A stretch of DNA of 64,000 nt from the NCBI RefSeq assembly GCF_003432115.1, contig NZ_QWDC01000003.1, positions 558,001 to 622,000 on the forward strand, written 5' to 3'. This document shows, in pieces, positions 1 to 64,000 of the stretch. The position numbers and the translations under genes were made by a program. How positions within the stretch are numbered: position 1 is the first letter of the stretch; each line of letters begins with the position of its first letter. The notes under the pieces are model-generated. The model was not told where the DNA came from, did no database searches, and saw only the letters and a program-made list of their open reading frames with translations. This DNA is from Mucilaginibacter conchicola (GTDB taxonomy: Bacteria > Bacteroidota > Bacteroidia > Sphingobacteriales > Sphingobacteriaceae).

Positions 1-79
1 GTTTTTGTTTGGCATTGCAGCAGGTCTGATCGCACTTGGTTCCATCTGGGCGGCAAGAAAAATGTTTTCGAAAGTCTAA
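1..79 (+). CDS. C-terminal end of a membrane protein (partial)
   Basis: An open frame enters from the left window edge and stops at TAA 77-79. Its 25 residues form one hydrophobic stretch rich in Gly, Ala, Leu and Ile, followed by a basic tail (ARKMFSKV), which is how many transporters end on their last membrane helix. The protein family cannot be told from so little sequence. It points the same way as the Fic gene but lies about 190 bases upstream of it. Confidence 0.5.
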   Translation, partial: FLFGIAAGLIALGSIWAARKMFSKV

Positions 80-269
80 GCATAAGTAAACATATCGAAA
101 ATGCTAACTTCTCCGATCATATGCCTTTCAAGCCAGCTATCTGAATTTTGACCTTCAGGCATAACCCTGGAGCTTTGATATTGATTACCGTCAATATCCG
201 GAACGATTCAAAACTATAAAGTTCACCTTGCGGAGAATACTGTTATATTTACCGCAATATTTGCGTCGA

Positions 270-1382
270 ATGTATATCTATCAACAAAATAAATGGCCGG
301 AATTCATCTGGGACTCTAATGCCTTATTAGTTAGATTAGGAGAGGTGCGCCATCATCAGGGGAAAATTTTGGGGTTGATGAGCCAGGCGGGGTTCAAACT
401 TCAGGAAGAAACCTTGCTTGATACCCTCACTCTTGACGTAACAAAATCCAGCGAGATAGAAGGAGAGAAGTTGAATACTGATCAGGTCCGCTCATCTATT
501 GCCCGTCGTTTGGGCATTGAGCAGGCAGGTATGGTGACCGCTGATAGAAATGTTGATGGTGTGGTAGAGATGATGTTGGATGCGACACAGAATTATAAGA
601 GTGTATTAAACGAAGACCGATTGTATGCCTGGCATGCGGCATTATTTCCAACTGGGCGGAGTGGCATGCATAAGATAACGGTTGGTAACTGGAGGTCAGA
701 AGAGGCCGGGCCTATGCGAGTTGTTTCCGGGGCGATGGGAAAAGAAAAAATACATTTTGAAGCACCTGGCTCAGATCTTTTACCAGCAGAGATGGAAATG
801 TTCCTGAAGTGGTTTAATGAAGAGGATAAGATCGACCCTGTTATTAAAGCTGGTATTGCACATCTATGGTTCGTTACTGTTCACCCCTTCGACGATGGAA
901 ACGGGCGTATCACAAGGGCATTAACTGATCTTTTACTGGCCCGTGCCGATGGTACCAGTCAGCGTTTTTACAGCATGTCTGCTCAAATACTTAGAGAAAG
1001 AAATAGCTATTATGATATACTAGAGAATACTCAGAAAGGCGGACTTGATGTCACTCCGTGGCTGAACTGGTTTTTGGACTGTTTGTTCAATGCCATGCAG
1101 CATACTGAAGTAGTCCTGAAATCGGTATCCTTACGTAACAGATTCTGGGAAAAGCACAGGAGGACTTCATTAAACGAACGTCAGCAAAAAATGCTGCATA
1201 TATTATTGGACGACTTTTTCGGGAGTTTAACTACTGTTAAATGGGGCAAGATTGCTCGTTGTTCAGCTGATACAGCTTTGAGAGACATCAACGATCTTAT
1301 CGAGAAAGGGATTTTGGGGAAAGAAGCAGGCGGTAGTAAAAATACCACCTATCGTTTGTTCGTTGGTGATGACCATCTTTAA
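270..1382 (+). CDS. Fic-domain protein (AMPylase family) with N-terminal DUF4172-like region
   Basis: Fic enzymes usually transfer AMP from ATP to a hydroxyl side chain of a target protein. The canonical Fic loop HPFDDGNGRITR is at residues 205-216, with catalytic His205 and the phosphate-binding Asp/Asn/Arg. The inhibitory-helix motif SSEIEG is at residues 60-65 of the same chain, so the enzyme should be intramolecularly autoinhibited (class II). The N-terminus (YIYQQNKWPEFIWD) is typical of the DUF4172 lead-in, and the C-terminal part looks like a winged helix. I chose ATG 270 over a TTG at 228 because family members start this way. It stands alone, with no antitoxin gene beside it. Target unknown; family assignment is secure. 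Confidence 0.9.
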   Translation: MYIYQQNKWPEFIWDSNALLVRLGEVRHHQGKILGLMSQAGFKLQEETLLDTLTLDVTKSSEIEGEKLNTDQVRSSIARRLGIEQAGMVTADRNVDGVVEMMLDATQNYKSVLNEDRLYAWHAALFPTGRSGMHKITVGNWRSEEAGPMRVVSGAMGKEKIHFEAPGSDLLPAEMEMFLKWFNEEDKIDPVIKAGIAHLWFVTVHPFDDGNGRITRALTDLLLARADGTSQRFYSMSAQILRERNSYYDILENTQKGGLDVTPWLNWFLDCLFNAMQHTEVVLKSVSLRNRFWEKHRRTSLNERQQKMLHILLDDFFGSLTTVKWGKIARCSADTALRDINDLIEKGILGKEAGGSKNTTYRLFVGDDHL

Positions 1383-1440
1383 AATTCTTTTTGTGATTTT
1401 AAACGGTGATCTCTGTTAACGTCCTATTCGAACCTTAAAG

Positions 1441-1594
1441 ACTTTGCGTTTTTATAAATGGGAAGCGCCTTTTAAGACGAGAATTGATAAATACTTTGAA
1501 TTACAAGATCGACGGAAGTCGTTTTACTGTTAGATATACAGGTGGCGGCGCCGGTGGTTTGAGATCCATCGATAAAGTTGAACTGAAACGTTAG
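1441..1594 (+). pseudogene. Decayed fragment related to the lipoprotein gene at 61255-61746
   Basis: Positions 1447-1500 read RFYKWEAPF...DKYFE in one frame, matching RFCKWETPF...GKYFG of the intact protein. Positions 1502-1594 read YKIDGSRFTVRYTGGG and on to a stop in another frame, matching YELTGHRYTVSYTGGG and the C-terminus. About 45 middle residues are missing, a frameshift separates the halves, and no signal peptide or start remains. It is a remnant of a paralogue rather than a recent copy, since many third positions and several residues differ. The rest of 1383-1682 shows no gene. Confidence 0.75.
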
Positions 1595-1682
1595 ATATCG
1601 GTTTACGCGTTTGCTATCTCATAAAAAAGTTATGCTGGGATAAGCCTTTACACGCTTAGTGTAAAGGCATAGTTATTTACTA

Positions 1683-2042
1683 TCAATATTCATCCAGTTT
1701 GTGCGGTTTATATGCATTGTGGCGACGCATATCACTAATCGCTTTAATGGGAATTTCAGTTAGTGTTTTCTTCCTTCCGCCTCTGATCCAATCGATCAGT
1801 TCTGTGCGGTTGAAGTATAGCCTTTTCCCCGGCTTACTTACTGGTATCTCGTTTCTGCTGACCCTGGTATAAAGGGAAGCCACAGATATCTTTAAAAACT
1901 GTGCTGCTTCCTGTACATTCATCAGTTCATTTTCTTCTTCGTTTTTGGGTTGCAGGTTAATTACGAGTGATTCTACCTGTTCCAGTTTTTCAAAAAGAAG
2001 ACGCACTACTTCCGGCAGTTCATTGAAATTAAATGGATCCAT
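1683..2042 (-). CDS. Helix-turn-helix (excisionase/MerR-type) DNA-binding protein
   Basis: A 119-residue protein. Residues about 41-90 (MNVQEAAQFLKISVASLYTR to LIDWIRGG) form the small winged-helix domain of excisionases and HTH_17 proteins, including the typical KPGKRLYFNRTELIDW wing. The N-terminus is a short acidic helical region. Such proteins in Bacteroidota elements act as excision or recombination-directionality factors or local regulators; which applies here is unknown. It is the last leftward gene of the conjugative block, separated from it by a terminator and an inverted repeat. No integrase is adjacent. Confidence 0.75.
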   Translation of the reverse strand: MDPFNFNELPEVVRLLFEKLEQVESLVINLQPKNEEENELMNVQEAAQFLKISVASLYTRVSRNEIPVSKPGKRLYFNRTELIDWIRGGRKKTLTEIPIKAISDMRRHNAYKPHKLDEY

Positions 2043-2188
2043 ATCTAAAAAATAAATAAGTCATTGTTGAGGCGTTTGAGATCGACAGGAGATGACCCTG
2101 ATCCCAAATTAATGATGGATGAGTATTAAATCAAATGCAATTATAAAAGGGAGGCTACTTCAGAATAACAAAATATCGGTTCGTAATA

Positions 2189-2220
2189 AAAATCCCCGAA
2201 CACTTGCTGCCGGGGATTTT
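2189..2220. terminator. Bidirectional intrinsic terminator
   Basis: Perfect 10-bp inverted repeat (AAAATCCCCG at 2189-2198, CGGGGATTTT at 2211-2220) with a 12-base loop and a U-run on either strand. It lies between the small membrane protein gene (2295) and the HTH gene (2042), so it probably ends the long leftward tra transcript. Confidence 0.7.
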
Positions 2221-2234
2221 AACCTAAACCTTAT

Positions 2235-2275
2235 CACAAATACTTAGCGAACTGGTTGTTCTCTAAGTATTTGTG
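2235..2275. repeat. 13-bp perfect inverted repeat
   Basis: CACAAATACTTAG (2235-2247) and CTAAGTATTTGTG (2263-2275) are exact reverse complements around a 15-base spacer. It lies 14 bases from the terminator hairpin and upstream of the excisionase-like gene. It could be a second hairpin of the terminator, an operator, or a recombinase core site; AT-rich arms without a U-run argue against a simple terminator. Confidence 0.55.
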
Positions 2276-2294
2276 CAATATATAATTTTTCTGA

Positions 2295-2528
2295 TCAGCG
2301 GCGAAGCGAGCCCCTTTCTTTGGCGCGCATATATTCATTGAACATGCGTTCGTGATAGCGTTTTTCTGCTTCCCTTTTGTTGCGCCTTGAGGCGATCACA
2401 AAAAACAGTACCCATATCCCGAAGGCAATGCCGAAGCATGGGAAAGGATTTTTTGCAGCCAGTGCACCCCAAAATGCAAAGGTGGATATCACACTGCAGG
2501 TCAGGAAAAGAGTTACATTCTTGCTCAT
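2295..2528 (-). CDS. Small two-helix membrane protein, unknown function
   Basis: A 77-residue protein with two predicted membrane helices (residues about 5-24 and 31-46) and a highly charged basic C-terminal tail (RRNKREAEKRYHERMFNEYM). No family recognised. It follows the PH-like membrane protein by about 40 bases in the same direction, so it may be the last member of the tra operon and sit in the inner membrane. Codon use resembles its neighbours. Confidence 0.6.
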   Translation of the reverse strand: MSKNVTLFLTCSVISTFAFWGALAAKNPFPCFGIAFGIWVLFFVIASRRNKREAEKRYHERMFNEYMRAKERGSLRR

Positions 2529-2571
2529 TTCTGATTTGCTATTTTAAATATACTAATAAAATTAGTAGTTA

Positions 2572-3042
2572 TCAAGCTCTTTGATTAATTAATCTAATAG
2601 TATTTTTATTCTGCCGAGCGGTGTTTACGCGTTCGCGAATGGTCGCTATCAGGTCAGAACGGGGGATGCCCGTGAACTTCAATACCGGGGTTTCCGGGTC
2701 TGTGCTTTTAAGGGTAACGTTCATCAGTTTCAATACTTGCAGCCCGATGGGTTGTATGATGACGTAATCTTTTATACTGTACATTTTCAATTCGTCGCTA
2801 CGTTTGAAGAAAATGCCACTCTTGGTCCGTATGGTCTCTGCGCCGATGAGATAATGGTTACTTCGGATCCATAGCAGCCTGTAACAGGCGATGCAAAGGA
2901 TAGTCAGACTAAAAAGAACGAAACAGGCTGAGCTGTACCAGGCGAGCAGGAGGAATATCAGTGAAAGTGCAATAAGATGCAGGTTCTTCAATACAGCAAA
3001 ACTGACTGCCGGTCGCAGACTAATGTCATGATATGTTTTCAT
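2572..3042 (-). CDS. Membrane protein with bacterial PH-like domain
   Basis: A 156-residue protein. Two adjacent hydrophobic helices (residues about 20-55) are followed by a soluble part that reads as a bacterial PH (YdbS/bPH2-type) fold: HYLIGAETIRTKSGIFFKRS, then alternating strands and a C-terminal helix. Such proteins are inner-membrane components of unclear function. It overlaps the upstream gene by 17 bases, suggesting translational coupling. A role in conjugation is inferred only from position. Confidence 0.6.
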   Translation of the reverse strand: MKTYHDISLRPAVSFAVLKNLHLIALSLIFLLLAWYSSACFVLFSLTILCIACYRLLWIRSNHYLIGAETIRTKSGIFFKRSDELKMYSIKDYVIIQPIGLQVLKLMNVTLKSTDPETPVLKFTGIPRSDLIATIRERVNTARQNKNTIRLINQRA

Positions 3043-3622
3043 AGCGGAGCTGGTCTAAAAATGTGTTGAATCTTCCTGGCTTTTGGGTTCGAATGCCACT
3101 TCTCAGAGATGCGGCTTTTTCAAAGACATTAAGGCTGAGCTTTTCTGGAGTCAGCTCGATAGCCGATCCGTTCGGCAGCAGTAGCTGAACACTGTTTTTA
3201 TGCCAGACCGCCCTGAGCGGTTTTTCCCTGATGCCGGCCGCGATAATTATGTCATTCAGCCTGCCGCAAACGTCATTAGAGAAAACCAGTGTGATCTTTC
3301 TTTTCAGACAGTATTTAGCTATCCAGCGAAGCTGTTCAGGGTGCGGCCGAAGGCCGACTGCTATGAAGGACAATCTGGCTTCAGCGGGATGGCGCCAGGC
3401 ATTTACCGCCATATAAGCGACCGCCTCCATTGCGCATGAAGTGATAATGAGCTCGGTAGAAGGATAGTTGCCGTGCATCCACAGATCCCGAGTTACAGGC
3501 ACAATATGGTAGTCCGGGCCGAAGACCTCCAATTCGTTGCCGTACGTAAATCGCCGTTCATTGATATCGAAATAAGCCTGGAGTTCCGGGGAAACTCCAA
3601 GCTTTTTAAGAAACGGAAACAT
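3026..3622 (-). CDS. Conjugative-element protein, possibly Toprim-like
   Basis: A 198-residue protein not recognised with certainty. Residues about 55-135 run strand-helix-strand-helix (ELIITSCAMEAVAYMA, then IAVGLRPHPEQL, then ITLVFSNDVCGRLND), which resembles Toprim domains (EG...DxD) with acidic positions only partly kept. It may therefore be a degenerate Toprim or DprA-like fold. No signal peptide. It starts at the stop of the DUF4099/DUF3945 gene (one-base overlap), so the two are probably co-translated. Confidence 0.5.
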   Translation of the reverse strand: MFPFLKKLGVSPELQAYFDINERRFTYGNELEVFGPDYHIVPVTRDLWMHGNYPSTELIITSCAMEAVAYMAVNAWRHPAEARLSFIAVGLRPHPEQLRWIAKYCLKRKITLVFSNDVCGRLNDIIIAAGIREKPLRAVWHKNSVQLLLPNGSAIELTPEKLSLNVFEKAASLRSGIRTQKPGRFNTFLDQLRYENIS

Positions 3623-4395
3623 CAGCGGGAGTAACGGTTCTTTTCGAAGCGGATATGCGAATTATCCGCCACCGGCCGCTGATTTTCGACATCCGCCATA
3701 GCACTATGATAGCCGGGGCTGAGTTTTTTGCTTTCTTTAGGATCATGCTTTTTTCCAAAAGCGGCATTCAGCGCCTGATAGACCATAAAGGAAAGTCCGC
3801 CGTCCACAAGCACAGAAGCGATCAGTGCCAGCCTGTTTGAGCGGATGCCCTGGCTGTCGGTGCCCGAATAGTTCAGTATGGTGCCGTCAGCAAGCTTTAC
3901 TTCTTTACCTTTACGATAAGCTTCCTTTTGCGCAGGGGTAAGGAACTCGCTGTTGATCATGTCCGGGACAAGGATCTTCTCCGTATCCGATACGATGAAT
4001 TCCCGTGTCTCTGCATCATATTCCACAAGGACCTCTTTTTTATTTCCCTTGTCATCAACAGTGATTTTTAACAGACTGGCTACTTCGCCTTTTTCCAGCT
4101 GTTTCGCCTCGTTATCGTCGAGGAAATCGGGTGTGGCGGGTTTCCTGTATATGGGGTGGATCAGCAGGTCTGCCTTTCCGTTCTCATTCCTGCGAAGAGA
4201 GATTTTTGCATGTATCGATTTTATCTTGATACTCTCCGTTTCCAAATTTTCCAGATGCAGCATATCAGTGCGGCGACCTGAAAGGAGGGCTTTCAGGTCG
4301 TTTACATTCAGCAGCATTTGCCCGCCAGCGGCCAGTCCGATCGTCTCCAGTTCATCGACAGGAAGTTCGCTTTCTTTAAAACTGATTATATTCAT
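3622..4395 (-). CDS. DUF4099/DUF3945-type conjugative transposon protein
   Basis: A 257-residue protein. The N-terminal ~50 residues (FKESELPVDELETIGL...MLLNVNDLKALLSGR) match the DUF4099 pattern and the next ~130 residues (IHPIYRKPATPDFLDDNEA and following) match DUF3945. Both domains are recurrent in Bacteroidota conjugative transposons and often fused to topoisomerase- or ArdC-related proteins. A Gly/Ala-rich helix near 205-225 could touch the membrane. It sits one base downstream of ardC. Biochemical function is unknown. Confidence 0.75.
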   Translation of the reverse strand: MNIISFKESELPVDELETIGLAAGGQMLLNVNDLKALLSGRRTDMLHLENLETESIKIKSIHAKISLRRNENGKADLLIHPIYRKPATPDFLDDNEAKQLEKGEVASLLKITVDDKGNKKEVLVEYDAETREFIVSDTEKILVPDMINSEFLTPAQKEAYRKGKEVKLADGTILNYSGTDSQGIRSNRLALIASVLVDGGLSFMVYQALNAAFGKKHDPKESKKLSPGYHSAMADVENQRPVADNSHIRFEKNRYSR

Positions 4396-4396
4396 A

Positions 4397-5560
4397 TTAC
4401 CTGCCTATTTTGTTGGTTTGTTGTTGCTCCTCATTAACCTGGAGTTCCTCGCGCTGGCCGTTATATTTTGCGTCGACCAGTGACTGGTACAGGCCATCCT
4501 GCCGGGTAAGTTTGAATTTGCCGCCTTCCGTACTTTCAACAGTAAAGTTTCTCCCTTTTTTGTCGAGCACTTTGTAGGTATCGTTATTATAGGCAATTTC
4601 ATCCCCTTTTTTTAATACCTGATCCGGTTGGCGTGTCTGTTTGAGTTCCTGTTTCTGACCTATGCTCATCATAAAATCAAAAATCTTCTGGGCGTCAGCA
4701 GAGGCCCTGAACAATTCAAATGGCTCATCTTTCAGAATCTTGACCCAGCTGTTCACGTAAGCGGCATGCTGTCCGAAATTATGCCCGATCTTCAGCTCGC
4801 TTCCCAACATCAGCGAAGCAATTTCTGCACGAAGTTCTTCTCTTGCATAGGCCTCTGATCCGAATTTGCCATCCATAGGACGGTTCAGTCTGCTCTCATG
4901 GCCTGACCAATGTCCAACTTCATGCAGTGCTACCGCATAGTATTGTGTTTCGTTCTCGAACTGCTCCTTTGAAGGTAGCTGGATCTCATCGCTTTTTTTA
5001 TTGTAGAATGCTTCATTCCCACCATGATGGATGATTGCGCCACTGTCTTGCAGCATCTGTTCGGCTTTTTCCACGGGTTGCCAGGATTGTTCGGCAGCTT
5101 TTTCCTGAAGGTGTTCCGCAAGGGGAGGAATGCCTCTGATCTGTTCCGCATTAAATACCCATGCATTAGTGATCATTGGCTTATCCAGCTCTATGGTTCT
5201 GGTCTGTGTTTTGCCGTTTTCATCAAGGATCTTTTCTCCGGAAATGCCGTCACGGATGGCCTGAATGTCCGTGGTTTTGACAAAATTGATCATCGTTGCC
5301 TTAGCACCTTTTTCAACCTGGTATCCGGCAAAGTCAGCTTGTTTCAATGTCATCCAGCGGGGATCTGTATGTCCCTGCATGGCCAGCCAAAGGGCATTCA
5401 TACCCCGGTAGTTCTTACCGGTAGTAGGGTTGAGCGGAATGGAGAATGCCGGTGCATCAGAATCCTTCCATGGTTTCTGAAATACGGATGTACCCGCCTT
5501 CAACTCTTCGATCAGCCGGGCGGCGATTTGCTCATGGAGCGGTTTAAAGTTTTTACTCAT
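4397..5560 (-). CDS. ardC: ArdC-like antirestriction protein with zincin metallopeptidase domain
   Basis: A 387-residue protein. The N-terminal ~140 residues are the ssDNA-binding ArdC-N domain (TGKNYRGMNALWLAMQGHTD; FAGYQVEKGAKA). The zinc peptidase motif HEVGHWSGHESRLNR starts at residue 213, with the third ligand likely Glu in the EELRAEIAS helix near 241. ArdC proteins protect incoming single-stranded DNA from host restriction during conjugation, acting in the recipient cytoplasm. The C-terminal ~90 residues hold an SH3-like segment and a coiled, Gln-rich end. It overlaps the M23 peptidase gene by 8 bases. Confidence 0.85.
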   Translation of the reverse strand: MSKNFKPLHEQIAARLIEELKAGTSVFQKPWKDSDAPAFSIPLNPTTGKNYRGMNALWLAMQGHTDPRWMTLKQADFAGYQVEKGAKATMINFVKTTDIQAIRDGISGEKILDENGKTQTRTIELDKPMITNAWVFNAEQIRGIPPLAEHLQEKAAEQSWQPVEKAEQMLQDSGAIIHHGGNEAFYNKKSDEIQLPSKEQFENETQYYAVALHEVGHWSGHESRLNRPMDGKFGSEAYAREELRAEIASLMLGSELKIGHNFGQHAAYVNSWVKILKDEPFELFRASADAQKIFDFMMSIGQKQELKQTRQPDQVLKKGDEIAYNNDTYKVLDKKGRNFTVESTEGGKFKLTRQDGLYQSLVDAKYNGQREELQVNEEQQQTNKIGR

Positions 5561-5978
5561 GATATTTGTTATTGATTAATTTGAAAATGAATGCAAGGGG
5601 TTCAACCCAGCGATTTCCCGAACGGATCGAAAAATGCAGATGTTCAGCAGTTACCCGACCGGTCTTTCCGGTGATACCGATGGCTTCTCCCGCTGATAAG
5701 TCGGCTCCAGGGAAAGCCAGCACTCGGCTCAGATGCCCGTAAACAGTACTGAATCCCTGATGCCGGATCACGACATGGATACCAAGCGCCCTGTCGTAAG
5801 CGACTATGCTGAGTCGTCCGTCGGCGACGGCGTACACTGTATCGGATCTCGCGCGCAGGTCAATGCCGTTGTGAAAACTGTAAAGGCCGGTTAAAAGGTG
5901 TTTCCGCTGACCGAAGGGAGAAGTAATGTGCAGGCTATAAAGTGGCAGGCATATCAGACAGAGTGCAAGCGCTTTCAC
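5553..5978 (-). CDS. M23 (LytM-type) peptidase of the conjugation apparatus
   Basis: Secreted zinc endopeptidase likely to open the peptidoglycan for the transfer channel. From GTG 5978 the protein has 141 residues: signal peptide (MKALALCLICLPLYS), zinc ligands His36 and Asp40 (HNGID), catalytic His82 (YGHL) and His113/His115 (HLHF). I chose GTG 5978 rather than the ATG at 6044 because GTG overlaps the upstream stop as GTGA (5975-5978), the coupling seen elsewhere in this operon, and because it places the signal peptide at the true N-terminus; the longer form adds 22 basic residues inside the upstream gene. Confidence 0.8.
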   Translation of the reverse strand: MKALALCLICLPLYSLHITSPFGQRKHLLTGLYSFHNGIDLRARSDTVYAVADGRLSIVAYDRALGIHVVIRHQGFSTVYGHLSRVLAFPGADLSAGEAIGITGKTGRVTAEHLHFSIRSGNRWVEPLAFIFKLINNKYHE

Positions 5979-6385
5979 CGGCCGACGTAACGATTGCTGC
6001 GAAGGCCCAGACTTTCTTCGGCAGATATGAGAGTTGCCGGCCATATTCCGGGATTATCGCGGGCGATCTGCAGGGCGTTCCAGATGTCAGTGCTTCTTCC
6101 CTTATCCTGCAGCATGGCGATCTTGAACAGGTCTTTATAATCATTCAGGGTTGCCGCATTTGTTTGGGCTTTATCCGGGCAAAATATTTTTTCACGGTCT
6201 TTAAGCAGAAAGATCGCATCGGTAGGATAAACGGCCTCTGCTTCATCTGTAAAGCGTACATATACCTCGTTCTCCGGTCTGTCTACATAGGTGATAAAGC
6301 CGATATGGCCTTCTCGTCCTGCGGGATGATCTTCCAGGTTCGGGTGCACCAGCACCAGCGTACCCAGCAATTCCTGATCTGTCAT
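5975..6385 (-). CDS. Tra-operon protein of unknown function (SH3-like N-terminus)
   Basis: A 136-residue soluble protein. Residues 8-60 (VLVHPNLEDHPAGREGHIGF to VYVRFTDEAEAVYP) read like a small beta-barrel or SH3-type domain; the C-terminal half is helical with a LKDREKIF segment. No family name recognised. The start codon overlaps the stop of the coupling protein (ATGA, 6382-6385) and its stop overlaps the M23 start (GTGA), so it is embedded in a coupled three-gene set and probably serves transfer. Confidence 0.6.
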   Translation of the reverse strand: MTDQELLGTLVLVHPNLEDHPAGREGHIGFITYVDRPENEVYVRFTDEAEAVYPTDAIFLLKDREKIFCPDKAQTNAATLNDYKDLFKIAMLQDKGRSTDIWNALQIARDNPGIWPATLISAEESLGLRSNRYVGR

Positions 6386-8376
6386 TTTGTTTTGATGTTT
6401 GATGCGTTTTTCGGCGGCGGTTTGAATAATGCCACCATGTCTTCAATCTCCTGTCCGATACGGTCGAAATTCTCCCGAAGTACCTCATTACGGCGACCTT
6501 TGAAATCATAATAAGCGGGAAGAGGGCGGTAGTTCTTTTCTTCGGCTTTTATATCCGCCATATCCAGGTTGATCCGGCAATTGACAGCAGAGGTGTCGAA
6601 CTGCCCTGTGAATTTTTCCTGTGCATCGGCTGCGATCATACCCACCATTTCACCTGCATTCAGCGAGGCTATCTTACCAGCGGGTATAAGTACTTCCAGT
6701 TTCTCATTAAGCGAGGTGGAGGTCTTTGCCCGGTCTATGGACAGTCCTTCACCGATCTGTTTAGATTTACCGAAGAGCCGCTCCAGCCACTCGAGCGTTT
6801 CCTTATTACGCACCGACCCGGACAGTACGTTGCCGACCACCGAGGTGATCGTTGCGGCGGTATCTTTTCCGTACTGCTGGTTAAACTGCGGCAGTTCCTG
6901 CAGACCCATCAGTACAGCGACCTTATTGCTCCGGGCTGTTGCGATCAGGTTTTCCACCTTATGCACAAACAGTGTGGGTACTTCATCGACAATCAGTGCG
7001 GAAGGGAGGTTGCCCTTGGTATTGATCAGTTTTGTCAGCCGGTTAATAACGATCGAGTAACAGGCGGAATTGATGTTCTGCGTATTGGGGTCGTTGGCCA
7101 GCACCAACATCCCCGGATTTTCTTTTGATGATATTTTCAGATCGAAATCATCACCCGAGAATACCCAATAGGTTTCTTTGGTCGCGAGCCGGCTGATAAA
7201 GATCTTAAGCGTGCCTATCTGTCCCTCGAGCTGGTCAAAAGCCTTTGCGTTGTATGCGCTCATAAAGGGGGACATCAGAGACCTGAGTTCCCCCTCCGAT
7301 ACCAGGACATTAAAGATCTCCTCGTAAGAACGGTTCAGCATGGCCAGTACATGCGGCAGACTTGAATATTTGCCACCGGCGTACTTGCTTAGAAAATAGA
7401 TACATGATGCAAGGAAGTTGATCGCCGACTGGGTAAAAAACTGGTCGCTGCCACCTGAACGGTCACCCTTTTTCAGTGCTTCTACCAGTGCTTCGGCGGT
7501 TTCGGCTGCGTCTGCGAGTGTCCGGATATAATCCGCACGCCATGGATTGATGCGCCTGCTTTTCTCAGGATCATCAAGATTCAGCACGTGGAATTTAAAC
7601 TCCTTCAGCTTGCCGGAATGCTTTGCTAACAGGTAATGGTAATACGCGATCTGACCCAGATCCGGGAATTTGAAATCATAGAGACATACCGCAAACTCTT
7701 TCGCGATCAGCTGCCTGATGAAAGGATTTACGATGGAAAAGCTTTTTCCGGATCCGGGTGTACCGATGACAATCGTGCCCCGGAATACATTACAGATATT
7801 GATCCAGCCTGAACGTGTCCGTTTCCCGAAATAAAAAAGCATGGGGATGTTGACCGAGTAGGGTGTTTCTACCTTTTTGACAGGCTGCATAAAGCTTTCT
7901 GCTTCGGTATTCCATTTGTCTTTTCCCAGTCCGGAACTAATCATTTTTGAGATATTATCCATGGATATACTGCAGACAAAAGCGCCCGAAAAAGAACAGA
8001 CCAGGTAGCCCAGATCCCACCAGGTAGTATAAGAGAAAACAATTGGCGAAGACCGTCCGCGGAACAGCAGGCATCCGAAAAACAGGATAAGGCCAATGGC
8101 GAGGGGGATGATGATCTGTTTTTTGGGGTTTACTTCTGTATCCTTTTTAGATAGTGTCCCGATACTTACCAGACATATAAGACCTAAAGTGCAAAGTTTG
8201 CTGGATAGCATCGAGCTGTAGATCCCCATATGACTGAGTCTTTCCAGCGGGAGAAAAAAAATGCCCCATATCGGGGCATTTAGATAAATGAATATAGCGG
8301 CATCCAGCAAAATAGACAGGTAGATACCGCATTGCAGAAAGCCATGCAGTTTCTGCTGCTCACGTGTTTCCTCCAT
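6382..8376 (-). CDS. Type IV coupling protein (VirD4/TraG-like, Bacteroidota type)
   Basis: Hexameric inner-membrane ATPase that brings the relaxase-DNA complex to the secretion channel. 664 residues: membrane helices in the first ~140 residues, Walker A GTPGSGKS at 205-212, Walker B LIVDEVP at 461-467, and a coupling-protein C-terminal domain. Length and order fit the Bacteroidota TraG-like mobilisation proteins. It overlaps the next gene by ATGA and begins 2 bases after the small 71-residue gene. A complete, apparently functional copy. Confidence 0.9.
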   Translation of the reverse strand: MEETREQQKLHGFLQCGIYLSILLDAAIFIYLNAPIWGIFFLPLERLSHMGIYSSMLSSKLCTLGLICLVSIGTLSKKDTEVNPKKQIIIPLAIGLILFFGCLLFRGRSSPIVFSYTTWWDLGYLVCSFSGAFVCSISMDNISKMISSGLGKDKWNTEAESFMQPVKKVETPYSVNIPMLFYFGKRTRSGWINICNVFRGTIVIGTPGSGKSFSIVNPFIRQLIAKEFAVCLYDFKFPDLGQIAYYHYLLAKHSGKLKEFKFHVLNLDDPEKSRRINPWRADYIRTLADAAETAEALVEALKKGDRSGGSDQFFTQSAINFLASCIYFLSKYAGGKYSSLPHVLAMLNRSYEEIFNVLVSEGELRSLMSPFMSAYNAKAFDQLEGQIGTLKIFISRLATKETYWVFSGDDFDLKISSKENPGMLVLANDPNTQNINSACYSIVINRLTKLINTKGNLPSALIVDEVPTLFVHKVENLIATARSNKVAVLMGLQELPQFNQQYGKDTAATITSVVGNVLSGSVRNKETLEWLERLFGKSKQIGEGLSIDRAKTSTSLNEKLEVLIPAGKIASLNAGEMVGMIAADAQEKFTGQFDTSAVNCRINLDMADIKAEEKNYRPLPAYYDFKGRRNEVLRENFDRIGQEIEDMVALFKPPPKNASNIKTK

Positions 8377-8378
8377 CC

Positions 8379-8594
8379 TTATTCCTCCTGTAAATAGTTA
8401 GCGATCATTCCGATGATCTCACAGCGGAGGAACCTGTCATCTTCGTCCAGCCCTGTCAGGAGCGGCGCGCAAAGTTCCTGCATATTAGTGAGTTCATAGT
8501 GTAAAATACCATGACTTACGAAGCGGTAGTATACTTTGGGAAATTCCTGTTCCAGCACGATTTTTAGATAACCACAGGCTGTCAGGTTTGTCAT
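8379..8594 (-). CDS. Small tra-operon protein, unknown
   Basis: A 71-residue protein, cytoplasmic by composition, acidic at its end (DEDDRFLRCEIIGMIANYLQ). Helical, possibly a HEAT-like pair. No family recognised. It is packed between traN (5-base gap) and the coupling protein gene (2-base gap), which supports it being a real gene of the transfer operon. Confidence 0.55.
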   Translation of the reverse strand: MTNLTACGYLKIVLEQEFPKVYYRFVSHGILHYELTNMQELCAPLLTGLDEDDRFLRCEIIGMIANYLQEE

Positions 8595-8599
8595 AATAT

Positions 8600-9385
8600 T
8601 CAGTTTGGAAGTGTATCGGCGTCAAGGATATCCTGCCATTTTATTTTGAGGATCAGTACGCGGCCGGATACCTGCTTTTCGCTGAGTTCAGCAAGCATTA
8701 CTTTATTGCCGGAAAAGCTTAGTTTTTTAAATACGAAGATGTTCCGGTAGCTTTTGGAGAACACGGGTGTCTTAAAAAGCATAAGCACCGGTTTCAGCTC
8801 GAAGGATTGGACATTTGAGGCTTTCGTTACCTTTCTGTCGTCTACCCGAAAACGGAGCTCATCGATCTCATACCGGAGCCTGGTATTGTTCTTATAGCTG
8901 ATATCCAGAAAAAGATAATCGCCTGCGGTGTATACGTGATTTAGTTGCCCGGTCAGGCCGAAAGCCTTTTCTTTTTCAAGGTGTTTTTCCGGTTTGCGCG
9001 AGATCAGGTTCAGTGCCATAGATCTGAGCTGGTTTTCAGAAAAACCGATGCCTGAGATATCTAAGGGCCTTGTATCGGAGGGACTGATCTCAATCTGCGA
9101 AGGACCGGCGCTATCGCTGCGAACAATCCGATATTGAGCGATAAACTTTTCACCGGCGATGGTCACGATAGCGCCTGTAAAGGCAGAAGCTGAATCTTTG
9201 ATCCTCAGCCGGAATACGTTTTTCAGAGGAAGATCCCCGGCAAGTGTCCTGGCAGAAATATCCGCGTATTGTATCGGTTCGGGAGAAATAAAATGAATGG
9301 TCTGATTTTTTGTGATGGTGACGGCCGGTTGCGCTAACAGAAAGTTCGGACACAGTGCGGCCAGATAAAAAAGAAACTTTTTCAT
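8600..9385 (-). CDS. traN: Conjugative transposon protein TraN (DUF4138)
   Basis: A 261-residue periplasmic protein with signal peptide (first ~18 residues ending LLAQ). The beta-rich body with KNVFRLRIKDS and LTGQLNHVYTAGDYLFLDIS matches the TraN family of Bacteroidota conjugative transposons, considered part of the outer-membrane-side channel (VirB9-like position). It lies 60 bases after traM. Family call rests on pattern recognition and operon position; both agree. Confidence 0.8.
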   Translation of the reverse strand: MKKFLFYLAALCPNFLLAQPAVTITKNQTIHFISPEPIQYADISARTLAGDLPLKNVFRLRIKDSASAFTGAIVTIAGEKFIAQYRIVRSDSAGPSQIEISPSDTRPLDISGIGFSENQLRSMALNLISRKPEKHLEKEKAFGLTGQLNHVYTAGDYLFLDISYKNNTRLRYEIDELRFRVDDRKVTKASNVQSFELKPVLMLFKTPVFSKSYRNIFVFKKLSFSGNKVMLAELSEKQVSGRVLILKIKWQDILDADTLPN

Positions 9386-9445
9386 GATCGGTTCAATGAA
9401 TAATGGTTATGGAAATGATGCCGGAAAGGAAATCCGGCGCAGGGT

Positions 9446-10591
9446 TCAGTACGACTGCTGCGTATTCTGCAGTGCTTCGGTATCGATCAGGTAGATGAAT
9501 GAGTTGTATTTCATCTTCGCCTTGTTCTTACGTATTACACTTGCGATCGCGGAAGATGTGGATTGAAAAAGCTTATCCACTGAGCTCATGAGGAACTGGC
9601 TTCCGCCGGTTCCCCCGTCGATGGTGACGCCCTGTACGGAACTGCTTCCGAGATCTTTTGTAAACTCGCGGAACGCGGATGACGGTACGTACAGGCCGGG
9701 CAGGCCGTCAAGGTCATAAAGATCAAGCTTCACCGGCAGGATACGTCCTTCCGAAAGGATGGTATTGACCGACAGGGTTACCCGCTGTTCAGAGAATCCG
9801 GTGATCTGCGCAAAAAGGAATGTTCCCCTTGGAATGCGGAAGCCACCGGCTCTTAAGTCTTCGAGCAGTTTGATCCGGAGTCTTGAACCGGCATATCCAG
9901 TAATATTTTCATCAATAACGGCGGAGATAAAGCTGTCATTTCCCGCAGGTCTGACGGTGTTGAAGTCTGCTGCTGCCTCTTGTGAACGTGTAACGGTCAG
10001 CTTTTTTTCGGATGATCTTTGTAATGCCGCTTTTTCCGCACTGATCTTTTTCTGTTTCGCCGCTTTATATTCCGGATCATTCTCGCGGTTCAGACTGTCC
10101 ATGTAGGCCATCTGCATTTTTAATAGATCCATAGGGTCGCGCTCTTTTGCCGGGGGATTATGGCTCCTCGGCGGCTCTTTGCGCTGTAACCTGTTCAGCT
10201 GTGCGGCAAGCTGCTGCTCGTTCCCGGAGACATCCGGGGCATTGAATTTTGCTTTCATTGCGTGGTCAACTGAGTCAAGCATACGTTTTTCATCGCCGGT
10301 ATAGCTGTCTTTAAAAGTCAGGTTGCTGCTGGTTTCCTTTGGAATGATATTGACCGCTGAATAACCGTCGGCATCTTTATAAGTGTTGCGATAGGCATCG
10401 AGTTTGTCATCGAGTTCTTTCTTCCTTACCCCCGATGAGACCTCGCCGACGCTGCCTTTCAGTCCTTCCTGCTGTTGTGCTGCTGTCTCAGGTTTACTGA
10501 ATGTGCTTTGCCAGACATAAAAGAAGAGGCACAGAAAAGGCAGCGCAAGCAATGGCAGCACATATTTGGGCTGTTTAAAATTGATGTTCAT
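9446..10591 (-). CDS. traM: Conjugative transposon protein TraM
   Basis: A 381-residue bitopic protein: one N-terminal membrane helix (residues about 10-30), a long polar, Lys/Gln/Glu-rich linker (35-220), and a C-terminal beta domain (residues ~225-330; RLRIKLLEDLRAGGFRIPRG) ending in a Gly/Ser-rich segment. This is the VirB10-like architecture of Bacteroidota TraM, which spans the periplasm and links inner and outer membrane complexes. It follows traL by 5 bases. Confidence 0.85.
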   Translation of the reverse strand: MNINFKQPKYVLPLLALPFLCLFFYVWQSTFSKPETAAQQQEGLKGSVGEVSSGVRKKELDDKLDAYRNTYKDADGYSAVNIIPKETSSNLTFKDSYTGDEKRMLDSVDHAMKAKFNAPDVSGNEQQLAAQLNRLQRKEPPRSHNPPAKERDPMDLLKMQMAYMDSLNRENDPEYKAAKQKKISAEKAALQRSSEKKLTVTRSQEAAADFNTVRPAGNDSFISAVIDENITGYAGSRLRIKLLEDLRAGGFRIPRGTFLFAQITGFSEQRVTLSVNTILSEGRILPVKLDLYDLDGLPGLYVPSSAFREFTKDLGSSSVQGVTIDGGTGGSQFLMSSVDKLFQSTSSAIASVIRKNKAKMKYNSFIYLIDTEALQNTQQSY

Positions 10592-10596
10592 AATAA

Positions 10597-11013
10597 TTAC
10601 TTTGTGATTTTTTGTATTTGCTCCAGCCGGTTGAGCACGCTGTTCAACCGCAGGCTGTCTGCAGTACTGAGTTGTTTTTTTGCGGTAAGGCTGTCGACTA
10701 CTCGTTTCAGCCGGATCGTTTCATTCAGCTTTTCCGCTGTTTCGGCGATCCTGCTGAAACCGTCGGAGATCACCTCTGGCTGGTGTTTGTAATGAACGCT
10801 GACAGGTTGGTCATGCTGCCGGAAAGCGGTAAATGACAGCACAACGGAAAGGAACAGCATCATCAGCATCAGTGCGAAGAAAACTTTCGGGCGTTTATGG
10901 ATCAGTTTTTTTGCCGCAGCTAGTAGTCCCGACAGCCGGGGTTTGAATTCCCGGCACAGCTCGCTAAACAGCGTATCCCTTGGATCGCGGTTAGAATGAA
11001 TTTTTCTCCACAT
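10597..11013 (-). CDS. TraL-position inner-membrane protein
   Basis: From ATG 11013 the protein has 138 residues: a basic cytoplasmic N-terminus, one membrane helix (VFFALMLMMLFLSVVLSFTA), and a periplasmic coiled-coil (ETAEKLNETIRLKRVVDSL to the end). It lies between traK and traM, where Bacteroidota operons carry traL, but the sequence alone does not prove that name. A TTG at 11034 would add 7 residues; the ATG is preferred. It overlaps traK by 23 bases. Confidence 0.65.
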   Translation of the reverse strand: MWRKIHSNRDPRDTLFSELCREFKPRLSGLLAAAKKLIHKRPKVFFALMLMMLFLSVVLSFTAFRQHDQPVSVHYKHQPEVISDGFSRIAETAEKLNETIRLKRVVDSLTAKKQLSTADSLRLNSVLNRLEQIQKITK

Positions 11014-11605
11014 CTTCCAGGTCTTTGTTTTCAAGGGTTTTCCAGCCGGTGATCAGTACACCGTGCGGATTATTATCACTGCGGGGGATATCTTTCAGAT
11101 AACCCTCAGTAATGAGAGAGCGTACTACGGTAGAGCTGCGGCGGTCGATCTTTAATTTGCCGTAGTACCTGAAATAATGCCGGGACATATCCACCGCAAT
11201 GGAATCCGTTTCGAGGGTGAGCACGGAACTCGAGGAGAGGATGGAGTTAAAGAAACCTTTTTCTTTGAGATCGTTGTACTGTTGCATCCCGGATTCATCG
11301 ATCAGGTACATAGCCTTCTTCATCTGGTATTCCATATAATGATCATCCGGCGTCAGGGAAAAAAAGAAAGAATGAAAAAGGTCCACATGCGCACGGTACT
11401 CAGCGGGCCTGTTCATTTGCATATCCGTTTGTTTGGCAAGGATCGGTACAGATTTATCGAGAATATAGATGCTTTTGTGAGCGTTCGACACCAGATGGTA
11501 AGCATAATAGCTGTTGATACCGACGATCAGGAGCGAAGTAAGAAGGCTTCCTGCCGAAATGAAGAAGGCCAGCCTGATCCTGGCTTCAATGTTTTTAATG
11601 ATCAT
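10991..11605 (-). CDS. traK: Conjugative transposon protein TraK
   Basis: A 204-residue protein with an N-terminal membrane anchor (residues about 11-32) and a periplasmic domain, the VirB8-like layout of Bacteroidota TraK. Characteristic stretches are MIIKNIEARIRLAF at the start and RRSSTVVRSLITEGYL near the end. It is a core structural part of the transfer channel. The gene begins 18 bases after the stop of traJ. Confidence 0.88.
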   Translation of the reverse strand: MIIKNIEARIRLAFFISAGSLLTSLLIVGINSYYAYHLVSNAHKSIYILDKSVPILAKQTDMQMNRPAEYRAHVDLFHSFFFSLTPDDHYMEYQMKKAMYLIDESGMQQYNDLKEKGFFNSILSSSSVLTLETDSIAVDMSRHYFRYYGKLKIDRRSSTVVRSLITEGYLKDIPRSDNNPHGVLITGWKTLENKDLEDVEKNSF

Positions 11606-11623
11606 AGTTATTATGGTTATGGA

Positions 11624-12769
11624 TTAAAAGAAGCTGCCGGCCACCTTACGGGCGGTAGCGGTTACCGTTCCGGCGCTGCGGCCAAAGGTGGATGAGGCGG
11701 AACTGATGCCGGAAGTGGAGATGATCCAGGTAGAGATACTGGGCACCGTGAACATACAGATCGCCCCGATCAGAAATACGATGATAACGGTTCCGAAGGA
11801 CAGCACACCATTTCCGGCAAACCATGCCATTTTTTCCAGATTGGCCCCCATTCCGTTCTCACCGACCAGCTCTTTGTACTTGCTGATCTCAGACTTCAGG
11901 GCATATTCCTGCATCAGTCCGCACAGGTACATGATCAGATAGGCGATCCCGGAATACAGGTTAACGGAAATAAAACGGGCTATCCAGGTACTGAAACTGT
12001 CGCGGAATGCGGGCAAAATACTGGCCGCTACTGCGAAAGGCCCGAGAATGATCAGGATCGAGGAGTAGATGATCTGCAGCATGAAAATGATATAAACAGC
12101 TATACGCAACACCCATATGCCTGTGAGTTCCAGCATCTGGGTAAAGAGCAGCTGCATGCCGACCGTCAGCCGGTTCTTTAGTTCCAGCAGGGGAGACACT
12201 ACCGTGCTGATCCCTTCTTTAACTGTGCTGCTCACAGAGTTCCAGGCCTGCCCGTACCAGGTATCACTTTCCTTTGCCGCGACCTCTGTCTGTGCCTGAT
12301 AAGTATAAAGGGAATTGGCAACCGCCAGCATCAGCTGTGCACGGTTGAGGCGGAGATTGTTTACGATCGTCTGTTCGCTGTTGAACATCTGTTCTGTCTG
12401 GTTGGCCACCAGGTCAGTGGGAAATGCAAGTACTCTAACGAAGATACCCCACCAGAGGATCACCATGGCCAGTCCGAAGGGCCGCATAAGGGGCATGACC
12501 TCCAGTTTTTTATCCCCTGCCATCATTTCGTAAGATCTTATCGCAAAGAAGATGATCATAAAGATCGCGGCCAGTGCTTTGGCATCGGTTATGAAAAGGT
12601 CAAAATGTGTCCAGACGGATTCCTTAAGATCTTTAAGAAAAACCATTACGCCGGTCTCATAGACACCGTCCCCCTGCAGGTATTCAAGTGTTTTATCGTT
12701 ACCCGTTCCGGCGAGGGCTGCCGTCATCCCTGATGAGAGGAGCAATAAAAGCAATATTATTTTTTTCAT
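11624..12769 (-). CDS. traJ: Conjugative transposon protein TraJ (polytopic, VirB6-like)
   Basis: A 381-residue protein with a signal-like N-terminus and about six membrane segments, concentrated at residues 65-125 and 215-360. The order and hydropathy match TraJ of Bacteroidota elements, the likely VirB6 counterpart in the inner-membrane channel. The start codon overlaps the upstream stop by one base. The C-terminus is Ser/Thr/Ala-rich. Confidence 0.88.
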   Translation of the reverse strand: MKKIILLLLLLSSGMTAALAGTGNDKTLEYLQGDGVYETGVMVFLKDLKESVWTHFDLFITDAKALAAIFMIIFFAIRSYEMMAGDKKLEVMPLMRPFGLAMVILWWGIFVRVLAFPTDLVANQTEQMFNSEQTIVNNLRLNRAQLMLAVANSLYTYQAQTEVAAKESDTWYGQAWNSVSSTVKEGISTVVSPLLELKNRLTVGMQLLFTQMLELTGIWVLRIAVYIIFMLQIIYSSILIILGPFAVAASILPAFRDSFSTWIARFISVNLYSGIAYLIMYLCGLMQEYALKSEISKYKELVGENGMGANLEKMAWFAGNGVLSFGTVIIVFLIGAICMFTVPSISTWIISTSGISSASSTFGRSAGTVTATARKVAGSFF

Positions 12770-13548
12770 TATTGTACATGCTTTAATACCTCTTTAGCGA
12801 TCTGAATATCCGTCTGCGGTGTCCACACAGGAACTGTTGCCGTGCCGGTGTTTAACTGTCGCTGCTGTCTTTCCATCTCCATCGTCATTTTGCAGGAAGC
12901 TGTACGGGTAGCCCATACCCCGGACAAGGTCCGGTATTCGTTGAGCATTCTGTAATAGGCCATAATGCGGGAACCCCGTTCCATATCAATTGTATGGGCG
13001 GCTTCGATCCGCTCTTTCAGGCGGTCGAGTTCATTGTTGTACCAGTCATATATACCATCTGACAGAAGCCTTGATCTGACCTGCGGATCCAGCCCGCCGA
13101 GAATGGAGGATACGGAATGTTCCAGCACCGGTTTAAATTCCCGGCTGTAATAAAGCGCCCACAGCGGGTCTGCGGCGGTGATCAGCCCTGACTGATCAGC
13201 AATTTCGGAAACGGCAGTGTTCCGGATGGTATCAGATTCCTGTTTATAACGGTAGTCGATCCCGTTCATGGTTCCGACAAGGGCGAGACGCTGTGTCTGC
13301 GGACCGTTCGCGCTCAGCGGACGGAGGTCTTTCTTATGATAGTTAGGATAAAAGAAACCCCAGGTTAGCCAGTACCAGGGGTTAAGCCCGAGAAATCCGG
13401 AGGTGGGGGTGAATTTATTCTGATCCCATTGCTTGTAAACCATACGTTCCTGCTGGTAACGGATGCTTTTATCAGCGACAACAGATTGTGCGAAGGATAC
13501 CGCTGTGCTGTACAGCACAGCCAGCATAAAAAAGATCGTTTTTTTCAT
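12769..13548 (-). CDS. Periplasmic tra-operon protein, unknown
   Basis: A 259-residue protein with a clear signal peptide (ends SFAQ). The mature part has a Trp/Tyr-rich segment (LGLNPWYWLTWGFFYPNYHK), an amphipathic helical region with an invariant-looking YYRMLNEYRTL helix, and a Met/Gln-rich tail. It sits between the TraI-like triplet and TraJ; comparable genes at this place in other elements carry only DUF labels. A periplasmic scaffold or chaperone role is inference. Confidence 0.65.
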   Translation of the reverse strand: MKKTIFFMLAVLYSTAVSFAQSVVADKSIRYQQERMVYKQWDQNKFTPTSGFLGLNPWYWLTWGFFYPNYHKKDLRPLSANGPQTQRLALVGTMNGIDYRYKQESDTIRNTAVSEIADQSGLITAADPLWALYYSREFKPVLEHSVSSILGGLDPQVRSRLLSDGIYDWYNNELDRLKERIEAAHTIDMERGSRIMAYYRMLNEYRTLSGVWATRTASCKMTMEMERQQRQLNTGTATVPVWTPQTDIQIAKEVLKHVQ

Positions 13549-13567
13549 AAATTATAAAGTTTTGAAT

Positions 13568-14233
13568 TTAGCGCCTGAGGTATTTTGCCTGAAGAATGAT
13601 CTGTTCGACATACAGACGGTCACGGTTGATAAAGGCAGAAAAAGGATTGAGTGATGCGATTATGCCGCGCTGCTTAGCCCAGTACATGGCTTTCCAGGCA
13701 CCGTAGGCAAGTCCGTCAAGGATCTGCAGGTGTTGAGTTACCTTTCGCAGGAGTTCGTCTCGGGCAGCGTAGTCAGCGAGTACATTTTTTCCTTCTTTGA
13801 GGACGAAACCCGAAACATCACTGAGCAGCGCCACCGCCCGTGTTTTCATTTCCGAAGAGATGTTACCGGCGAATAGCAGGAGAGCAGGGTCATCTTTTGC
13901 CAGCGCCAGGGCCTGAACGATGTAGCTGTTCATATCGGCGATGATCAGCGCCATGTTTTTTAATTCCAGCCCGTTTTTAAGGGCTGAATTTACATTGGAC
14001 AGTGCATTATAGATCATGGTTTGGGCAAGCACAACACTACCCGTATTGGTATTGAGATCGTTAAGGTTCCCGCTGATGTTTTGCAGATAATTAGCGTGAG
14101 TCAATTCAGCTAAACTCCGGGCAGCCCCGTTTTCGCTCACTGCGACAGCGTGCCGGGTATCGATAACATATTCCTGTGCACGAACCGGTAAGAGAAAGGC
14201 GGCGGAAAACAGGAACGCAAGCAGTTTTTTCAT
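13568..14233 (-). CDS. TraI-like periplasmic protein, paralogue 3 of 3
   Basis: A 221-residue protein with signal peptide (first ~19 residues). It shares with the two upstream genes a helical body and a near-identical C-terminal signature: here SLNPFSAFINRDRLYVEQII and AKYLRR. It also shares ARDELLRKVTQHLQILDGLA and GAWKAMYWAKQRG with paralogue 1. Members with this ending occur in Bacteroidota transfer operons as TraI/DUF4141-type proteins. Its start overlaps the previous stop by ATGA (14230-14233). It is closer to paralogue 1 than to paralogue 2. Confidence 0.7.
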   Translation of the reverse strand: MKKLLAFLFSAAFLLPVRAQEYVIDTRHAVAVSENGAARSLAELTHANYLQNISGNLNDLNTNTGSVVLAQTMIYNALSNVNSALKNGLELKNMALIIADMNSYIVQALALAKDDPALLLFAGNISSEMKTRAVALLSDVSGFVLKEGKNVLADYAARDELLRKVTQHLQILDGLAYGAWKAMYWAKQRGIIASLNPFSAFINRDRLYVEQIILQAKYLRR

Positions 14234-14895
14234 TTTCGGATGTATTTGGCATTACGGATGATCTCAGCGGCGATATCTTTGTCGGCATCAATGAAATTCT
14301 GAAAAGGATTGGCCCCTCGTATGAGGTTTGAAAGCCCCGCGTTCTGCATCATGCCGAGCATGTTGCCCGACAGGTCCTGAATAGTACTGAGCTCCGAAAG
14401 AACGAAATCGAACAGCAGCTTCCGGTCAGAGGGTTTCATCTGGTTAATGTCTCCTATCGACAGTGTGAGCCCTGCGACATACGTAAGAAGACTCCGGGCC
14501 TTTACTGCAAACTGTATGGCAGCAGGATAACCGATCGCGGCAAGTGCCGGGTTGCGCTCTGCCATTTCGACGATCTGCCGTTCATTACTGATGATCCTGC
14601 TAACCATCGGAGATCCGTAAAAGCCGATCTGTGCAGCATCGATAGCAGTACCCAGTGTATTGTACCGCTGTTGTATCGTGCGATATACCGCTTTTAGTCT
14701 GGCGAGCTGAGTGAGGTTCGCCTGTTCGTTTGCGGTATTAAGGGCCTGCTGGTTCTTAGCTTTGGCCTGTAGTTTGTTCTCCGAGATCGATTCACTGACC
14801 AGCTGATGTATTCCGATAATATTGATCGTATTGCGCTGGCAGATCCCGGATAATGAGAATAGTGTCATGCAAAGCAAAAGAATTACAGTTTTCAT
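14230..14895 (-). CDS. TraI-like periplasmic protein, paralogue 2 of 3
   Basis: A 221-residue protein with signal peptide. The C-terminus (GANPFQNFIDADKDIAAEII, then AKYIRK) aligns with its two neighbours, but the middle is the most divergent of the three and lacks the MYWAK motif. Rich in Gln/Asn/Ala, probably an extended helical periplasmic protein. It starts at ATGA overlap with paralogue 1 and overlaps paralogue 3 the same way, so all three should be made in fixed ratio. Confidence 0.7.
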   Translation of the reverse strand: MKTVILLLCMTLFSLSGICQRNTINIIGIHQLVSESISENKLQAKAKNQQALNTANEQANLTQLARLKAVYRTIQQRYNTLGTAIDAAQIGFYGSPMVSRIISNERQIVEMAERNPALAAIGYPAAIQFAVKARSLLTYVAGLTLSIGDINQMKPSDRKLLFDFVLSELSTIQDLSGNMLGMMQNAGLSNLIRGANPFQNFIDADKDIAAEIIRNAKYIRK

Positions 14896-15554
14896 CGTTT
14901 CAGATATTTGGCATTAGTGATCACTTCATTGGCGATCCGGGCATCATTGTTCTGCCATTCTGACCATGGGTTCAGTGAGCGGAACAGGCCGTTCAGTTTT
15001 GCCCAGTACATTGCCCTGTTCATTCCGTAAGCGATACCGCGCAGGATGCGAAGCTGTTCGGCGATATGGTTAAGCAGTTTTCCCCGCTCTCCGGAATCCA
15101 TCAGGTTTTTGCTGCCGCCTTTGAGGACGAATGCGCTTACATCTGTCGCAAGCATAGCAGCCCGGGCCTGAAAGTCTCTTGCGCCCTGTTCCGCAAAAAG
15201 CAGCAGGGCAGGGTTGGATCGTGCGATCTGCATGGCGCTGCCGACATCTTTGGCGATATCACTGCCGCAGTCCGCGATTTCACGGATCGTGTTGAGGCTG
15301 CTGATCACGCCTGCCACCTCGCTCAGTCCGGTATATATCCTGTTCTGCAGGTCATTGATGACGAGCAGCTGCCCGCTGACGGCCAGCTGCTCCTTCTGGA
15401 TCAGGCTGAGCCGTTCATTGGTCGTATTCAGCTGTCCGTTGATGATGCCTGAGTTGACGGCGATGGCACCGGTCACGGCAGGATCGAATACAAGTTCCTG
15501 ACCGAAGCATGCAACGGAGATCAGCGAGGATAATAAGATCAAAAGATATTTCAT
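14892..15554 (-). CDS. TraI-like periplasmic protein, paralogue 1 of 3
   Basis: A 220-residue protein from ATG 15554, with signal peptide MKYLLILLSSLISVACFGQ. A start at 15632 would add 26 residues inside the TraG reading frame and bury the signal peptide, so I reject it. The C-terminal signature SLNPWSEWQNNDARIANEVI and AKYLKR and the MNRAMYWAK motif tie it to the next two genes. It follows the TraG ATPase by 4 bases. Probably the ancestral copy, being next to traG. Confidence 0.75.
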   Translation of the reverse strand: MKYLLILLSSLISVACFGQELVFDPAVTGAIAVNSGIINGQLNTTNERLSLIQKEQLAVSGQLLVINDLQNRIYTGLSEVAGVISSLNTIREIADCGSDIAKDVGSAMQIARSNPALLLFAEQGARDFQARAAMLATDVSAFVLKGGSKNLMDSGERGKLLNHIAEQLRILRGIAYGMNRAMYWAKLNGLFRSLNPWSEWQNNDARIANEVITNAKYLKR

Positions 15555-15558
15555 AAGC

Positions 15559-17973
15559 TTAGTGCTGGTTAACGTTTCTGATGAACTGAGGCAGCGTAAT
15601 GCCGCTTTTCCGGAAGTCTGCAACGAACGCATCTAATCCTTCCTGATAGGAGGTGTACCTGTTGGTGTAGCTCTCTACTGCTGATTTTTCAGGTTTTTCT
15701 GTGGTATAGGTCAGGTACTGTTCGAGTGATACTTCTACGCCGTAGACCTCACCGGACGAGCCTCGCCTGATGTAGACCTCTTTGAAGCGTCCCCTTCCCC
15801 CGGAATTATCCAGCTGGTTAATGGTAAAGATCTTTCTTCGTTCGGTCTCGCTGATGGAAAGCAGGGCAGCGATCTCATTGTAGTTATCCCTGAATTTGGT
15901 CTGATCGAGGAGGCAGATCGTATCGGAATTGCTGATGATACTGTCTTTCACTACCGTATTCCCAATAATATCACCAAGTTCCTGTGTTACGACGATTGCT
16001 TCACCCCAGAACTTGCGGACCGTTTTATAAAGATAAAGCAGGTAACCGGCCATCAGGGGACTTGCAATGGCTTTCCAGGCTTCTTCCACCACCAGTGCTT
16101 TACGGCGGTCGGAACGGTAGCGCATTTTCTGGATGAATACATCCATGATAATAAGTGTGACGATCGGAAAGAGGATCTTATGCTCTTTAACAGAGTCGAT
16201 CTCAAAAACGATAAACTTTTCCGTAAACAGGGACTGGTCTGCTTCTTTATTCAGGATCGTGGCAAACTCTCCGCCTTTATAGAATTTTTTAAGCACATAG
16301 CGGAATTCATCGAAATCAAACAGGATCTTTTCTTCCGCTTTGATCTCCGGGATCCTCTTTAGCGCAAATTCATAAAAGGTGTCAAATTTCAGGTCCCCGC
16401 CTTCTGCAAAGAATTTGCTGAAGTAGGATGAAAGCACATTGGCGACCACGTCGCGTTCAACAGGGCTGAAGGAACCTTCGGCACCCTTCCAGGCGACCCC
16501 GATCAGCGTGCAGAGAAAGTCCTTCTTTTCGATGTTGTATTCTTCCTCTGTCATCCGGAAAGGGTTCATCGTTATGGGCGACCTGTCGGTATAAGTGATA
16601 TATTTACCGTTGTAGTAGGAGCAAAGTCCAGAATACGAGTGCCCGGTATCCACGATGACTATATCCATATTGTAGAGCATGTACTGCTCGAGCATGGCGT
16701 TCATGAAAAAGCTTTTCCCGGATCCGCTCGGGCCGAGTACGAATTTGTTTCTGTTGTTGATACGGCCTGTGCGCATCGGCAGATCTGCGGGGTCCATACC
16801 GACGGGTATACCCTGACGGTCTGTGAACCTGATGAGGAAATCCGACGGTTCATCTTTTGGGAGCGACTCCTTAAAAAAGAAGCATGCTGCCGCATCAGCG
16901 GTGGTCAGGAACCAGTCGTAGGCTTTAAGCTCAACGGCATTTCCTGGCAACGTACTCCGGAACAGTTCCAGCTGGTTATAAGCATTTTTACTTGGGATGA
17001 TGCCTAACTGGAAAAGAGCACTTTCGATATAATTGGCAGCTTTCTGTATATGTTCTGCGGATGCCGCCACCAGTATATTAAAGTGACAGTTCACGAGCAG
17101 CTGGTTCTCGCGGGCAACATCGGTCAGCAGGAGGTCGATATCTTCCACACATAACTGGTTCGCCGGATCAGGGATGCCGGAATGCCTTTTCTTCTTTTGT
17201 TCCAGTTTTCGCAGGGTCGTAGCCTGCCCAGGGATCTCGATCACCTGATGATAGACGATCACGTCAGTTCCCGGAACCTTCAAAAGAAAGGATAAAAAAT
17301 CTACCGGGAACCCGCGTATACTCTCTTTATCATTCAGCTCAATGTGGGTGCCGACTTCCGGCGGAAGATCAATGCTGTCTATATTGACGAGGCTGATATT
17401 CCGGATGATTTTATTGCCGCTCCGGATCTCTGTTTCACCGGGCTGAAGATTATCCAGAACAATGCTGTCCTTACGGAAGTTCATGCCCAGCATCTGCAGG
17501 ACAAGCTGATTGATCCCGCCTTCATCCATCACTTCGGGAGAGGGTAGCAGATCAACTACTTTTGCTGCTGCCTGTCTGAAATCGCGCAGTACTCTGGCAT
17601 CGTAAACAAAGAAGGCGCTTTTCTTTACCTGCAGGGTAAGGGTGATGTAGGTCTCAATTTTCAGGCATTCCCTGCCGGCAAAGTGAAGGTCATACTTTTG
17701 CTGAAGGTACTCCCTGGATTTTCCGGATCTCCATTCGGAGCGGCTGATGATATCGTGTTTCTGTATGAGATAACCATCTCCGAGAACTTTCAGTATATTC
17801 AGCAGCAGGTTATGGAATTCGTCATACCCTGCGGGATATGCTGAATAGCGTATCACAGGATTAGTGATTCTGATCACAACTGAACATTCACCGTTTTTTC
17901 CGATGAGCAGATCGAATTCTCCGCTTTTGTCTATGCCTGCATAAGGAATGTCAAACAGGGTTTTTACGGCCAT
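15559..17973 (-). CDS. traG: TraG conjugation ATPase (VirB4-like)
   Basis: An 804-residue cytoplasmic, membrane-associated ATPase that powers assembly of the transfer channel. Walker A GPSGSGKS at residues 414-421 and Walker B LVVEEAWK at 627-634, with the TraG/VirB4 N-terminal domain before them. Full family length, no frameshift. It overlaps traF by some 20 bases and is followed at 4 bases by the TraI-like triplet. Confidence 0.92.
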   Translation of the reverse strand: MAVKTLFDIPYAGIDKSGEFDLLIGKNGECSVVIRITNPVIRYSAYPAGYDEFHNLLLNILKVLGDGYLIQKHDIISRSEWRSGKSREYLQQKYDLHFAGRECLKIETYITLTLQVKKSAFFVYDARVLRDFRQAAAKVVDLLPSPEVMDEGGINQLVLQMLGMNFRKDSIVLDNLQPGETEIRSGNKIIRNISLVNIDSIDLPPEVGTHIELNDKESIRGFPVDFLSFLLKVPGTDVIVYHQVIEIPGQATTLRKLEQKKKRHSGIPDPANQLCVEDIDLLLTDVARENQLLVNCHFNILVAASAEHIQKAANYIESALFQLGIIPSKNAYNQLELFRSTLPGNAVELKAYDWFLTTADAAACFFFKESLPKDEPSDFLIRFTDRQGIPVGMDPADLPMRTGRINNRNKFVLGPSGSGKSFFMNAMLEQYMLYNMDIVIVDTGHSYSGLCSYYNGKYITYTDRSPITMNPFRMTEEEYNIEKKDFLCTLIGVAWKGAEGSFSPVERDVVANVLSSYFSKFFAEGGDLKFDTFYEFALKRIPEIKAEEKILFDFDEFRYVLKKFYKGGEFATILNKEADQSLFTEKFIVFEIDSVKEHKILFPIVTLIIMDVFIQKMRYRSDRRKALVVEEAWKAIASPLMAGYLLYLYKTVRKFWGEAIVVTQELGDIIGNTVVKDSIISNSDTICLLDQTKFRDNYNEIAALLSISETERRKIFTINQLDNSGGRGRFKEVYIRRGSSGEVYGVEVSLEQYLTYTTEKPEKSAVESYTNRYTSYQEGLDAFVADFRKSGITLPQFIRNVNQH

Positions 17974-18238
17974 AATGATTTAGGATATTAATGCCTTTCT
18001 GACGGTTTTTAGCGTGAAGTCCGCCCTTTTGCTTTCCGGCAGTGAAAAGCAGTCCGCCGACAATGCAGCCGGTCAGCACGACAGCGCCGAGCCACATATT
18101 GATGAGGGACATTGTCAGTGCACCGAGCACAAGTCCGGCAAGGAGAAAGCCGAGTCCCCAGTAAATAAATTTCCCCTTGAAGCCTTTGAATATAAGGGGC
18201 TTCTGCAGCCCCTTATATACCGGATATTTCCCGGCCAC
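17951..18238 (-). CDS. traF: Conjugative transposon protein TraF (DUF4133)
   Basis: A small two-helix inner-membrane protein (VirB3-like). From GTG 18238 it has 95 residues: KYPVYKGLQKPLIFKGFKG, the DUF4133 lead motif, then two hydrophobic helices and a basic GLHAKNRQKG tail. A TTG at 18283 would give 110 residues but lies well inside traE; the GTG is one base past the traE stop and starts right before the family motif, so I prefer it. Confidence 0.8.
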   Translation of the reverse strand: MAGKYPVYKGLQKPLIFKGFKGKFIYWGLGFLLAGLVLGALTMSLINMWLGAVVLTGCIVGGLLFTAGKQKGGLHAKNRQKGINILNHYGRKNPV

Positions 18239-18239
18239 G

Positions 18240-18545
18240 TTACAGTCCGAAAAAAGCTTTGACCACGAGTGCTGATACGACAAGGAAGACGCAGGAACCT
18301 CCCCAGCCCATCAGCTCTTTGTTGATGTCCTGGTCTCCGGAGTTCCATTTGGAGTATACACGGATGGCACCGACGATGCCTACGATCCCGCCGATCACCA
18401 GGGTAATATTGGTTACCGGAGCAACATACGTTTTCAGCGTTGTGGTCGCTGTGTTCAGACCGTTTACACCGCTCTGGGCCATAGCGGGTAAAGAAATTGC
18501 AAGCAGTGCAGCTGCGGCCAGAAGCTGTTTGATTTTGTTAAACAT
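18240..18545 (-). CDS. traE: Conjugative transposon protein TraE (DUF4134)
   Basis: A 101-residue VirB2-like pilin-type protein. Signal peptide to AMAQ (about residue 24), two hydrophobic helices, and the DUF4134 pattern GLNTATTTLKTYVAP and GGIVGIVGAIRVYSKW. Probably the major pore or pilus-type subunit. A 150-base gap separates it from the upstream DUF4134 paralogue. Confidence 0.85.
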   Translation of the reverse strand: MFNKIKQLLAAAALLAISLPAMAQSGVNGLNTATTTLKTYVAPVTNITLVIGGIVGIVGAIRVYSKWNSGDQDINKELMGWGGSCVFLVVSALVVKAFFGL

Positions 18546-18584
18546 TAAATAAGGGAATGAGATATAAGGCGGTAACCTTTTAGT

Positions 18585-18602
18585 AGCAGCCGGGAGGCTG
18601 CT
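18585..18602. terminator. Hairpin between two DUF4134 genes
   Basis: AGCAGCC (18585-18591) and GGCTGCT (18596-18602) around GGGA. No strong U-run, so it may attenuate transcription or protect the traE message end rather than terminate fully. The remainder of the 150-base gap shows nothing else. Confidence 0.35.
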
Positions 18603-18695
18603 GCGGTATTGCCGGTGTTCAGGTCACGAAATGCACCGGTTTCCCCTTGCGGGACAGTTATTGGAAACGCCTGCGGCGGGTTTAATGAATTGCTT

Positions 18696-18986
18696 TTAAA
18701 TACCGAACAGGGCCTTTAGAAATGCGCCTGCAAGTACCATAAATAATGCAGCGAAAAACCAGGCTGCGATATCAGCATCGATATGATGCTTACCCATCTG
18801 CCAGTTGTGATATATTTTTACAGCACCGTTTAGACCGAGCAGGGTAGCAAGCACGAGCGAAAGGTCAGATGCAGAGAAGTAATCTGCCGCAAGATCATTT
18901 CTTGCTTTATTCATTTCCTCGATGCCCGGCTGCGCGAAGGCTTCCAGCCACAGCAGGCAGCAGATCAGTGTCAGCAGTTTTTTCAT
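18696..18986 (-). CDS. Second DUF4134 (TraE-like) protein
   Basis: A 96-residue protein with signal peptide (ends AFAQ) and the same two-helix plan as TraE: EEMNKARNDLAADYFSASDL, then LNGAVKIYHNWQMGKHHIDAD, then a final GAFLKALFGI. It aligns with the adjacent TraE along most of its length, so the operon carries a pilin-like pair. It probably supplies a minor subunit. Confidence 0.8.
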   Translation of the reverse strand: MKKLLTLICCLLWLEAFAQPGIEEMNKARNDLAADYFSASDLSLVLATLLGLNGAVKIYHNWQMGKHHIDADIAAWFFAALFMVLAGAFLKALFGI

Positions 18987-18988
18987 GA

Positions 18989-19270
18989 TCAGAAACTTAC
19001 CGGTCGTATGTATTCTATTGCTTCCTCACGTGCCAGGTTAAACACTTCTTTCAGTCTGATACCGCCCGATGACAAAACCGAGTAACTATATATTTCCGGT
19101 TTCGACACCGTGATCTCTTTTACAGGTTCATTTTCTTCCTCAAAGGAAAGTTCCCGCGGCACCTCATCTGCCGGCAGATTCTTTTTCTTCATGAAATCCC
19201 ATAGGATAATAGCCCCGTAATAGGACAGATAGATCAGGCCCAGCCAGATCATAAATTTCATCCAGTTCAT
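18989..19270 (-). CDS. Small bitopic tra-operon protein (TraC/TraD position)
   Basis: A 93-residue protein with one N-terminal membrane helix (residues about 5-26) and an acidic cytoplasmic tail (ELSFEEENEPVKEI). It occupies the place of TraC/TraD in Bacteroidota operons, but no certain homology is seen. Starts with ATGA overlap on the TraB-like gene and ends 2 bases before the DUF4134 gene. Confidence 0.6.
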   Translation of the reverse strand: MNWMKFMIWLGLIYLSYYGAIILWDFMKKKNLPADEVPRELSFEEENEPVKEITVSKPEIYSYSVLSSGGIRLKEVFNLAREEAIEYIRPVSF

Positions 19271-19614
19271 AAGTCGTTGTTTTGAATAAATTGTTTAATA
19301 GTGGATTTGAGTTCGGGACAGGTTTCAAAGAGTTGCTTTACGGCAAAAGAGACAAGGCGTGTCACATCGATCCCCGTCGCCATTTTAAACTGATTCATGA
19401 GCCGCACCGTTTTTTCGTCGAAACGCGCATGAAATATGCTTTTATTGTTGCTCGTATCATAGTCCAGCAGGGCAGCGATGACCGGCGGAACTTCTTTGAC
19501 CTTCTCCTTGCGACCGGTAGCCGGTTTTTTAGCAGCAGGTTCTTTTGCAGCTTCAGCCGCAGGTTTGCCCAGTTGTTCCCGGATCTGGTTAGCCAGTGAT
19601 TTCATGTTTTCCAT
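19267..19614 (-). CDS. TraB-like / DUF3408-like DNA-binding protein
   Basis: About 115 residues from ATG 19614 (an ATG at 19605 is equally possible). A Lys/Ala/Glu-rich flexible N-terminus is followed by a ribbon-helix-helix-like domain: KSIFHARFDEKTVRLMNQF, then a GIDVTRLVSFAVKQLFE helix. This fits the ParB-like partner of TraA in Bacteroidota elements. It overlaps the parA-like gene by 26 bases. Confidence 0.65.
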   Translation of the reverse strand: MENMKSLANQIREQLGKPAAEAAKEPAAKKPATGRKEKVKEVPPVIAALLDYDTSNNKSIFHARFDEKTVRLMNQFKMATGIDVTRLVSFAVKQLFETCPELKSTIKQFIQNNDL

Positions 19615-20230
19615 AGATATGATCTGTGTATATCTGTTCAAGTACCGGGTTAATGACAGGATGAAGATTTACGGGTGTATAAAAAGTACTTACCCGCTGA
19701 AAATCAATCCTGTCGGGGAGTACGGGCGTAACCTTTCCGAATTTTGAGAGCTGTTCATCGACCTCCTGCATGATCTCGTAGCGGGCGTTGGCTTTTATCC
19801 TGTTGGGGATAAATACCATTTTGATCTCCGGGTTTATCCGGCGCATGACCACAGTAAATAATACAGTGGACTGGAAGGTAAATTCATCGTAAGAGAAAGG
19901 GCAGACGACGAGATCAGCGGAATTGAACACCGGAATGAGGCCATCATCATCCAGTTTACCGGGCAGGTCGATCAGCACGACCGCTCTGTTATTTTTGCCG
20001 AGCAGTTCCCGCAGGTAAGGGTAGCTTTCCAGGCTGGCAGGAACCACTTCATAGGGTTCTGCATTTTCGAGGATCTTTGCTTTTTCAAATTTCTGGGATA
20101 TGGACTGCTGGTAGTCCATATCGATCACAGTCACCGGACAGTTCATCTCACTGGTCAGGTAATTAGCCAGCACGAGCGCGAGTGTACTTTTCCCTGCGCC
20201 GCCTTTTTGGTTTCCGATTATTATTATCAT
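19589..20230 (-). CDS. traA: TraA, ParA-family ATPase
   Basis: A 213-residue deviant-Walker ATPase: NQKGGAGKST at residues 7-16, switch VIDMDYQQS, and VVLIDLPG Walker B. ParA-type proteins at the head of Bacteroidota tra operons are called TraA and are thought to position the element or the transfer machinery. It follows the relaxase by 14 bases. Confidence 0.88.
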   Translation of the reverse strand: MIIIIGNQKGGAGKSTLALVLANYLTSEMNCPVTVIDMDYQQSISQKFEKAKILENAEPYEVVPASLESYPYLRELLGKNNRAVVLIDLPGKLDDDGLIPVFNSADLVVCPFSYDEFTFQSTVLFTVVMRRINPEIKMVFIPNRIKANARYEIMQEVDEQLSKFGKVTPVLPDRIDFQRVSTFYTPVNLHPVINPVLEQIYTDHIYGKHEITG

Positions 20231-20244
20231 AATTCATATTGTTG

Positions 20245-21207
20245 TTATCTCGTGTTTGTCCGGGCTTTTTTCTGCCTTCTCCGTCGCATGCCATGGATCT
20301 GCTGGTCGTCCACATCGTCAGCGATACTAACCGGTCCTATGCTGATCTGTGGTTCGAAGAGTTCAGAAAAACCCGTCTCCGCTTGCCTGCTTTCTACCGG
20401 GGCGGTAGTGAAAAAGTGATCATATCCCATTGTCAGTTCTTTAAGCGGCAATACTTCGCTGCCCTTAAAAACGATCTTATGCTGGTGATCAATGATGGAA
20501 TACCCATACGGCTTTTTTCCTTCAGCAGCATGGAACAGCAAGTCGATATCATAGTAATTTTTCATTATGCCAATCAGGTCATGCCGGTGTCTATACTTCA
20601 TCAGCAGCGAAGCGATCCTTGCTGCATGAGGTTTATCAGGGTGGTATTTTCCGGCCTTTTTCAGGACCTGCTTTTCATCAGGATCTGATCCCAAAAACCC
20701 TTTTGATTCAAGGATCATCAGAAACTGTGCAGGCGTACTGAACTCATACTGCATAGCCAGTTCATAACCCAGTACTTTTGACATATTGCGCTGAGCGCGA
20801 ACATGCTCGTAAGCGCTGCTGATCTTTTTACCATCAAACCCCACACGGCACGATACAAGGTGTACATGGTTATTACCGGTGTCCTTATGATACACGATCA
20901 GGTACGGCTGATCTCCATATCCCATTTCTTTCAGCCAGCTTTCCGCAATAGCGGTAAGTTCATTCTTATCGTAAGATCTTCCTTTCCCAGAGATCACTGT
21001 ATGAAACTGCGGCAGCCTGACATTTCTGTTCAGGGATGATAAGGCTGTCAGGTAGTTGATGTAATCCTGCGGCTTGAGATGCCCGAGCGATTGCATCGGC
21101 CCGAAATTGCGGGTCTTCATCAGTTCTCCTTTGTTCCGGTCAATTTTTCGGGTGTTATAGCTAACACCTGTAAAATTTGCTGATGGTGCCAGAATCTTTA
21201 CGATCAT
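20245..21207 (-). CDS. Relaxase / mobilisation nuclease (MobB-type)
   Basis: A 320-residue relaxase that nicks oriT and stays covalently bound to the 5' end. Catalytic Tyr is probably Tyr17 (GVSYN); the metal-binding histidine motif is YHKDTGNNHVHLVSC with His107, His114 and His116, plus His69 before it. The C-terminal third is basic and ends in RRRRQKKARTNTR. Bacteroidota MobB (MOBP-related) by pattern. It follows the methyltransferase gene by 27 bases. Confidence 0.88.
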   Translation of the reverse strand: MIVKILAPSANFTGVSYNTRKIDRNKGELMKTRNFGPMQSLGHLKPQDYINYLTALSSLNRNVRLPQFHTVISGKGRSYDKNELTAIAESWLKEMGYGDQPYLIVYHKDTGNNHVHLVSCRVGFDGKKISSAYEHVRAQRNMSKVLGYELAMQYEFSTPAQFLMILESKGFLGSDPDEKQVLKKAGKYHPDKPHAARIASLLMKYRHRHDLIGIMKNYYDIDLLFHAAEGKKPYGYSIIDHQHKIVFKGSEVLPLKELTMGYDHFFTTAPVESRQAETGFSELFEPQISIGPVSIADDVDDQQIHGMRRRRQKKARTNTR

Positions 21208-21234
21208 CGTTTGCTGTTAACCTAAACAGTTACA

Positions 21235-21738
21235 TTATCTGTCAGCACATTTCCCGGGCCGGAACCGCTCGACAGAAGCGATGGTATCATGTATTGCCCC
21301 GCCATGGCTGAACAATGCTATTCGTTCCGGCAGGAATTTTCTGTTCTTTCCCATTACCACGGAATGGTATCCGAATGTGATCACGATACCACCCGGTTTT
21401 AATATCGTAGGGATGGCATCTTTCATCTGACGGAAAGGGCTGCAGATATTTCCTTTGTACAGCTCCATACTTTTCCTGTAGGCATAAGGCGGATCCAGCA
21501 GGATCGTATCAAAGCGTTTACCTTCCCAGGACCTGAGGAAAGACAAGGCATCAAGATGAAAGTCAGCAGGCATCTCCGGATCGAGGTCGTTGCGAACCTC
21601 GTTAAGCGCTAACGGGGTCTTTCCGGCAAACAGGTTCAGTACAAAACCCTCGCAGTTGTCTTCGACCCACTGCCGGACGGGCTTTATGTAAAAGGTATAG
21701 CGGTTCAGCGGACATCTGAAATGTTCAAAGATGATCAT
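21235..21738 (-). CDS. Small SAM-dependent DNA methyltransferase-like protein
   Basis: A 167-residue class I methyltransferase fold. SAM-binding motif I reads FVLNLFAGKTPL and the catalytic motif is LLDPPYAYRKS, the D-P-P-Y type of N6-adenine/N4-cytosine enzymes. No target-recognition domain is visible, so the protein is close to a bare catalytic domain. It lies between the presumed oriT region and the relaxase, in one transcription unit with the latter. It could methylate DNA at or near oriT or protect the element from restriction; both are inference. Confidence 0.7.
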   Translation of the reverse strand: MIIFEHFRCPLNRYTFYIKPVRQWVEDNCEGFVLNLFAGKTPLALNEVRNDLDPEMPADFHLDALSFLRSWEGKRFDTILLDPPYAYRKSMELYKGNICSPFRQMKDAIPTILKPGGIVITFGYHSVVMGKNRKFLPERIALFSHGGAIHDTIASVERFRPGKCADR

Positions 21739-21892
21739 GGGAAAGACAAAGAAGAAGTAAGCTTATCCGGAAGGGATGAGCGGTATCATCAGCGCTAAGG
21801 AGCTAAGCAGCACTGTAAAATCATATCGCGGCATCTCTGCCGCTGTGGAACCCGATATACGTATATCAAAATGACACCAGAGCGCGGTAACT

Positions 21893-22130
21893 ACTGAACC
21901 CCGAATCTTTGTAATGGCATATCGCTATAACAGCATTACAATACAGCGGAAGAACGAGCTGTCCGTCCATCATTGTAACCACATACTAACGTAACCATGT
22001 GACTTTATAAAACTGAACCCCGAATCCTTGTAATGTTATACCGGTATAATCGTATTGCAATACAACAAAAGAACAAGATGTCCATTCATCTTTGTAACTG
22101 CATACCACTGTAAACTTGTGACTTTATAGC
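21893..22130. repeat. Two tandem copies of a 119-bp imperfect repeat (oriT candidate)
   Basis: Copy 1 is 21893-22011 and copy 2 is 22012-22130; both begin ACTGAACCCCGAATC and end GTGACTTTATA. Each opens with a potential stem: TTGTAATG with CATTACAA in copy 1 (perfect 8 bp), with two changes in copy 2. Copy 2 also holds the perfect palindrome TTATACCGGTATAA. Several GTAAC/GTAAT words recur within each copy. The 557-base gap 21739-22295 has no gene and lies between mobC and the relaxase operon, where oriT or relaxosome binding sites are expected. Confidence 0.7.
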
Positions 22131-22186
22131 TCAGGGATCATATAACGGGTTATCATGCAGACTGAATAACTTAATATTGATATTTC

Positions 22187-22276
22187 GCTGTATCAGTATA
22201 ACACTACGTCACCGGATTGCTGTATCAGCGCAGCATGCGGCCTTTATAACCTACGATCCTTAAAACAGTGTATCAG
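22187..22276. repeat. Three spaced TGTATCAG direct repeats
   Basis: GCTGTATCAG occurs at 22187-22196 and 22219-22228, and GTGTATCAG at 22268-22276. They sit directly downstream of mobC and beside the 119-bp repeats and could bind MobC or another accessory relaxosome protein. Confidence 0.45.
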
Positions 22277-22295
22277 AATAAAAAGGAACCGGAGC

Positions 22296-22706
22296 TTATT
22301 TCCCCATGAGACGGATGATCTTCCGGAAAGATTTTTCCAGCGCCTGCTGGATGCTGATGTATTCAGCCATGAGGTTGTTGAATGCAGCGGTTACCCTCAG
22401 ATCGTTTTTTCCTGCAAGCTTCTCTGTATTGGCATGTTTAGCCAGCTGATTGATATTGTTTCCGGCCCGGCCAAGTTCTGCACCGGTTCGGTCGAGTAAC
22501 TTCAGCAGCTCAGCAGCGTTGACAATGATCTTGTCTGCATCATTGAGTACACGCATGCGGAGTAACTCTGTCTTGCTGATCCCGAACGCTTTTTCCATAG
22601 AAACGATCCTGTCGTATTCCTCCTGTGTAAACCTCACGTCAAGTTTTTTTACCCGTTTGCCATCCTGCAGTTTTGGGCGCCCGAAGTGCTTTTTAAGTTC
22701 GGCCAT
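22296..22706 (-). CDS. MobC-like relaxosome accessory protein
   Basis: A 136-residue DNA-binding protein from ATG 22706 (MAELKKHFGRPKLQDGKRVK). The ribbon-helix-helix region VRFTQEEYDRIVSMEKAFGI is followed by the family motif GAELGRAGNNINQLAKHAN of MobC/MobA accessory proteins, then a helical tail. It should bind oriT and recruit the relaxase. A start at 22826 would read through three perfect hairpins and add 40 residues of atypical sequence, so it is rejected. Confidence 0.82.
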   Translation of the reverse strand: MAELKKHFGRPKLQDGKRVKKLDVRFTQEEYDRIVSMEKAFGISKTELLRMRVLNDADKIIVNAAELLKLLDRTGAELGRAGNNINQLAKHANTEKLAGKNDLRVTAAFNNLMAEYISIQQALEKSFRKIIRLMGK

Positions 22707-22748
22707 AAAGAAAAACGAGTTGCGAAGTTTTGACCATTTACCCCGTAG

Positions 22749-22836
22749 GGCAAGATTCTTTTTGTCCGACAAAAAGACATCTTGCCTTGACGAAATCAAA
22801 CAGATTTCGGGTATTGTGACAAGCATGAAATGCTTG
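22749..22836. repeat. Array of three hairpins upstream of mobC (oriT or leader candidate)
   Basis: (1) 22749-22786: an 18-base arm GGCAAGATTCTTTTTGTC pairs with the following 19-base arm with a single bulge around a central C. (2) 22791-22809: CGAAATC / GATTTCG. (3) 22820-22836: CAAGCAT / ATGCTTG with a 3-base loop. All lie in the 138 bases between the primase stop and the mobC start. No U-run follows, so they are not a standard terminator. Confidence 0.65.
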
Positions 22837-22844
22837 AAAATATC

Positions 22845-23774
22845 CTACAGGGACAAACCTTTTCGTGATCCTTCAGGTCTTTCTGCAGGATGATCTTTTC
22901 TGGATGATGCGACCAGTTTGTCATTATAATCGTTGTATTTATCATACACCTGCGAGCGGTCGGTCGCATAGGGGAGAGCTTTAATAAAATCCTTGGTGGC
23001 ATGAACACCTGCAGTGTCACGGTCAAGGTAAAGGTCGATCTTCGGAAACAGCGTTGCCGCTTTGATCCCGGCAGGAAGCAGTGACAGTGTATTCAGGATA
23101 ATGGCGGTTTCCTTTGATCCCGTGTGCTCTTTCGCCCAGCTCAGATAATTTATATAACCTTCGAAGACCACAACAGATTTTGGGTCACCAGGTACTGTGC
23201 TGATCGCTTTTTGTCCGAGACAACCTTTAAAATAGCGGTTTCGAACCTCCCAGCTTCCTGCGTCGTTTTTCCATCCGGCGGCGAAGAACCGTTTCTGTTC
23301 CCCTTTTTCGTTCTTTACGTAATAGTATATTTCACTGAGCCTTTGCCTGCCAACATCAAATATCCCGCGGCTTTGCAGATAGGCGGTAATGGCCGGATGT
23401 GTCCCAATATCTTTGATTTTCTCAATCACATAATTTCTGGCCTTAACCGGAAGCCTTGGTCTTGGTTCACGCCTGACGGGAGTTGTTATATTACAGGTGG
23501 TCTGTAATTTTTCAAGAACCTCATTAAAACTAAGATCAGGCCAGTAAGCCAGGCCAAAATCGATGATATTCCCTCCTTTGCCCGTGCCATGGTCAAACCA
23601 TGCCCTGATCTTATCGTCCACGCTGAAAGAGGGATCATTGTCACCATCCCTTAGCATACTGCGATACATATGTTCTTTACCAAATTGCCTGACAGGTTCA
23701 TATCCTAAGCTCAGAAGCAGGTCAACTATGGAAGCCTGTTCTTTGAGTTCTTTTGCATTTAATAATTGCGTCAT
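22845..23774 (-). CDS. Toprim-domain primase-like protein of mobilisation region
   Basis: A 309-residue protein with the plan of Bacteroidota mobilisation-region primases. The N-terminal domain resembles a zinc-finger primase fold in which Cys/His are lost (HMYRSMLRDGDNDPSFSVDD, GGNIIDF). The Toprim domain has VVVFEGYINYLS (catalytic Glu) and IDLYLDRDTAG (DxD). It may prime the transferred strand. First gene of the leftward block, preceded by a 574-base noncoding region. Confidence 0.82.
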   Translation of the reverse strand: MTQLLNAKELKEQASIVDLLLSLGYEPVRQFGKEHMYRSMLRDGDNDPSFSVDDKIRAWFDHGTGKGGNIIDFGLAYWPDLSFNEVLEKLQTTCNITTPVRREPRPRLPVKARNYVIEKIKDIGTHPAITAYLQSRGIFDVGRQRLSEIYYYVKNEKGEQKRFFAAGWKNDAGSWEVRNRYFKGCLGQKAISTVPGDPKSVVVFEGYINYLSWAKEHTGSKETAIILNTLSLLPAGIKAATLFPKIDLYLDRDTAGVHATKDFIKALPYATDRSQVYDKYNDYNDKLVASSRKDHPAERPEGSRKGLSL

Positions 23775-23819
23775 GATCTTTTATTTTAATTTCTGAGATC
23801 CGAATAGATTCGGTTTTGG

Positions 23820-23903
23820 TACCGGCAGCGGGTATCGGGCCCGTTCAATTCGCTTCTGCCGGTATATATTTTCGGGACTACCCACGTCGGCACCTACGTG
23901 CCG
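23820..23903. promoter_or_regulatory. Two hairpins in the leader of the mob operon
   Basis: TACCGGCAG (23820-23828) pairs with CTGCCGGTA (23856-23864), and CGGCAC (23888-23893) pairs with GTGCCG (23898-23903) around CTAC. They are 46-130 bases upstream of the primase start and would be in its mRNA leader or promoter. Function unknown. Confidence 0.5.
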
Positions 23904-23949
23904 GGCTTTCGCCTGCCAATGCGTTTTCGGTATTTTGATATGATCTCAC

Positions 23950-24275
23950 CTTCGCAAAATTTTCCGTGTCTCTGCGGAATAATGCTTTGTCCCTGTACGT
24001 CAAAGAGCTTTTGAGAACCAGGTATCCGATAGATACCGCCGGTTGACAGGTCAAAAGTGAGGGTATCGGAAAGAGATATATCAGGAGCTTTTCGGTACTA
24101 CCGATAAAAAAAATTTAAATCCCACTTTAGCAGAACTTTGAGCGTTTCCGGGCAATAGCGCTTTGTTGCTGTACACCGAAGAGCGCTGGAGAGACCGGAA
24201 TCTAACGGATTGAGCTGGTTAACGCATCGAAAAGAAATATATCAGGAGTTTTTCGGTACTACCGATAAAAAAAAA
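23950..24275. repeat. Two degenerate ~150-bp direct repeats with TCGGTACTACCGA palindrome
   Basis: ATATATCAGGAG, two to three bases, then TTTCGGTACTACCGATAAAA occurs at 24076-24111 and again at 24237-24272, a period of 161. Upstream of each, weaker similarity continues (AAT-GCTTTGT--CTGTAC, GAAGAGC and similar words), giving two degenerate units about 23955-24112 and 24124-24275. Each ends in the near-palindrome TCGGTA-C-TACCGA followed by 8-9 A. The 574-base gap 23775-24348 between the primase and rteC holds no gene. Confidence 0.6.
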
Positions 24276-24348
24276 GGTTAAAAAAAAAGCGGCCGGTTGT
24301 TCGGCCACCTAGGGAGCGGTTCTGAATATCCACTAAGAAACCAGAGTT

Positions 24349-25188
24349 TCAGGAATTATCTTCGTCTGTTTTTCGGAGAATAGCTTCTTTCATGAGGTCG
24401 ATGAATTTTGTGATGCTAACACGCTTGCGGCGCTCGATCTCACTGAAGCGCCGCTGGATAATTCCGATCGAAACGTGAAAGTTGCTTTCAAGCCAGCGTA
24501 CGATCTGGTTTAGGCTGGCATTCCCATCGTTAAGCTGTCCCGTCAGCCAGAGGCCATAAGCGAGTTCAACAGCATTGACGGCATCACCCGTCCATTTCAA
24601 ATCGTTGTTCATCTGAGGGGATTTCACTAAAATGGATTCAGGGTACCGGATCATTGCAATCTGTTCCAGAAGGAAATACTGGATATTTTCGTAAGCCATA
24701 AATTTTGCGAACAGATAACTCATCGGGGTCGAAAACTCATTTTCTGTTTCCGAGAATTCCGACAGCGGAAGAGATGCGGCTCTGGCGCTCCGCAGGAAAA
24801 ATATCCGGTCAAGTTCGGTCAGGCTTTTCTTATAGTACTGGTAATGGAAACTGTTCATCCTGAAAAAGCTCCGCCTTGCCCTGAGTTCATCTTCCAGGAA
24901 TTTGATTTTATTCTCAGGTGTCCCGATAGGTATGTTGGAAGTGATATTGTAGCGCATGACCTCTTCGATCCGTCTGGCCAGCAGCTCCGGTTTCTGGACT
25001 TTGAAGAAAATGATCTCATCCGTTTCCTTTTCGAAAGCAGATCGTTCAACGGTCTGATTGATCTGTGTAATTGCTTTATCGATAACGGTGAGCAATTGTC
25101 CGAGTTTATCAATACCGGTTTCCATACTGTCGATTTCAAGGAGCTTTTCATTTAATTCATACCTGAGCATTTCGATGGTTTCTTTCAT
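24349..25188 (-). CDS. rteC: RteC-like regulator of the conjugative element
   Basis: A 279-residue helical protein of the RteC family: long N-terminal coiled-coil (ELNEKLLEIDSMETGIDKL), then FHYQYYKKSLTELDRIFFLR, and a C-terminal winged-helix-like part (SLNQIVRWLESNFHVSIGII, RRFSEIERRKRVS). In CTnDOT, RteC activates the excision operon. Here it follows a strong terminator and precedes the repeat region, ahead of the mob/tra block. Confidence 0.85.
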   Translation of the reverse strand: MKETIEMLRYELNEKLLEIDSMETGIDKLGQLLTVIDKAITQINQTVERSAFEKETDEIIFFKVQKPELLARRIEEVMRYNITSNIPIGTPENKIKFLEDELRARRSFFRMNSFHYQYYKKSLTELDRIFFLRSARAASLPLSEFSETENEFSTPMSYLFAKFMAYENIQYFLLEQIAMIRYPESILVKSPQMNNDLKWTGDAVNAVELAYGLWLTGQLNDGNASLNQIVRWLESNFHVSIGIIQRRFSEIERRKRVSITKFIDLMKEAILRKTDEDNS

Positions 25189-25223
25189 AGAGTAGAAGTT
25201 TAGTTGTAAAAATTCAGGACATA

Positions 25224-25259
25224 GCTGTTCCGCCCGGATTAGAAAATCCGGTGAACAGC
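25224..25259 (-). terminator. Intrinsic terminator of the C39 exporter operon
   Basis: Two-part stem: GCTGTTC (25224-25230) with GAACAGC (25253-25259) and CCGGATT (25234-25240) with AATCCGG (25245-25251). It begins 14 bases past the stop of the C39 gene and separates that operon from rteC. Confidence 0.65.
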
Positions 25260-25272
25260 AGGATATAAGAGC

Positions 25273-26652
25273 TTAAAGATCCCTGTACCTGCGCGCGAGT
25301 AGGGCACCCTCGGTTATCAGGGTGAAAGAGTTTATTATTCTTGGAACGAGACTGGTGACAAAAAGGGTAATGATCACGGCAGCCATAAGTCCGGTATAGG
25401 AAATATGATTGTCAGAAAGTTCCCATAAGCTGTAAACAAAGACAATAATTATATTCAGTGATCCGGCAGCATCGTACCAAAACGATGCTTTACTCATTTC
25501 AACGGCTGTCTTTTTTGAGCAGGTATGAAATTCCCGGTATTTTAAAATACTATCGGAAATGGTTTTATCCTGTTCGTTTTCGTTTACTTGTTGGATGTTT
25601 TCATCTATGAAACCTTTTTCGCAACTGCCCGAGAGTTCCGATAATACAGCATTTTTTGCTGCTGCATGAGGGGCTTTCATAAATGCGGTAAAAATCAGTA
25701 CGGCCAGGTAAATAACATTGATGATCCCTGTTATCGAGTCGTAGTATAACAACCCGGCAATAATAAAACTCACTAAAACGCCGTCAGATACAACAACAGA
25801 GATGAAAGCACTGAGGGCCTGCTGGATCTTCTGAAAATCGGATAACGTCTTTCTGATACCAGTCACTGAATCGCCGGCAATCTCAGATACCGGTCTTTTT
25901 CTATTGTTCAAATAATTAATATGCAGCTTTTTACTTACAGAACTGTTAACGTAGATCAAAATGTACTGACGAATATAGATAACGGCGTTCCGGAATAAAA
26001 TTATGAGAAATAGCATTGTAAGTATTTCCGAGAGGAACAAAGAAGAGTGTGCCGTAAAAGAGCCGTTCAATCCCTGCTGAAGTATCCATGAAACGGATAG
26101 CCCTAACAACGTTGAACAAATGTTCATGAATGGGAAGATCAGAAGAAGAACGCTTTTAAATCCGTTTATCTTCAACAGATTGAACCAGGGATGTCTCAGT
26201 TTAGACGGTGTTTTATCGAGATCTTCGAAGTAAAGTGCAGCGTTGTCATGCCATATCTGCGAAAGCTCGTCCTGTGATATCAGGATGATCCCGGTTGCGG
26301 GATCGGCAATTTTAAACCAATTTTTTTTTGAACGTTTAACAGACCCGAAGCATACTATAAAGTGGCTTAAATGAGCGTCTTTTCTTACCAAAAGGATACA
26401 AGGTTTGTCAAGATTGGACAGGAAAGATATATCCATTTGCACGCACCTGCTTTTCAAGCCGCTCGCATCGGATAACTGACGTAATTTCAATAATGATACA
26501 CCATCCGCTCCGGCGGTATTACCCGTAAGTAACTGATCAGCGATTTCGGGCTTTCCAGCGTAATTCAGCACAATGGCGAGTGCAGCGATCCCGCAGTCAT
26601 AAAGACTGTACTGATGTACAAAGTATTTGAGATATTGGTTCAGAGAGGTCAT
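25273..26652 (-). CDS. C39-peptidase/ABC transmembrane protein lacking the ATPase domain
   Basis: A 459-residue protein expected to cut double-glycine leaders and export the mature peptide. The peptidase C39 domain covers residues 1-130 with the oxyanion Gln14, catalytic Cys20 (QYSLYDCG), His97 (LSHF) and Asp117 (ADPATG). About five or six membrane helices follow (150-440), matching an ABC exporter transmembrane domain. The chain ends at 459 with no Walker A, signature or Walker B motif; normal exporters of this class have about 700 residues. The stop is followed at once by a terminator, so this is not a visible frameshift. It may use an ATPase in trans or act only as peptidase/channel. Confidence 0.8.
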   Translation of the reverse strand: MTSLNQYLKYFVHQYSLYDCGIAALAIVLNYAGKPEIADQLLTGNTAGADGVSLLKLRQLSDASGLKSRCVQMDISFLSNLDKPCILLVRKDAHLSHFIVCFGSVKRSKKNWFKIADPATGIILISQDELSQIWHDNAALYFEDLDKTPSKLRHPWFNLLKINGFKSVLLLIFPFMNICSTLLGLSVSWILQQGLNGSFTAHSSLFLSEILTMLFLIILFRNAVIYIRQYILIYVNSSVSKKLHINYLNNRKRPVSEIAGDSVTGIRKTLSDFQKIQQALSAFISVVVSDGVLVSFIIAGLLYYDSITGIINVIYLAVLIFTAFMKAPHAAAKNAVLSELSGSCEKGFIDENIQQVNENEQDKTISDSILKYREFHTCSKKTAVEMSKASFWYDAAGSLNIIIVFVYSLWELSDNHISYTGLMAAVIITLFVTSLVPRIINSFTLITEGALLARRYRDL

Positions 26653-26692
26653 ATCAAGTAGAGGCTTAAAAAATATTGATCAGCTAAAAGAA

Positions 26693-27334
26693 TTACGCAG
26701 CAGAAGGGAACATCAGCAGCGTGAAAAATGTGACACATACGATCCAGATCAGTAGTGACGGCACATAGGACATAGCCACCAGGTGCAGCGATCTGTCATA
26801 ATTCAAACCGGTAATCCGCATAATTCCATAACCCAGTACAAACCAGTACAGGATCTCAAACAGGTTAAAAGACTGCAGCGCATAATACCAGTCAGCAGGG
26901 ACGTCTTTGAAAAAGGAAAGGGCCGAAAAGATATAGTATTGATGCCAGTTCAATAAAGTCCCGTTCGGATAGAAATAAGAGAAAGTAGCAATTTTGACCC
27001 CTGCAGGTATCAGGAAAAGGAACTCAGCACACACCACAACCCTGAATACCCTGGATACAGGTATTTCATAGCTGTTCAGAAATAATGCAGTTTGCAGTAT
27101 CAGAGTGATACAGAGAAGTTTCAGGATCAGATATATGCCTGAAGTGATATAAATCCATTTCTGCATCAGTTCAAGAACAGAATTACCCCTGTCAGATATA
27201 TCTGTTAAAGTATGTCCGCTTCTTTCATAAAAATCAGGGGTTAATATCAGCCTGCCTGTCAGCCAGATAAGAAAAAACGATAAACAGATGAATAAAGTGA
27301 GGTGTAAAATGCCATATTTTGCCAAAATTTTCAT
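26693..27334 (-). CDS. Polytopic membrane protein of the bacteriocin-like locus
   Basis: A 213-residue protein from ATG 27334 with five or six hydrophobic helices (residues about 7-27, 55-80, 95-115, 165-185, 195-213). No family is recognised; the layout recalls Yip1-like or immunity-type membrane proteins. It is 40 bases upstream of the C39 gene and cotranscribed with it. It could be the immunity protein or an export partner; this is inference. The longer form from a TTG at 27382 is not needed. Confidence 0.6.
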   Translation of the reverse strand: MKILAKYGILHLTLFICLSFFLIWLTGRLILTPDFYERSGHTLTDISDRGNSVLELMQKWIYITSGIYLILKLLCITLILQTALFLNSYEIPVSRVFRVVVCAEFLFLIPAGVKIATFSYFYPNGTLLNWHQYYIFSALSFFKDVPADWYYALQSFNLFEILYWFVLGYGIMRITGLNYDRSLHLVAMSYVPSLLIWIVCVTFFTLLMFPSAA

Positions 27335-27379
27335 ACCCTTAGTTTTTTGGGTAAAATTCAGTTTGAACAGTGCCGTTGG

Positions 27380-27418
27380 CAATCACCTCTGATGTTAAAT
27401 TATTAGTTAAAGTGATTG
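27380..27418. promoter_or_regulatory. Inverted repeat in the divergent promoter region
   Basis: CAATCAC (27380-27386) and GTGATTG (27412-27418) are exact reverse complements 25 bases apart, in the 104-base gap between the divergent membrane protein and rhomboid genes. A regulator could bind here and control both directions. Confidence 0.35.
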
Positions 27419-27438
27419 TGTGTGTTAATTTACTTTCT

Positions 27439-28062
27439 ATGAAAACCTACCTTACCGATCCTTTTTCCTGGGAAGCACCCGTATCCGTTATGATGCTGGC
27501 AGTGATCTTGCTCAGCAGCCTATACGGTTTGTATAACCGCCGCTATTTTATGAAAATGATCCTTCATCCTTTCGGGATCGTCAAGAACAAAGAATATTAC
27601 AGGCTGTTCACCTCAGATATTATACATAATGATTACGGTCATTTAATGATGAATGCCATTATGTATTATCTGGTATGCATAAATCTTGAAGAGCATTTAA
27701 CAGAGCGGACGCAATTCGGCAGCATTTGGTTCATGCTGATCTACGCAGGCAGCTATCTTACGGGAGTGATGCTTGTCACATTCAGGCACAGAAATGATTT
27801 TGATTATTCCAGTGCGGGTGCTTCTGGAAGCATTATGGGATGCCTGATGAGTTTCATGATCCTGAAACCCGATTACATCGGACTTTATCTGCCCGTAATA
27901 GGAGGGATCAGAAATATTTATTTACCGCTCGTTTTTTTTGTAGCCATGTTCATTTATCAGTACCGTTCCAAAAACAAGTTAATGAACAACGAGCTTCACT
28001 TTTACAGTGCAGTCGGCGGGATCGCCGCAACCTTTGTGATATTTCCGGAGATAATAATCTAA
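27439..28062 (+). CDS. Rhomboid-family intramembrane serine protease
   Basis: A 207-residue protein from ATG 27439 with six membrane helices. Catalytic Ser129 lies in GASGSIMG and the general-base His187 in LHFYSAVGG; the oxyanion-side motif HNDYGHLMMN provides His63, His68 and Asn72. All active-site residues are present. Rhomboids cleave substrates within the membrane. It is divergent from the C39 operon and converges on the double-glycine peptide gene 26 bases away, so it may act on that peptide, its exporter or its receptor. Start at 27370 rejected: it is inside the promoter region. Confidence 0.85.
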   Translation: MKTYLTDPFSWEAPVSVMMLAVILLSSLYGLYNRRYFMKMILHPFGIVKNKEYYRLFTSDIIHNDYGHLMMNAIMYYLVCINLEEHLTERTQFGSIWFMLIYAGSYLTGVMLVTFRHRNDFDYSSAGASGSIMGCLMSFMILKPDYIGLYLPVIGGIRNIYLPLVFFVAMFIYQYRSKNKLMNNELHFYSAVGGIAATFVIFPEIII

Positions 28063-28087
28063 CGGGGCCGGAGCCCCGTCAGGATGT

Positions 28088-28255
28088 TTACCACCAACCG
28101 AGGCATGACGGGCCGGTCGCGGCTGCAACTGCGCCAACCAGAGCACCTGCTCCGCCGAAAAGACCGCCGAGTGAGGCAGACACTCCGATATTGTAAGCAC
28201 ACTGGCTTACCCCGCCTTTCAATTCTTCGGCATCAGAATCAGATAGATTTTTCAT
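28088..28255 (-). CDS. Double-glycine leader bacteriocin-like peptide precursor
   Basis: A 55-residue gene on the minus strand, ATG 28255 to TAA 28088. The leader MKNLSDSDAEELKGG has the features of C39-processed leaders: Leu and Glu spacing, LKGG end. The 40-residue mature part has Cys at mature positions 4 and 36 that could form one disulfide, a Gly/Ala-rich middle with GxxxG-type spacing (SLGGLFGGAGALVGAVAAA), and ends GWW. This matches class II bacteriocin-like peptides. A C39 exporter is 1.4 kb away. Divergent from the XRE regulator. Very likely real despite its size. Confidence 0.82.
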   Translation of the reverse strand: MKNLSDSDAEELKGGVSQCAYNIGVSASLGGLFGGAGALVGAVAAATGPSCLGWW

Positions 28256-28324
28256 AAAATTAAGTATGATTTAGATTTCTTCCCGGTATTGGGAATTGGG
28301 GTAAAATTGCTTTTACAGGCAGTT

Positions 28325-28341
28325 TTAAGCTAAAAGCTTAA
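28325..28341. promoter_or_regulatory. Palindromic operator candidate
   Basis: TTAAGCT-AAA-AGCTTAA, perfect 7-base arms, in the 137-base gap between the divergent bacteriocin-like gene and the XRE regulator. Its position suggests the site where the regulator controls both genes. Confidence 0.5.
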
Positions 28342-28353
28342 CTTGTAATTTAT

Positions 28354-28361
28354 TACTTTTG
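28354..28361 (+). promoter_or_regulatory. Bacteroidota -7 box (TAnnTTTG) for the XRE gene
   Basis: TACTTTTG matches the TAnnTTTG consensus exactly and lies 31 bases before the ATG at 28393. No clean -33 TTTG box at the usual distance was found. The palindrome at 28325-28341 covers that region, consistent with repression. Confidence 0.45.
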
Positions 28362-28392
28362 CTTATAGCATTAATTTGAATAAGGACTCGAA

Positions 28393-28725
28393 ATGAATCA
28401 TATCGGTGAGAAAATACGGATACAGCGGCTGACCAGAAACTATAGCCAGGAGTACATGGCTTTCATGCTGGATATATCGCAGGCAGCTTATTCAAATCTG
28501 GAAAGGGACGAGACGGAGATGACCATCAAGCGTATATATGAGATCGCTGAGATACTCGAGATATCGCCTTTTGAACTGATGCCTAAACCAAAATTCGGGG
28601 TCAGCATCGACCATTTGTTCTTCTGGCGAACCATCCGCAAATTCAGAGAGGTCTGGCTGGCCGGTGTTCGGGCCAGAAAGAAAGAAATCAAGCAGTTCAC
28701 TGGTAGCTACAGTGACACTTTATAG
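28393..28725 (+). CDS. XRE-family transcriptional regulator
   Basis: A 110-residue protein. Residues 1-62 are a Cro/C1-type helix-turn-helix (IGEKIRIQRLTRNYSQEYMA, SQAAYSNLERDETEMTIKRI); the C-terminal part is a basic, helical extension (WLAGVRARKKEIKQF). Divergent from the bacteriocin-like gene with a palindrome between them, so it is the probable controller of that locus. Confidence 0.85.
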   Translation: MNHIGEKIRIQRLTRNYSQEYMAFMLDISQAAYSNLERDETEMTIKRIYEIAEILEISPFELMPKPKFGVSIDHLFFWRTIRKFREVWLAGVRARKKEIKQFTGSYSDTL

Positions 28726-28779
28726 CTGATTATCAAATAATTTATAAGTAAAGGTTATAGCTAATGACCTGTAATTCCG

Positions 28780-28814
28780 ACACCTTTATCGCTGAAAATC
28801 AACGGATAAGGTGT
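28780..28814. promoter_or_regulatory. Inverted repeat upstream of small HTH gene
   Basis: ACACCTTTATC (28780-28790) and GATAAGGTGT (28805-28814) pair with one bulged base. The right arm ends two bases before the ATG at 28817, so the structure could hide the ribosome site or be an autoregulatory operator. Confidence 0.4.
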
Positions 28815-28816
28815 TT

Positions 28817-29023
28817 ATGGATTTCAGAACCTACGAGCAGCGGCTTGATTATATCTTGGAGCTTTTGCAGAAAGGCAGATTTCGTTCGCTCGGGGATACG
28901 GCGTCCCGCTTCGATTGCAGCACCCGTACGATAAAACGAATGCTGAATCATCTGCGTGAAAGAGGACACGATATCACTTACGATCGTCTTCAAAAAAAAT
29001 ATTTTCTCAAAAAAGAAGAGTGA
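28817..29023 (+). CDS. Small HTH-domain protein
   Basis: A 68-residue protein, almost only a winged helix of the HTH_11/DeoR type: YEQRLDYILELLQKGRFRSL, ASRFDCSTRTIKRMLNHLRE, then a short wing (HDITYDRLQKKYF). It lacks an effector domain. It is 50 bases upstream of the MauE gene and may regulate the MauE-DUF6520 and TlpA-SusCD genes. Confidence 0.75.
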   Translation: MDFRTYEQRLDYILELLQKGRFRSLGDTASRFDCSTRTIKRMLNHLRERGHDITYDRLQKKYFLKKEE

Positions 29024-29072
29024 CATTTTCTGTCCTCATGGCCCATATAACTTTGATTCAATAACAAAGGCC

Positions 29073-29510
29073 ATGAAAAAGATCAAACCTTATCTTATCG
29101 AAATTATCATTTTTCTACTGGTAATACTGTGGGTTTATACCGCTTCCAGCAAGCTGATCGATTATGGCAGGTTCAAGGTTCAGATGCATAACCAGACCAT
29201 TCCGCCTTTATTGGCCACAATTCTTATTTACACCCTTCCGGCAGCGGAGATCATTACGGCGATACTTTTACTGAACAAAAGCACAAAAGCCCTGGGATTT
29301 TATATCTCGGCAAGTCTGATGCTGGTATTCACCGCCTATATCGGACTGGTGCTGACGAATTTTTTTGGCAGGATACCTTGTTCCTGCGGCGGCGTTCTTC
29401 AGGTGATGAACTGGCCGGCACACCTTGTTTTTAATCTTTTTTTCCTGCTGTTGACTTTCTACGGATCATATCATGTTTACAGAGAAAGGAGGGACGCGCG
29501 AACATCATAG
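29073..29510 (+). CDS. MauE/DoxX-family membrane protein
   Basis: A 145-residue protein with four membrane helices (first at 7-25 and onward) and the cysteine motif PCSCGGVL near residue 110, typical of the MauE domain. MauE-type proteins take part in disulfide handling of exported proteins. I chose ATG 29073 (MKKIKPYLIEIIIFL); the frame upstream overlaps the HTH gene. It is followed by the Cys-containing DUF6520 protein, and a TlpA-like oxidoreductase lies nearby, so a shared thiol-redox role is plausible. Confidence 0.8.
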   Translation: MKKIKPYLIEIIIFLLVILWVYTASSKLIDYGRFKVQMHNQTIPPLLATILIYTLPAAEIITAILLLNKSTKALGFYISASLMLVFTAYIGLVLTNFFGRIPCSCGGVLQVMNWPAHLVFNLFFLLLTFYGSYHVYRERRDARTS

Positions 29511-29524
29511 ACTAAATGCTGCAT

Positions 29525-29546
29525 GGCGTACGGTAGCCCGGACGCC
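29525..29546 (+). terminator. Hairpin after the MauE gene
   Basis: GGCGT-a-CGG-tagc-CCG-g-ACGCC, a stem with one mismatch, 15 bases past the MauE stop. No U-run; it may only slow transcription or stabilise the message. Confidence 0.3.
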
Positions 29547-29645
29547 GTGAAAGGAGCAGCTGAAAACCTTAAAGAGTAAGCAAAAATCATTTTTTATTCA
29601 CTTAAAGTTTTTCAAAGTTTTTTGATCTATAAAAGCTTTTCTAAT

Positions 29646-29978
29646 ATGAAAAAGAATATTTTCGGAATTCTGGCCATCGCCATCGCAATCAGCGCAAGCG
29701 CTTTTACAAGCCCTTCTAAAACAGCCGTTAAAAGAACCGTAAACTACAAATGGTTCCTCATCTCAGGCAATATTGCGCCGACGACACCCGTACCAACTGC
29801 TAATGCAACTTATATCAGCGGTGCTGACGGACCGGATCAGCCGACCGAAGCACAAATGTGTCCGGGCGGTACCAGACAATGTGTTTCCGGTTTTGATCCA
29901 AGCAAGGTCACTACCTCTAACACCCTTAACGGGGCTCAGGTCTCTGATGTGCATACTGCATTAAGAGCGAATCAGTAA
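29646..29978 (+). CDS. DUF6520-family secreted small protein
   Basis: A 110-residue precursor from ATG 29646 with signal peptide MKKNIFGILAIAIAISASAF. The mature part has the family pattern with two cysteines (MCPGGTRQC, Cys72 and Cys79). Proteins like this recur beside MauE and SusC/SusD genes in Sphingobacteria; function unknown. A strong terminator follows directly. Confidence 0.78.
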   Translation: MKKNIFGILAIAIAISASAFTSPSKTAVKRTVNYKWFLISGNIAPTTPVPTANATYISGADGPDQPTEAQMCPGGTRQCVSGFDPSKVTTSNTLNGAQVSDVHTALRANQ

Positions 29979-29980
29979 AT

Positions 29981-30020
29981 AAAAGAAAGAGCTGCCTGAA
30001 TTCAGGCAGCTCTTTCTTTT
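29981..30020. terminator. Perfect 40-bp palindrome, bidirectional terminator
   Basis: AAAAGAAAGAGCTGCCTGAA is followed immediately by its exact reverse complement. It lies between the convergent DUF6520 and SusD genes and overlaps the first bases of the SusD stop codon (30019-30021). U-runs follow on both strands. Confidence 0.85.
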
Positions 30021-31392
30021 AATATCCCGGATTTTGGGAAAGATTCGGATTGGAATTCAACTCATAGACCGGAATAGGGTAAAGCGTAGAATTTAATGTA
30101 AGGTTTGGTTTTAACGGGGAAAGTACATTGATTGCTCTGCCGGTTCTCTTAAGATCCATCCACCTGTTTCCCCATTCACAAAACAATTCCGCACGTCGTT
30201 CCCGTTCGACAGATAATAACATCGACGATTTATCTGAAGCCTCAGTATTTGAGAGACCCGCGCGGTTGCGAATAAAGTTCAGGTCATCCTTCGCCGCGTT
30301 AATGTTCCCCAGGTTTGCTTCTGCTTCCGCTCTGATCAGGTAAAGTTCGGCCATCCTGAAAACCACATAATGCTCCGCAGGCGTTGTTGTAGTCGTTCTT
30401 ACTTTATATTTAAAAGGATACGGATAACTCTTTCCGCTTATCGTGTTCGTCCTGATCCAGTTGATCTTCCTGCTGTCTCCCTCTTCGAATGAATCATAAA
30501 GGCTTTGATTCAAAATATATCTTGGAGTTGCCGACGCACTTGCAGGAACAAAATAGAGGCCTTCATAGGTTGCCTGCTGGGGCACGACCGGCAAAATACT
30601 CCATATCGTTTCTGTACTTCCGGCAAGAAAAACATTGCCTGGATTGCTTTCAAGGGAGAATATTCCTGATGAGATCACTTTCCCCGTTTCTGCTATAGCA
30701 AGATCATACTTTCCTGTATACAAATAAACCTTAGACAGTAAAGCAGCCGCGGCGTAATATCCGGCCCGTGACCAGTCATGTGCATCAGGGCTCATGTTTT
30801 CCTCAGCGAACTTCAAATCAGAAATGATCTGCCCGTAAACCTGTTCAACCGAAGAACGGCTAAGCAGTTTTGTCTGGTTGTAATCCGCAGTAATAATTAT
30901 GGGCAGAGCACCATACAAATTCACAAGATTGAAATAGATCCAGCCCCGCAAAGCACGCAGTTCGCCTGTCATTTGCTGTTTCACCTTTGCTGGGATCCTT
31001 TCTGAGCCTGCAATGCCTTCGATACAGGCATTCGTACTGTAGATATACTTATAACCGAGAAGGAAAAGAGACTGGTTTTTTGCATCCGTAACCAGTATGT
31101 TATTATTGTAGAATGCCGCTAAGGAAGCATCGTTGAATGATATATTAAGTTCATCCGAGGACAGGCCGGGATATAAGGTCATTCCTCCGGCCAATAGCCC
31201 GAAAGAACCTGCCGAAGCGATTTGTGAATAGAGGCCTGTGATCGCTGCGTCGGCATTTAAACTATCCGCGAACACAGTCGCGGTTGTCAGCTGGTTTTTG
31301 GGGGCATCGATCTCAACGAATTTTCTGCAGGCAGTGAAACTGTGGATCATCGTTCCGGCCAGCAATATGATTATGGCATTTAACTTTTTCAT
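30019..31392 (-). CDS. SusD/RagB-family outer-membrane lipoprotein
   Basis: A 457-residue nutrient-binding lipoprotein that caps the SusC channel. Signal peptide with lipobox ending FTAC at Cys22, the SusD N-terminal pattern DAPKNQLTTATVFADSLNA, TPR-like helical body, and the C-terminal ERRAELFCEWGNRWMDLKR motif. Eleven bases downstream of susC. Substrate unknown; no glycosidase gene is near. Confidence 0.92.
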   Translation of the reverse strand: MKKLNAIIILLAGTMIHSFTACRKFVEIDAPKNQLTTATVFADSLNADAAITGLYSQIASAGSFGLLAGGMTLYPGLSSDELNISFNDASLAAFYNNNILVTDAKNQSLFLLGYKYIYSTNACIEGIAGSERIPAKVKQQMTGELRALRGWIYFNLVNLYGALPIIITADYNQTKLLSRSSVEQVYGQIISDLKFAEENMSPDAHDWSRAGYYAAAALLSKVYLYTGKYDLAIAETGKVISSGIFSLESNPGNVFLAGSTETIWSILPVVPQQATYEGLYFVPASASATPRYILNQSLYDSFEEGDSRKINWIRTNTISGKSYPYPFKYKVRTTTTTPAEHYVVFRMAELYLIRAEAEANLGNINAAKDDLNFIRNRAGLSNTEASDKSSMLLSVERERRAELFCEWGNRWMDLKRTGRAINVLSPLKPNLTLNSTLYPIPVYELNSNPNLSQNPGY

Positions 31393-31402
31393 AACTGAGG
31401 AT

Positions 31403-34400
31403 TTAAAGGTTAAGGTTGAATCCGAAACTGATCGATTTTAAAGGTGGTACACCATAAAAGTTCTGGGTTTCCGGATCGGTTCCTTTATAATTTGTAATGG
31501 TGAACAGGTTTTGTGCAGTTGCATAGACCCGTAAGCCGCGTAGCCCCAGCCTGCTGACTACCCGGGCGGGCAGATTGTAAGACAGGGTCGCTGTCTTGAT
31601 CCTGATATAGGAGGCATCACTGTAAACACCGCTTGAGGTTAAGAAATTTGAAGCTGTCGTGTATTCATCGTTATATTGGGAAGACAGCCTCTGGAACTCT
31701 GCCTGCTGTCCCGGTGTGTGCCATCTTTCAAGAAAAGATACCGGCAGATTGTATTCCTGCCCCGGCAAAAAAGAATAGACCTGAGCGAGGTAATTCATGC
31801 CGAGTTGCTTCTTGAATTCTGTAAAAACATCAAGCTGAAACCCTTTAAAGCTGAAGCTGTTCAACCAGCCGCCGTAGAATTTAGGGTCGGTGTTGCCAAT
31901 GATGCTGTAATCGTTGAGTTTTCCCAAAGATGCAGGTTCAGGAAAGGAAGTCAGCTGTCCGTTGGCACCGGTAAACTGGAAGAGACCTGTTTCCGGATTT
32001 ACGCCGGCATAACTGAATCCTGTTACGGAATTCACTGACTTTCCGATAAAGTATATCGTGGAATAGGTCGAGTTTGCTATGTCGGGGAAGGCGATGAGCT
32101 TATTTTTAGGGATGGTCAGGTTAAAAGTACTGTTCCAGTTAAATCCGTTCCCACGCAGGAGGGAGGCCTGCAACAAGATCTCCCAGCCTGAATTTTGTAC
32201 TACAGCGCCGAGATTTTCATAAACCGATGTAAAGCCGGTCTGGTCAGGCAGCTGTGTCGTTACCAGCTGGTTGCCTGTTCTGTTTCGAAACCAGGCCGCA
32301 CTCAATAATAACCTGTCCTGCAAAAAACCGGTCTCCAGGCCGATCTCCAGTTTTTTTGTACTTGCCCAGCTCAGTTGCGGGTTGTACAGGTTAACCGGTA
32401 TATATCCGGAATTACCGCCGTAGGGATATCTTGCCGGAGACCATCTCGACAGATACTGGTAATTGTCGATGGCGTCACTGCCGGTGATACCATAGCTGGC
32501 GCGTAACTTCCCATAACTCAGAAACGGGATCTTATTTTTAATCAGTGATTCCTCTGTGAATATCCATCCCGCGCCTACAGAGCCGAAATTCCCGAACTGC
32601 TTATCCGGACCGAAACGGCTTGACCCATCTCTTCGGCCGTTAATGTTTAACAGGTATTTACTGTCATATCTGTAACTGACCCTTCCGAAAACGGCGTTGT
32701 ACTTATACTCACTGAAAGCATCTGATGCTGTCGTGGTCGCTGCCCCCGATATAGAGCCGAGCAAGGCATCATTGATATAACCGCTGCCGGTGACGTCAGT
32801 GCGGTTAGAAGAATTGCGCTGAAAAGTTGTTCCGGCCAGAATGTCCAGGGCATGTTTGCCGCTTGTTTTGCGGTACTCCAGCTGCGGTTCGATGATCCAG
32901 GAGGATAAGTTGTTTACTCCGAACCGGGCGCTCGAAACGGGGTTCAGGTTCGGGCTTAAGGTTACTTTGGGGGTATTGGAGTATTCATTTGCTGAAAAGG
33001 TATTGTAACCAAGGCTTGTTCTGAAAGTGAGACCCTTTACAATTTCATAGGAGGTCAGCAGGTTTGCCGAAAGATTGGTACTGGTTATACTGTATGATCT
33101 TTTAAGATAGCTGAAGGGATTACCGCCGGCATAAGAGCCGTCGAGTATAACACCTTTGTAATCAAAAACGGGATTCCCCTTGTTATCGAGTAATTCGGGA
33201 CTGTTTGGCTCAAGTGTGAATGCTGACAGTACGTTTGGCGAACCGGATGAGTTGTTTTTATCGTAAGAGTAATTGGCTGTAAGATCGATGTTAAAACGTT
33301 TATCAGTTGAAGAATGATGAATGTTTGAAGAGAAGTTTGCACGGTTATCTGCGAAGTCGCCAGGAAATATGTACGTATCACGGTTGAACCCGCCGCCGAT
33401 CCGGAATTGTGTGTTCGTGTTGCCACCCGATACGGACGCGGAGGCATTCGTATTATGCGCAGTATTACCCAGCATGAATTTTTTCCAGTCCGTGTACCTG
33501 GTGGAGTCGAAAACGGTAAGATCAGGAGCATAGCCGGGATCATACAGTTCAGCGTTTGGCTCAAGTCCGTCATTGGCGAAAGCTTCCCTGCGCATAGCAA
33601 GGTACTGTTGTGTATTCATCATAGGCATGGATTTTCCCGTGAAGCTTACGCCGCTCCTTAAATTGAGATTAAAATCGGTCTTGCCAGCCTTACCTTTTTT
33701 TGTAGTGATCAGGATCACGCCGTTGCCGCCGCGTGAGCCGTAGATCGCTGTTGCATCGGCATCCCTGAGCACTTCTATGCTTTCAATATCCTGCGGGTTC
33801 AGGCTGTTGAAGGGGCTCATGCCCCCATAGCTGTTGTTGTATATGCCGCCGTCACCCGGCGCGCTGACGGAATTGTACTGGTTAATGTTGCTGTTCTGCG
33901 CAGCGAAGGGAACACCGTCAATAATGAACAGGGGATTGTCCCGGGGGCTGATCAGCGCGGAGCTTGCTTTCAGCGTATTCTGCCCCCTGACCTGAACGTT
34001 AAAAGCCGAACCAGGCAGTCCGCTTGTAGAGGAGATGGTCAGGCCGGGTACCCGTCCCTGCAAGGCCTCGAGCGGATTGCTTACGGCCTGTTTTCCGATA
34101 TCGTCGGCCGATACTTTTGTAACGGAACCGAGGTTATATCGCTGGGTATTCGTACCATAGGCGACGATCTGGATCTCATCCAGCTTACTGGTTCTTTTCT
34201 TCATGATGACCAGGATATCTTTCCTGTCCGTTACGTTCAGATCAACGGCTTCCATGTCGGCTGCGGTAAACCGTAACTGTGAACTACCCGAAACAAGGGC
34301 AATACTGAATTTTCCCTTATCATCGGTTGCCGTCTGTAGCCTCGTGCCTACCAGGGAAACTGTTATGCCGGGCAGGGGCTCATTATTTTGACTGATAACT

Positions 34401-34471
34401 TTTCCGGTGATGTTTTGTCCCAGACAAAATGCAGGGGCAAGCATCAGCAGATATATGAATATATACTTCAT
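31403..34471 (-). CDS. SusC/RagA-family TonB-dependent outer-membrane transporter
   Basis: A 1022-residue protein: signal peptide (ends CLGQ), carboxypeptidase-like regulatory domain (ITGKVISQNNEPLPGITVSL), TonB-box/plug with GSVTKVSADDIGKQ and IESIEVLRDADATAIYGSRG, then a 22-strand-type barrel. Full length. Partner of the SusD downstream and behind the TlpA-like gene in one operon. It has no anti-sigma STN domain, so regulation is not through an obvious ECF system. Confidence 0.93.
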   Translation of the reverse strand: MKYIFIYLLMLAPAFCLGQNITGKVISQNNEPLPGITVSLVGTRLQTATDDKGKFSIALVSGSSQLRFTAADMEAVDLNVTDRKDILVIMKKRTSKLDEIQIVAYGTNTQRYNLGSVTKVSADDIGKQAVSNPLEALQGRVPGLTISSTSGLPGSAFNVQVRGQNTLKASSALISPRDNPLFIIDGVPFAAQNSNINQYNSVSAPGDGGIYNNSYGGMSPFNSLNPQDIESIEVLRDADATAIYGSRGGNGVILITTKKGKAGKTDFNLNLRSGVSFTGKSMPMMNTQQYLAMRREAFANDGLEPNAELYDPGYAPDLTVFDSTRYTDWKKFMLGNTAHNTNASASVSGGNTNTQFRIGGGFNRDTYIFPGDFADNRANFSSNIHHSSTDKRFNIDLTANYSYDKNNSSGSPNVLSAFTLEPNSPELLDNKGNPVFDYKGVILDGSYAGGNPFSYLKRSYSITSTNLSANLLTSYEIVKGLTFRTSLGYNTFSANEYSNTPKVTLSPNLNPVSSARFGVNNLSSWIIEPQLEYRKTSGKHALDILAGTTFQRNSSNRTDVTGSGYINDALLGSISGAATTTASDAFSEYKYNAVFGRVSYRYDSKYLLNINGRRDGSSRFGPDKQFGNFGSVGAGWIFTEESLIKNKIPFLSYGKLRASYGITGSDAIDNYQYLSRWSPARYPYGGNSGYIPVNLYNPQLSWASTKKLEIGLETGFLQDRLLLSAAWFRNRTGNQLVTTQLPDQTGFTSVYENLGAVVQNSGWEILLQASLLRGNGFNWNSTFNLTIPKNKLIAFPDIANSTYSTIYFIGKSVNSVTGFSYAGVNPETGLFQFTGANGQLTSFPEPASLGKLNDYSIIGNTDPKFYGGWLNSFSFKGFQLDVFTEFKKQLGMNYLAQVYSFLPGQEYNLPVSFLERWHTPGQQAEFQRLSSQYNDEYTTASNFLTSSGVYSDASYIRIKTATLSYNLPARVVSRLGLRGLRVYATAQNLFTITNYKGTDPETQNFYGVPPLKSISFGFNLNL

Positions 34472-34511
34472 TGGGGCGTTAGTTTTAAGATGTGATTGTT
34501 TAGTAGTGCGT

Positions 34512-35783
34512 TCAGAATTGTGTAAAAACGAGATATTTCATCCGCCGCTTTTCTTTAATCAAAAGAATACCCTGCTTTTTAAGACTTGCTGTCAGCTTAT
34601 CTATATTTTTTACATCGGGCGGGAAGTCGAGTGATAAAACCTGACTATAGCCGGAATCGTCAAACACCGGGATATTTAATAGATTATCCAGTTCGTTCCT
34701 GAGGCCATCCATGTCGTATCCCCGGAAATATTTGGGAATATTTAAATGTTCGTTCAGGTTAGATTCCATTTTAATTTTAGCTGCAGTTTTTTTGGGACGC
34801 ACATCCGGATTGATCTTCAGTACGAAACAGGTTGTGTCCTTGTATAAAGTGTCGGCCTTTACCCGGAAGTACCTGTTGAGGTCATTTTCCATGATTTTTA
34901 ATGCTTCAGACTTAGATACAGCTGGAAAACTGCTTTGATAGGAATAAAAATGAAGATCCTTATTTGCCGTATCGATATCATTTGAAGGAAAATATTCCGG
35001 ATGGGGGATGTTATACTGGGTCCTGCTATCCGGTATGTCACCATATCCCGGATTCGCTGTTTGATAAAGCAGTTTCAGTACCATGTTGACCACAGTTATC
35101 TTATTAATTAAGCCGCGATCGTCGGTTTGAAATTTTTCATAAGCAATTACCGGCAGGCTGCCAGTAAAGTAAGTGTTGTAATGATCAGATAAATCAGAGC
35201 CACCGTTCACTTCCGAATACATGGGGCGATCAGGATCATAAGGTCTGTCGTTCTTTAATCGAAGTGAGTTGTAAGATCCATTCAGCGCTTGTTTAATATT
35301 TTCAAGTGTGATGTGTTCACCGTCTGTCACAGCTAAGACTTTGTTGTTTTTTAGGACTACGTAATGGGGGATAACCCTGTGCGGAAACATCTTAACCAAA
35401 GTCGTGTCAAGGTAGACGCAGGGCAACTGGTATTGGGATTTTCTTCGATCAAAGAAGATTTTCAGGTTTTCTTCATTGTCTCTGTTATGTTTTGCGCTGA
35501 CAAGCAGGATCTGCACCTGATCAGGGAATTTGTTTTGGATCGCAAAATTCTCAGGAAAATGAGCAATGCAGGAACTGCACCAGGTGGCCCAGAAATCCAG
35601 TATCAACAGCTTGTCGTTAAAATCTGAGATCTTTGCACTGTTACTGGAATAGCCCATGATTTTTGGGAGCATAACGTCAGGAATAGTATCACCTACTTTG
35701 TAGGCTTTTATTTTATCTTGAGCCAGGCCATTCACTGCCAAAAAAAGGCAAAGCGCGGCCATTAAGCGTAATTTAAGCTTCAT
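34512..35783 (-). CDS. TlpA-like thioredoxin-fold protein with long C-terminal extension
   Basis: A 423-residue periplasmic protein: signal peptide (ends GLAQ), TlpA domain at about 27-165 with active-site WCSSC in LDFWATWCSSCIAHFPENF, and the cis-Pro region RVIPHYVVL. The remaining ~250 residues are not recognised. First gene of the TlpA-SusC-SusD operon (40-base gap). Likely reduces or isomerises disulfides of secreted partners such as the DUF6520 protein. Confidence 0.82.
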   Translation of the reverse strand: MKLKLRLMAALCLFLAVNGLAQDKIKAYKVGDTIPDVMLPKIMGYSSNSAKISDFNDKLLILDFWATWCSSCIAHFPENFAIQNKFPDQVQILLVSAKHNRDNEENLKIFFDRRKSQYQLPCVYLDTTLVKMFPHRVIPHYVVLKNNKVLAVTDGEHITLENIKQALNGSYNSLRLKNDRPYDPDRPMYSEVNGGSDLSDHYNTYFTGSLPVIAYEKFQTDDRGLINKITVVNMVLKLLYQTANPGYGDIPDSRTQYNIPHPEYFPSNDIDTANKDLHFYSYQSSFPAVSKSEALKIMENDLNRYFRVKADTLYKDTTCFVLKINPDVRPKKTAAKIKMESNLNEHLNIPKYFRGYDMDGLRNELDNLLNIPVFDDSGYSQVLSLDFPPDVKNIDKLTASLKKQGILLIKEKRRMKYLVFTQF

Positions 35784-35892
35784 TTTAAAATAGTTTAGTT
35801 AGTAAATGGATTGGAAATTGCCCGAAAAGGCAGAAAAAGAATCAGGTTATTCGGGCGGGCAGATAAGCAGCAGCCAGGTTTGGACAGGATAG

Positions 35893-36174
35893 CTAATCAT
35901 GGCTTTTTCCTTTCTGCTCCGTTTCTGAAGCCCCGTTCGCCTGGTGTACTATATAAGCCGCGGCCACCAGGTCCATTAACTGATCGAAGAACAGGGCTAC
36001 TTCCTGATCGGACAAGTCCGCTTTAATATTGCATTCTTTGGTTACCCAGCACTGGAAGAATTTCCAGAAGAGAAGATTAGTTGACTCAGGAGTACGGTCG
36101 TCAAAAAATCTGGCCAATACCTCGTTTAAAGATAATGACGCTTTGAAATTGTGATGTTTGATGACCGCTTCCAT
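35893..36174 (-). CDS. Small hypothetical helical protein
   Basis: A 93-residue acidic soluble protein without signal peptide or known motif; segments LNEVLARFFDDRTPESTN and FDQLMDLVAAAYIVHQ are amphipathic. Upstream of the TlpA operon by about 110 bases, same strand. The interleaved inverted repeat begins 22 bases before its start and may lie in its leader. Confidence 0.55.
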   Translation of the reverse strand: MEAVIKHHNFKASLSLNEVLARFFDDRTPESTNLLFWKFFQCWVTKECNIKADLSDQEVALFFDQLMDLVAAAYIVHQANGASETEQKGKSHD

Positions 36175-36195
36175 TCTATTTAGGTTTGACAGTCA

Positions 36196-36341
36196 AGCCC
36201 ATAAAAAGCCATAGGCGTGGACTCAACTTACCGACTTAGGGCACGTGAGAAGCCCACCAACGATAAGCGAGCCCACACCTATGGCATGGGCATATCACTT
36301 ACCGTCTCGTTGGTTTGGAAATTTCTCACGTTTCTAAGCCG
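36196..36341. repeat. Interleaved inverted repeats in order A-B-A'-B'
   Basis: A (36196-36223: GCCCAT, five bases, GCCATAGGCGTGG) pairs with A' (36269-36291: CCCACACCTATGGC, ATGGGC). B (36231-36263: CTTAG, ACGTGAGAA type and ACCAACGA) pairs with B' (36307-36341: TCGTTGG, TTCTCACGT, CTAAG). A direct repeat ACTTACCG follows A (36225-36232) and A' (36297-36304). The two stems cannot be nested, so an RNA would form a pseudoknot. It fills the 303-base gap between divergent genes at 36174 and 36478. Confidence 0.7.
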
Positions 36342-36477
36342 AGACACAAGCGAATGCTTCTAAATATTATTCAGGAAGTATCGCAAAACAAATATAATCT
36401 TTTTTTTGGATTGCGGTTATAAATGACCGCAATTTTTAATATTTATTCTTCCATTTTCAAGCGTTAATATTTTAATA

Positions 36478-36705
36478 TTGAAAAGTAATTACAACAAAAT
36501 TCAAGAAAAATTCGGCGAGAATCTGCGTAAAATTAGAGAGGAAAAAGATTTTTCTCTAAGAGAACTATCGATGAAGTGCGAAATTGATGACAGTAAAATC
36601 TCCAAGATTGAAAACGGTAAATTTAATATTCAACTTTCTACAATCATTGAACTCGCTAAAGGTTTAGGAGTTTCTCCGAAGGAATTGCTTGATTTTGACT
36701 TTTAG
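36478..36705 (+). CDS. XRE-family regulator (TTG start), paralogue 1
   Basis: A 75-residue Cro/C1 helix-turn-helix protein: FGENLRKIREEKDFSLRELS, then DDSKISKIENGKFNIQLSTI, ending KELLDFDF. The TTG start is supported by co-linear alignment with the 76-residue paralogue at 37587. Its upstream region is very AT-rich and follows the interleaved repeat. It converges on the secreted-protein gene, overlapping its stop by 4 bases. Confidence 0.78.
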   Translation: MKSNYNKIQEKFGENLRKIREEKDFSLRELSMKCEIDDSKISKIENGKFNIQLSTIIELAKGLGVSPKELLDFDF

Positions 36706-37250
36706 TTCCTATAAGTTTCTTTTATTTTAAGCGTTTCAAAATCATATGCCTGCTCAGGGTATAAGAGTGAAGCTATATCTAAATATTTATTTCCGTTTAT
36801 TTTATAAGTATTAAAAGCTGCTGCACGTTCTTTCAGTTGCACGTTTTTAAGATTGTACTTAGGTTCTATCAGGAGCTGATAACATAAGTTTTTATTAATC
36901 CATGCTAACAGAACGATTAGTTTAGGTTCTGTCATCTTTAATTCTCTGGCTCTTGTCGCCATTTTTAAAGCGGTTTTCAATTCCGTTACAGCATTTACTT
37001 CAGAAGCCGGTCTGGCCATGACATTATTAAATGCATTCAATAACAACGCGCAGGTAAATAACGTAGTCGTATCTTTCAAATCAGCTGAAATCGATTTTTT
37101 CAAAAAAGTAAGCGTTTTACCGTACCTAGTTTCCAAAGGCAACCTAGTTTGCTCATCCAGTAACAATAGACCGGATTGAACTTTAGACTGAACCTGAGCA
37201 TTACTCAATGTTGGAATTAAGATTAAAAATGATAGAATGAACTTTGCCAT
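36702..37250 (-). CDS. Secreted protein of unknown function
   Basis: A 182-residue protein from ATG 37250 with signal peptide (MAKFILSFLILIPTLSNAQ). The mature part is helical (TPR-like), with KTALKMATRARELKMTEPKL and a KYLDIASLLYPEQAYDFETL end. No family recognised. It sits between two XRE paralogues. The ATG at 37292 would add 14 residues before the signal peptide and is less likely. Confidence 0.6.
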   Translation of the reverse strand: MAKFILSFLILIPTLSNAQVQSKVQSGLLLLDEQTRLPLETRYGKTLTFLKKSISADLKDTTTLFTCALLLNAFNNVMARPASEVNAVTELKTALKMATRARELKMTEPKLIVLLAWINKNLCYQLLIEPKYNLKNVQLKERAAAFNTYKINGNKYLDIASLLYPEQAYDFETLKIKETYRN

Positions 37251-37519
37251 AATTTTTTCTTTTAAAGGTCTCTGAAAAAAGAGTTCAGACAAAGTATATT
37301 TTTATAAGTTAAACTTATAAAGTAATCACATTAAGGGCTTTAATAAGTTGTTTTTTACTGCAATGTAAAGGACAAACCATAGTATCAGAATACCGATACC
37401 CCAATAAAACTGGAGTCTCCTGTGTCGTTTAGTTGCTGCGGATTCCGCCTCTCTTGTTGGTCCCACTAGAGTATTTATAAAAATTTATAAAGGATTTTTC
37501 GTGATACGAAGCTACAGTG

Positions 37520-37539
37520 TGTTGTGTTAAAACACAACA
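37520..37539. promoter_or_regulatory. 20-bp palindrome upstream of second XRE gene
   Basis: TGTTGTGTT-AA-AACACAACA, perfect 9-base arms, 48 bases before the ATG at 37587. Placed as an operator, probably for the XRE protein itself. The rest of 37251-37586 shows no gene. Confidence 0.5.
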
Positions 37540-37586
37540 ATAATTATCCTTAATCTGAGAATTTTCGCAGCTACTCCACCACTGAG

Positions 37587-37817
37587 ATGGCAAACGAAGT
37601 TTCAAAAGAATACTTATTAAAGTTTGGGATTCATTTAAAATCTCTCAGGCAAAGCAAAGGTCTTTCACTGAGGCAGCTTGCGGCTAAATGCAATATTGAG
37701 CATGCAGATATTACACGCTACGAAAAGGGTGAAATAAACATGTCATTCAATTCGATTGTTGAATTATCTGTCGGACTAGAGATGACCCTTAAAGAACTAA
37801 TGGATTTTCAATTGTAA
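37587..37817 (+). CDS. XRE-family regulator, paralogue 2
   Basis: A 76-residue Cro/C1-type protein: FGIHLKSLRQSKGLSLRQLA, EHADITRYEKGEINMSFNSI, ending KELMDFQL. About the same length and order as paralogue 1 (36478). It precedes the defence island and could be a controller of the EcoRII-like/McrBC genes, as C proteins are in restriction systems; the genes are convergent, so this is only a suggestion. The 164-base gap after it holds a weak hairpin (AAAGGC/GCCTTT, 37919-37942). Confidence 0.82.
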   Translation: MANEVSKEYLLKFGIHLKSLRQSKGLSLRQLAAKCNIEHADITRYEKGEINMSFNSIVELSVGLEMTLKELMDFQL

Positions 37818-37981
37818 TAGAATACCACATTAGCCTTGGACGTAATCATTGCAACAAAAAAGGATATTCAGGTGATGAAATTCTAAAAAATCCGTTGATA
37901 TTCTTTGAGGATTTTATGAAAGGCTATCGGTCTACCGCCTTTCCGCCATCATTCTTATAAAGTAAATTTGACTGCTAAAAC

Positions 37982-39100
37982 TTATAATATACTGGCTTCC
38001 TTAAGGCGGACGAGGGATATGAAATCTGCAAGGTTGATCAGGTCACTTTGCTGGGCTGTACTGAATGTTGTAAAATTTTCAGCAGGAATAACCAGTTGTA
38101 AGTTCGCTGCCTGCATTTGTTTCATTTGATTTATACTTATTGAAACATCCATCGTAACCAGATGCTTAGCCGGTATTCTCTCAGCTTCAGCTAAAACCTG
38201 GCGCCAGCGGTCTTTTAGTGTGGTTTTAACACCCAGCATCGTCAGTCCGCTCTCGGGAAACTGCGGATCTTTGTAAGCATTTGCAGACGGAAATAGAAAA
38301 TCAGGTTGGTTTCGGTTTTCAGTCATCGCGTGACGGATATAAGAAACTTTGTTTGCTTTAAAAATTACTTCGAGGTGCTGCTCGAATGAATGTCCTGCCC
38401 TGGATTTTCTTCTGTTAAGTACGCTCAGTGCAAAACGCAAAAAATTATCGGTCCTTTCTGAAGGATTACCAAAACCCGCCTCGAGTTGTCCGGCAATTAC
38501 GTGTTTTTCCATAATACGCATGAGCCCTTTTTCTCTTTTCCACCAGGCCATCAGTGCTTCATCAGGTGCATCTCTTGGTGATACATTTTTTACAGTACCG
38601 CGGCAGAATGCGGAAAAATCTGCCGTGGCCGGGAAACCATGAGGGAATCTGGCAAACATTTCCTCTGCATATGCTACGTCTTCATCAGGCAGCTCCATGT
38701 CAAGTGACTCAAGGATGTAACGTCCCGCATACCCTATATCCTGATGCTGCAGATTCAGATTCCGTACAACCATGAATTTACGTTTGGTCTCCTCAAGTCC
38801 GAAAAGATAAAGCAGCTGTTGTTCGGAAGTTGATCCTTCGGGCGAGATGATAACAACCAGTTCATTTTTGACAGTCTTCAGAAGTACAACGAGATCTCCC
38901 TCACCAGCCAGTGTTTGCACGATTTCGTTGTCAGAGTAATACAGCCTGAATTCGGATCTGTGCGGATGTTTGAGACGGTCGTCATTCCATGTAAAACGTG
39001 AAGGCGCAAAAACTGCCTGTCCTTCTTCATCCGGAAGATAGATCATGTTTCCCGGAAATTCCTGACGTTCTTCTCCAAGGACAGATGCGAACTTTTTCAT
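37982..39100 (-). CDS. EcoRII-like type II restriction endonuclease
   Basis: A 372-residue protein. The C-terminal domain (from ~215) is the EcoRII catalytic fold: Glu240 (HSFEQHLE), Asp267 (QPDFLFPS), Lys292 (VKTTLKDRWRQ) and Arg298, then HLVTMDVSISINQ. The Asp-to-Lys distance of 25 and Lys-to-Arg of 6 are those I recall for EcoRII. The N-terminal ~170 residues would be the DNA-binding effector domain. EcoRII cuts CCWGG. 125 bases downstream of mcrC; a methyltransferase lies 4 kb away. Confidence 0.85.
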   Translation of the reverse strand: MKKFASVLGEERQEFPGNMIYLPDEEGQAVFAPSRFTWNDDRLKHPHRSEFRLYYSDNEIVQTLAGEGDLVVLLKTVKNELVVIISPEGSTSEQQLLYLFGLEETKRKFMVVRNLNLQHQDIGYAGRYILESLDMELPDEDVAYAEEMFARFPHGFPATADFSAFCRGTVKNVSPRDAPDEALMAWWKREKGLMRIMEKHVIAGQLEAGFGNPSERTDNFLRFALSVLNRRKSRAGHSFEQHLEVIFKANKVSYIRHAMTENRNQPDFLFPSANAYKDPQFPESGLTMLGVKTTLKDRWRQVLAEAERIPAKHLVTMDVSISINQMKQMQAANLQLVIPAENFTTFSTAQQSDLINLADFISLVRLKEASIL

Positions 39101-39225
39101 CCATTGAAGGAGTGCTGATTAGAAGTGATCTCGGAAGCACTCAGCCTTTTTGCTGCAACCCCTGAAAAATAATCTGAAAGAGATACTGACATGAGGGAAA
39201 GATACGATAAAATCGAAAATCTGAA

Positions 39226-40572
39226 TCAGCCGGCTGTACTTTCAGCATTTAGCGATGCGGAGATTCCTGCAATCTGCGAAGAGGCATCAGCAGTCAGGTC
39301 AAAAGGAACAGCGAGCAGCCGCAGATGATTTTTTCCCTCTGTTGTTTCGTAATAAAACGGTTCAAGCGGTTTTCTGAAGCGGTCGTTCAGAGGATAAATA
39401 AGCAGGAGGGCCGGTTCTGAACTGTCGCCCGAATATTTGTGGCCATAAGCGTACATCTGATACATGTCCGCCTGACTGATCAGATAATTTCCGGTATGCT
39501 GATGCCCGTCGATGAGTTTCCATTTTGTATCCATTACGAAACAGCGCATCTCCGGATCCGCCGGTTCGGCATAGATGTCCGGACGGAGACCAAAGCGGCC
39601 CTTTCCCCGGTGACTGCTGACCAGAAAGAAACGGCGGTGCTGGGTGCTGATGTTCATATTCTGCAAATGCCTCCGGAAAAGCATGGCTATATACTGCTCA
39701 AAAAGTTGTTCCATCGGAAATAACATAGCGTGGCTTATACGGCTCCCCGCAAAAGGTGTGAAAGCATTTCCTCGGAGAAAGAGAGCAGACCACTCCAGTA
39801 TCCTGCTGTACGATGAAAATAATCTGGAAGTAACAGCAGACGCCCGCAGGTCAGCTTCCGTATCCGGAGAGGGAGGTACGTCAGCTATTGCACTGTCCAG
39901 CTGCCTCAGTGCAGTGCGGTTAGCAGGGGAGATGGTTATACCTGCAAGTTTTATCACTGCGGACCGGATGATGCGGTTGCGCGGAATGTCTGTACTGTAT
40001 TCGCTGGAGGATATATAAAATGAAGCCTTATTAACTGTATTGACCACAATATCCCTGCTTATCATCAGTCTGCCTTTCAGGTAAGGTGAGTTTTTCTCTG
40101 TACGGATATAATCTTTTTTCAATCCGTTTAGAATTACACGCCGGCATTCCGTTATAAAGGCGGAAATGAAAACTTCCAGCAGCGGATAGTTTTTCCGTAC
40201 GTCAAGGGAGGCCTGCTGAATGCTGATGAACGGTGTGTCGCGCAGTGCGGCAATCATCCTGATCAGGATTTCCTTACTTTTCGCAATATCAGTCTCACCG
40301 TCCGGTGACCATATTTTCGGTAATATTTCAATTACAGTACCGTCTCCGGTTTCGACCATCCCGGCATAATTTCTGGCTTGTATTACCTGTCTGCCCTGAC
40401 GCGTAAAAAGCCTGAAAGCTTTTTCAGCTACAGGATCTTTACCCTGAAATTCGAGCAGATAATCCCAGACCGCTTTAAAAGCGGTCTGGGGTATTACCGT
40501 ATCGCCCGTACGGGGTTGGGAACCTCCTGCCGCGATCAGCGTTCCGAATTCTTTTATCTGATAAACTTTCAC
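39226..40572 (-). CDS. mcrC: McrC, nuclease subunit of the McrBC methyl-directed system
   Basis: A 448-residue protein. The N-terminal domain carries the McrC pattern (RNYAGMVETGDGTVIEILPK), and the C-terminal PD-(D/E)XK nuclease is seen as RPDIYAE (Asp332) and VMDTKWK (Asp348, Lys350). McrC is stimulated by the McrB GTPase and cuts DNA holding modified cytosine. Start overlaps mcrB by 4 bases. It contains a long palindrome near its 5' end. Confidence 0.9.
   Translation of the reverse strand: MKVYQIKEFGTLIAAGGSQPRTGDTVIPQTAFKAVWDYLLEFQGKDPVAEKAFRLFTRQGRQVIQARNYAGMVETGDGTVIEILPKIWSPDGETDIAKSKEILIRMIAALRDTPFISIQQASLDVRKNYPLLEVFISAFITECRRVILNGLKKDYIRTEKNSPYLKGRLMISRDIVVNTVNKASFYISSSEYSTDIPRNRIIRSAVIKLAGITISPANRTALRQLDSAIADVPPSPDTEADLRASAVTSRLFSSYSRILEWSALFLRGNAFTPFAGSRISHAMLFPMEQLFEQYIAMLFRRHLQNMNISTQHRRFFLVSSHRGKGRFGLRPDIYAEPADPEMRCFVMDTKWKLIDGHQHTGNYLISQADMYQMYAYGHKYSGDSSEPALLLIYPLNDRFRKPLEPFYYETTEGKNHLRLLAVPFDLTADASSQIAGISASLNAESTAG
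40464..40490. repeat. 27-bp near-perfect palindrome inside mcrC
   Basis: CCCAGACCGCTTT (40464-40476), A, AAAGCGGTCTGGG (40478-40490): 13-base arms around one base. It falls at codons about 28-36 of mcrC. A hairpin this stable early in the message could lower McrC relative to McrB. Confidence 0.7.
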
Positions 40573-42761
40573 GCGCCGTATATTCTGGTGAACAGCACAA
40601 CCGGAATATTAACAGCCGAACTCAGCGCGCTAACAGCCGGATTGCCGGTAAGCCGCGGCGAATCATCTGTTATTTCGTTCAGCCCGCCGCTGAAAAGCTC
40701 TGCAGCATCACCGGCAGCATCCTGAATGTAAAAAGGATGTTCCTGAACAGTCTTGTTATTATCACCCAGTACCAGCTGGATCTTATAATAGTCATTGTAG
40801 AAATACTCCTCCAGCAGAGGAATAATATTATTACGGAAAATATCCAGCAGCTGCAGGTTATCAAGAACTCCGGTGCCATTTGCCGCACTGTGGAAGTAGG
40901 CATGCCCAATGCACAGGTCTTTGCCCAGAAAATAAGTAATTCTGCGGTTAATCGTAGTCAGCAGATCAGAAAGATTTACACCTTCAATAGTGATGTCGCC
41001 GAGTGATTGTGGAGAGGGTGGCATTTCTCTAAAGGTAAACCTTCTGCGCAGCGCGGTATCTAACAGTGTCACGGAACGGTCGGCAGTATTCATCGTACCG
41101 ATAAGTATCAGGTTAGCCGGTATGCCGAACATTCTTTTAGAGTAAGGAAGGCGTACCATCAGTTCGCTGCTGTAACCCAGTCTTTTATCTCTCTCAATGA
41201 GTGTGATCAGTTCACCGAATACAGCCGATATGTTGGCACGGTTGATTTCATCTATACAGAAGACGAAAGTTCGCCCTTCGCTTACAGCCGCTGAAAAAGA
41301 TGCTCGGCGGTTGTCCGGTGTATCAGCAAGACAATCTTCCAGAGACGCATATCCGGCCAGCGCGGAAGCTTTGCGGCAGGCCGTAATAAATACGCCGTCA
41401 GCGTATTCATAAGACAGTGAAGCGGATTTACTCAGGCGCTGTATCAGCAGGTACTCATTACCTTCTTTTATCGCGGTTAGTGAGCCTTCCGAAACATGTT
41501 CTGTAAAGCGTACGAGTGAGCGGAAAGTCCGGCCGTCAGCTTCTGTATCTCCCCACTGGGTAGTAAAATAACTGTTGGGTCTGCCAGGTAATTCCAAATC
41601 CTCTTCGAAAAACCGGGCGATTCCCGATGTTGATAGTTCTGTAGTCGTCTTCGGCTCAGAGAAGATTCCGATCAGCGGTCCGGTTCCGAAAAAAGGGAAT
41701 CTGATTTTCGTGTAATTTTCATCCCCGTGCCTTCCGGCTGATTCTGTCGTGTTCTCCATTACCCGGTTATACCCGAATGTTCTGATAAGATAACGGAAGG
41801 TGCGGTCCGCGAAGCTGTTCAGTATTGCAGAATTATCCACGACTTTTTCCCCTGAATTATCGATTCTAGGTTTGATACCCTCTACGAACTCTTCATAACT
41901 ATAAGATTGATGAAATGTTACGAATTCCTTCTGCGCTTCTGTCCGGCCGTTCAGATATTGCCCGAGAAGGCGCGTCTTTCCGGTTCCCGGAGGACCATAC
42001 CAGATCACGTTTTCAAGACCTGTTTGGGGAATCAGTATATCGTCGTTTATCTCCGCTTTTTCGTCTGCAGGGGCTTTAATAAAGACAGAACCCGGTTCAG
42101 ATACAGCAGAGAGAAGTTCCGGATATTTGAGTAGATCGTAATAAAGATTTCCTATTGCTGAAGAAGAGGCGGCAGGAATGTTAATACCTGTAAGAATCAG
42201 AGATCCGAAAAAGTCATCTTCACTTCTTGCAGTGAGTTTGCCGTCTTCTTTATTAACAAGCTGCTTTGTTTTACTGTATTTTTTGTAAGATAACAGGGGC
42301 AGTACGAGTTGCAGGTCGGAATCTGTGAATCCCGTAAACGCTTTTATTTCACGGTAAAAATCCTGCGAGCTTAAACCGGCCCCGCCGGGGTTTTCTTCCA
42401 GAAATTTTGTGCTGTCGAGAATTCTTTGCATAAAGCCGGGCATCTCTTTGATTCTGGTGTAATAGGGGACATATTCTTTAACCTCCTTTAGGAAATCGAA
42501 GGATTCTGTAAAAATGTAAAAATACTCCAGAGCAATAGATACACGGTTGGAATCAGCCTTCGCGCCGGTCTTAATAATGACAGACCCACTGTTAATCTGA
42601 ACGACTCTCAGCGCTTCGTTCGCAAGAAGCTCGGCTTTAAAATTTTCTGATATTCCAGTTTCCGGCCAGATGTCTATGGATTGTAAACGTTTTTTATTAT
42701 CTGCTGCTAATGCAGGTATATCTTTTAACGGCATTTTCTGATAAAATTTACGGCTGCGCAA
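40569..42761 (-). CDS. mcrB: McrB, AAA+ GTPase subunit of McrBC
   Basis: A 730-residue motor. Walker A GPPGTGKT at 256-263, FHQSYSYEEFVEGIKPR just after, Walker B CIDEINRAN at 502-510, and the McrB signature GTMNTADRS at 555-563. The N-terminal ~240 residues would be the modified-DNA recognition domain; it is not the E. coli type and may read another base or context. First gene of the leftward McrB-McrC-EcoRII-like operon, divergent from vsr. Confidence 0.92.
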   Translation of the reverse strand: MRSRKFYQKMPLKDIPALAADNKKRLQSIDIWPETGISENFKAELLANEALRVVQINSGSVIIKTGAKADSNRVSIALEYFYIFTESFDFLKEVKEYVPYYTRIKEMPGFMQRILDSTKFLEENPGGAGLSSQDFYREIKAFTGFTDSDLQLVLPLLSYKKYSKTKQLVNKEDGKLTARSEDDFFGSLILTGINIPAASSSAIGNLYYDLLKYPELLSAVSEPGSVFIKAPADEKAEINDDILIPQTGLENVIWYGPPGTGKTRLLGQYLNGRTEAQKEFVTFHQSYSYEEFVEGIKPRIDNSGEKVVDNSAILNSFADRTFRYLIRTFGYNRVMENTTESAGRHGDENYTKIRFPFFGTGPLIGIFSEPKTTTELSTSGIARFFEEDLELPGRPNSYFTTQWGDTEADGRTFRSLVRFTEHVSEGSLTAIKEGNEYLLIQRLSKSASLSYEYADGVFITACRKASALAGYASLEDCLADTPDNRRASFSAAVSEGRTFVFCIDEINRANISAVFGELITLIERDKRLGYSSELMVRLPYSKRMFGIPANLILIGTMNTADRSVTLLDTALRRRFTFREMPPSPQSLGDITIEGVNLSDLLTTINRRITYFLGKDLCIGHAYFHSAANGTGVLDNLQLLDIFRNNIIPLLEEYFYNDYYKIQLVLGDNNKTVQEHPFYIQDAAGDAAELFSGGLNEITDDSPRLTGNPAVSALSSAVNIPVVLFTRIYGA

Positions 42762-42866
42762 GATATGAATTTCTGTGGTTTAGCTGGTTATCAGATTGTT
42801 TCAACACACCTCTTATTTTTCCACTTTTTTGCTGCAGCGCCGCAGCATTTCCGCTATCTTTGAAAG

Positions 42867-43292
42867 ATGGCGGATGTGCACAGCAGGGAGGTCCGGAGTT
42901 ACAATATGTCAAGGATAAAGGGAAAGGATACCAAACCTGAACTTCTTGTGCGTAAGTATCTGCATTTCAGAGGTCTTCGCTACAGATTGCACGTGAAAGA
43001 CCTGCCTGGAAAGCCGGATATGGTGTTTCCTAAATACCACACCGTACTGTTCGTGCATGGTTGTTTCTGGCACGGACACGCCGGGTGCCCGTATTACCGT
43101 CTGCCTCAGAGTAATACTGGCTTTTGGGAGGAGAAAATCAGCGGAAATACCTCAAGAGATCAAAAGCACGCTGCAGCACTCAGGGAAAAAGGCTACCGTG
43201 TTCTCACAGCTTGGGAATGCAGTTTTAAAAACAAAAACAACAGAACAGCTTTTCTCGAAGAGCTGTATAACGAGATAACAAATGAGCGTTAA
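42867..43292 (+). CDS. vsr: Vsr very short patch repair endonuclease
   Basis: A 141-residue nuclease that nicks at T:G mismatches left by deamination of 5-methylcytosine. All key residues are in the same places as in E. coli Vsr: Asp51 (GKPDMVF), His64 and His69 (HGCFWHGH), with zinc ligands Cys66, His71 and Cys74. Overlaps the methyltransferase gene by 11 bases, so the two are coupled. Confidence 0.93.
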   Translation: MADVHSREVRSYNMSRIKGKDTKPELLVRKYLHFRGLRYRLHVKDLPGKPDMVFPKYHTVLFVHGCFWHGHAGCPYYRLPQSNTGFWEEKISGNTSRDQKHAAALREKGYRVLTAWECSFKNKNNRTAFLEELYNEITNER

Positions 43293-44421
43293 AGCAAAAG
43301 AATTCAGGTTTATTGACCTTTTTGCGGGAATCGGTGGTTTTCACACCGCTATGCACGGACTTGGCGGAGAATGCGTATTTGCGTCGGAAATCGACAAATT
43401 TGCAAGGGAGACTTACAAAGCCAACTATGTGAAATGGTCTCCGGAGATGTTCGAAAAAGGTAATTTTAATCAGGACATTACTGACGATAATCTGGATTAC
43501 GCTGATATTCCGGCTTTCGATGTACTTTGTGCCGGTTTTCCTTGCCAGCCGTTTTCGCATGCCGGTCTGAAAAAAGGTTTTGGAGATACGCGCGGGACAT
43601 TGTTTTTCAACATTGAAGAGATTGTCCGCACACAGCTTAAGGCCGCAGAAACGGACCCCGGTATGCGTGTGCCGCGTGTTCTTTTTCTGGAAAACGTAAA
43701 AGGGCTCAGGAATCATGACAAAGGCAGAACTCTGGCCACCATCATGCAAAAACTGGAAGAGCTTGGCTATGAAGCCCGTTATGAGATACTGAACAGCAAA
43801 CATTTCGGTGTGCCGCAGAACCGCGAACGAATCTTTATTGTCGCATGGCTTAAGGGGTATGTAGGCGCAGAGGATTTCGTATTTCCTCAGGCAATAGACA
43901 GGGAGGGTAATCCGGTTTATAACCGAAAAGATCGTGATGAAAAAGCTGCGCCTGTAAAGGTTGCTGACATTTTGCTTTCCGATAAAGAACTAAATAAACT
44001 TGAGAAGGCAGGGGAGAAGTCACTCACCATATCTGAAAAACTCTGGGAGGGGCATCAGCGCCGCCGCAGGGAACACGGAGAAAAAGGTAACGGGTTCGGA
44101 TACTCATTATTCAGTGACGATTCACCATATACGAGCACAATTTCCGCAAGATATTATAAAGACGGATCTGAGATACTGATCGATCAGTCAGCCTCGGGAA
44201 AACGTCCCCGTAAACTTCATCCTTTGGAGGCAGCGAGGCTTCAGGGGTATCCTGTAGATACTAAGGGGAATGACAAATTCATCATACCTGTTTCGGCTAA
44301 TCAGGCCTACCGCCAGTTCGGCAACTCTGTTTCCGTTCCCGTAATCCGTGCTATTGCCAAAGAAATTAAAAAGCAGTTGCTTTCAGTGGACTACACCGCT
44401 TTAAAGACCGGCACTCACTGA
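43282..44421 (+). CDS. dcm: DNA cytosine-5 methyltransferase (Dcm-like)
   Basis: A 379-residue C5 methyltransferase: SAM motif FIDLFAGIGGF (10-20), catalytic PCQPF with Cys88, ENVK (137-140), QNRER (178-182), and motif X RQFGNSVSVPV near the C-terminus. Together with Vsr and the EcoRII-like nuclease it would make a CCWGG-type modification. Its stop overlaps the convergent nuclease-like gene by 7 bases. Confidence 0.92.
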   Translation: MSVKAKEFRFIDLFAGIGGFHTAMHGLGGECVFASEIDKFARETYKANYVKWSPEMFEKGNFNQDITDDNLDYADIPAFDVLCAGFPCQPFSHAGLKKGFGDTRGTLFFNIEEIVRTQLKAAETDPGMRVPRVLFLENVKGLRNHDKGRTLATIMQKLEELGYEARYEILNSKHFGVPQNRERIFIVAWLKGYVGAEDFVFPQAIDREGNPVYNRKDRDEKAAPVKVADILLSDKELNKLEKAGEKSLTISEKLWEGHQRRRREHGEKGNGFGYSLFSDDSPYTSTISARYYKDGSEILIDQSASGKRPRKLHPLEAARLQGYPVDTKGNDKFIIPVSANQAYRQFGNSVSVPVIRAIAKEIKKQLLSVDYTALKTGTH

Positions 44422-45434
44422 TTATTAAAGATACGGAAATGTTCCAGTCCCAGCATACTGGTGGGATTGGAGCCATTACCGAATGTATTCATACCAGTAC
44501 CGCCATTTTTAAGATTTTCCGGGTCCGTTTTATCCGCGAACTCTTCCATTAAAATAAACCGCCAGCCCAAAAAGTTCCGCTCCTTCTGATTATCGATATG
44601 TCTGACCATATAAATGTAAGGCAGTCTGAGCGCCCTGCCCACCGCGATACAATCATTTAAACGCTGCACATCAATGCCAAAACCCTTAGGGTGGGTTTTG
44701 CTGACGTCTTTCTCTTTTATCTCGTACAATCTTAACTTTCCGCCACTGTCACGTACAATACAATCTATATCAGATGGAATGCCGCGGTAATGACTGAAAC
44801 CAATGAATCCGTCGAAGATCAGTCTAGTCAGATAAACCGAAAGAAGGTCTTTCACCGGATATTCTCTGAGCATTTCAAGACACCATAGGCGCGTTTCCGG
44901 ATCAGGCGGATTCTGCTGCTGAAATATCTGTCTTGGCGTAAAATGTCTGGTAAGAAAATCCAGCTGTTCTGTGAATCCGGAGGTGTCTCTGAAACCATTG
45001 AACTGAAAGTCATAACACTTGAACTGTGGGGTCGGGAAATCGAATCCAAAAAAGCTTGTGTTTTTCCATGGCTTTTCTGTATCGGCGGTAATATAGATCA
45101 GCTTACTCATGTTGGTTTCAGCCATTCTGCGGTATATCTCCGTGTAACGTTCCGGGCTGTGGAAATCAAATGTAAAATAAACCGGCGCACTGAGGGTCGC
45201 CTGACCGGCACGCAGCGGCATGAGACTGCCTCCCGAAAAGGTTTCTTTATTATGGTTACGGCAGAGCGACGTAAATTCCAGTTCCGATCGAAAGCCGATA
45301 AATCTGTTTTTTACGGCTCTTGCAACAGCGCTGGTATCATCACTCGCAATATTGTTCCAAATAAGTATAAAGATAAGTTCAGCAAGTCGTTCTCCGTTAA
45401 ATTCTTCCATATTAAGAATCAGTAATGGCTGCAT
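44415..45434 (-). CDS. PD-(D/E)XK-like nuclease, possible restriction endonuclease
   Basis: A 339-residue protein (or 331 from ATG 45410). A nuclease core is visible at residues about 223-255: IPSDIDCIVRDSG, then LYEIKEKDVSKTHPKGFG, with Asp...Glu-x-Lys in the right order. The rest (a FTFDFHSP segment and a C-terminal Gly/Asn tail) is not recognised. Convergent with dcm and codirectional with the PLD-SNF2 helicase gene. Likely a restriction component of this island; specificity unknown. Confidence 0.6.
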   Translation of the reverse strand: MQPLLILNMEEFNGERLAELIFILIWNNIASDDTSAVARAVKNRFIGFRSELEFTSLCRNHNKETFSGGSLMPLRAGQATLSAPVYFTFDFHSPERYTEIYRRMAETNMSKLIYITADTEKPWKNTSFFGFDFPTPQFKCYDFQFNGFRDTSGFTEQLDFLTRHFTPRQIFQQQNPPDPETRLWCLEMLREYPVKDLLSVYLTRLIFDGFIGFSHYRGIPSDIDCIVRDSGGKLRLYEIKEKDVSKTHPKGFGIDVQRLNDCIAVGRALRLPYIYMVRHIDNQKERNFLGWRFILMEEFADKTDPENLKNGGTGMNTFGNGSNPTSMLGLEHFRIFNNQ

Positions 45435-45541
45435 TTATTGTGTTTAATGTGTTCACGTAATTACAGTCTGCCAAATAAACGTTTTTTTCTGAACGAAAGG
45501 AATTAACAAATTAACCAGATCTAATGTAAAGTTGAACAGGA

Positions 45542-45667
45542 ATGAATAATAGGTTCTTCCTTAATGATCAGCTCATTGATTTCTCGGGGTACGCAGAGAA
45601 TGCTATAAGAAATGCAGAGACCGCGACTTTAAAAAGATGGATATCTGGCAGTTGTTCCGGCTATTAA
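45542..45667 (+). CDS. Possible 41-residue peptide in the gap before the helicase gene
   Basis: ATG 45542 to TAA 45665-45667 reads through FFLNDQLIDFSGYAENAIRN and ends LKRWISGSCSGY; composition is protein-like and the end resembles a helix of a DNA-binding domain. It could be the start of a broken regulator. The remaining 45435-45743 shows nothing. Low certainty. Confidence 0.25.
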   Translation: MNNRFFLNDQLIDFSGYAENAIRNAETATLKRWISGSCSGY

Positions 45668-45743
45668 TATGGCTTCGGATTTGATTACTGTGGAAAAAAA
45701 TGGAGCGGGTTAAAGCAGGAAACGTATAATATTCCTTTTTTTA

Positions 45744-48700
45744 TCAGTCATTATTTCTATCTACGGCAATTATGCAGGCAGCTATCCGTTTATCTACAGC
45801 TTCTCCGATGACTGATTGTTCTGCTATGTGCTGGAGGTCGTCCGCCGTAAAAACGATGTTCCTGTGCTCTCTTTTAAGATTGTTCAGATTGTATTCGGTT
45901 TTTTTCTTTTTGATACTTTCACGCTTTGCGTTCAGGTAAGGCTGCAGGATGATGATCCACTCATCAGCCATAATCTCGTAGTCAACAACCTCTGTTGACT
46001 TACCTGACAAAAGAGATTGCATGAATTTTATTGCGTCACGGAACTCAGGCGGATTTTTTTCGGTCAGCCGCATTTTCAGAATATAGGCAGCTACATCCAG
46101 CGCCCGCTTCTTCTTATGAGGCAATAGATCTCTTTCTTTTGATTTAAACAATTTAATATAACGTTCTAACGAACCGGCATCCCATTTTAATCTGACAGAC
46201 TTTGCGCTGATCTGAGATCTCAGCAGTTTACAGATTCCGGCGAGATCGGTTTCGATATCATCGTTGTTGTTTATGAAAAACCATCTCGGGCTTTTATGAT
46301 GATCGCCCCTCAGCGCAATAAAGCACCAGTTGCCGCTTCCCGAAATGAAGCTCACTCTGGATTTGACTTCCGAACTGACGTTCGCATAAAGCTGATAAAT
46401 ATCTTCAGTGATCAGTGCATCCTGACCTTCTTTAAGTCCTCTGATGAGCTGAAAGCGGTCTTCAACGCCTGCCCAGGATTCATCTTTGTCGACAAATTCT
46501 TTATATTCTTCGATCAGGGTATCTGTGTTTTCTGTCCGGCTGAACTGCCTGCCTTTCAATGCGTCCGGTACTTGGAAATTTGATCCGTATATCATTTCCA
46601 CCAGCTGATTGGTTTCTATCAGACGGCTGTCGCCTTTTAACGAGTATTCTTCTGAATCATAAGCCCAGTAGATCTCGATTTCCTCATGTATACTGTCCAT
46701 GCGGTCAGCGCGTCCTATACGCTGTTCTACTATCCTGAGGACGCCGGGTATATCAAGCAGAAAAACACAGGAAGCTTTTTGAAGATCAACGCTTTCAGAC
46801 ATTTTATCCGAGCAAAGTGCGATCATCTTTCCTTTTACATCCGGAGCACCCAGCCTGAATGTTTCCATGAGCTTCTGACTGCTCTGGTCTTTTTCTCCGC
46901 CGGTTGCAACCATAACGGTTACGCTCTTATGCAGATCTTCGAAAAGTTTTTTCAGATAATAAATAGTGATGACCGTAGAATCAAAAGCAAGCAGATAGGA
47001 ATGTTTTGCAGATGCTGCAATCAGGTCATTTACTTTTCCTGATTCCCTTTTTCCGGAAAGTCTCTTCGCCAGCGAAGAAATTTTTGTGTAAACGGACAGC
47101 TCATTCATACAGGCCTGACGGAAAAGCGACTCATCAGTCAGCCAGTCCGGCAGCAGGTCGTCGCGAAATTTTTCCTGACGATAAGGTAGTGACCCTTTAT
47201 CAAGAATTTCCCTGATCTTCCCCAGTTTATTCCCGGTATGATTGCTTTTGCCCGAGAAACCGAAATAATCCATAGCGGCTTTTGAACCTTCAATATGTTC
47301 TACGAGGGCCACATGTGAAGACCGCAGTTTATATCGTATCACGTGTATGGAAAGCCCTCTTCCGGAAACGAGCCTCCGTTCTATGTATATTTTCAGGTCA
47401 TCGTCCGATACTATGCCCTGTTCATCACTAAGTTCAAATCTGGTCAGGTGGGTAATGCCTCTGATCTCTTTACAGAGTTCTGTAATCTCGTTAACAATTT
47501 TTTTATCGGCATCTGTTTCCATGGTTTTGTAGGTCCGTTCTACCTGCTTCGGAAACTTACACGTTCTTTTAAGTACATTCCTGTAAGCGTCTCTGTCCTG
47601 CTCTATTTCGGCATTGAGCCTTTTTTTCGTTCTGCGTATGGTAAAGCGGCTGATGAACTCTCTCAGCATGGAAACGTTGACCTGCTGATTACTGTTATAG
47701 GGGCGCTTGAGAAGATCTAGAAAGACCGAAAATTCCCCGTCGCTCAAATTATCTACGTCCAGCAGCCGGCAGATGCTTAGCACGTCCTCTACCCGTCTGC
47801 TGATAGGTGTAGCGGTGACAAGCATTTTAAAATCGGCCCTGTTCGCTTTGACTTTCGCGGTACGGCCGGAATCTCTGAGAAAACTGTGTGCCTCGTCGAT
47901 AACCAGCAGATGCCCAAGGTTCAGTTCTTCGGCTATTCTTATCTTGTTCAGTTCGCTTGCCTTACTGAGCATACCCATAGAGATCTGGTTGTTATTCACT
48001 CTGCCGAATGAGCGGAACTCAGAAGCCCACTTACCCATGACCAGGGGAGGACATATCACAACACACTCCGTCCGGTGGTGTTTACCTTTTTCGTAAAGAA
48101 GGTGCTGCAGGCAGAGAATGATTGACGTACATAATTTAGTTTTGCCGGCACCTGTAGGATCAGCGATCAGAACGTTAGACGTGTTCTGTAAAATAGAAAC
48201 CGCCTGCGCAAGTCCTTTCCACTGACTGGGCCAGAGATTTGCTGAGGACATTCTTGATACGATCTCTTTATACTCATCAAGCCAGCTTCCCTCAAGCATC
48301 TCTGCCATGGCTCTCGCGAGTGCTTCCTGCCAGACAACGTCACTGATCAGCGTACTCAGCAGCGTAATCAGCTTTTCATTGTAAGGCGCTGCATCTTCGT
48401 AAAAACTCTCTGCGATCTGCCTGACATCTTTATAATTCTGTCTGGTATCCCCTGTATTTGCGAATCTGACATTCGCTTCGTCCTGGAAATTCAGGCCGTT
48501 CCTGCTGAAATTTGCGGAACCGAGGGTCGCGAAACCATCGCCTACATAGATTTTTGCATGCAGCCGGTCAAGAAAGCGGAATTCAATCCAGCCCCTGCGA
48601 ATTTTTTCAATAAGCTGTATAACCGCACCACCCTGCAGAATTGAAAGTCCCTTTTTTACCCAGTAGTCTTTGATCTCTTTATCCAGACCAAAGCGGGAAT

Positions 48701-48986
48701 ATTCCTTTCGTCCTTTTATATTAGGTTCAAATCCGATCAGTACCCGTACAGCATTTAGAGAGGAGTGGTCTTTACTTCCAAACACATCAACAAGGTTTGA
48801 AAGCGATGTAAAGCCTGTAACGACAAGAAATCCGGTGCTTTTACCTATATCATCATATATCACAGCCTCAACAGTTCTTCCCTGAGCTCTGATATTCAGG
48901 GGATAGCCTTCCTGATCCGGCCACCTTATTCTGTCAAAGTCGAGCATGATCTGCTCTGTCTGAAATTTGATTTTACCTTTAGCCAT
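45744..48986 (-). CDS. PLD-like nuclease fused to SNF2-type helicase
   Basis: A 1080-residue protein. N-terminal phospholipase D-like domain with the half-motif LHAKIYVGD...LGSANFS (His143, Lys145, Asn159); SF2 helicase with Walker A DPTGAGKTK (276-284), DEAH (364-367), and a helicase C domain with VEQRIGRADRMD; then ~300 unassigned residues. PLD domains with helicases are found in DISARM- and restriction-type systems. It is the largest protein of the island and is followed by a 455-base gap without genes. Confidence 0.82.
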   Translation of the reverse strand: MAKGKIKFQTEQIMLDFDRIRWPDQEGYPLNIRAQGRTVEAVIYDDIGKSTGFLVVTGFTSLSNLVDVFGSKDHSSLNAVRVLIGFEPNIKGRKEYSRFGLDKEIKDYWVKKGLSILQGGAVIQLIEKIRRGWIEFRFLDRLHAKIYVGDGFATLGSANFSRNGLNFQDEANVRFANTGDTRQNYKDVRQIAESFYEDAAPYNEKLITLLSTLISDVVWQEALARAMAEMLEGSWLDEYKEIVSRMSSANLWPSQWKGLAQAVSILQNTSNVLIADPTGAGKTKLCTSIILCLQHLLYEKGKHHRTECVVICPPLVMGKWASEFRSFGRVNNNQISMGMLSKASELNKIRIAEELNLGHLLVIDEAHSFLRDSGRTAKVKANRADFKMLVTATPISRRVEDVLSICRLLDVDNLSDGEFSVFLDLLKRPYNSNQQVNVSMLREFISRFTIRRTKKRLNAEIEQDRDAYRNVLKRTCKFPKQVERTYKTMETDADKKIVNEITELCKEIRGITHLTRFELSDEQGIVSDDDLKIYIERRLVSGRGLSIHVIRYKLRSSHVALVEHIEGSKAAMDYFGFSGKSNHTGNKLGKIREILDKGSLPYRQEKFRDDLLPDWLTDESLFRQACMNELSVYTKISSLAKRLSGKRESGKVNDLIAASAKHSYLLAFDSTVITIYYLKKLFEDLHKSVTVMVATGGEKDQSSQKLMETFRLGAPDVKGKMIALCSDKMSESVDLQKASCVFLLDIPGVLRIVEQRIGRADRMDSIHEEIEIYWAYDSEEYSLKGDSRLIETNQLVEMIYGSNFQVPDALKGRQFSRTENTDTLIEEYKEFVDKDESWAGVEDRFQLIRGLKEGQDALITEDIYQLYANVSSEVKSRVSFISGSGNWCFIALRGDHHKSPRWFFINNNDDIETDLAGICKLLRSQISAKSVRLKWDAGSLERYIKLFKSKERDLLPHKKKRALDVAAYILKMRLTEKNPPEFRDAIKFMQSLLSGKSTEVVDYEIMADEWIIILQPYLNAKRESIKKKKTEYNLNNLKREHRNIVFTADDLQHIAEQSVIGEAVDKRIAACIIAVDRNND

Positions 48987-49442
48987 TGGATTCTGATCAG
49001 ACCGGCCGGCGATCCGTAAAGGATTTAAAAAAAAGGCAGCGGTGCTTCATTAAAATAAACAGTGATAAGATTATAAGTTAAATCTATCAAATTCTCTTAT
49101 GATAAACGCTGTTCTTTTTGCAAAAATGATTACCTGAGTTGGCGGAATTTAATTTTCCGGTTATGAAATGAGGAACTTAACACCGCTGCTGACTTTACAG
49201 GGGGTAGCTGGTCTTTCTTTAGGGGTCCGAAGGTATTATCATTCCTCTTTAAATGAGAAGTAGCGGTCCCGGGAATTCTTTCCGATGGACAGAAAGAACT
49301 GATTTCTGTGCCTGAGTATGTGATGTATGAGCCAACTCTTACTGAACCGGGAGGTCAATTAGGAAGAGTGTGCGCGCATGCGCTTTAAAAGCAGTATTCT
49401 TTGGGAATAAGTATCTGCAGCGTTTGAGATTTTAATGGTGGT
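48987..49442. other. 455-base gap, no confident gene
   Basis: An open frame without a start codon ends at about 49386 on the plus strand with protein-like sequence (ELISVPEYVMYEPTLTEPGG) and may be a coding remnant. No repeat or RNA gene was seen. The promoter of the leftward helicase gene must lie in the first part. Confidence 0.3.
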
Positions 49443-49736
49443 TTATTCAGCTGAAAGAGAAGACGGCAGAGGGATGTATTTATCAGCCCCTGTTCTGGAT
49501 AGGAAAATTTCCTGCATAGCGTCATAAAGATCTGTTCCTGCTTTTTCGCATATTTCAAAGCTTTGTTTCATGAGCCGGTTGCGCAATACCGCCTGTTCCG
49601 GTGTATAAGTGTCTGCGCCTGTTTCCGTGTTAATGTAATTTTCAAACAACTCATCAGGGTGGGCATTAACGCCTTCATCCACGAGACTATTCAGGAAGGC
49701 TCTTACATCTTCTATGTTTTCGATCTTACTAGTCAT
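49443..49736 (-). CDS. Small hypothetical protein
   Basis: A 97-residue acidic helical protein (EDVRAFLNSLVDEGVNAHPD, then RLMKQSFEICEKAGTDLYDA). No signal peptide or family. Its start overlaps the preceding stop by 4 bases, so it is coupled to the next gene. Accessory gene of a mobile element by context. Confidence 0.55.
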   Translation of the reverse strand: MTSKIENIEDVRAFLNSLVDEGVNAHPDELFENYINTETGADTYTPEQAVLRNRLMKQSFEICEKAGTDLYDAMQEIFLSRTGADKYIPLPSSLSAE

Positions 49737-50011
49737 ACGATTCTTAATCTCTTTACAACCCTGTTTTCTTCGGCTTGTCTAAGGAATATCTCTACACCTT
49801 CTTCAAGCGACATTACCGTGCCGAATTCGTTTAACGATGACTTATCACTGTAAATGCCATTAGGATCATTCCAACTCAGCCATTCAATTATATCAAGCCG
49901 GGTCAGCTTCGGAATAAACAACATCAACTCCTCTTCAGACATTTCCACAACCGAGATGTATGGTATTGCATTTAACCTCCAATAGCTGATATTTACGTGG
50001 CATATTTCCAT
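49733..50011 (-). CDS. Small hypothetical protein
   Basis: A 92-residue soluble protein with MSEEELMLFIPKLTRLDIIE and LSWNDPNGIYSDKSSLNEFG segments; the second recalls small plasmid-borne proteins of unknown role. Coupled by 4-base overlap to the downstream gene and 9 bases after the upstream one. Confidence 0.55.
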   Translation of the reverse strand: MEICHVNISYWRLNAIPYISVVEMSEEELMLFIPKLTRLDIIEWLSWNDPNGIYSDKSSLNEFGTVMSLEEGVEIFLRQAEENRVVKRLRIV

Positions 50012-50020
50012 TACAGTTAA

Positions 50021-50290
50021 CTATTTTTCATTCCAGGAACGGACGTATTCCTGAAGGTTTTCACCTACCACTACCAGACCGGATTTTTTAACTGAGGTTC
50101 TGCTGGCCTGGTTGGTGTCACTGACATTTCTCTGCAATTCGGTCAGGCTTACCACAAGAATTTCCTCGTCGTTATCAAAGTCTTCCGGGTTTTCAGTGAC
50201 TATGTAAACCTCCTCAGGTTCAAGATCTGCTATGGTGGATACAATTTTGCAGATCTGGCCGGGTTTGGTCGGTATTAGTTTCGGATTCAT
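50021..50290 (-). CDS. Small hypothetical protein, beta-rich
   Basis: An 89-residue protein from ATG 50290 (MNPKLIPTKPGQICKIVS). Beta-strand rich with an acidic loop (ENPEDFDNDEEILVV), suggesting a small KOW/SH3-like fold. The ATG at 50323 would add 11 hydrophobic residues; the internal start is preferred. Three-gene set with the next two. Confidence 0.5.
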   Translation of the reverse strand: MNPKLIPTKPGQICKIVSTIADLEPEEVYIVTENPEDFDNDEEILVVSLTELQRNVSDTNQASRTSVKKSGLVVVGENLQEYVRSWNEK

Positions 50291-50361
50291 AAACAAATTT
50301 ATTAAAATGATATTTAATTGCATTTAATATTATTAGCCTGGTGCAGCTTTAACGCTATTGG

Positions 50362-51477
50362 TCAATAGCTGTAGTTTGAACTGACCATTTCCTGATGCCT
50401 GGCTTTAAGGATATCATGTGTCATTCCACCGGTATTTGCAAGGTTAACAAATGATTTTACAACGGATTCCCTTGTCTTCCAGCTGAACGAATATATCTCG
50501 GTCATTTTATCAAGCGTAACGGTGAGCGGGATAGGAACCCGGCAGTCATGTGCCTGCTGGAGCATAACGATCCTGCAGCAAATTGTATGATATTCTTTTG
50601 CATCAAGTCCGCCGCGGGCGATCTTAGCAGCAAGCTTTTGAAGCTGACATCTGCGAAGATCTGTATATGGCTGCTTTTTTATTTTCCTGTTTTTTGATTT
50701 CGGGATGCGGAGGTCCGCCAGCAGCTGGATCTCTGTGTAACCGGGGTAGCTTTCACGTATCTCTTCAAGCGCGAATAATTTATTTCCGTGATAGACGCGT
50801 CTGACAAGGTTTCGTCTTGTTCTGTCAATTGAGACCTTAACCTTTCTGCTGAGCAGTTCCTCAGTAATGACTGTTCTCTGCTCAGGCGGCAATCCTGCAT
50901 TTTTGTATAGTTGCCGCAGCATAATAATTACAGGCAGGCGTTTTGGTCCTTTGTGATCCTCACATAGCATCCTGCTGATTTGCGCCGCATCCATCTGATG
51001 GCCGTTGTCAAATAATGACCTTATGAGCAGTTCCTCATCTGTGAGCGACTTCAAAACTTTATTTGCGTTAAGCCTGTACTTGGTCCGAAAGGAATTTAAC
51101 TTTTCTAAAAATGAAGAACCTGTTCCCGGGTTTTCAAGGTCCAGCTGGTCTGCCTCCTGCCGTTCCGCAAACAGGAGTTTATCCCAGTCTTCATACTGGT
51201 GGTAACACAGGCGGGTGTTAAAGTGATGATATTCAATTTTCTCCCTGTTCATCGGTCTTGTCAGAAACGGAAATGCATAAAATAACCCCATCGGCCTGCG
51301 GTTACGGTCGCACCAGATCTCAGAATGCATGAAGACGTATATCCTCGGAGGATATTTCGTCTGCGGTTTAAAATAATAGGCTGCAAAACCCTCTTTTTTT
51401 CGTGGCAGTGCGTTCACCCTTTCATATTCTGCTTTTTCTTTTGCGGACATCACATAGCCCTCTTTTATCTTCACCAT
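50362..51477 (-). CDS. Large hypothetical accessory protein
   Basis: A 371-residue basic, helical protein without signal peptide. Notable parts are YYFKPQTKYPPRIYVFMHSE, a KVKVSIDRTRRNLVRRVYHG stretch, and a C-terminal GGMTHDILKARHQ. It does not match a family I know; length and context fit uncharacterised cargo genes of Bacteroidota elements. 11 bases after the 111-residue gene. Confidence 0.6.
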   Translation of the reverse strand: MVKIKEGYVMSAKEKAEYERVNALPRKKEGFAAYYFKPQTKYPPRIYVFMHSEIWCDRNRRPMGLFYAFPFLTRPMNREKIEYHHFNTRLCYHQYEDWDKLLFAERQEADQLDLENPGTGSSFLEKLNSFRTKYRLNANKVLKSLTDEELLIRSLFDNGHQMDAAQISRMLCEDHKGPKRLPVIIMLRQLYKNAGLPPEQRTVITEELLSRKVKVSIDRTRRNLVRRVYHGNKLFALEEIRESYPGYTEIQLLADLRIPKSKNRKIKKQPYTDLRRCQLQKLAAKIARGGLDAKEYHTICCRIVMLQQAHDCRVPIPLTVTLDKMTEIYSFSWKTRESVVKSFVNLANTGGMTHDILKARHQEMVSSNYSY

Positions 51478-51488
51478 GGTTAAGTCTT

Positions 51489-51824
51489 TTAGTTTTTTAT
51501 CATTCTCAGGTAGGTCTCATAACGCTCAGTGATATCTTCGCCTCTGATAAATCTGTCCATACCCGAATCATATTCTTCTGTAAATAAAGCAACCCGGCCA
51601 GTTAGCAGGTTGATCTCATAACGATAGGTTGCGTTGATCCGCTGCTCATTCATGGTGCAGTGCTCTTTAATTAATTCAAGTTCTCGGCTGGCATGTTTGA
51701 ATTTGAGTAATGGCTGTATCAGGTTTTCTACGATATACCCCTGTTCGGGTGCGCTGCTGCTATCTGCAACGCATTTTATTTTTTTACCATTGGTCAGAAT
51801 GATGTGCATGTTTGAACGTGTCAT
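51489..51824 (-). CDS. Hypothetical protein
   Basis: A 111-residue soluble protein: a beta hairpin start (MHIILTNGKKIKCVADSS), a helical middle, and ERYETYLRMIKN at the end. Between the DUF932 gene and the 371-residue gene in the same direction. Unknown function. Confidence 0.5.
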   Translation of the reverse strand: MTRSNMHIILTNGKKIKCVADSSSAPEQGYIVENLIQPLLKFKHASRELELIKEHCTMNEQRINATYRYEINLLTGRVALFTEEYDSGMDRFIRGEDITERYETYLRMIKN

Positions 51825-51870
51825 TGTAAAAGTTGTTAGTGGGGAGCTGGCGCTCCCCGGGTGATATGTA

Positions 51871-52932
51871 TTAGTTGAAATTCAGGGCATCTGCGCCATG
51901 GCCGGCAAAGGCACTGCAGAGGTTGAATGCAGTTTCTCCGCGAAGTTTGGCTGTTCCTTCGATAATGGATTTGAATTTGGTTTCCTCGTCCTTGTATTTG
52001 CGGACATTCTGAAAATATCCTGTCACGGCGTTGTACGCACCGAAGACAGTACCAGCAGTTGTTGACAGCTGCTGGTCCGGACTACCCAAAGCATATTCAT
52101 AAACCTTGTCAACCATATTGGTGTAGCCGGCTGATAATTCATCAATGATGCCTTTCTGCAGTTTCTGCAGCACCTCCCTGTTGGGGGCCATTGCTATCTG
52201 TACCAGTTTTTTCACCTGGGCGTCGGTGATGCGCACTTTTGACCAGTTATTGAATATTGCATCAAGTTCAGCGGATAATTCATTGCTGATACCCATCAGG
52301 GTATGTGCCTGGCGTATGCGGTCGTTTGCTGAGGAGGTGTGGCGTATTTTAACGGCCCTGCTGTTATGGCCAAGCGCGGCATTTAAAGTGTTGTTGCAAA
52401 CGATACGAACAGGGGTGAAGGCGGCGGTGATACTGCCGAAGCCATTATGCGAAGTGGTCAGGAAAAGATACTGTTCTATAAGGTCTTCCTTGCCTACGCG
52501 TATATAGTCAGGGAGTTTGGCGGTAATAAATATGCGTTCCCCTTTGCCGAGTGCACCTGCTGTTTCGTATAGGATGCCCTCGCCGCCACCAACGATCGCG
52601 TCGAAGAACTGAAAAGCGTCAGTATTCTGTACGACCTGGTAATCCCTGCCGACCACGCCAAGCACATCTTCTGTATCGGTGCGTACGGTGGCAAAGTAAT
52701 TGGGTACTTCTATTTCAGGAATGACAAGGTCGGTCTCGCCGTTCTGATTTTCGGAATCATACGTGAACAGCGGTCGTTTTTCAACGGTGTAATCTAATCC
52801 TGCGTACTGTATAGCTTCCGCGCTGGTCGGGTAATGTTCAACGATTTTGCCGAGGTTGTGCCAGGCTTTTTCCTTAACGCTGAAGAAATTGTATTCTCCC
52901 TTTTGCTCATTGTAATTCAGATTGTGTGCCAT
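51871..52932 (-). CDS. DUF932-family phage/plasmid-type protein
   Basis: A 353-residue protein matching the DUF932 family: KEKAWHNLGKIVEHYPTSAE, the VVQNTDAFQFFDAIVGGGEG block, and FTPVRIVCNNTLNAALGH. These occur on phages, plasmids and integrative elements; function is unknown. Eleven bases after the DUF1281-like gene. Confidence 0.88.
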   Translation of the reverse strand: MAHNLNYNEQKGEYNFFSVKEKAWHNLGKIVEHYPTSAEAIQYAGLDYTVEKRPLFTYDSENQNGETDLVIPEIEVPNYFATVRTDTEDVLGVVGRDYQVVQNTDAFQFFDAIVGGGEGILYETAGALGKGERIFITAKLPDYIRVGKEDLIEQYLFLTTSHNGFGSITAAFTPVRIVCNNTLNAALGHNSRAVKIRHTSSANDRIRQAHTLMGISNELSAELDAIFNNWSKVRITDAQVKKLVQIAMAPNREVLQKLQKGIIDELSAGYTNMVDKVYEYALGSPDQQLSTTAGTVFGAYNAVTGYFQNVRKYKDEETKFKSIIEGTAKLRGETAFNLCSAFAGHGADALNFN

Positions 52933-52943
52933 GATGATTGCGG

Positions 52944-53459
52944 TTAAAATGTTTCGGATGGATTGTTATCGGTAGGATTAAGGTTCTGCTGCCTGATAGC
53001 AGCTTTCTTGCGCTGTAGCATGATGTAAAGTATCTCGTCACTGCTCTCGTAGTTCCTGTTCTCGAAGCGGTAAATGCCGTTCTCCTCATCGTATTCATAC
53101 TGGCCGATATCGTCCCAGTCCAGGTCGATGACCGTCAGCTCATCATTGAGGTAATGGGCCTCGCCGTAGACAGCATTTCCCGGTTCATCGTAAGAATGGA
53201 TGAACCCGACCCCGTATTCCATTGCAATCCGCTGGAGCACCGATGTATTAGGAGACCATTTGGTCTCGTAATAAAGGATGCCGTTTTCCCACGAAATGCT
53301 GAAGAAGTACTTCGTTTCGGAAATGGGTACAAATTCGGGCATCTGCCCACATCCATTCTTTTTTTCATTTGCCGCCATCGCATTAAAAAGCGAGGCCAGT
53401 TGTTCGATTTGGCTGCTTTCGCCAATGAACTCTACTTTGTTGCTGCACCAGTTTGCCAT
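52944..53459 (-). CDS. DUF1281-like protein of mobile elements
   Basis: A 171-residue protein beginning MANWCSNKVEFIGESSQIEQ, the hallmark of DUF1281/api92-like proteins, with an acidic C-terminus (DIGQYEYDEENGIYRF). Found on plasmids and islands; unknown role. First gene of a leftward run of accessory genes. Confidence 0.75.
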   Translation of the reverse strand: MANWCSNKVEFIGESSQIEQLASLFNAMAANEKKNGCGQMPEFVPISETKYFFSISWENGILYYETKWSPNTSVLQRIAMEYGVGFIHSYDEPGNAVYGEAHYLNDELTVIDLDWDDIGQYEYDEENGIYRFENRNYESSDEILYIMLQRKKAAIRQQNLNPTDNNPSETF

Positions 53460-53633
53460 AATTTTGATTTTTATGTTTTGTTAAACTTTTTTCTTTTTTG
53501 CCAGCCTCTTCTATTTGTTTGGCGATGAGGGGAAAAAGAAAGCAGCAGTATGTGGCCGGCAAAAGGCAAAAGGAAACGGAATAATTGGAGGGGACCCTTT
53601 GGGGAGACAGCCGTTTATGCCGTAAGCTTTTGA

Positions 53634-53771
53634 AAGCCCACATTCAATATCGGCCACGAGCTTAGCTGTGCTTTTGGCCCGGTCGGTGAACAGATAAAGG
53701 CGGAATTGAAGAAAGTGAGAGATAACGCAGCGAAGCTGGGTGTTAAAGAAAAGAGTCTCGCAGCCGGATAA
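53634..53771 (+). pseudogene. Possible coding remnant without start
   Basis: The plus-strand frame after a stop at 53631 reads FGPVGEQIKAELKKVRDNAA and continues in protein-like manner to TAA 53769-53771. No start codon and no recognised family. The rest of the 385-base gap 53460-53844 has a poly-pyrimidine stretch near 53475 and shows no other signal. Confidence 0.3.
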
Positions 53772-53844
53772 TCAGTCGTGAATCATCACAGTCAAGCTCG
53801 ACGGTCTATCATTGCAGTATATCTGTCAGAAGAAACTGTGAAGC

Positions 53845-54876
53845 TTAAGACCGGAGATATTCAAAACCATTATTGATCGCGATGGTCGCGATCGGGTTGA
53901 TCTGGTCGAAGACACGCTGGCGTTCGAAGAGGGAGAGGTCAGGAATGATCGTGAGATAATCCTCCAGCAATTTATTTTTCGGTGCTTTTGCCTTTACGAT
54001 GTTTAAAGCGTTTTGCTGAAGATCGAAAAAAGGGCCGAAGTATTTATCAAGGGGTGGCAGCTTGTCGCTTTTCGAACTATTGAAAGATCTGTCAGCAGGG
54101 ATCAGGTTCCACATCAGGTCATGGGAAACAAATGCATAAGGGAGGAAATGCTCTACCGCATAATCGCCGATGATGAGCTTTTTGCCGGTATAAATGCAGT
54201 CTACACTGCCAAGTTCGCCCAGAACGATATCCCAGAATTTCCGTTGTTCATTGAGTGATTTTCTGACCGGGCTTTTGATCAGTTTGTTAGGGATATCCGG
54301 AACATTAGGATTTTTTGACTGCAGGAAGAGTGCAAGTGTCCAGTAACAAAACTTTCGCAGGATCCCGGCGTGCTCACGAAGGTAATTGAACCAGTCCGGG
54401 TTGACTTCTATGTGATCATTATACAGGCCATAAAGACATTGATTATTCAAGTCTCTGGACGCTGCATACACATGGTTTTTATCCGATGCCCTTAACCATG
54501 GACTAAGAAAACGGTGAGGTACTTCTCCGTTGAAATATCTGAGTTTCCTTTTAATCAAAGGATCAGCCGAGTCAGAAAGCCTTGTAAAGACCATACGGCG
54601 GTCGCAATCTATAGTGAGGTTTTCGTGTGTCCGTATCTCATGGACAGCTTCCTGCAACTTGTCCAGAACGCCGAACGAAACTTTAAAATAGTTTACTGTA
54701 TACCAGGCGTTAGCCACCATGCCTGCAAACAGGTCCTGTTTGGAAATAACTGTTTTCCCGGTTTCTACCTGATCGATCAGTGACAGGAACCAGTAAAATT
54801 TATAAGAAGCAACCGTACTGTTAAAGCAGGAAGCCAATAAATGTACAGGCAGATTCTTGTGCTCAGGTAAAATCAT
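53845..54876 (-). CDS. HNH-endonuclease-domain protein
   Basis: A 343-residue protein. The HNH core is in the C-terminal third: SVDCIYTGKKL, then YAVEHFLPYAFVSHDLMWN, then ADRSFNSSKSDKLP, with His, Asn and the final polar residue in the right order. The N-terminal ~220 residues are helical and not assigned. Possibly a defence nuclease of the element; isolated, 68 bases before a GC-rich stretch. Confidence 0.72.
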   Translation of the reverse strand: MILPEHKNLPVHLLASCFNSTVASYKFYWFLSLIDQVETGKTVISKQDLFAGMVANAWYTVNYFKVSFGVLDKLQEAVHEIRTHENLTIDCDRRMVFTRLSDSADPLIKRKLRYFNGEVPHRFLSPWLRASDKNHVYAASRDLNNQCLYGLYNDHIEVNPDWFNYLREHAGILRKFCYWTLALFLQSKNPNVPDIPNKLIKSPVRKSLNEQRKFWDIVLGELGSVDCIYTGKKLIIGDYAVEHFLPYAFVSHDLMWNLIPADRSFNSSKSDKLPPLDKYFGPFFDLQQNALNIVKAKAPKNKLLEDYLTIIPDLSLFERQRVFDQINPIATIAINNGFEYLRS

Positions 54877-54949
54877 CTTCAGTTAATAATCATTTTCAGC
54901 CTGTTGACTGCGCAAGCTAAACTACATAAAAATACAGATCAGAATTTAA

Positions 54950-55240
54950 GAATTATGATTATTTCAGCCCCCGGGCAAGTACCCTGCTGCCGTCCGTGTG
55001 CGTGTTGCGGCCAGGTTAAGCGCAGCGTACGGTCCGCAGCGGACAGCAGGAGGAAGGCGGCTGTAGGTTCTTGCCGTGCGGCCCGCGCTCTGGAGAAGAA
55101 ATGCAGCGCAGCGAATGTATGAACCTGAGCGGCGGGCATGGGCGGCATCAGGGACAGGAGCGGCATTTTCTGCAGGAGATACAGCGGATTGCCCGGCCGG
55201 TACGGGATGCCCGGCTTGTTTTCCTAAATGGCGATATTTG
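54950..55240. other. GC-rich stretch of foreign-looking composition
   Basis: Visibly richer in G and C than both neighbours (for example CTGCCGTCCGTGTGCGTGTT and GGCCGGTACGGGATGCCCGG). Frames on both strands stay open but none has a convincing start or family. It may be a remnant of a transferred gene or a boundary scar of the island. Confidence 0.35.
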
Positions 55241-55244
55241 CAGT

Positions 55245-55784
55245 ATGGAATACAGTTTCAATAAAACACATAATATCTCCTCGTATAATATTAAATGGAA
55301 AGGGCATATAATTGCAGGGGCAGATCTAAGCCCGCATCCTGAAAAAGAAAAGGATTATATGCTGGAGATCGTACCCTACATAAAAGAACTGGAGCATGCG
55401 GAGATCACACTGCAGCCTGAAGAAGCCTGGGATGATTTTTTCGACAGTGAAGAAGAAGGAAATGAGCTTGCCTGGGATCAAAAGGCACATGAGCTGCTGA
55501 AAACCATGTTGAAAGGATATACCTACATCCAATCAGATATCAAAATTCAAAAGAGAAAAGACGTGTACGACCTGGACGTATTAAAGGGAGATACGATTAT
55601 ACCCTTACGCATGGTTTATGAGCATGATAGGTTCGTGATTAGTGATAAGAGCTTTGAGCCTGCGCTTTATGTAAGTAACCTGGATACGTTCGACATCCGC
55701 CGGTTTTCCATTGATGCTACCATTACTGAAGTTTTGGATGGAATATATCCGACATTGAGGGTGACCAGAAGAATGAAAAAATAA
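55245..55784 (+). CDS. Hypothetical protein
   Basis: A 179-residue acidic soluble protein from ATG 55245 (MEYSFNKTHNISSYNIKWKG). Middle part is a Glu/Asp-rich helix (EEAWDDFFDSEEEGNELAWD); C-terminal half is beta-rich (FVISDKSFEPALYVSNLDTF). No family recognised. I placed the start here because the frame upstream runs through the GC-rich stretch. Convergent with the Lrp gene. Confidence 0.55.
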   Translation: MEYSFNKTHNISSYNIKWKGHIIAGADLSPHPEKEKDYMLEIVPYIKELEHAEITLQPEEAWDDFFDSEEEGNELAWDQKAHELLKTMLKGYTYIQSDIKIQKRKDVYDLDVLKGDTIIPLRMVYEHDRFVISDKSFEPALYVSNLDTFDIRRFSIDATITEVLDGIYPTLRVTRRMKK

Positions 55785-55824
55785 ACCCAGGCGCTGCAAA
55801 AGCAAAAAACTATTAATAAGAAAA

Positions 55825-55851
55825 CAAGCTGCGGCGTCCGCCCGCAGCTTG
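55825..55851. terminator. Intrinsic terminator of the fbp-lrp unit
   Basis: CAAGCTGCGG (55825-55834), 7-base loop, CCGCAGCTTG (55842-55851), followed on the minus strand by TTTTCTTATT. It begins one base after the Lrp stop. Confidence 0.8.
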
Positions 55852-55852
55852 C

Positions 55853-56320
55853 TCAGACCGTATTAAAGTAAGCCGTTTCATATTTCGCTTCCGAGATAAC
55901 AAAGAAAGTCTGCATCTGTGCCACGGCGGGCAGGTTGCTGAGCTGCTTCAGCAGCAATTCATTATAGGCTTCCATGTCGCGGATGGTGATCCGGAGAAGG
56001 AAATCGAAAGTGCCCGTCATGTGATAACACTCCATGACCTCCTTTATTTTTACCGCTTCTGCAATAAAGTTTTCGAGGCTTTCCTGTGAATGCACTTTCA
56101 GCAGTACCTGTGTATAGGCCGTAAGGCCCCTGCCGATCAGTTTAGGGTTGATCAGGGCAGTGATCTTTCTGATAAACCCGCTTTTTTCCAGTTTGCTGAT
56201 CCTGGAATGCACGGGCGTAATGGATTTATGCACGGTCTGGGCGATTACCTTGTGTGACATTCTGCCGTCCTGCTCCAACAGTCGCAGGATCTCAAGGTCT
56301 GTTCTGTCCGGGTTATACAT
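55853..56320 (-). CDS. Lrp/AsnC-family transcriptional regulator
   Basis: A 155-residue protein from ATG 56320: N-terminal winged helix (MYNPDRTDLEILRLLEQDGR, VHSRISKLEKSGFI) and C-terminal RAM ligand domain (MECYHMTGTFDFLLRI). The ATG overlaps the fbp stop (8 bases), so it is coupled to fbp and may sense an amino acid to tune gluconeogenesis, an inference from position. The ATG at 56350 would add 10 residues inside fbp. Confidence 0.88.
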   Translation of the reverse strand: MYNPDRTDLEILRLLEQDGRMSHKVIAQTVHKSITPVHSRISKLEKSGFIRKITALINPKLIGRGLTAYTQVLLKVHSQESLENFIAEAVKIKEVMECYHMTGTFDFLLRITIRDMEAYNELLLKQLSNLPAVAQMQTFFVISEAKYETAYFNTV

Positions 56321-57326
56321 GCGCTTCACAGTTAACAGGTAAACAGGCATTCAGTAAGCGCTTAGCAGTATTGACCATCTCTTCCGAACCGATCACGACA
56401 GGTACCCGCTGGTGAGGGGATCGCAGCGGGAGGTCAAGGATCTCTTTTGAACCCGTGCTTGCCCTTCCGCCCGCCTGCTCAACAATATAGGCCATCGGAC
56501 GGCATTCATAAGCGAGACGAAGTTTCCCTTCCTTTAATGCCATTGTAGCCGGATAGAGGAATATCCCGCCTTTTAATAACGTGCGGTGTATGTCTGCCAC
56601 CATAGAGCCCACATACCTTGCGGTAAAAGGTCTTTCATAAAACTCTTTCTGCTGCCGGCAGAAACGGATGTAGTTCTGCGTGCCCCTGTCAAAGTCATGG
56701 TAGTTACCGTCGTTCACCGAATAGATGTTCCCAGTGTCCGGGATACGGATGTTCGCATGGGAAAGTACAAATCCCCCGTTTGCACTGTCCAGCGTAAAAC
56801 CTGTGACCAGCCCCGGTAAGGCCAGTACGATCATGGTAGTTGTGCTGTATAATACATAACCTGATGCTATATGCCCATCCATATCCTGCAGTACCGCAGC
56901 CGGGTGGCTTGGCGAAGCGGTTTTAAAACGGTCATAAATGCTGAAAATACTGCCGACCGGGATATTAACATCTATATTTGAAGAACCGTCCAGCGGATCA
57001 AGGGCAATAATGTAGGCTGCCTCCTGCGACAGCGCACTTGTCAGTTGTATCATTTCCGTCTGTTCCTCCGATAAAACGGCAAAGCAAGCCCGGCTTTCAG
57101 ACAGTGCGGTCAGGAACAGTGTCTCCGCATACTGATCCATATGATGCCGGGACTCTCCGTGCAGGTTGACCGTTCCGGGATCAGCGGGACCGGTAAAACT
57201 GATCCTGCTGAGTTCTTCAGCGATCCCTGCCGCAGCATTACTGATGCTTTCCAGCAAGGTTGTCAGCCCGGGCTGATCACGAAGATGCTTGTAAAGGAAC
57301 TGTTGGTAAGTAATTCTTTCTGACAT
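56313..57326 (-). CDS. fbp: Fructose-1,6-bisphosphatase class I
   Basis: A 337-residue enzyme hydrolysing fructose-1,6-bisphosphate to fructose-6-phosphate. Metal-binding motif DPLDGSSN at 110-117, with Glu87/Glu88 (SEEQTE) before it; C-terminal KEGKLRLAYECRPMAYIVEQ and AGGRAS. Full length. Divergent from pckA; the two together are the committed steps of gluconeogenesis. Confidence 0.93.
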   Translation of the reverse strand: MSERITYQQFLYKHLRDQPGLTTLLESISNAAAGIAEELSRISFTGPADPGTVNLHGESRHHMDQYAETLFLTALSESRACFAVLSEEQTEMIQLTSALSQEAAYIIALDPLDGSSNIDVNIPVGSIFSIYDRFKTASPSHPAAVLQDMDGHIASGYVLYSTTTMIVLALPGLVTGFTLDSANGGFVLSHANIRIPDTGNIYSVNDGNYHDFDRGTQNYIRFCRQQKEFYERPFTARYVGSMVADIHRTLLKGGIFLYPATMALKEGKLRLAYECRPMAYIVEQAGGRASTGSKEILDLPLRSPHQRVPVVIGSEEMVNTAKRLLNACLPVNCEAHV

Positions 57327-57608
57327 TGGCTTAGTGTATTTTATACGTATTTTATTGGTCTTGGTAGTGCCGCCAATTTAGGTAATTATATGCTCATAAG
57401 GCAAGTTGGTTGTTCGGATAGAGGTGTAACTAAGTGTATCGAAATGTTAAAAATGAATGGTATTGACCGTGCTGTAGCAGAATCCTGCCCGAAAACAGTG
57501 AAATGAACAAGTAAAGAGTGTTTTTTTGGTCAGTTTTTCTAAAGTAACAGGCCGCTGTGGTTTTATCTGCTTCATAGCGCAACCTTTGCATTAACCAATT
57601 CAACCGCT
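57327..57608. promoter_or_regulatory. Divergent fbp/pckA promoter region
   Basis: 282 bases without a gene. On the pckA side, AACCTTTG near 57582 resembles the TAnnTTTG -7 box about 20 bases before the ATG. No operator palindrome was obvious. The Lrp-type regulator downstream of fbp is a candidate to bind here. Confidence 0.4.
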
Positions 57609-59147
57609 ATGAGCCGTTTTTCTATAAGGACACATATCCACTACCAGCTGTCGCGGGAACAGCTGTCTTTGCAGGCCCTCAACAGAGGTTTTGCCGTTAA
57701 AAGCGAAACAGGGGCTTTAATGATCAGTACAGGTAAATTTACAGGAAGGAGCCCGGAGGATAAGTTTATCGTTCGGGAACTGCCCCATGAGCAGCTGATC
57801 GACTGGAACGCGCTGAACCAGCCCATCAGCGAAGCGCATTTCAGTAAACTGTCGGCAGATATGACTGCATATCTCGACAGACTGCCGGAGGTCTGGATCA
57901 GGGATGTCGCGGCCTGTGCAGACCCACAATACCGCCTGCCTGTCAGAGTAGTGACGGAAGATCCGCAAAGCAATCTGTTCGCCGCGAATCTGTTCCTGAA
58001 AAGCGAGCCTTATGATGATGGCTTTTCCGGCGGCTGGCACCTGATCCATGCGCCCGGCTTTAAAGCCGATCCAAACATTCACGGTACGAAGAACAGCAAT
58101 TTTACCGTTATTTCATTTGCGAACAGGACTATACTCATCGGCGGTACCGCTTACACCGGCGAGATCAAAAAGTCCGTCTTCAGTATCCTTAACCTGATCC
58201 TGCCGGCGGAAAAGAAAGTATTAAGCATGCACTGCAGCGCGAGTGAGGGCAGGGAAGGGGTAGCTTTGTTTTTCGGGCTGAGCGGAACAGGCAAGACCAC
58301 GCTGAGCGCTGACCCGGACAGGCGTCTTATCGGGGATGACGAGATCGGCTGGTCGGAAAGGGGAATATTCAACCTGGAAGGTGGGTGCTATGCGAAGGTC
58401 AACGGACTGACGCCGGAGCGCGAACCGGCCATTTTCAATGCGGTGAGAGCCGGAGCGCTCCTTGAAAATACCGTATTTTATTCCGGTACAAATAAAGTCA
58501 ACTATCAGGATACTTCGCTGACCGAGAACACAAGGGTAAGCTATCCCCTTGATTTTATCAGCCGGTCAGACCAGCCGGCCATGGCGGGCGTTCCGCTTAA
58601 TATATTCTTTCTGACCTGCGATGCCTATGGCGTGCTTCCTCCTGTCAGCCGCCTTTCCAGGGAGCAGGCAAGGGAATATTTCCTGATGGGTTACACGGCA
58701 AGAGTAGCCGGTACGGAACACGGGCATCGTGAACCCAGACCGGTTTTCAGCCCCTGCTTTGGCGCGCCTTTCCTGCCTCTGCCTAAAGAATATTACGCAG
58801 ATATGCTGATGGCTCGTTTCGATGCCCATCAGCCCGCCGTATGGCTGATCAACACCGGATGGACAAGCGGGCCGTACGGAACGGGGCATCGGATCGATCT
58901 CGCAGATACCAGGGCGATCGTCCGCGCGGTATTAGCCGGGGAACTTGATAAAGTCATGTACCGGCCGCACCATGTATTCGGCCTTCGCATGCCTGTGAGC
59001 TGTCCGGGCGTTGATGCCTCCATTCTGGATCCTTCAGCAAACTGGTCCGATCCCCTGGCTTACGACCTTGCTGCGGAAAGTCTTGCCCATAAATTTGCAG
59101 AGAACAGGCTGATCGGCCACAGCACGGCGGCCCATAAGACCGCGTAG
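57609..59147 (+). CDS. pckA: Phosphoenolpyruvate carboxykinase (ATP)
   Basis: A 512-residue enzyme converting oxaloacetate and ATP to PEP, CO2 and ADP. P-loop GLSGTGKT at 223-230, kinase-2 IGDDE at 241-245, and the substrate-binding TGKFTGRSPEDKFIV at 41-55. Length is close to the family norm of about 530. ATG chosen for its match to the family N-terminus. Confidence 0.95.
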   Translation: MSRFSIRTHIHYQLSREQLSLQALNRGFAVKSETGALMISTGKFTGRSPEDKFIVRELPHEQLIDWNALNQPISEAHFSKLSADMTAYLDRLPEVWIRDVAACADPQYRLPVRVVTEDPQSNLFAANLFLKSEPYDDGFSGGWHLIHAPGFKADPNIHGTKNSNFTVISFANRTILIGGTAYTGEIKKSVFSILNLILPAEKKVLSMHCSASEGREGVALFFGLSGTGKTTLSADPDRRLIGDDEIGWSERGIFNLEGGCYAKVNGLTPEREPAIFNAVRAGALLENTVFYSGTNKVNYQDTSLTENTRVSYPLDFISRSDQPAMAGVPLNIFFLTCDAYGVLPPVSRLSREQAREYFLMGYTARVAGTEHGHREPRPVFSPCFGAPFLPLPKEYYADMLMARFDAHQPAVWLINTGWTSGPYGTGHRIDLADTRAIVRAVLAGELDKVMYRPHHVFGLRMPVSCPGVDASILDPSANWSDPLAYDLAAESLAHKFAENRLIGHSTAAHKTA

Positions 59148-59336
59148 GTCAGCGCTGCCACCGTCCTGATCGCATCTGTTAGACGGTGTAATCGGTGAAC
59201 AGGGATTCTGATCAATGTCCGCCGCGCATCAATTATTTTGAGTTTGAGCTTTTGAACACATTTATTTGAGCTTTTGAGCATAATTTCTGCGTACAGGATT
59301 GCTGAATTTTGTATTATCAAAAAGAGAGAATATAAA

Positions 59337-60173
59337 ATGGAAAAAGTAATCTTGATCACCGGGGCTTCATCCGGTATAGGTAAGGAAACCGCTAAATTAT
59401 TTGCAGCAAAGGGCTGGAAGGTCGTGGCGACCATGCGCAGTCCGGAGAAGGAAAATGAACTCAACAGCGGGGATAATGTTTTCATCGCAAAACTCGATGT
59501 ACAGGATCAGGAGAGCATTACCTCCGCGATAGAAAGCGGGATCAGAAAGTTCGGACACATCGATGTCCTGATCAATAATGCAGGTTACGGACAGTTCGGC
59601 ATATTTGAAGCAACAAAAGAAGAAAAGATCCGCGAACAGTTCGATGTTAATGTTTTCGGCGTAATGAATACGATCCGAACGATCCTACCGCATTTCCGGG
59701 AAAGGAGATCTGGGACGATCCTTAACATCAGTTCAGGAGCGGGGAAATTTACGCTTCCGCTGATCTCTCTTTACGCTGCATCAAAATTCGCGCTTGAAGG
59801 TTTTTCAGAAGCATTGTTCTACGAGTTAGGCAGTCTGAATATTAAAGTCAAGATCGTGGAACCCGGCGGCGCCTCAACTAATTTCAGTGCCGTCAGCAAC
59901 CAGGCAAATTCAGAGAATGACAAAATTGCTGACTATGACCCGTTCATTTCGGCTGCCTCTAAAATGTTTCAGGATATCCGGAATTTCGACCTCGTGAAAG
60001 GTACTGCGGTTGCAGAAGTGATCTACAAAGCGGTAACGGACGGGTCAGATACCCTCCGGTATTCTATCGGGAATGAAGATTTTCAGGCAAGGATGGATGC
60101 ACGCGAAAAAATGAATGATCAGGCTTATGTAGATTCTATCAGAAAAGGTTTCTTAAAGTACCTGCCGGCCTGA
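59337..60173 (+). CDS. Short-chain dehydrogenase/reductase
   Basis: A 278-residue NAD(P)-dependent oxidoreductase: ITGASSGIG (residues 7-15), NNAG, catalytic Ser in ISSGAGKF and YAASK motif. From ATG 59337; upstream frame is not coding-like. Followed at 45 bases by an AraC regulator, likely its controller. Substrate unknown. Confidence 0.9.
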   Translation: MEKVILITGASSGIGKETAKLFAAKGWKVVATMRSPEKENELNSGDNVFIAKLDVQDQESITSAIESGIRKFGHIDVLINNAGYGQFGIFEATKEEKIREQFDVNVFGVMNTIRTILPHFRERRSGTILNISSGAGKFTLPLISLYAASKFALEGFSEALFYELGSLNIKVKIVEPGGASTNFSAVSNQANSENDKIADYDPFISAASKMFQDIRNFDLVKGTAVAEVIYKAVTDGSDTLRYSIGNEDFQARMDAREKMNDQAYVDSIRKGFLKYLPA

Positions 60174-60218
60174 TGTTCAGCTATCTTTGCAGTAGCTGAG
60201 TAATCATAATTCAATCTG

Positions 60219-61019
60219 ATGAAAAAGGTCAAAAGTTCACTTCCTCCGATCGTGCATGCCTGTTATTTCAGTTCATCAAACAAAGGTGAGCAGTTCATCG
60301 CTTCCCACACCTTCAGTTTTCAGGAGGCCGGTTCGATGACTGTTGATGACGGGTCAAAAAAGTATCACTTTGAAGAGGGGGATTTCAGGTTCTCGGTCGG
60401 GAAAAGACTGGCCAAATATGAAAAGAAAGCACCGCCCGGCGGTGCTTTCAAAACACTGGCAATATTTTTTGATGAAGAAATGCTCAGGAAGTTCAGTGCG
60501 GAGTATGGCTATACCTCCTCCGGCAGAGCCTCCGGGGATACCTGTATCAAACTGCCTGCGCACAAGGCTTATCGCGACCTGACCGACTCACTGATCCCAT
60601 ACCTGCAGGCCGATCATGAGCATGATTCAGAATTGCTGGAGCTTAAGGTAAAGGAAGCTTTGCTGATCATTCTGAAGGTCAACCCAGAACTCAAGGATAT
60701 CCTGTTCGATTTTAGCGAGCCCGGTAAGTCGGACCTCGAGAGCTTTATGCAAAAGAACTACCATTTCAAAGTGGATATAGAAAGGTTCGCGTTTCTGACG
60801 GGCAGAAGCCTTGCCACGTTCAAAAGGGATTTTAAAAAGATATTTGACACTTCGCCCGGCCGCTGGCTTGTCCGGCGGCGGCTGAAGCAGGCATACTACC
60901 TGATCAAGGAGGAAGGTAAACGGCCCACCGAGATCTATAACGAGCTGGGATTTGAAGACCTATCCCATTTTACCTACGCGTTCCGGCAGGCTTACGGTCT
61001 TCCGCCCTCAAAGATATGA
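60219..61019 (+). CDS. AraC-family transcriptional regulator
   Basis: A 266-residue protein: N-terminal cupin-like sensor (ASHTFSFQEAGSMTVDDG) and C-terminal double helix-turn-helix (LATFKRDFKKIFDTSPGRW, FEDLSHFTYAFRQAYGLPPS). Same strand as the SDR gene, 45 bases after it. Confidence 0.9.
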   Translation: MKKVKSSLPPIVHACYFSSSNKGEQFIASHTFSFQEAGSMTVDDGSKKYHFEEGDFRFSVGKRLAKYEKKAPPGGAFKTLAIFFDEEMLRKFSAEYGYTSSGRASGDTCIKLPAHKAYRDLTDSLIPYLQADHEHDSELLELKVKEALLIILKVNPELKDILFDFSEPGKSDLESFMQKNYHFKVDIERFAFLTGRSLATFKRDFKKIFDTSPGRWLVRRRLKQAYYLIKEEGKRPTEIYNELGFEDLSHFTYAFRQAYGLPPSKI

Positions 61020-61049
61020 AGGGTGCCCGTTGACAGTGTCATCACCCTT
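61019..61049 (+). terminator. Intrinsic terminator after the AraC gene
   Basis: AAGGGTG (61019-61025) pairs with CACCCTT (61043-61049), followed by TCCTGATTTT. Overlaps the AraC stop. The following 61050-61254 shows no gene. Confidence 0.6.
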
Positions 61050-61254
61050 TCCTGATTTTATCGGCCTGCGGTTATATGTGCATCTCTTTGACGAGAAATT
61101 TAATGACTGGTAATCACCCTCTTAAAGACAAGGTCTGTAATTGCTGTCTCATCCCTGCGGTCGATCACGTAATCAGTGCAGTAAGTTCAGGCCCGATAAT
61201 TGAGTTATCCGTTTTAAATGACATCAGTTCCGGTAGTCTTAAAAAAATATCTTT

Positions 61255-61746
61255 ATGATACGTCAGGTTTATATTTCATTTATCGCCGCAATTATCGTTT
61301 TAACAGGCTGTCATACGCAGAAGAACGCCACTGATGCAAAAAGCGAACAATCCTACATCAGTGAGGCGCAAAAGCTGGAAGTCCATCTTTCATCCGGAAA
61401 TAACAGCGGGAAAGGAAGCATTCTGTTGTCATTTACCGTAACAAATCCCACAAACAAGCCTCTGCGTTTTTGTAAGTGGGAAACGCCTTTTGAGCCTGCA
61501 ATCGGTAAATATTTCGGGATCACCGATGAAAAAGGGGAGGAAGCTTTATTCAGAGGGGCTATGGCAAGGCGCGTAATGCCGCCGCCGGCTTCTGCCTTAA
61601 CGACCGTTCCCGCGCACGGCAGCGTCAAAACGATCATCGACCTGGCAGATAAATACGAACTTACCGGACACCGGTATACCGTCAGCTATACGGGCGGCGG
61701 CGTAAGCGGTCTTAAGGAGGGCAACAAAATAACGCTGTCACTGTAA
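61255..61746 (+). CDS. Putative secreted lipoprotein, unknown function
   Basis: A 163-residue protein with lipobox VLTGC (Cys19) after the signal peptide. The mature part is a beta-sandwich-like domain with SILLSFTVTNPTNKPLRFCK and a C-terminal VSYTGGGVSGLKEGNK. A decayed copy of the same family lies at 1441-1594. No partner genes. Confidence 0.7.
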   Translation: MIRQVYISFIAAIIVLTGCHTQKNATDAKSEQSYISEAQKLEVHLSSGNNSGKGSILLSFTVTNPTNKPLRFCKWETPFEPAIGKYFGITDEKGEEALFRGAMARRVMPPPASALTTVPAHGSVKTIIDLADKYELTGHRYTVSYTGGGVSGLKEGNKITLSL

Positions 61747-61785
61747 GACCGGTTTATGCAGCCCGGCATAATAAGAATTGAAGGC

Positions 61786-61818
61786 TTTGATGCCGGAACA
61801 GCGTTTTTCGGCATCAAA
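61786..61818. terminator. Bidirectional terminator
   Basis: TTTGATGCCG (61786-61795) and CGGCATCAAA (61809-61818), perfect, between the convergent lipoprotein and hypothetical genes. Confidence 0.65.
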
Positions 61819-61873
61819 AGTTATTTAATGCCTGTAAACGCTAAACGTTTTTTTGACACAAGCTTCTAAGGCC

Positions 61874-62323
61874 TTAGCATTGCAGCAGGGTAAACTTGCG
61901 GCAGATCTCTGAAAACGGTAAAAATGTTAATGCGCAACCGGTGCGTATGAAAAAAGATTCCTCCGTGCTCAGCTTTTCTTTTAAACAGCTGATGAAGCAT
62001 TCGTTTCTTTTCAAAGGCGGCGTGTCATAAAACCAGTTGATCAGATCATTACGGCTGACACCATTTTCAAGCCCGGCGAAATTTGCTGTTTCGAGGAAGT
62101 CTAAAAAATTTCGCTTCATGCTGATTACGGAGGCGGGAAGGATCTCTTCGCCCGAACGGCGGAAGATCAGCAGTTCATCACCGAACTCGCTGATACCAAA
62201 GCCCTGCTCCTTGAGCCAGCGGTAAATATTTGCTTCCTGTACTGCTGAACAGCGGCCTGTATAACCAGCCCTGCTGTCTTTTTCAAAAGAGACGAAATCC
62301 GAAAGTTCGTAGTGGTCCGGCAT
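61874..62323 (-). CDS. Hypothetical protein
   Basis: A 149-residue cytoplasmic protein from ATG 62323 (MPDHYELSDFVSFEKDSRAG). Contains a winged-helix-like middle (IYRWLKEQGFGISEFGDELL) and SRNDLINWFYDTPPLKRNEC. Start at TTG 62365 not needed. Family not recognised. Confidence 0.5.
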   Translation of the reverse strand: MPDHYELSDFVSFEKDSRAGYTGRCSAVQEANIYRWLKEQGFGISEFGDELLIFRRSGEEILPASVISMKRNFLDFLETANFAGLENGVSRNDLINWFYDTPPLKRNECFISCLKEKLSTEESFFIRTGCALTFLPFSEICRKFTLLQC

Positions 62324-62403
62324 AGGGGATATCCTCGGTTTAAAAATAAAGCCCCTCCTGATCAATCACCAGAAATGTTGAAAATAACAGGATTGTTGAA
62401 AAA

Positions 62404-62925
62404 TCAGCTTTCCTGAACAGGAATAAGCTGTTTTTCGAATGCCATTCTCTGCTGTCCGCGAAGTGACACCTCTCCGCAATATTTATATCCCGCTCTTTCA
62501 AATGTTCTCAGCATGGCAATATTGTCGTCACTGGTATCCACTTTTACACTGTATATGCCTTGCTCCAAGGCCAGGTTTTCGGCATAAGCCATGATCTGCC
62601 CGGCAATGCCCCTTCCCGCGTACCCTGCTGAAACCGCGATCCGGTGTACAACCATAAAATCGCCGTCCGTGAGCCATTTGCCCTGTATGTTTTCGTAAGC
62701 CGGTTCCTGATTTTTAACGATCGCGGCGTATGCGGCGACCGATCCGCCCTGCAGCAGAACGAAACCTGCTTTTTGCCTGATATCGTTCTCAATTACCCGA
62801 GGATTGGGATAGCCGTCCTGCCACTGATCGCTGCCTTCAGCCTTTCTTTTACTGATCGCATGAAGCATTATTTCCCAGATACCGGTCAGTTCGCTGGTTT
62901 TTGCCTGTCTGAATTCGTAGTTCAT
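62404..62925 (-). CDS. GNAT-family N-acetyltransferase
   Basis: A 173-residue acetyltransferase with acetyl-CoA loop AVSAGYAGRGIAGQIMAYAE and the terminal RAGYKYCGEVSLRGQQRMAF. Start overlaps the MFS gene stop by 4 bases, so the two are coupled. Substrate unknown. Confidence 0.88.
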   Translation of the reverse strand: MNYEFRQAKTSELTGIWEIMLHAISKRKAEGSDQWQDGYPNPRVIENDIRQKAGFVLLQGGSVAAYAAIVKNQEPAYENIQGKWLTDGDFMVVHRIAVSAGYAGRGIAGQIMAYAENLALEQGIYSVKVDTSDDNIAMLRTFERAGYKYCGEVSLRGQQRMAFEKQLIPVQES

Positions 62926-64000
62926 ATCGTTTGTTTTATTTGTTGTGATGAGTGCACGCCCTGCTGCGTTTTTTTAACTGTTCCGTAAATGATCACGGAG
63001 ACAAAAACGTTGATCACTGCTATAATGAGGAATACGCCGAGGAAACACATATTGCTGAATTTCTGCATGATGAAGCCTGCGATGACCGGCGTGACCGCCT
63101 GTGCAATGAGCGGCCAGCGTCCGAGTTTCCCGATCAGTACGGCGTAGCCGCTTTCTCCGAAAAGGGAGAGCGGCAGCGTTCCCCGCACTACAGAGCGCAT
63201 TCCGTTACCCATCCCGAAAAGGATGACACCCGGTATCGCAAGGTTATTGCTGACCATCAGTAAGACCAGGCCCGCGAGCATCGACAGTGCCGACAGGACG
63301 GACATTTTCAGGGGCGTCGCCGGCGGCATGATCAGTTCGAGCAGGCGAACACCTGCCTGGCTTGGACCGAGAAATGAGATGATCACCAGGGATGCAGCCA
63401 TGGTATGATCTTTCCCGGTAAGTATATCGATAAGGTTGATGATAACACCTGTGGTCAGCACCGCACCCATCGTAAAGCTGCAGATGAGCAGGAGGAACAG
63501 TTTCGGTTCAGGGCCTGTCGCAGTCACTTCTTTACTTTTGCTGCTTTCATCAGCCGGTGCTGAGACCTGCGGAAATACAAAAAAGTGCAGCGGAAGTATA
63601 CCCAGGGCGAGAATACCGGCGTAGATGAAACAGGTATTGCGCCAACCCATATTCTCAAGCAGGTAAGAGGTGATCAGCCAGGATATGGTCGGTGCCAGGC
63701 TGGAGATCAGCGTAACCTTGACGATCATATTCCTTGTGCTCTTTCCGAAATATTTCCCGATAGAAGCAAAAAGGGCGTCATACAGGCCCATACCCATGGC
63801 AATGCCGGTTATTGCCCATGCCAGCATGAACATCCGGTAGTTGTGTGCTGATCCCATGATCAGTAAACCGGCAGCCATTACCAGGCCGGTGTACCTGAGC
63901 ATATGGTTGCGCCGCAGGGATTGTATCATCCTTCCGACGAAGGGAAGTACGAGGCCGGAAATGACCATCGAAAAGGATAAGGCGCCGTAAACCATCTGGT
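62922..64000 (-). CDS. Major facilitator superfamily transporter (partial, start beyond window)
   Basis: 357 residues are visible from the first in-window ATG (63995), but the frame continues open past 64000, so the true N-terminus (about 50 residues) is missing. Nine or ten hydrophobic helices remain, with the intracellular loop GRMIQSLRRNH typical of MFS. Upstream partner of the GNAT gene. Substrate unknown. Confidence 0.88.
   Translation of the reverse strand, partial: QMVYGALSFSMVISGLVLPFVGRMIQSLRRNHMLRYTGLVMAAGLLIMGSAHNYRMFMLAWAITGIAMGMGLYDALFASIGKYFGKSTRNMIVKVTLISSLAPTISWLITSYLLENMGWRNTCFIYAGILALGILPLHFFVFPQVSAPADESSKSKEVTATGPEPKLFLLLICSFTMGAVLTTGVIINLIDILTGKDHTMAASLVIISFLGPSQAGVRLLELIMPPATPLKMSVLSALSMLAGLVLLMVSNNLAIPGVILFGMGNGMRSVVRGTLPLSLFGESGYAVLIGKLGRWPLIAQAVTPVIAGFIMQKFSNMCFLGVFLIIAVINVFVSVIIYGTVKKTQQGVHSSQQIKQTI

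Follow-up and report, generated by a model that had tools for sequence, protein, structure and literature searches.

A double-glycine leader peptide gene of Mucilaginibacter in a five-gene module related by parts and layout to bacteroidetocin loci and mostly carried by conjugative elements

To what kind of system does a 55-codon gene with a double-glycine leader belong when it lies among the genes of a conjugative element in Mucilaginibacter conchicola? The gene is located in a stretch of 64,000 nucleotides, hereafter the window, to which all coordinates refer. The initial annotation proposed a bacteriocin-like peptide with a divergent XRE regulator and a C39 exporter nearby. The open reading frame is real and was found on the minus strand, which that annotation had omitted: read from 28255 to 28088, its 55 codons start with ATG and encode MKNLSDSDAEELKGGVSQCAYNIGVSASLGGLFGGAGALVGAVAAATGPSCLGWW, while the plus strand in the same frame is interrupted by stops. 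The claimed parts could all be read from the translation, namely a leader of 15 residues (MKNLSDSDAEELKGG) with a GG end and a mature part of 40 residues displaying two cysteines and a Gly/Ala core. The gene and its neighbours are as follows.

28393..28725, plus strand: XRE-type regulator of 110 aa, divergent from the peptide gene (HTH_3 match, 6.2e-12)
28088..28255, minus strand: GG-leader peptide gene, 55 aa (15-aa leader and 40-aa mature part with Cys19 and Cys51)
28059..28082, minus strand: terminator-like hairpin of 10 pairs, lying between the stop codons of peptide and rhomboid
27439..28062, plus strand: intramembrane protease of the rhomboid family, its gene convergent with that of the peptide (PF01694, 1.5e-15)
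26693..27334, minus strand: five-helix membrane protein of 213 aa, without Pfam or NCBIfam family, with relatives in bacteroidetocin-type loci
25273..26652, minus strand: C39 peptidase with a six-helix exporter membrane domain, 459 aa (Peptidase_C39, 2.4e-22), without ATPase domain

This arrangement recurred throughout a comparison set of 28 loci from 27 genomes (23 of them Mucilaginibacter), which are partly non-independent, L015, L027 and L029 being closely related and L036 and L037 being identical matches in identical places. Five genes formed a module of fixed order: XRE, peptide, rhomboid, five-helix membrane protein and C39 protein. The five-helix gene was present in 28/28 loci and each of the others in 27/28, XRE being absent from L084, the rhomboid from L075 and C39 from the 9.9-kb stretch of L025. 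XRE and rhomboid genes lay opposite to the peptide's strand in 27 of 27 loci each, and the five-helix gene shared that strand in all 28. The divergent XRE regulator was thus correctly recognised, and conserved homologues that share the leader and are accompanied by a C39 gene were encountered in 27 of the 28 loci, with C39 invariably on the peptide's strand (27/27) and in the same relative place. As the hairpin separates the stops of the peptide and rhomboid genes, the peptide is probably expressed as a one-gene transcript. At L180 (8768-9913), a transposase-like gene with winged-helix and rve integrase-core domains splits the rhomboid from the five-helix gene.

The peptide displayed no family match in Pfam, NCBIfam or PHROG at the limits used. 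Counting its own genome each time, it was detected in 11 of 201 genomes sampled across the window's family and in 23 of 149 Mucilaginibacter genomes, and a 12-row profile retrieved it from 4 of 395 genomes of a class-wide draw. All four of the latter were Mucilaginibacter, which makes this exact peptide family a narrow one. When named genomes were scanned with a pattern, 13 loci emerged (11 in Mucilaginibacter, one in Daejeonella and one in an unclassified Bacteroidetes genome), and none of 72,556 plasmid records matched. Residues C19, C51, P49, G37 and G41 were invariant in 28/28 loci, while Gly15 was encountered in 27 and Gly14 in 22. For the 37-codon core, mean pS was 0.73 and mean pN 0.16 (252 within-genus pairs, one near-identical pair having been removed), and the 23 pairs with pS < 0.6 displayed a median dN/dS of 0.20 and a maximum of 0.37. 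As judged from these substitutions, the gene is translated and under purifying selection. Mean within-genus identities (18-19 rows each, 17 for the primase, near copies and L073 being dropped) were 66 % for the peptide, 66 % for a 70-aa HTH protein flanking the module, 55 % for the primase and 53 % for XRE; the faster genes were RteC (43 %), rhomboid and five-helix protein (42 % each) and C39 (28 %).

Two features were recognised in the DNA between the divergent XRE and peptide genes.

28342..28364, minus strand: conserved block of the XRE/peptide divergent promoter region, holding a TAATAAWTTACAA-like motif
28280..28295, no strand given: 5-bp inverted repeat with a 6-base spacer (TTCCC-n6-GGGAA), 25-40 bases ahead of the peptide start codon

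The block was conserved across 21 aligned loci, and about half of the loci tested also had the TAATAAWTTACAA-like motif between their divergent rhomboid and five-helix genes. This operator-like motif, picked by eye from the same sequences it was scored on, attained p < 0.05 against shuffled letters in 17/20 XRE/peptide regions and 11/20 rhomboid/five-helix regions (20 loci; eight of the 28, L025, L027, L029, L037, L073, L075, L084 and L180, were omitted). Over 23 aligned rows (L029, L037, L180, L181 and L182 left out), the inverted repeat was paired in 94.8 % of 115 cells versus 81.6 (sd 1.8) in shuffled and at most 68.7 in slid versions, and 14 cells were altered on both sides versus 4.0 (sd 1.8) shuffled and at most 7 slid; relatedness alone can raise these two measures. 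The number of pairs altered on both sides was three and unexceptional, being reached in 140 of 500 shuffles and found in four of six slid versions. Pairing was retained via compensatory changes across loci, and the repeat may be either a DNA operator or an RNA hairpin. A free search allowing G-T pairs retrieved the repeat in 27/28 loci and was discarded as too permissive, having settled on a different site in several of them. The Bacteroidota -7 motif is TAnnTTTG; it was rejected as promoter evidence for the XRE gene, the exact pattern occurring in just 13 of the 28 loci.

The exporter announced by the initial annotation was recovered only in part. Its C39 peptidase domain is present, but the gene is not adjacent to the peptide (rhomboid and membrane protein lie between) and lacks an ATPase domain, which makes it an incomplete ABC exporter. 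Peptidase_C39 was the sole Pfam match of the window protein at E 0.1, and NCBIfam exporter models aligned to it only up to about position 430 of about 700. Its predicted structure (mean pLDDT 80.6) matched PCAT1 with a TM-score by query of 0.72 and an rmsd of 5.5 over 459 alignment columns including gaps. The catalytic Gln, Cys, His and Asp were conserved in 27/27 copies, whereas the ATPase domain was missing from 25 of them. These 25 genes were single open frames of 451-505 codons, and the ends of 16 aligned ATPase-less proteins agreed within a few tens of residues. Two remote relatives, L023 and L024, retained the domain (688 and 691 residues, with an ABC_tran match in L023). BLAST searches with their ATPase domains as queries revealed no such domain among 579 window ORFs, nor elsewhere in the other module stretches (up to 18 kb each). 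Twenty-four places in the window's own genome matched a separate-gene ATPase at E <= 1e-10, none of them inside the window's range. The ATPase-domain label changed at least twice on a quick tree with long branches. In two loci of other families (L120, 6776-8944; L134, 7000-9150), the C39-membrane domain and the ATPase domain are encoded by two adjacent genes, which may represent an intermediate on the way to the motorless form. The other C39 gene of the L026 genome (5184-8958) is a long one, its 753-aa frame matching the ATPase domain, and a candidate GG-leader peptide is encoded nearby.

The longest frame of the rhomboid gene begins at 27370 and its first ATG lies at 27439. Rhomboids cleave helices rich in small residues, and the Ser and His dyad was retained in 26 of 27 module copies, the exception (L073) being split by a frameshift. 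Four further rhomboids were detected in the window's genome, so the module copy is an extra one; a tree did not show the module rhomboids to be one clade set apart from another, ordinary rhomboid (201 aa) in that genome. Nothing on a rhomboid paired with a double-glycine peptide in Bacteroidetes was encountered in the literature searched, from which subscription papers are mostly excluded.

The model of the five-helix protein displayed five long helices (mean pLDDT 85.5) and found no match in a fold search against the PDB (best E 3.6). A Pfam identity for its family was also rejected, a scan of 12 members having given six families with one member each. A profile of the family matched in 33 of 300 genomes of the order, 16 of which were without the module peptide (L077-L083 and L085-L093). 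At 14 of these 16 peptide-free loci a C39 gene with ATPase domain was found, once in split frames; L087 displayed the ATPase part alone and L090 neither C39 nor ATPase. All 13 peptide-free loci that were viewed (not L087, L089 and L090) harbored a same-strand gene of 167-189 codons together with at least one GG-leader candidate. When four genes of this type (from L025, L077, L119 and L135) were compared to Pfam, three matched redoxin/thioredoxin above the cut-off and one below. A wider five-helix profile reached 22 of 395 genomes of the class, and 18 five-helix loci examined outside the family included eight with a thioredoxin-like gene, eight with C39 and nine with neither. At L135 the order was five-helix protein, GG peptide with four cysteines, thioredoxin and C39-ABC. 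Weak matches to the profile of the module peptide came from two GG peptides of L082 (1e-4 and 2e-4) and one of L121 (5e-5). The frequent association of the family elsewhere with GG peptides, thioredoxin and C39-ABC ties the module to bacteroidetocin-like layouts. A rhomboid profile revealed no rhomboid beside the five-helix gene in the other loci (L077-L083, L085-L093 and L119-L136), and a lone remote match in L092 had different neighbours.

Three further arrangements were observed around this family. L121 (3403-4806) displays a row of six GG-leader candidates, belonging to at least two types, ahead of a five-helix protein, a thioredoxin-like gene and C39-ABC. Nine five-helix relatives (L125-L133) are without C39 or thioredoxin-like gene nearby, and eight of these come from a single family (f15) within the class. 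L025 (6018-9616) harbors the rhomboid/peptide/XRE trio as well as two more GG-leader candidates, a five-helix protein and a thioredoxin-like gene, and thereby seems to combine both kinds of locus, with no C39 in its 9.9 kb.

Bacteroidetocins are proposed class IIf bacteriocins, whose genes are ordered as five-TM protein, GG peptide, thioredoxin and C39-ABC (Coyne 2019, PMC6671954). According to the accessible part of that paper, full activity requires the five-TM protein, which confers no protection; the published loci lack an immunity gene, and most, though not all, regions encode a thiol oxidoreductase (PMC6671954). BamA is their target (PMC8546649), and the accessible text of a RiPP mining study in Bacteroidales held nothing contrary to a bacteroidetocin-like reading (PMC10352776). 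The module shares with this class a 15-aa GG leader (15-16 aa in the class), a mature peptide of 40 aa (35-50 aa in the class) with at least two cysteines, and the association of a C39 peptidase with a five-helix membrane protein in one locus. The correspondence of the five helices of the model to the five-TM protein is drawn from helix count and locus layout. In contrast to bacteroidetocin loci, the module is without a thiol oxidoreductase. With a profile, the bacteroidetocin-type thioredoxin was found within 3 kb in L025 only and at 6.5-7 kb in L015, L027, L029 and L030, and it was not found in the other 23 of the 28 loci, window included; the window encodes a thioredoxin-domain protein of a different kind at 34512-35783. 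The module also differs by its additional rhomboid and XRE genes, its alternating strands and its carriage by conjugative elements. Since its C39 protein is without the ABC ATPase, a defining part of the class, the module was not classed as a bacteroidetocin. It is a relative of bacteroidetocin loci by parts and layout. The bacteriocin-like interpretation of the initial annotation therefore held for the architecture, by way of the five-helix family and the bacteroidetocin layout; it had missed the ATPase loss, the rhomboid and the conjugative element.

Other known systems resemble single parts of the module. C39-containing ABC exporters such as PCAT1 have the C39 domain and the six-helix membrane domain in common with the module protein, but also possess an ATP-binding domain, which only L023 and L024 kept among the 27 module copies. 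In lactic acid bacteria, self-protection by CAAX/Abi-family proteases accompanies bacteriocins. The module likewise displays an intramembrane protease gene beside a GG peptide, although its protease belongs to a different family, the rhomboids, and its protective role is putative. An integrative conjugative element of Riemerella anatipestifer, also from Bacteroidota, carries a C39 exporter as cargo; it is described with an ABC domain, and neither peptide gene nor rhomboid is mentioned in the accessible part of that report (PMC6491836).

Three genes of the window situate the module relative to its element.

24349..25188, minus strand: RteC-family gene adjoining the module (homologue in 23/28 loci)
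20245..21207, minus strand: relaxase of the conjugative element
28811..29023, plus strand: 70-aa HTH protein on the other flank of the module (homologue in 23/28 loci)

The window further encodes TraM, DUF4134, a TraG P-loop protein, a coupling protein and a NikA/MobC-like protein, which together with RteC and the relaxase make the element CTnDOT-like. Of the 28 stretches examined, 20 included a primase-like gene and 18 a relaxase. In the 23 peptide-bearing genomes of the genus, a relaxase (E 1e-30) lay within 11 kb of the peptide in 20 and at 45 kb in two, and the remaining genome displayed no relaxase match on its 11-kb peptide contig. In 23/28 loci the module is beside RteC, mostly inside a conjugative element. 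Seven stretches with relaxase and primase (L173-L179), selected for peptide absence, had no rhomboid, five-helix or C39 profile match; the element consequently does not need the module, which it carries as cargo. Outside the genus, five loci from four genomes displayed the peptide, with RteC, primase and relaxase absent from the stretches examined.

A MauE-like gene was near the module in 26/28 loci and also occurred without it in L176, L177 and L178. In the window, the segment beside the module (28956-35783) encodes MauE, a weak DUF6520 match below the cut-off, SusD, a SusC-like TonB receptor and thioredoxin-domain proteins, and comparable genes flank the module in most element copies. A defence-like island (37982-48986) comprises an EcoRII-C type endonuclease, an McrBC component, an AAA protein, a Vsr nuclease, a C5 methyltransferase and a SNF2/PLD-domain helicase. 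No tRNA gene was found in the window.

Our preferred reading, held tentatively and with a little less than even confidence, is that the locus is a remodelled bacteroidetocin-like system, carried as ICE cargo, with a rhomboid most likely for self-protection and a peptide directed against competing Bacteroidota. The existence and conservation of the gene, the module around it, the retained catalytic residues, the lack of an ATPase domain and the conjugative element were all observed, and from these we infer the following activities. The XRE protein would control two divergent promoter regions, as their partly shared motif suggests. Cleavage of the 55-aa precursor after Gly-Gly would fall to the PCAT-like membrane protein, whose cytoplasmic C39 domain has kept its catalytic residues, and the mature 40-aa peptide would contain one disulfide (Cys19-Cys51) and a Gly/Ala-rich hydrophobic core. 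The five-helix protein would help to pass it to the envelope. Because the ATPase domain of the C39 protein is gone, transport would depend on an ATPase acting in trans or proceed without ATP. In such a system the rhomboid would most likely act in self-protection or processing, and in the former case it would cut peptide that had entered the producer's own membrane, whereas released peptide would target competing Bacteroidota.

Several observations speak against this preferred reading. Active export is left unexplained by the absence of an ATPase domain from 25 of the 27 C39 genes or their surroundings. The peptide is more conserved than XRE, rhomboid, membrane protein and C39, unlike the usual arms-race picture. 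A needed protector should not be absent, as in L075, or split, as in L073. The bacteroidetocin-type thioredoxin is missing within 3 kb in 27/28 loci, and the published loci, without an immunity gene, also argue against it. A more specific pathway, free of a motor and borne by the element, was considered as well: the PCAT-like protein would act as a membrane-anchored leader peptidase or passive conduit, a dedicated rhomboid would cut the same peptide within the membrane and one XRE switch would govern this two-protease microprotein system. This is conceivable, though doubtful.

The peptide could instead be a signal of the element, reporting the presence or density of element-bearing cells to XRE or RteC and thereby tuning transfer or blocking redundant transfer. 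Such a role would agree with the flanking RteC and 70-aa HTH genes and the relaxase counts given above, as well as with the strong conservation of the peptide and the divergent position of XRE. It appears unlikely when set against the lack of a histidine kinase among the 12 window genes given to Pfam (24349-35783), the 110-aa XRE protein matching HTH models only, the five peptide loci of other genera without RteC, primase or relaxase, and the seven module-free stretches (7/7), to whose elements the module was dispensable.

Two proteases could also act successively in maturation, C39 removing the leader and the rhomboid cutting the hydrophobic core to yield a product of fewer than 40 residues, in which case the rhomboid would be no protector. 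The rhomboid accompanied the peptide in 27/28 loci and was found beside the five-helix gene in none of the other loci searched, and a different release route would be needed without ATPase. What makes this sequence of cuts improbable is that GPSCLGWW, which would follow such a cut and includes the second cysteine, is among the best conserved parts, so that the whole peptide seems to matter, and that L075 is without rhomboid. Decay of an old bacteriocin locus, whose exporter lost its motor and whose peptide export ended, might be read from the ATPase losses, the fast divergence of C39, one split and one absent rhomboid and one absent XRE, but is very unlikely given a peptide pN far below pS, retained catalytic residues in C39 and rhomboid, and ATPase-less C39 genes that are single open frames of 451-505 codons, 16 of which, aligned, end close together.

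No immunity gene is known from bacteroidetocin loci, and the role of their membrane protein is unexplained. The module keeps the family of that protein, is without ATPase and thioredoxin, and in almost all copies displays a rhomboid whose catalytic residues are intact. It offers a compact system for gene-by-gene study of motorless peptide delivery and of the action of an intramembrane protease on a bacteriocin-like peptide, and it connects the production of small peptides with the dissemination of conjugative elements among soil Bacteroidota.
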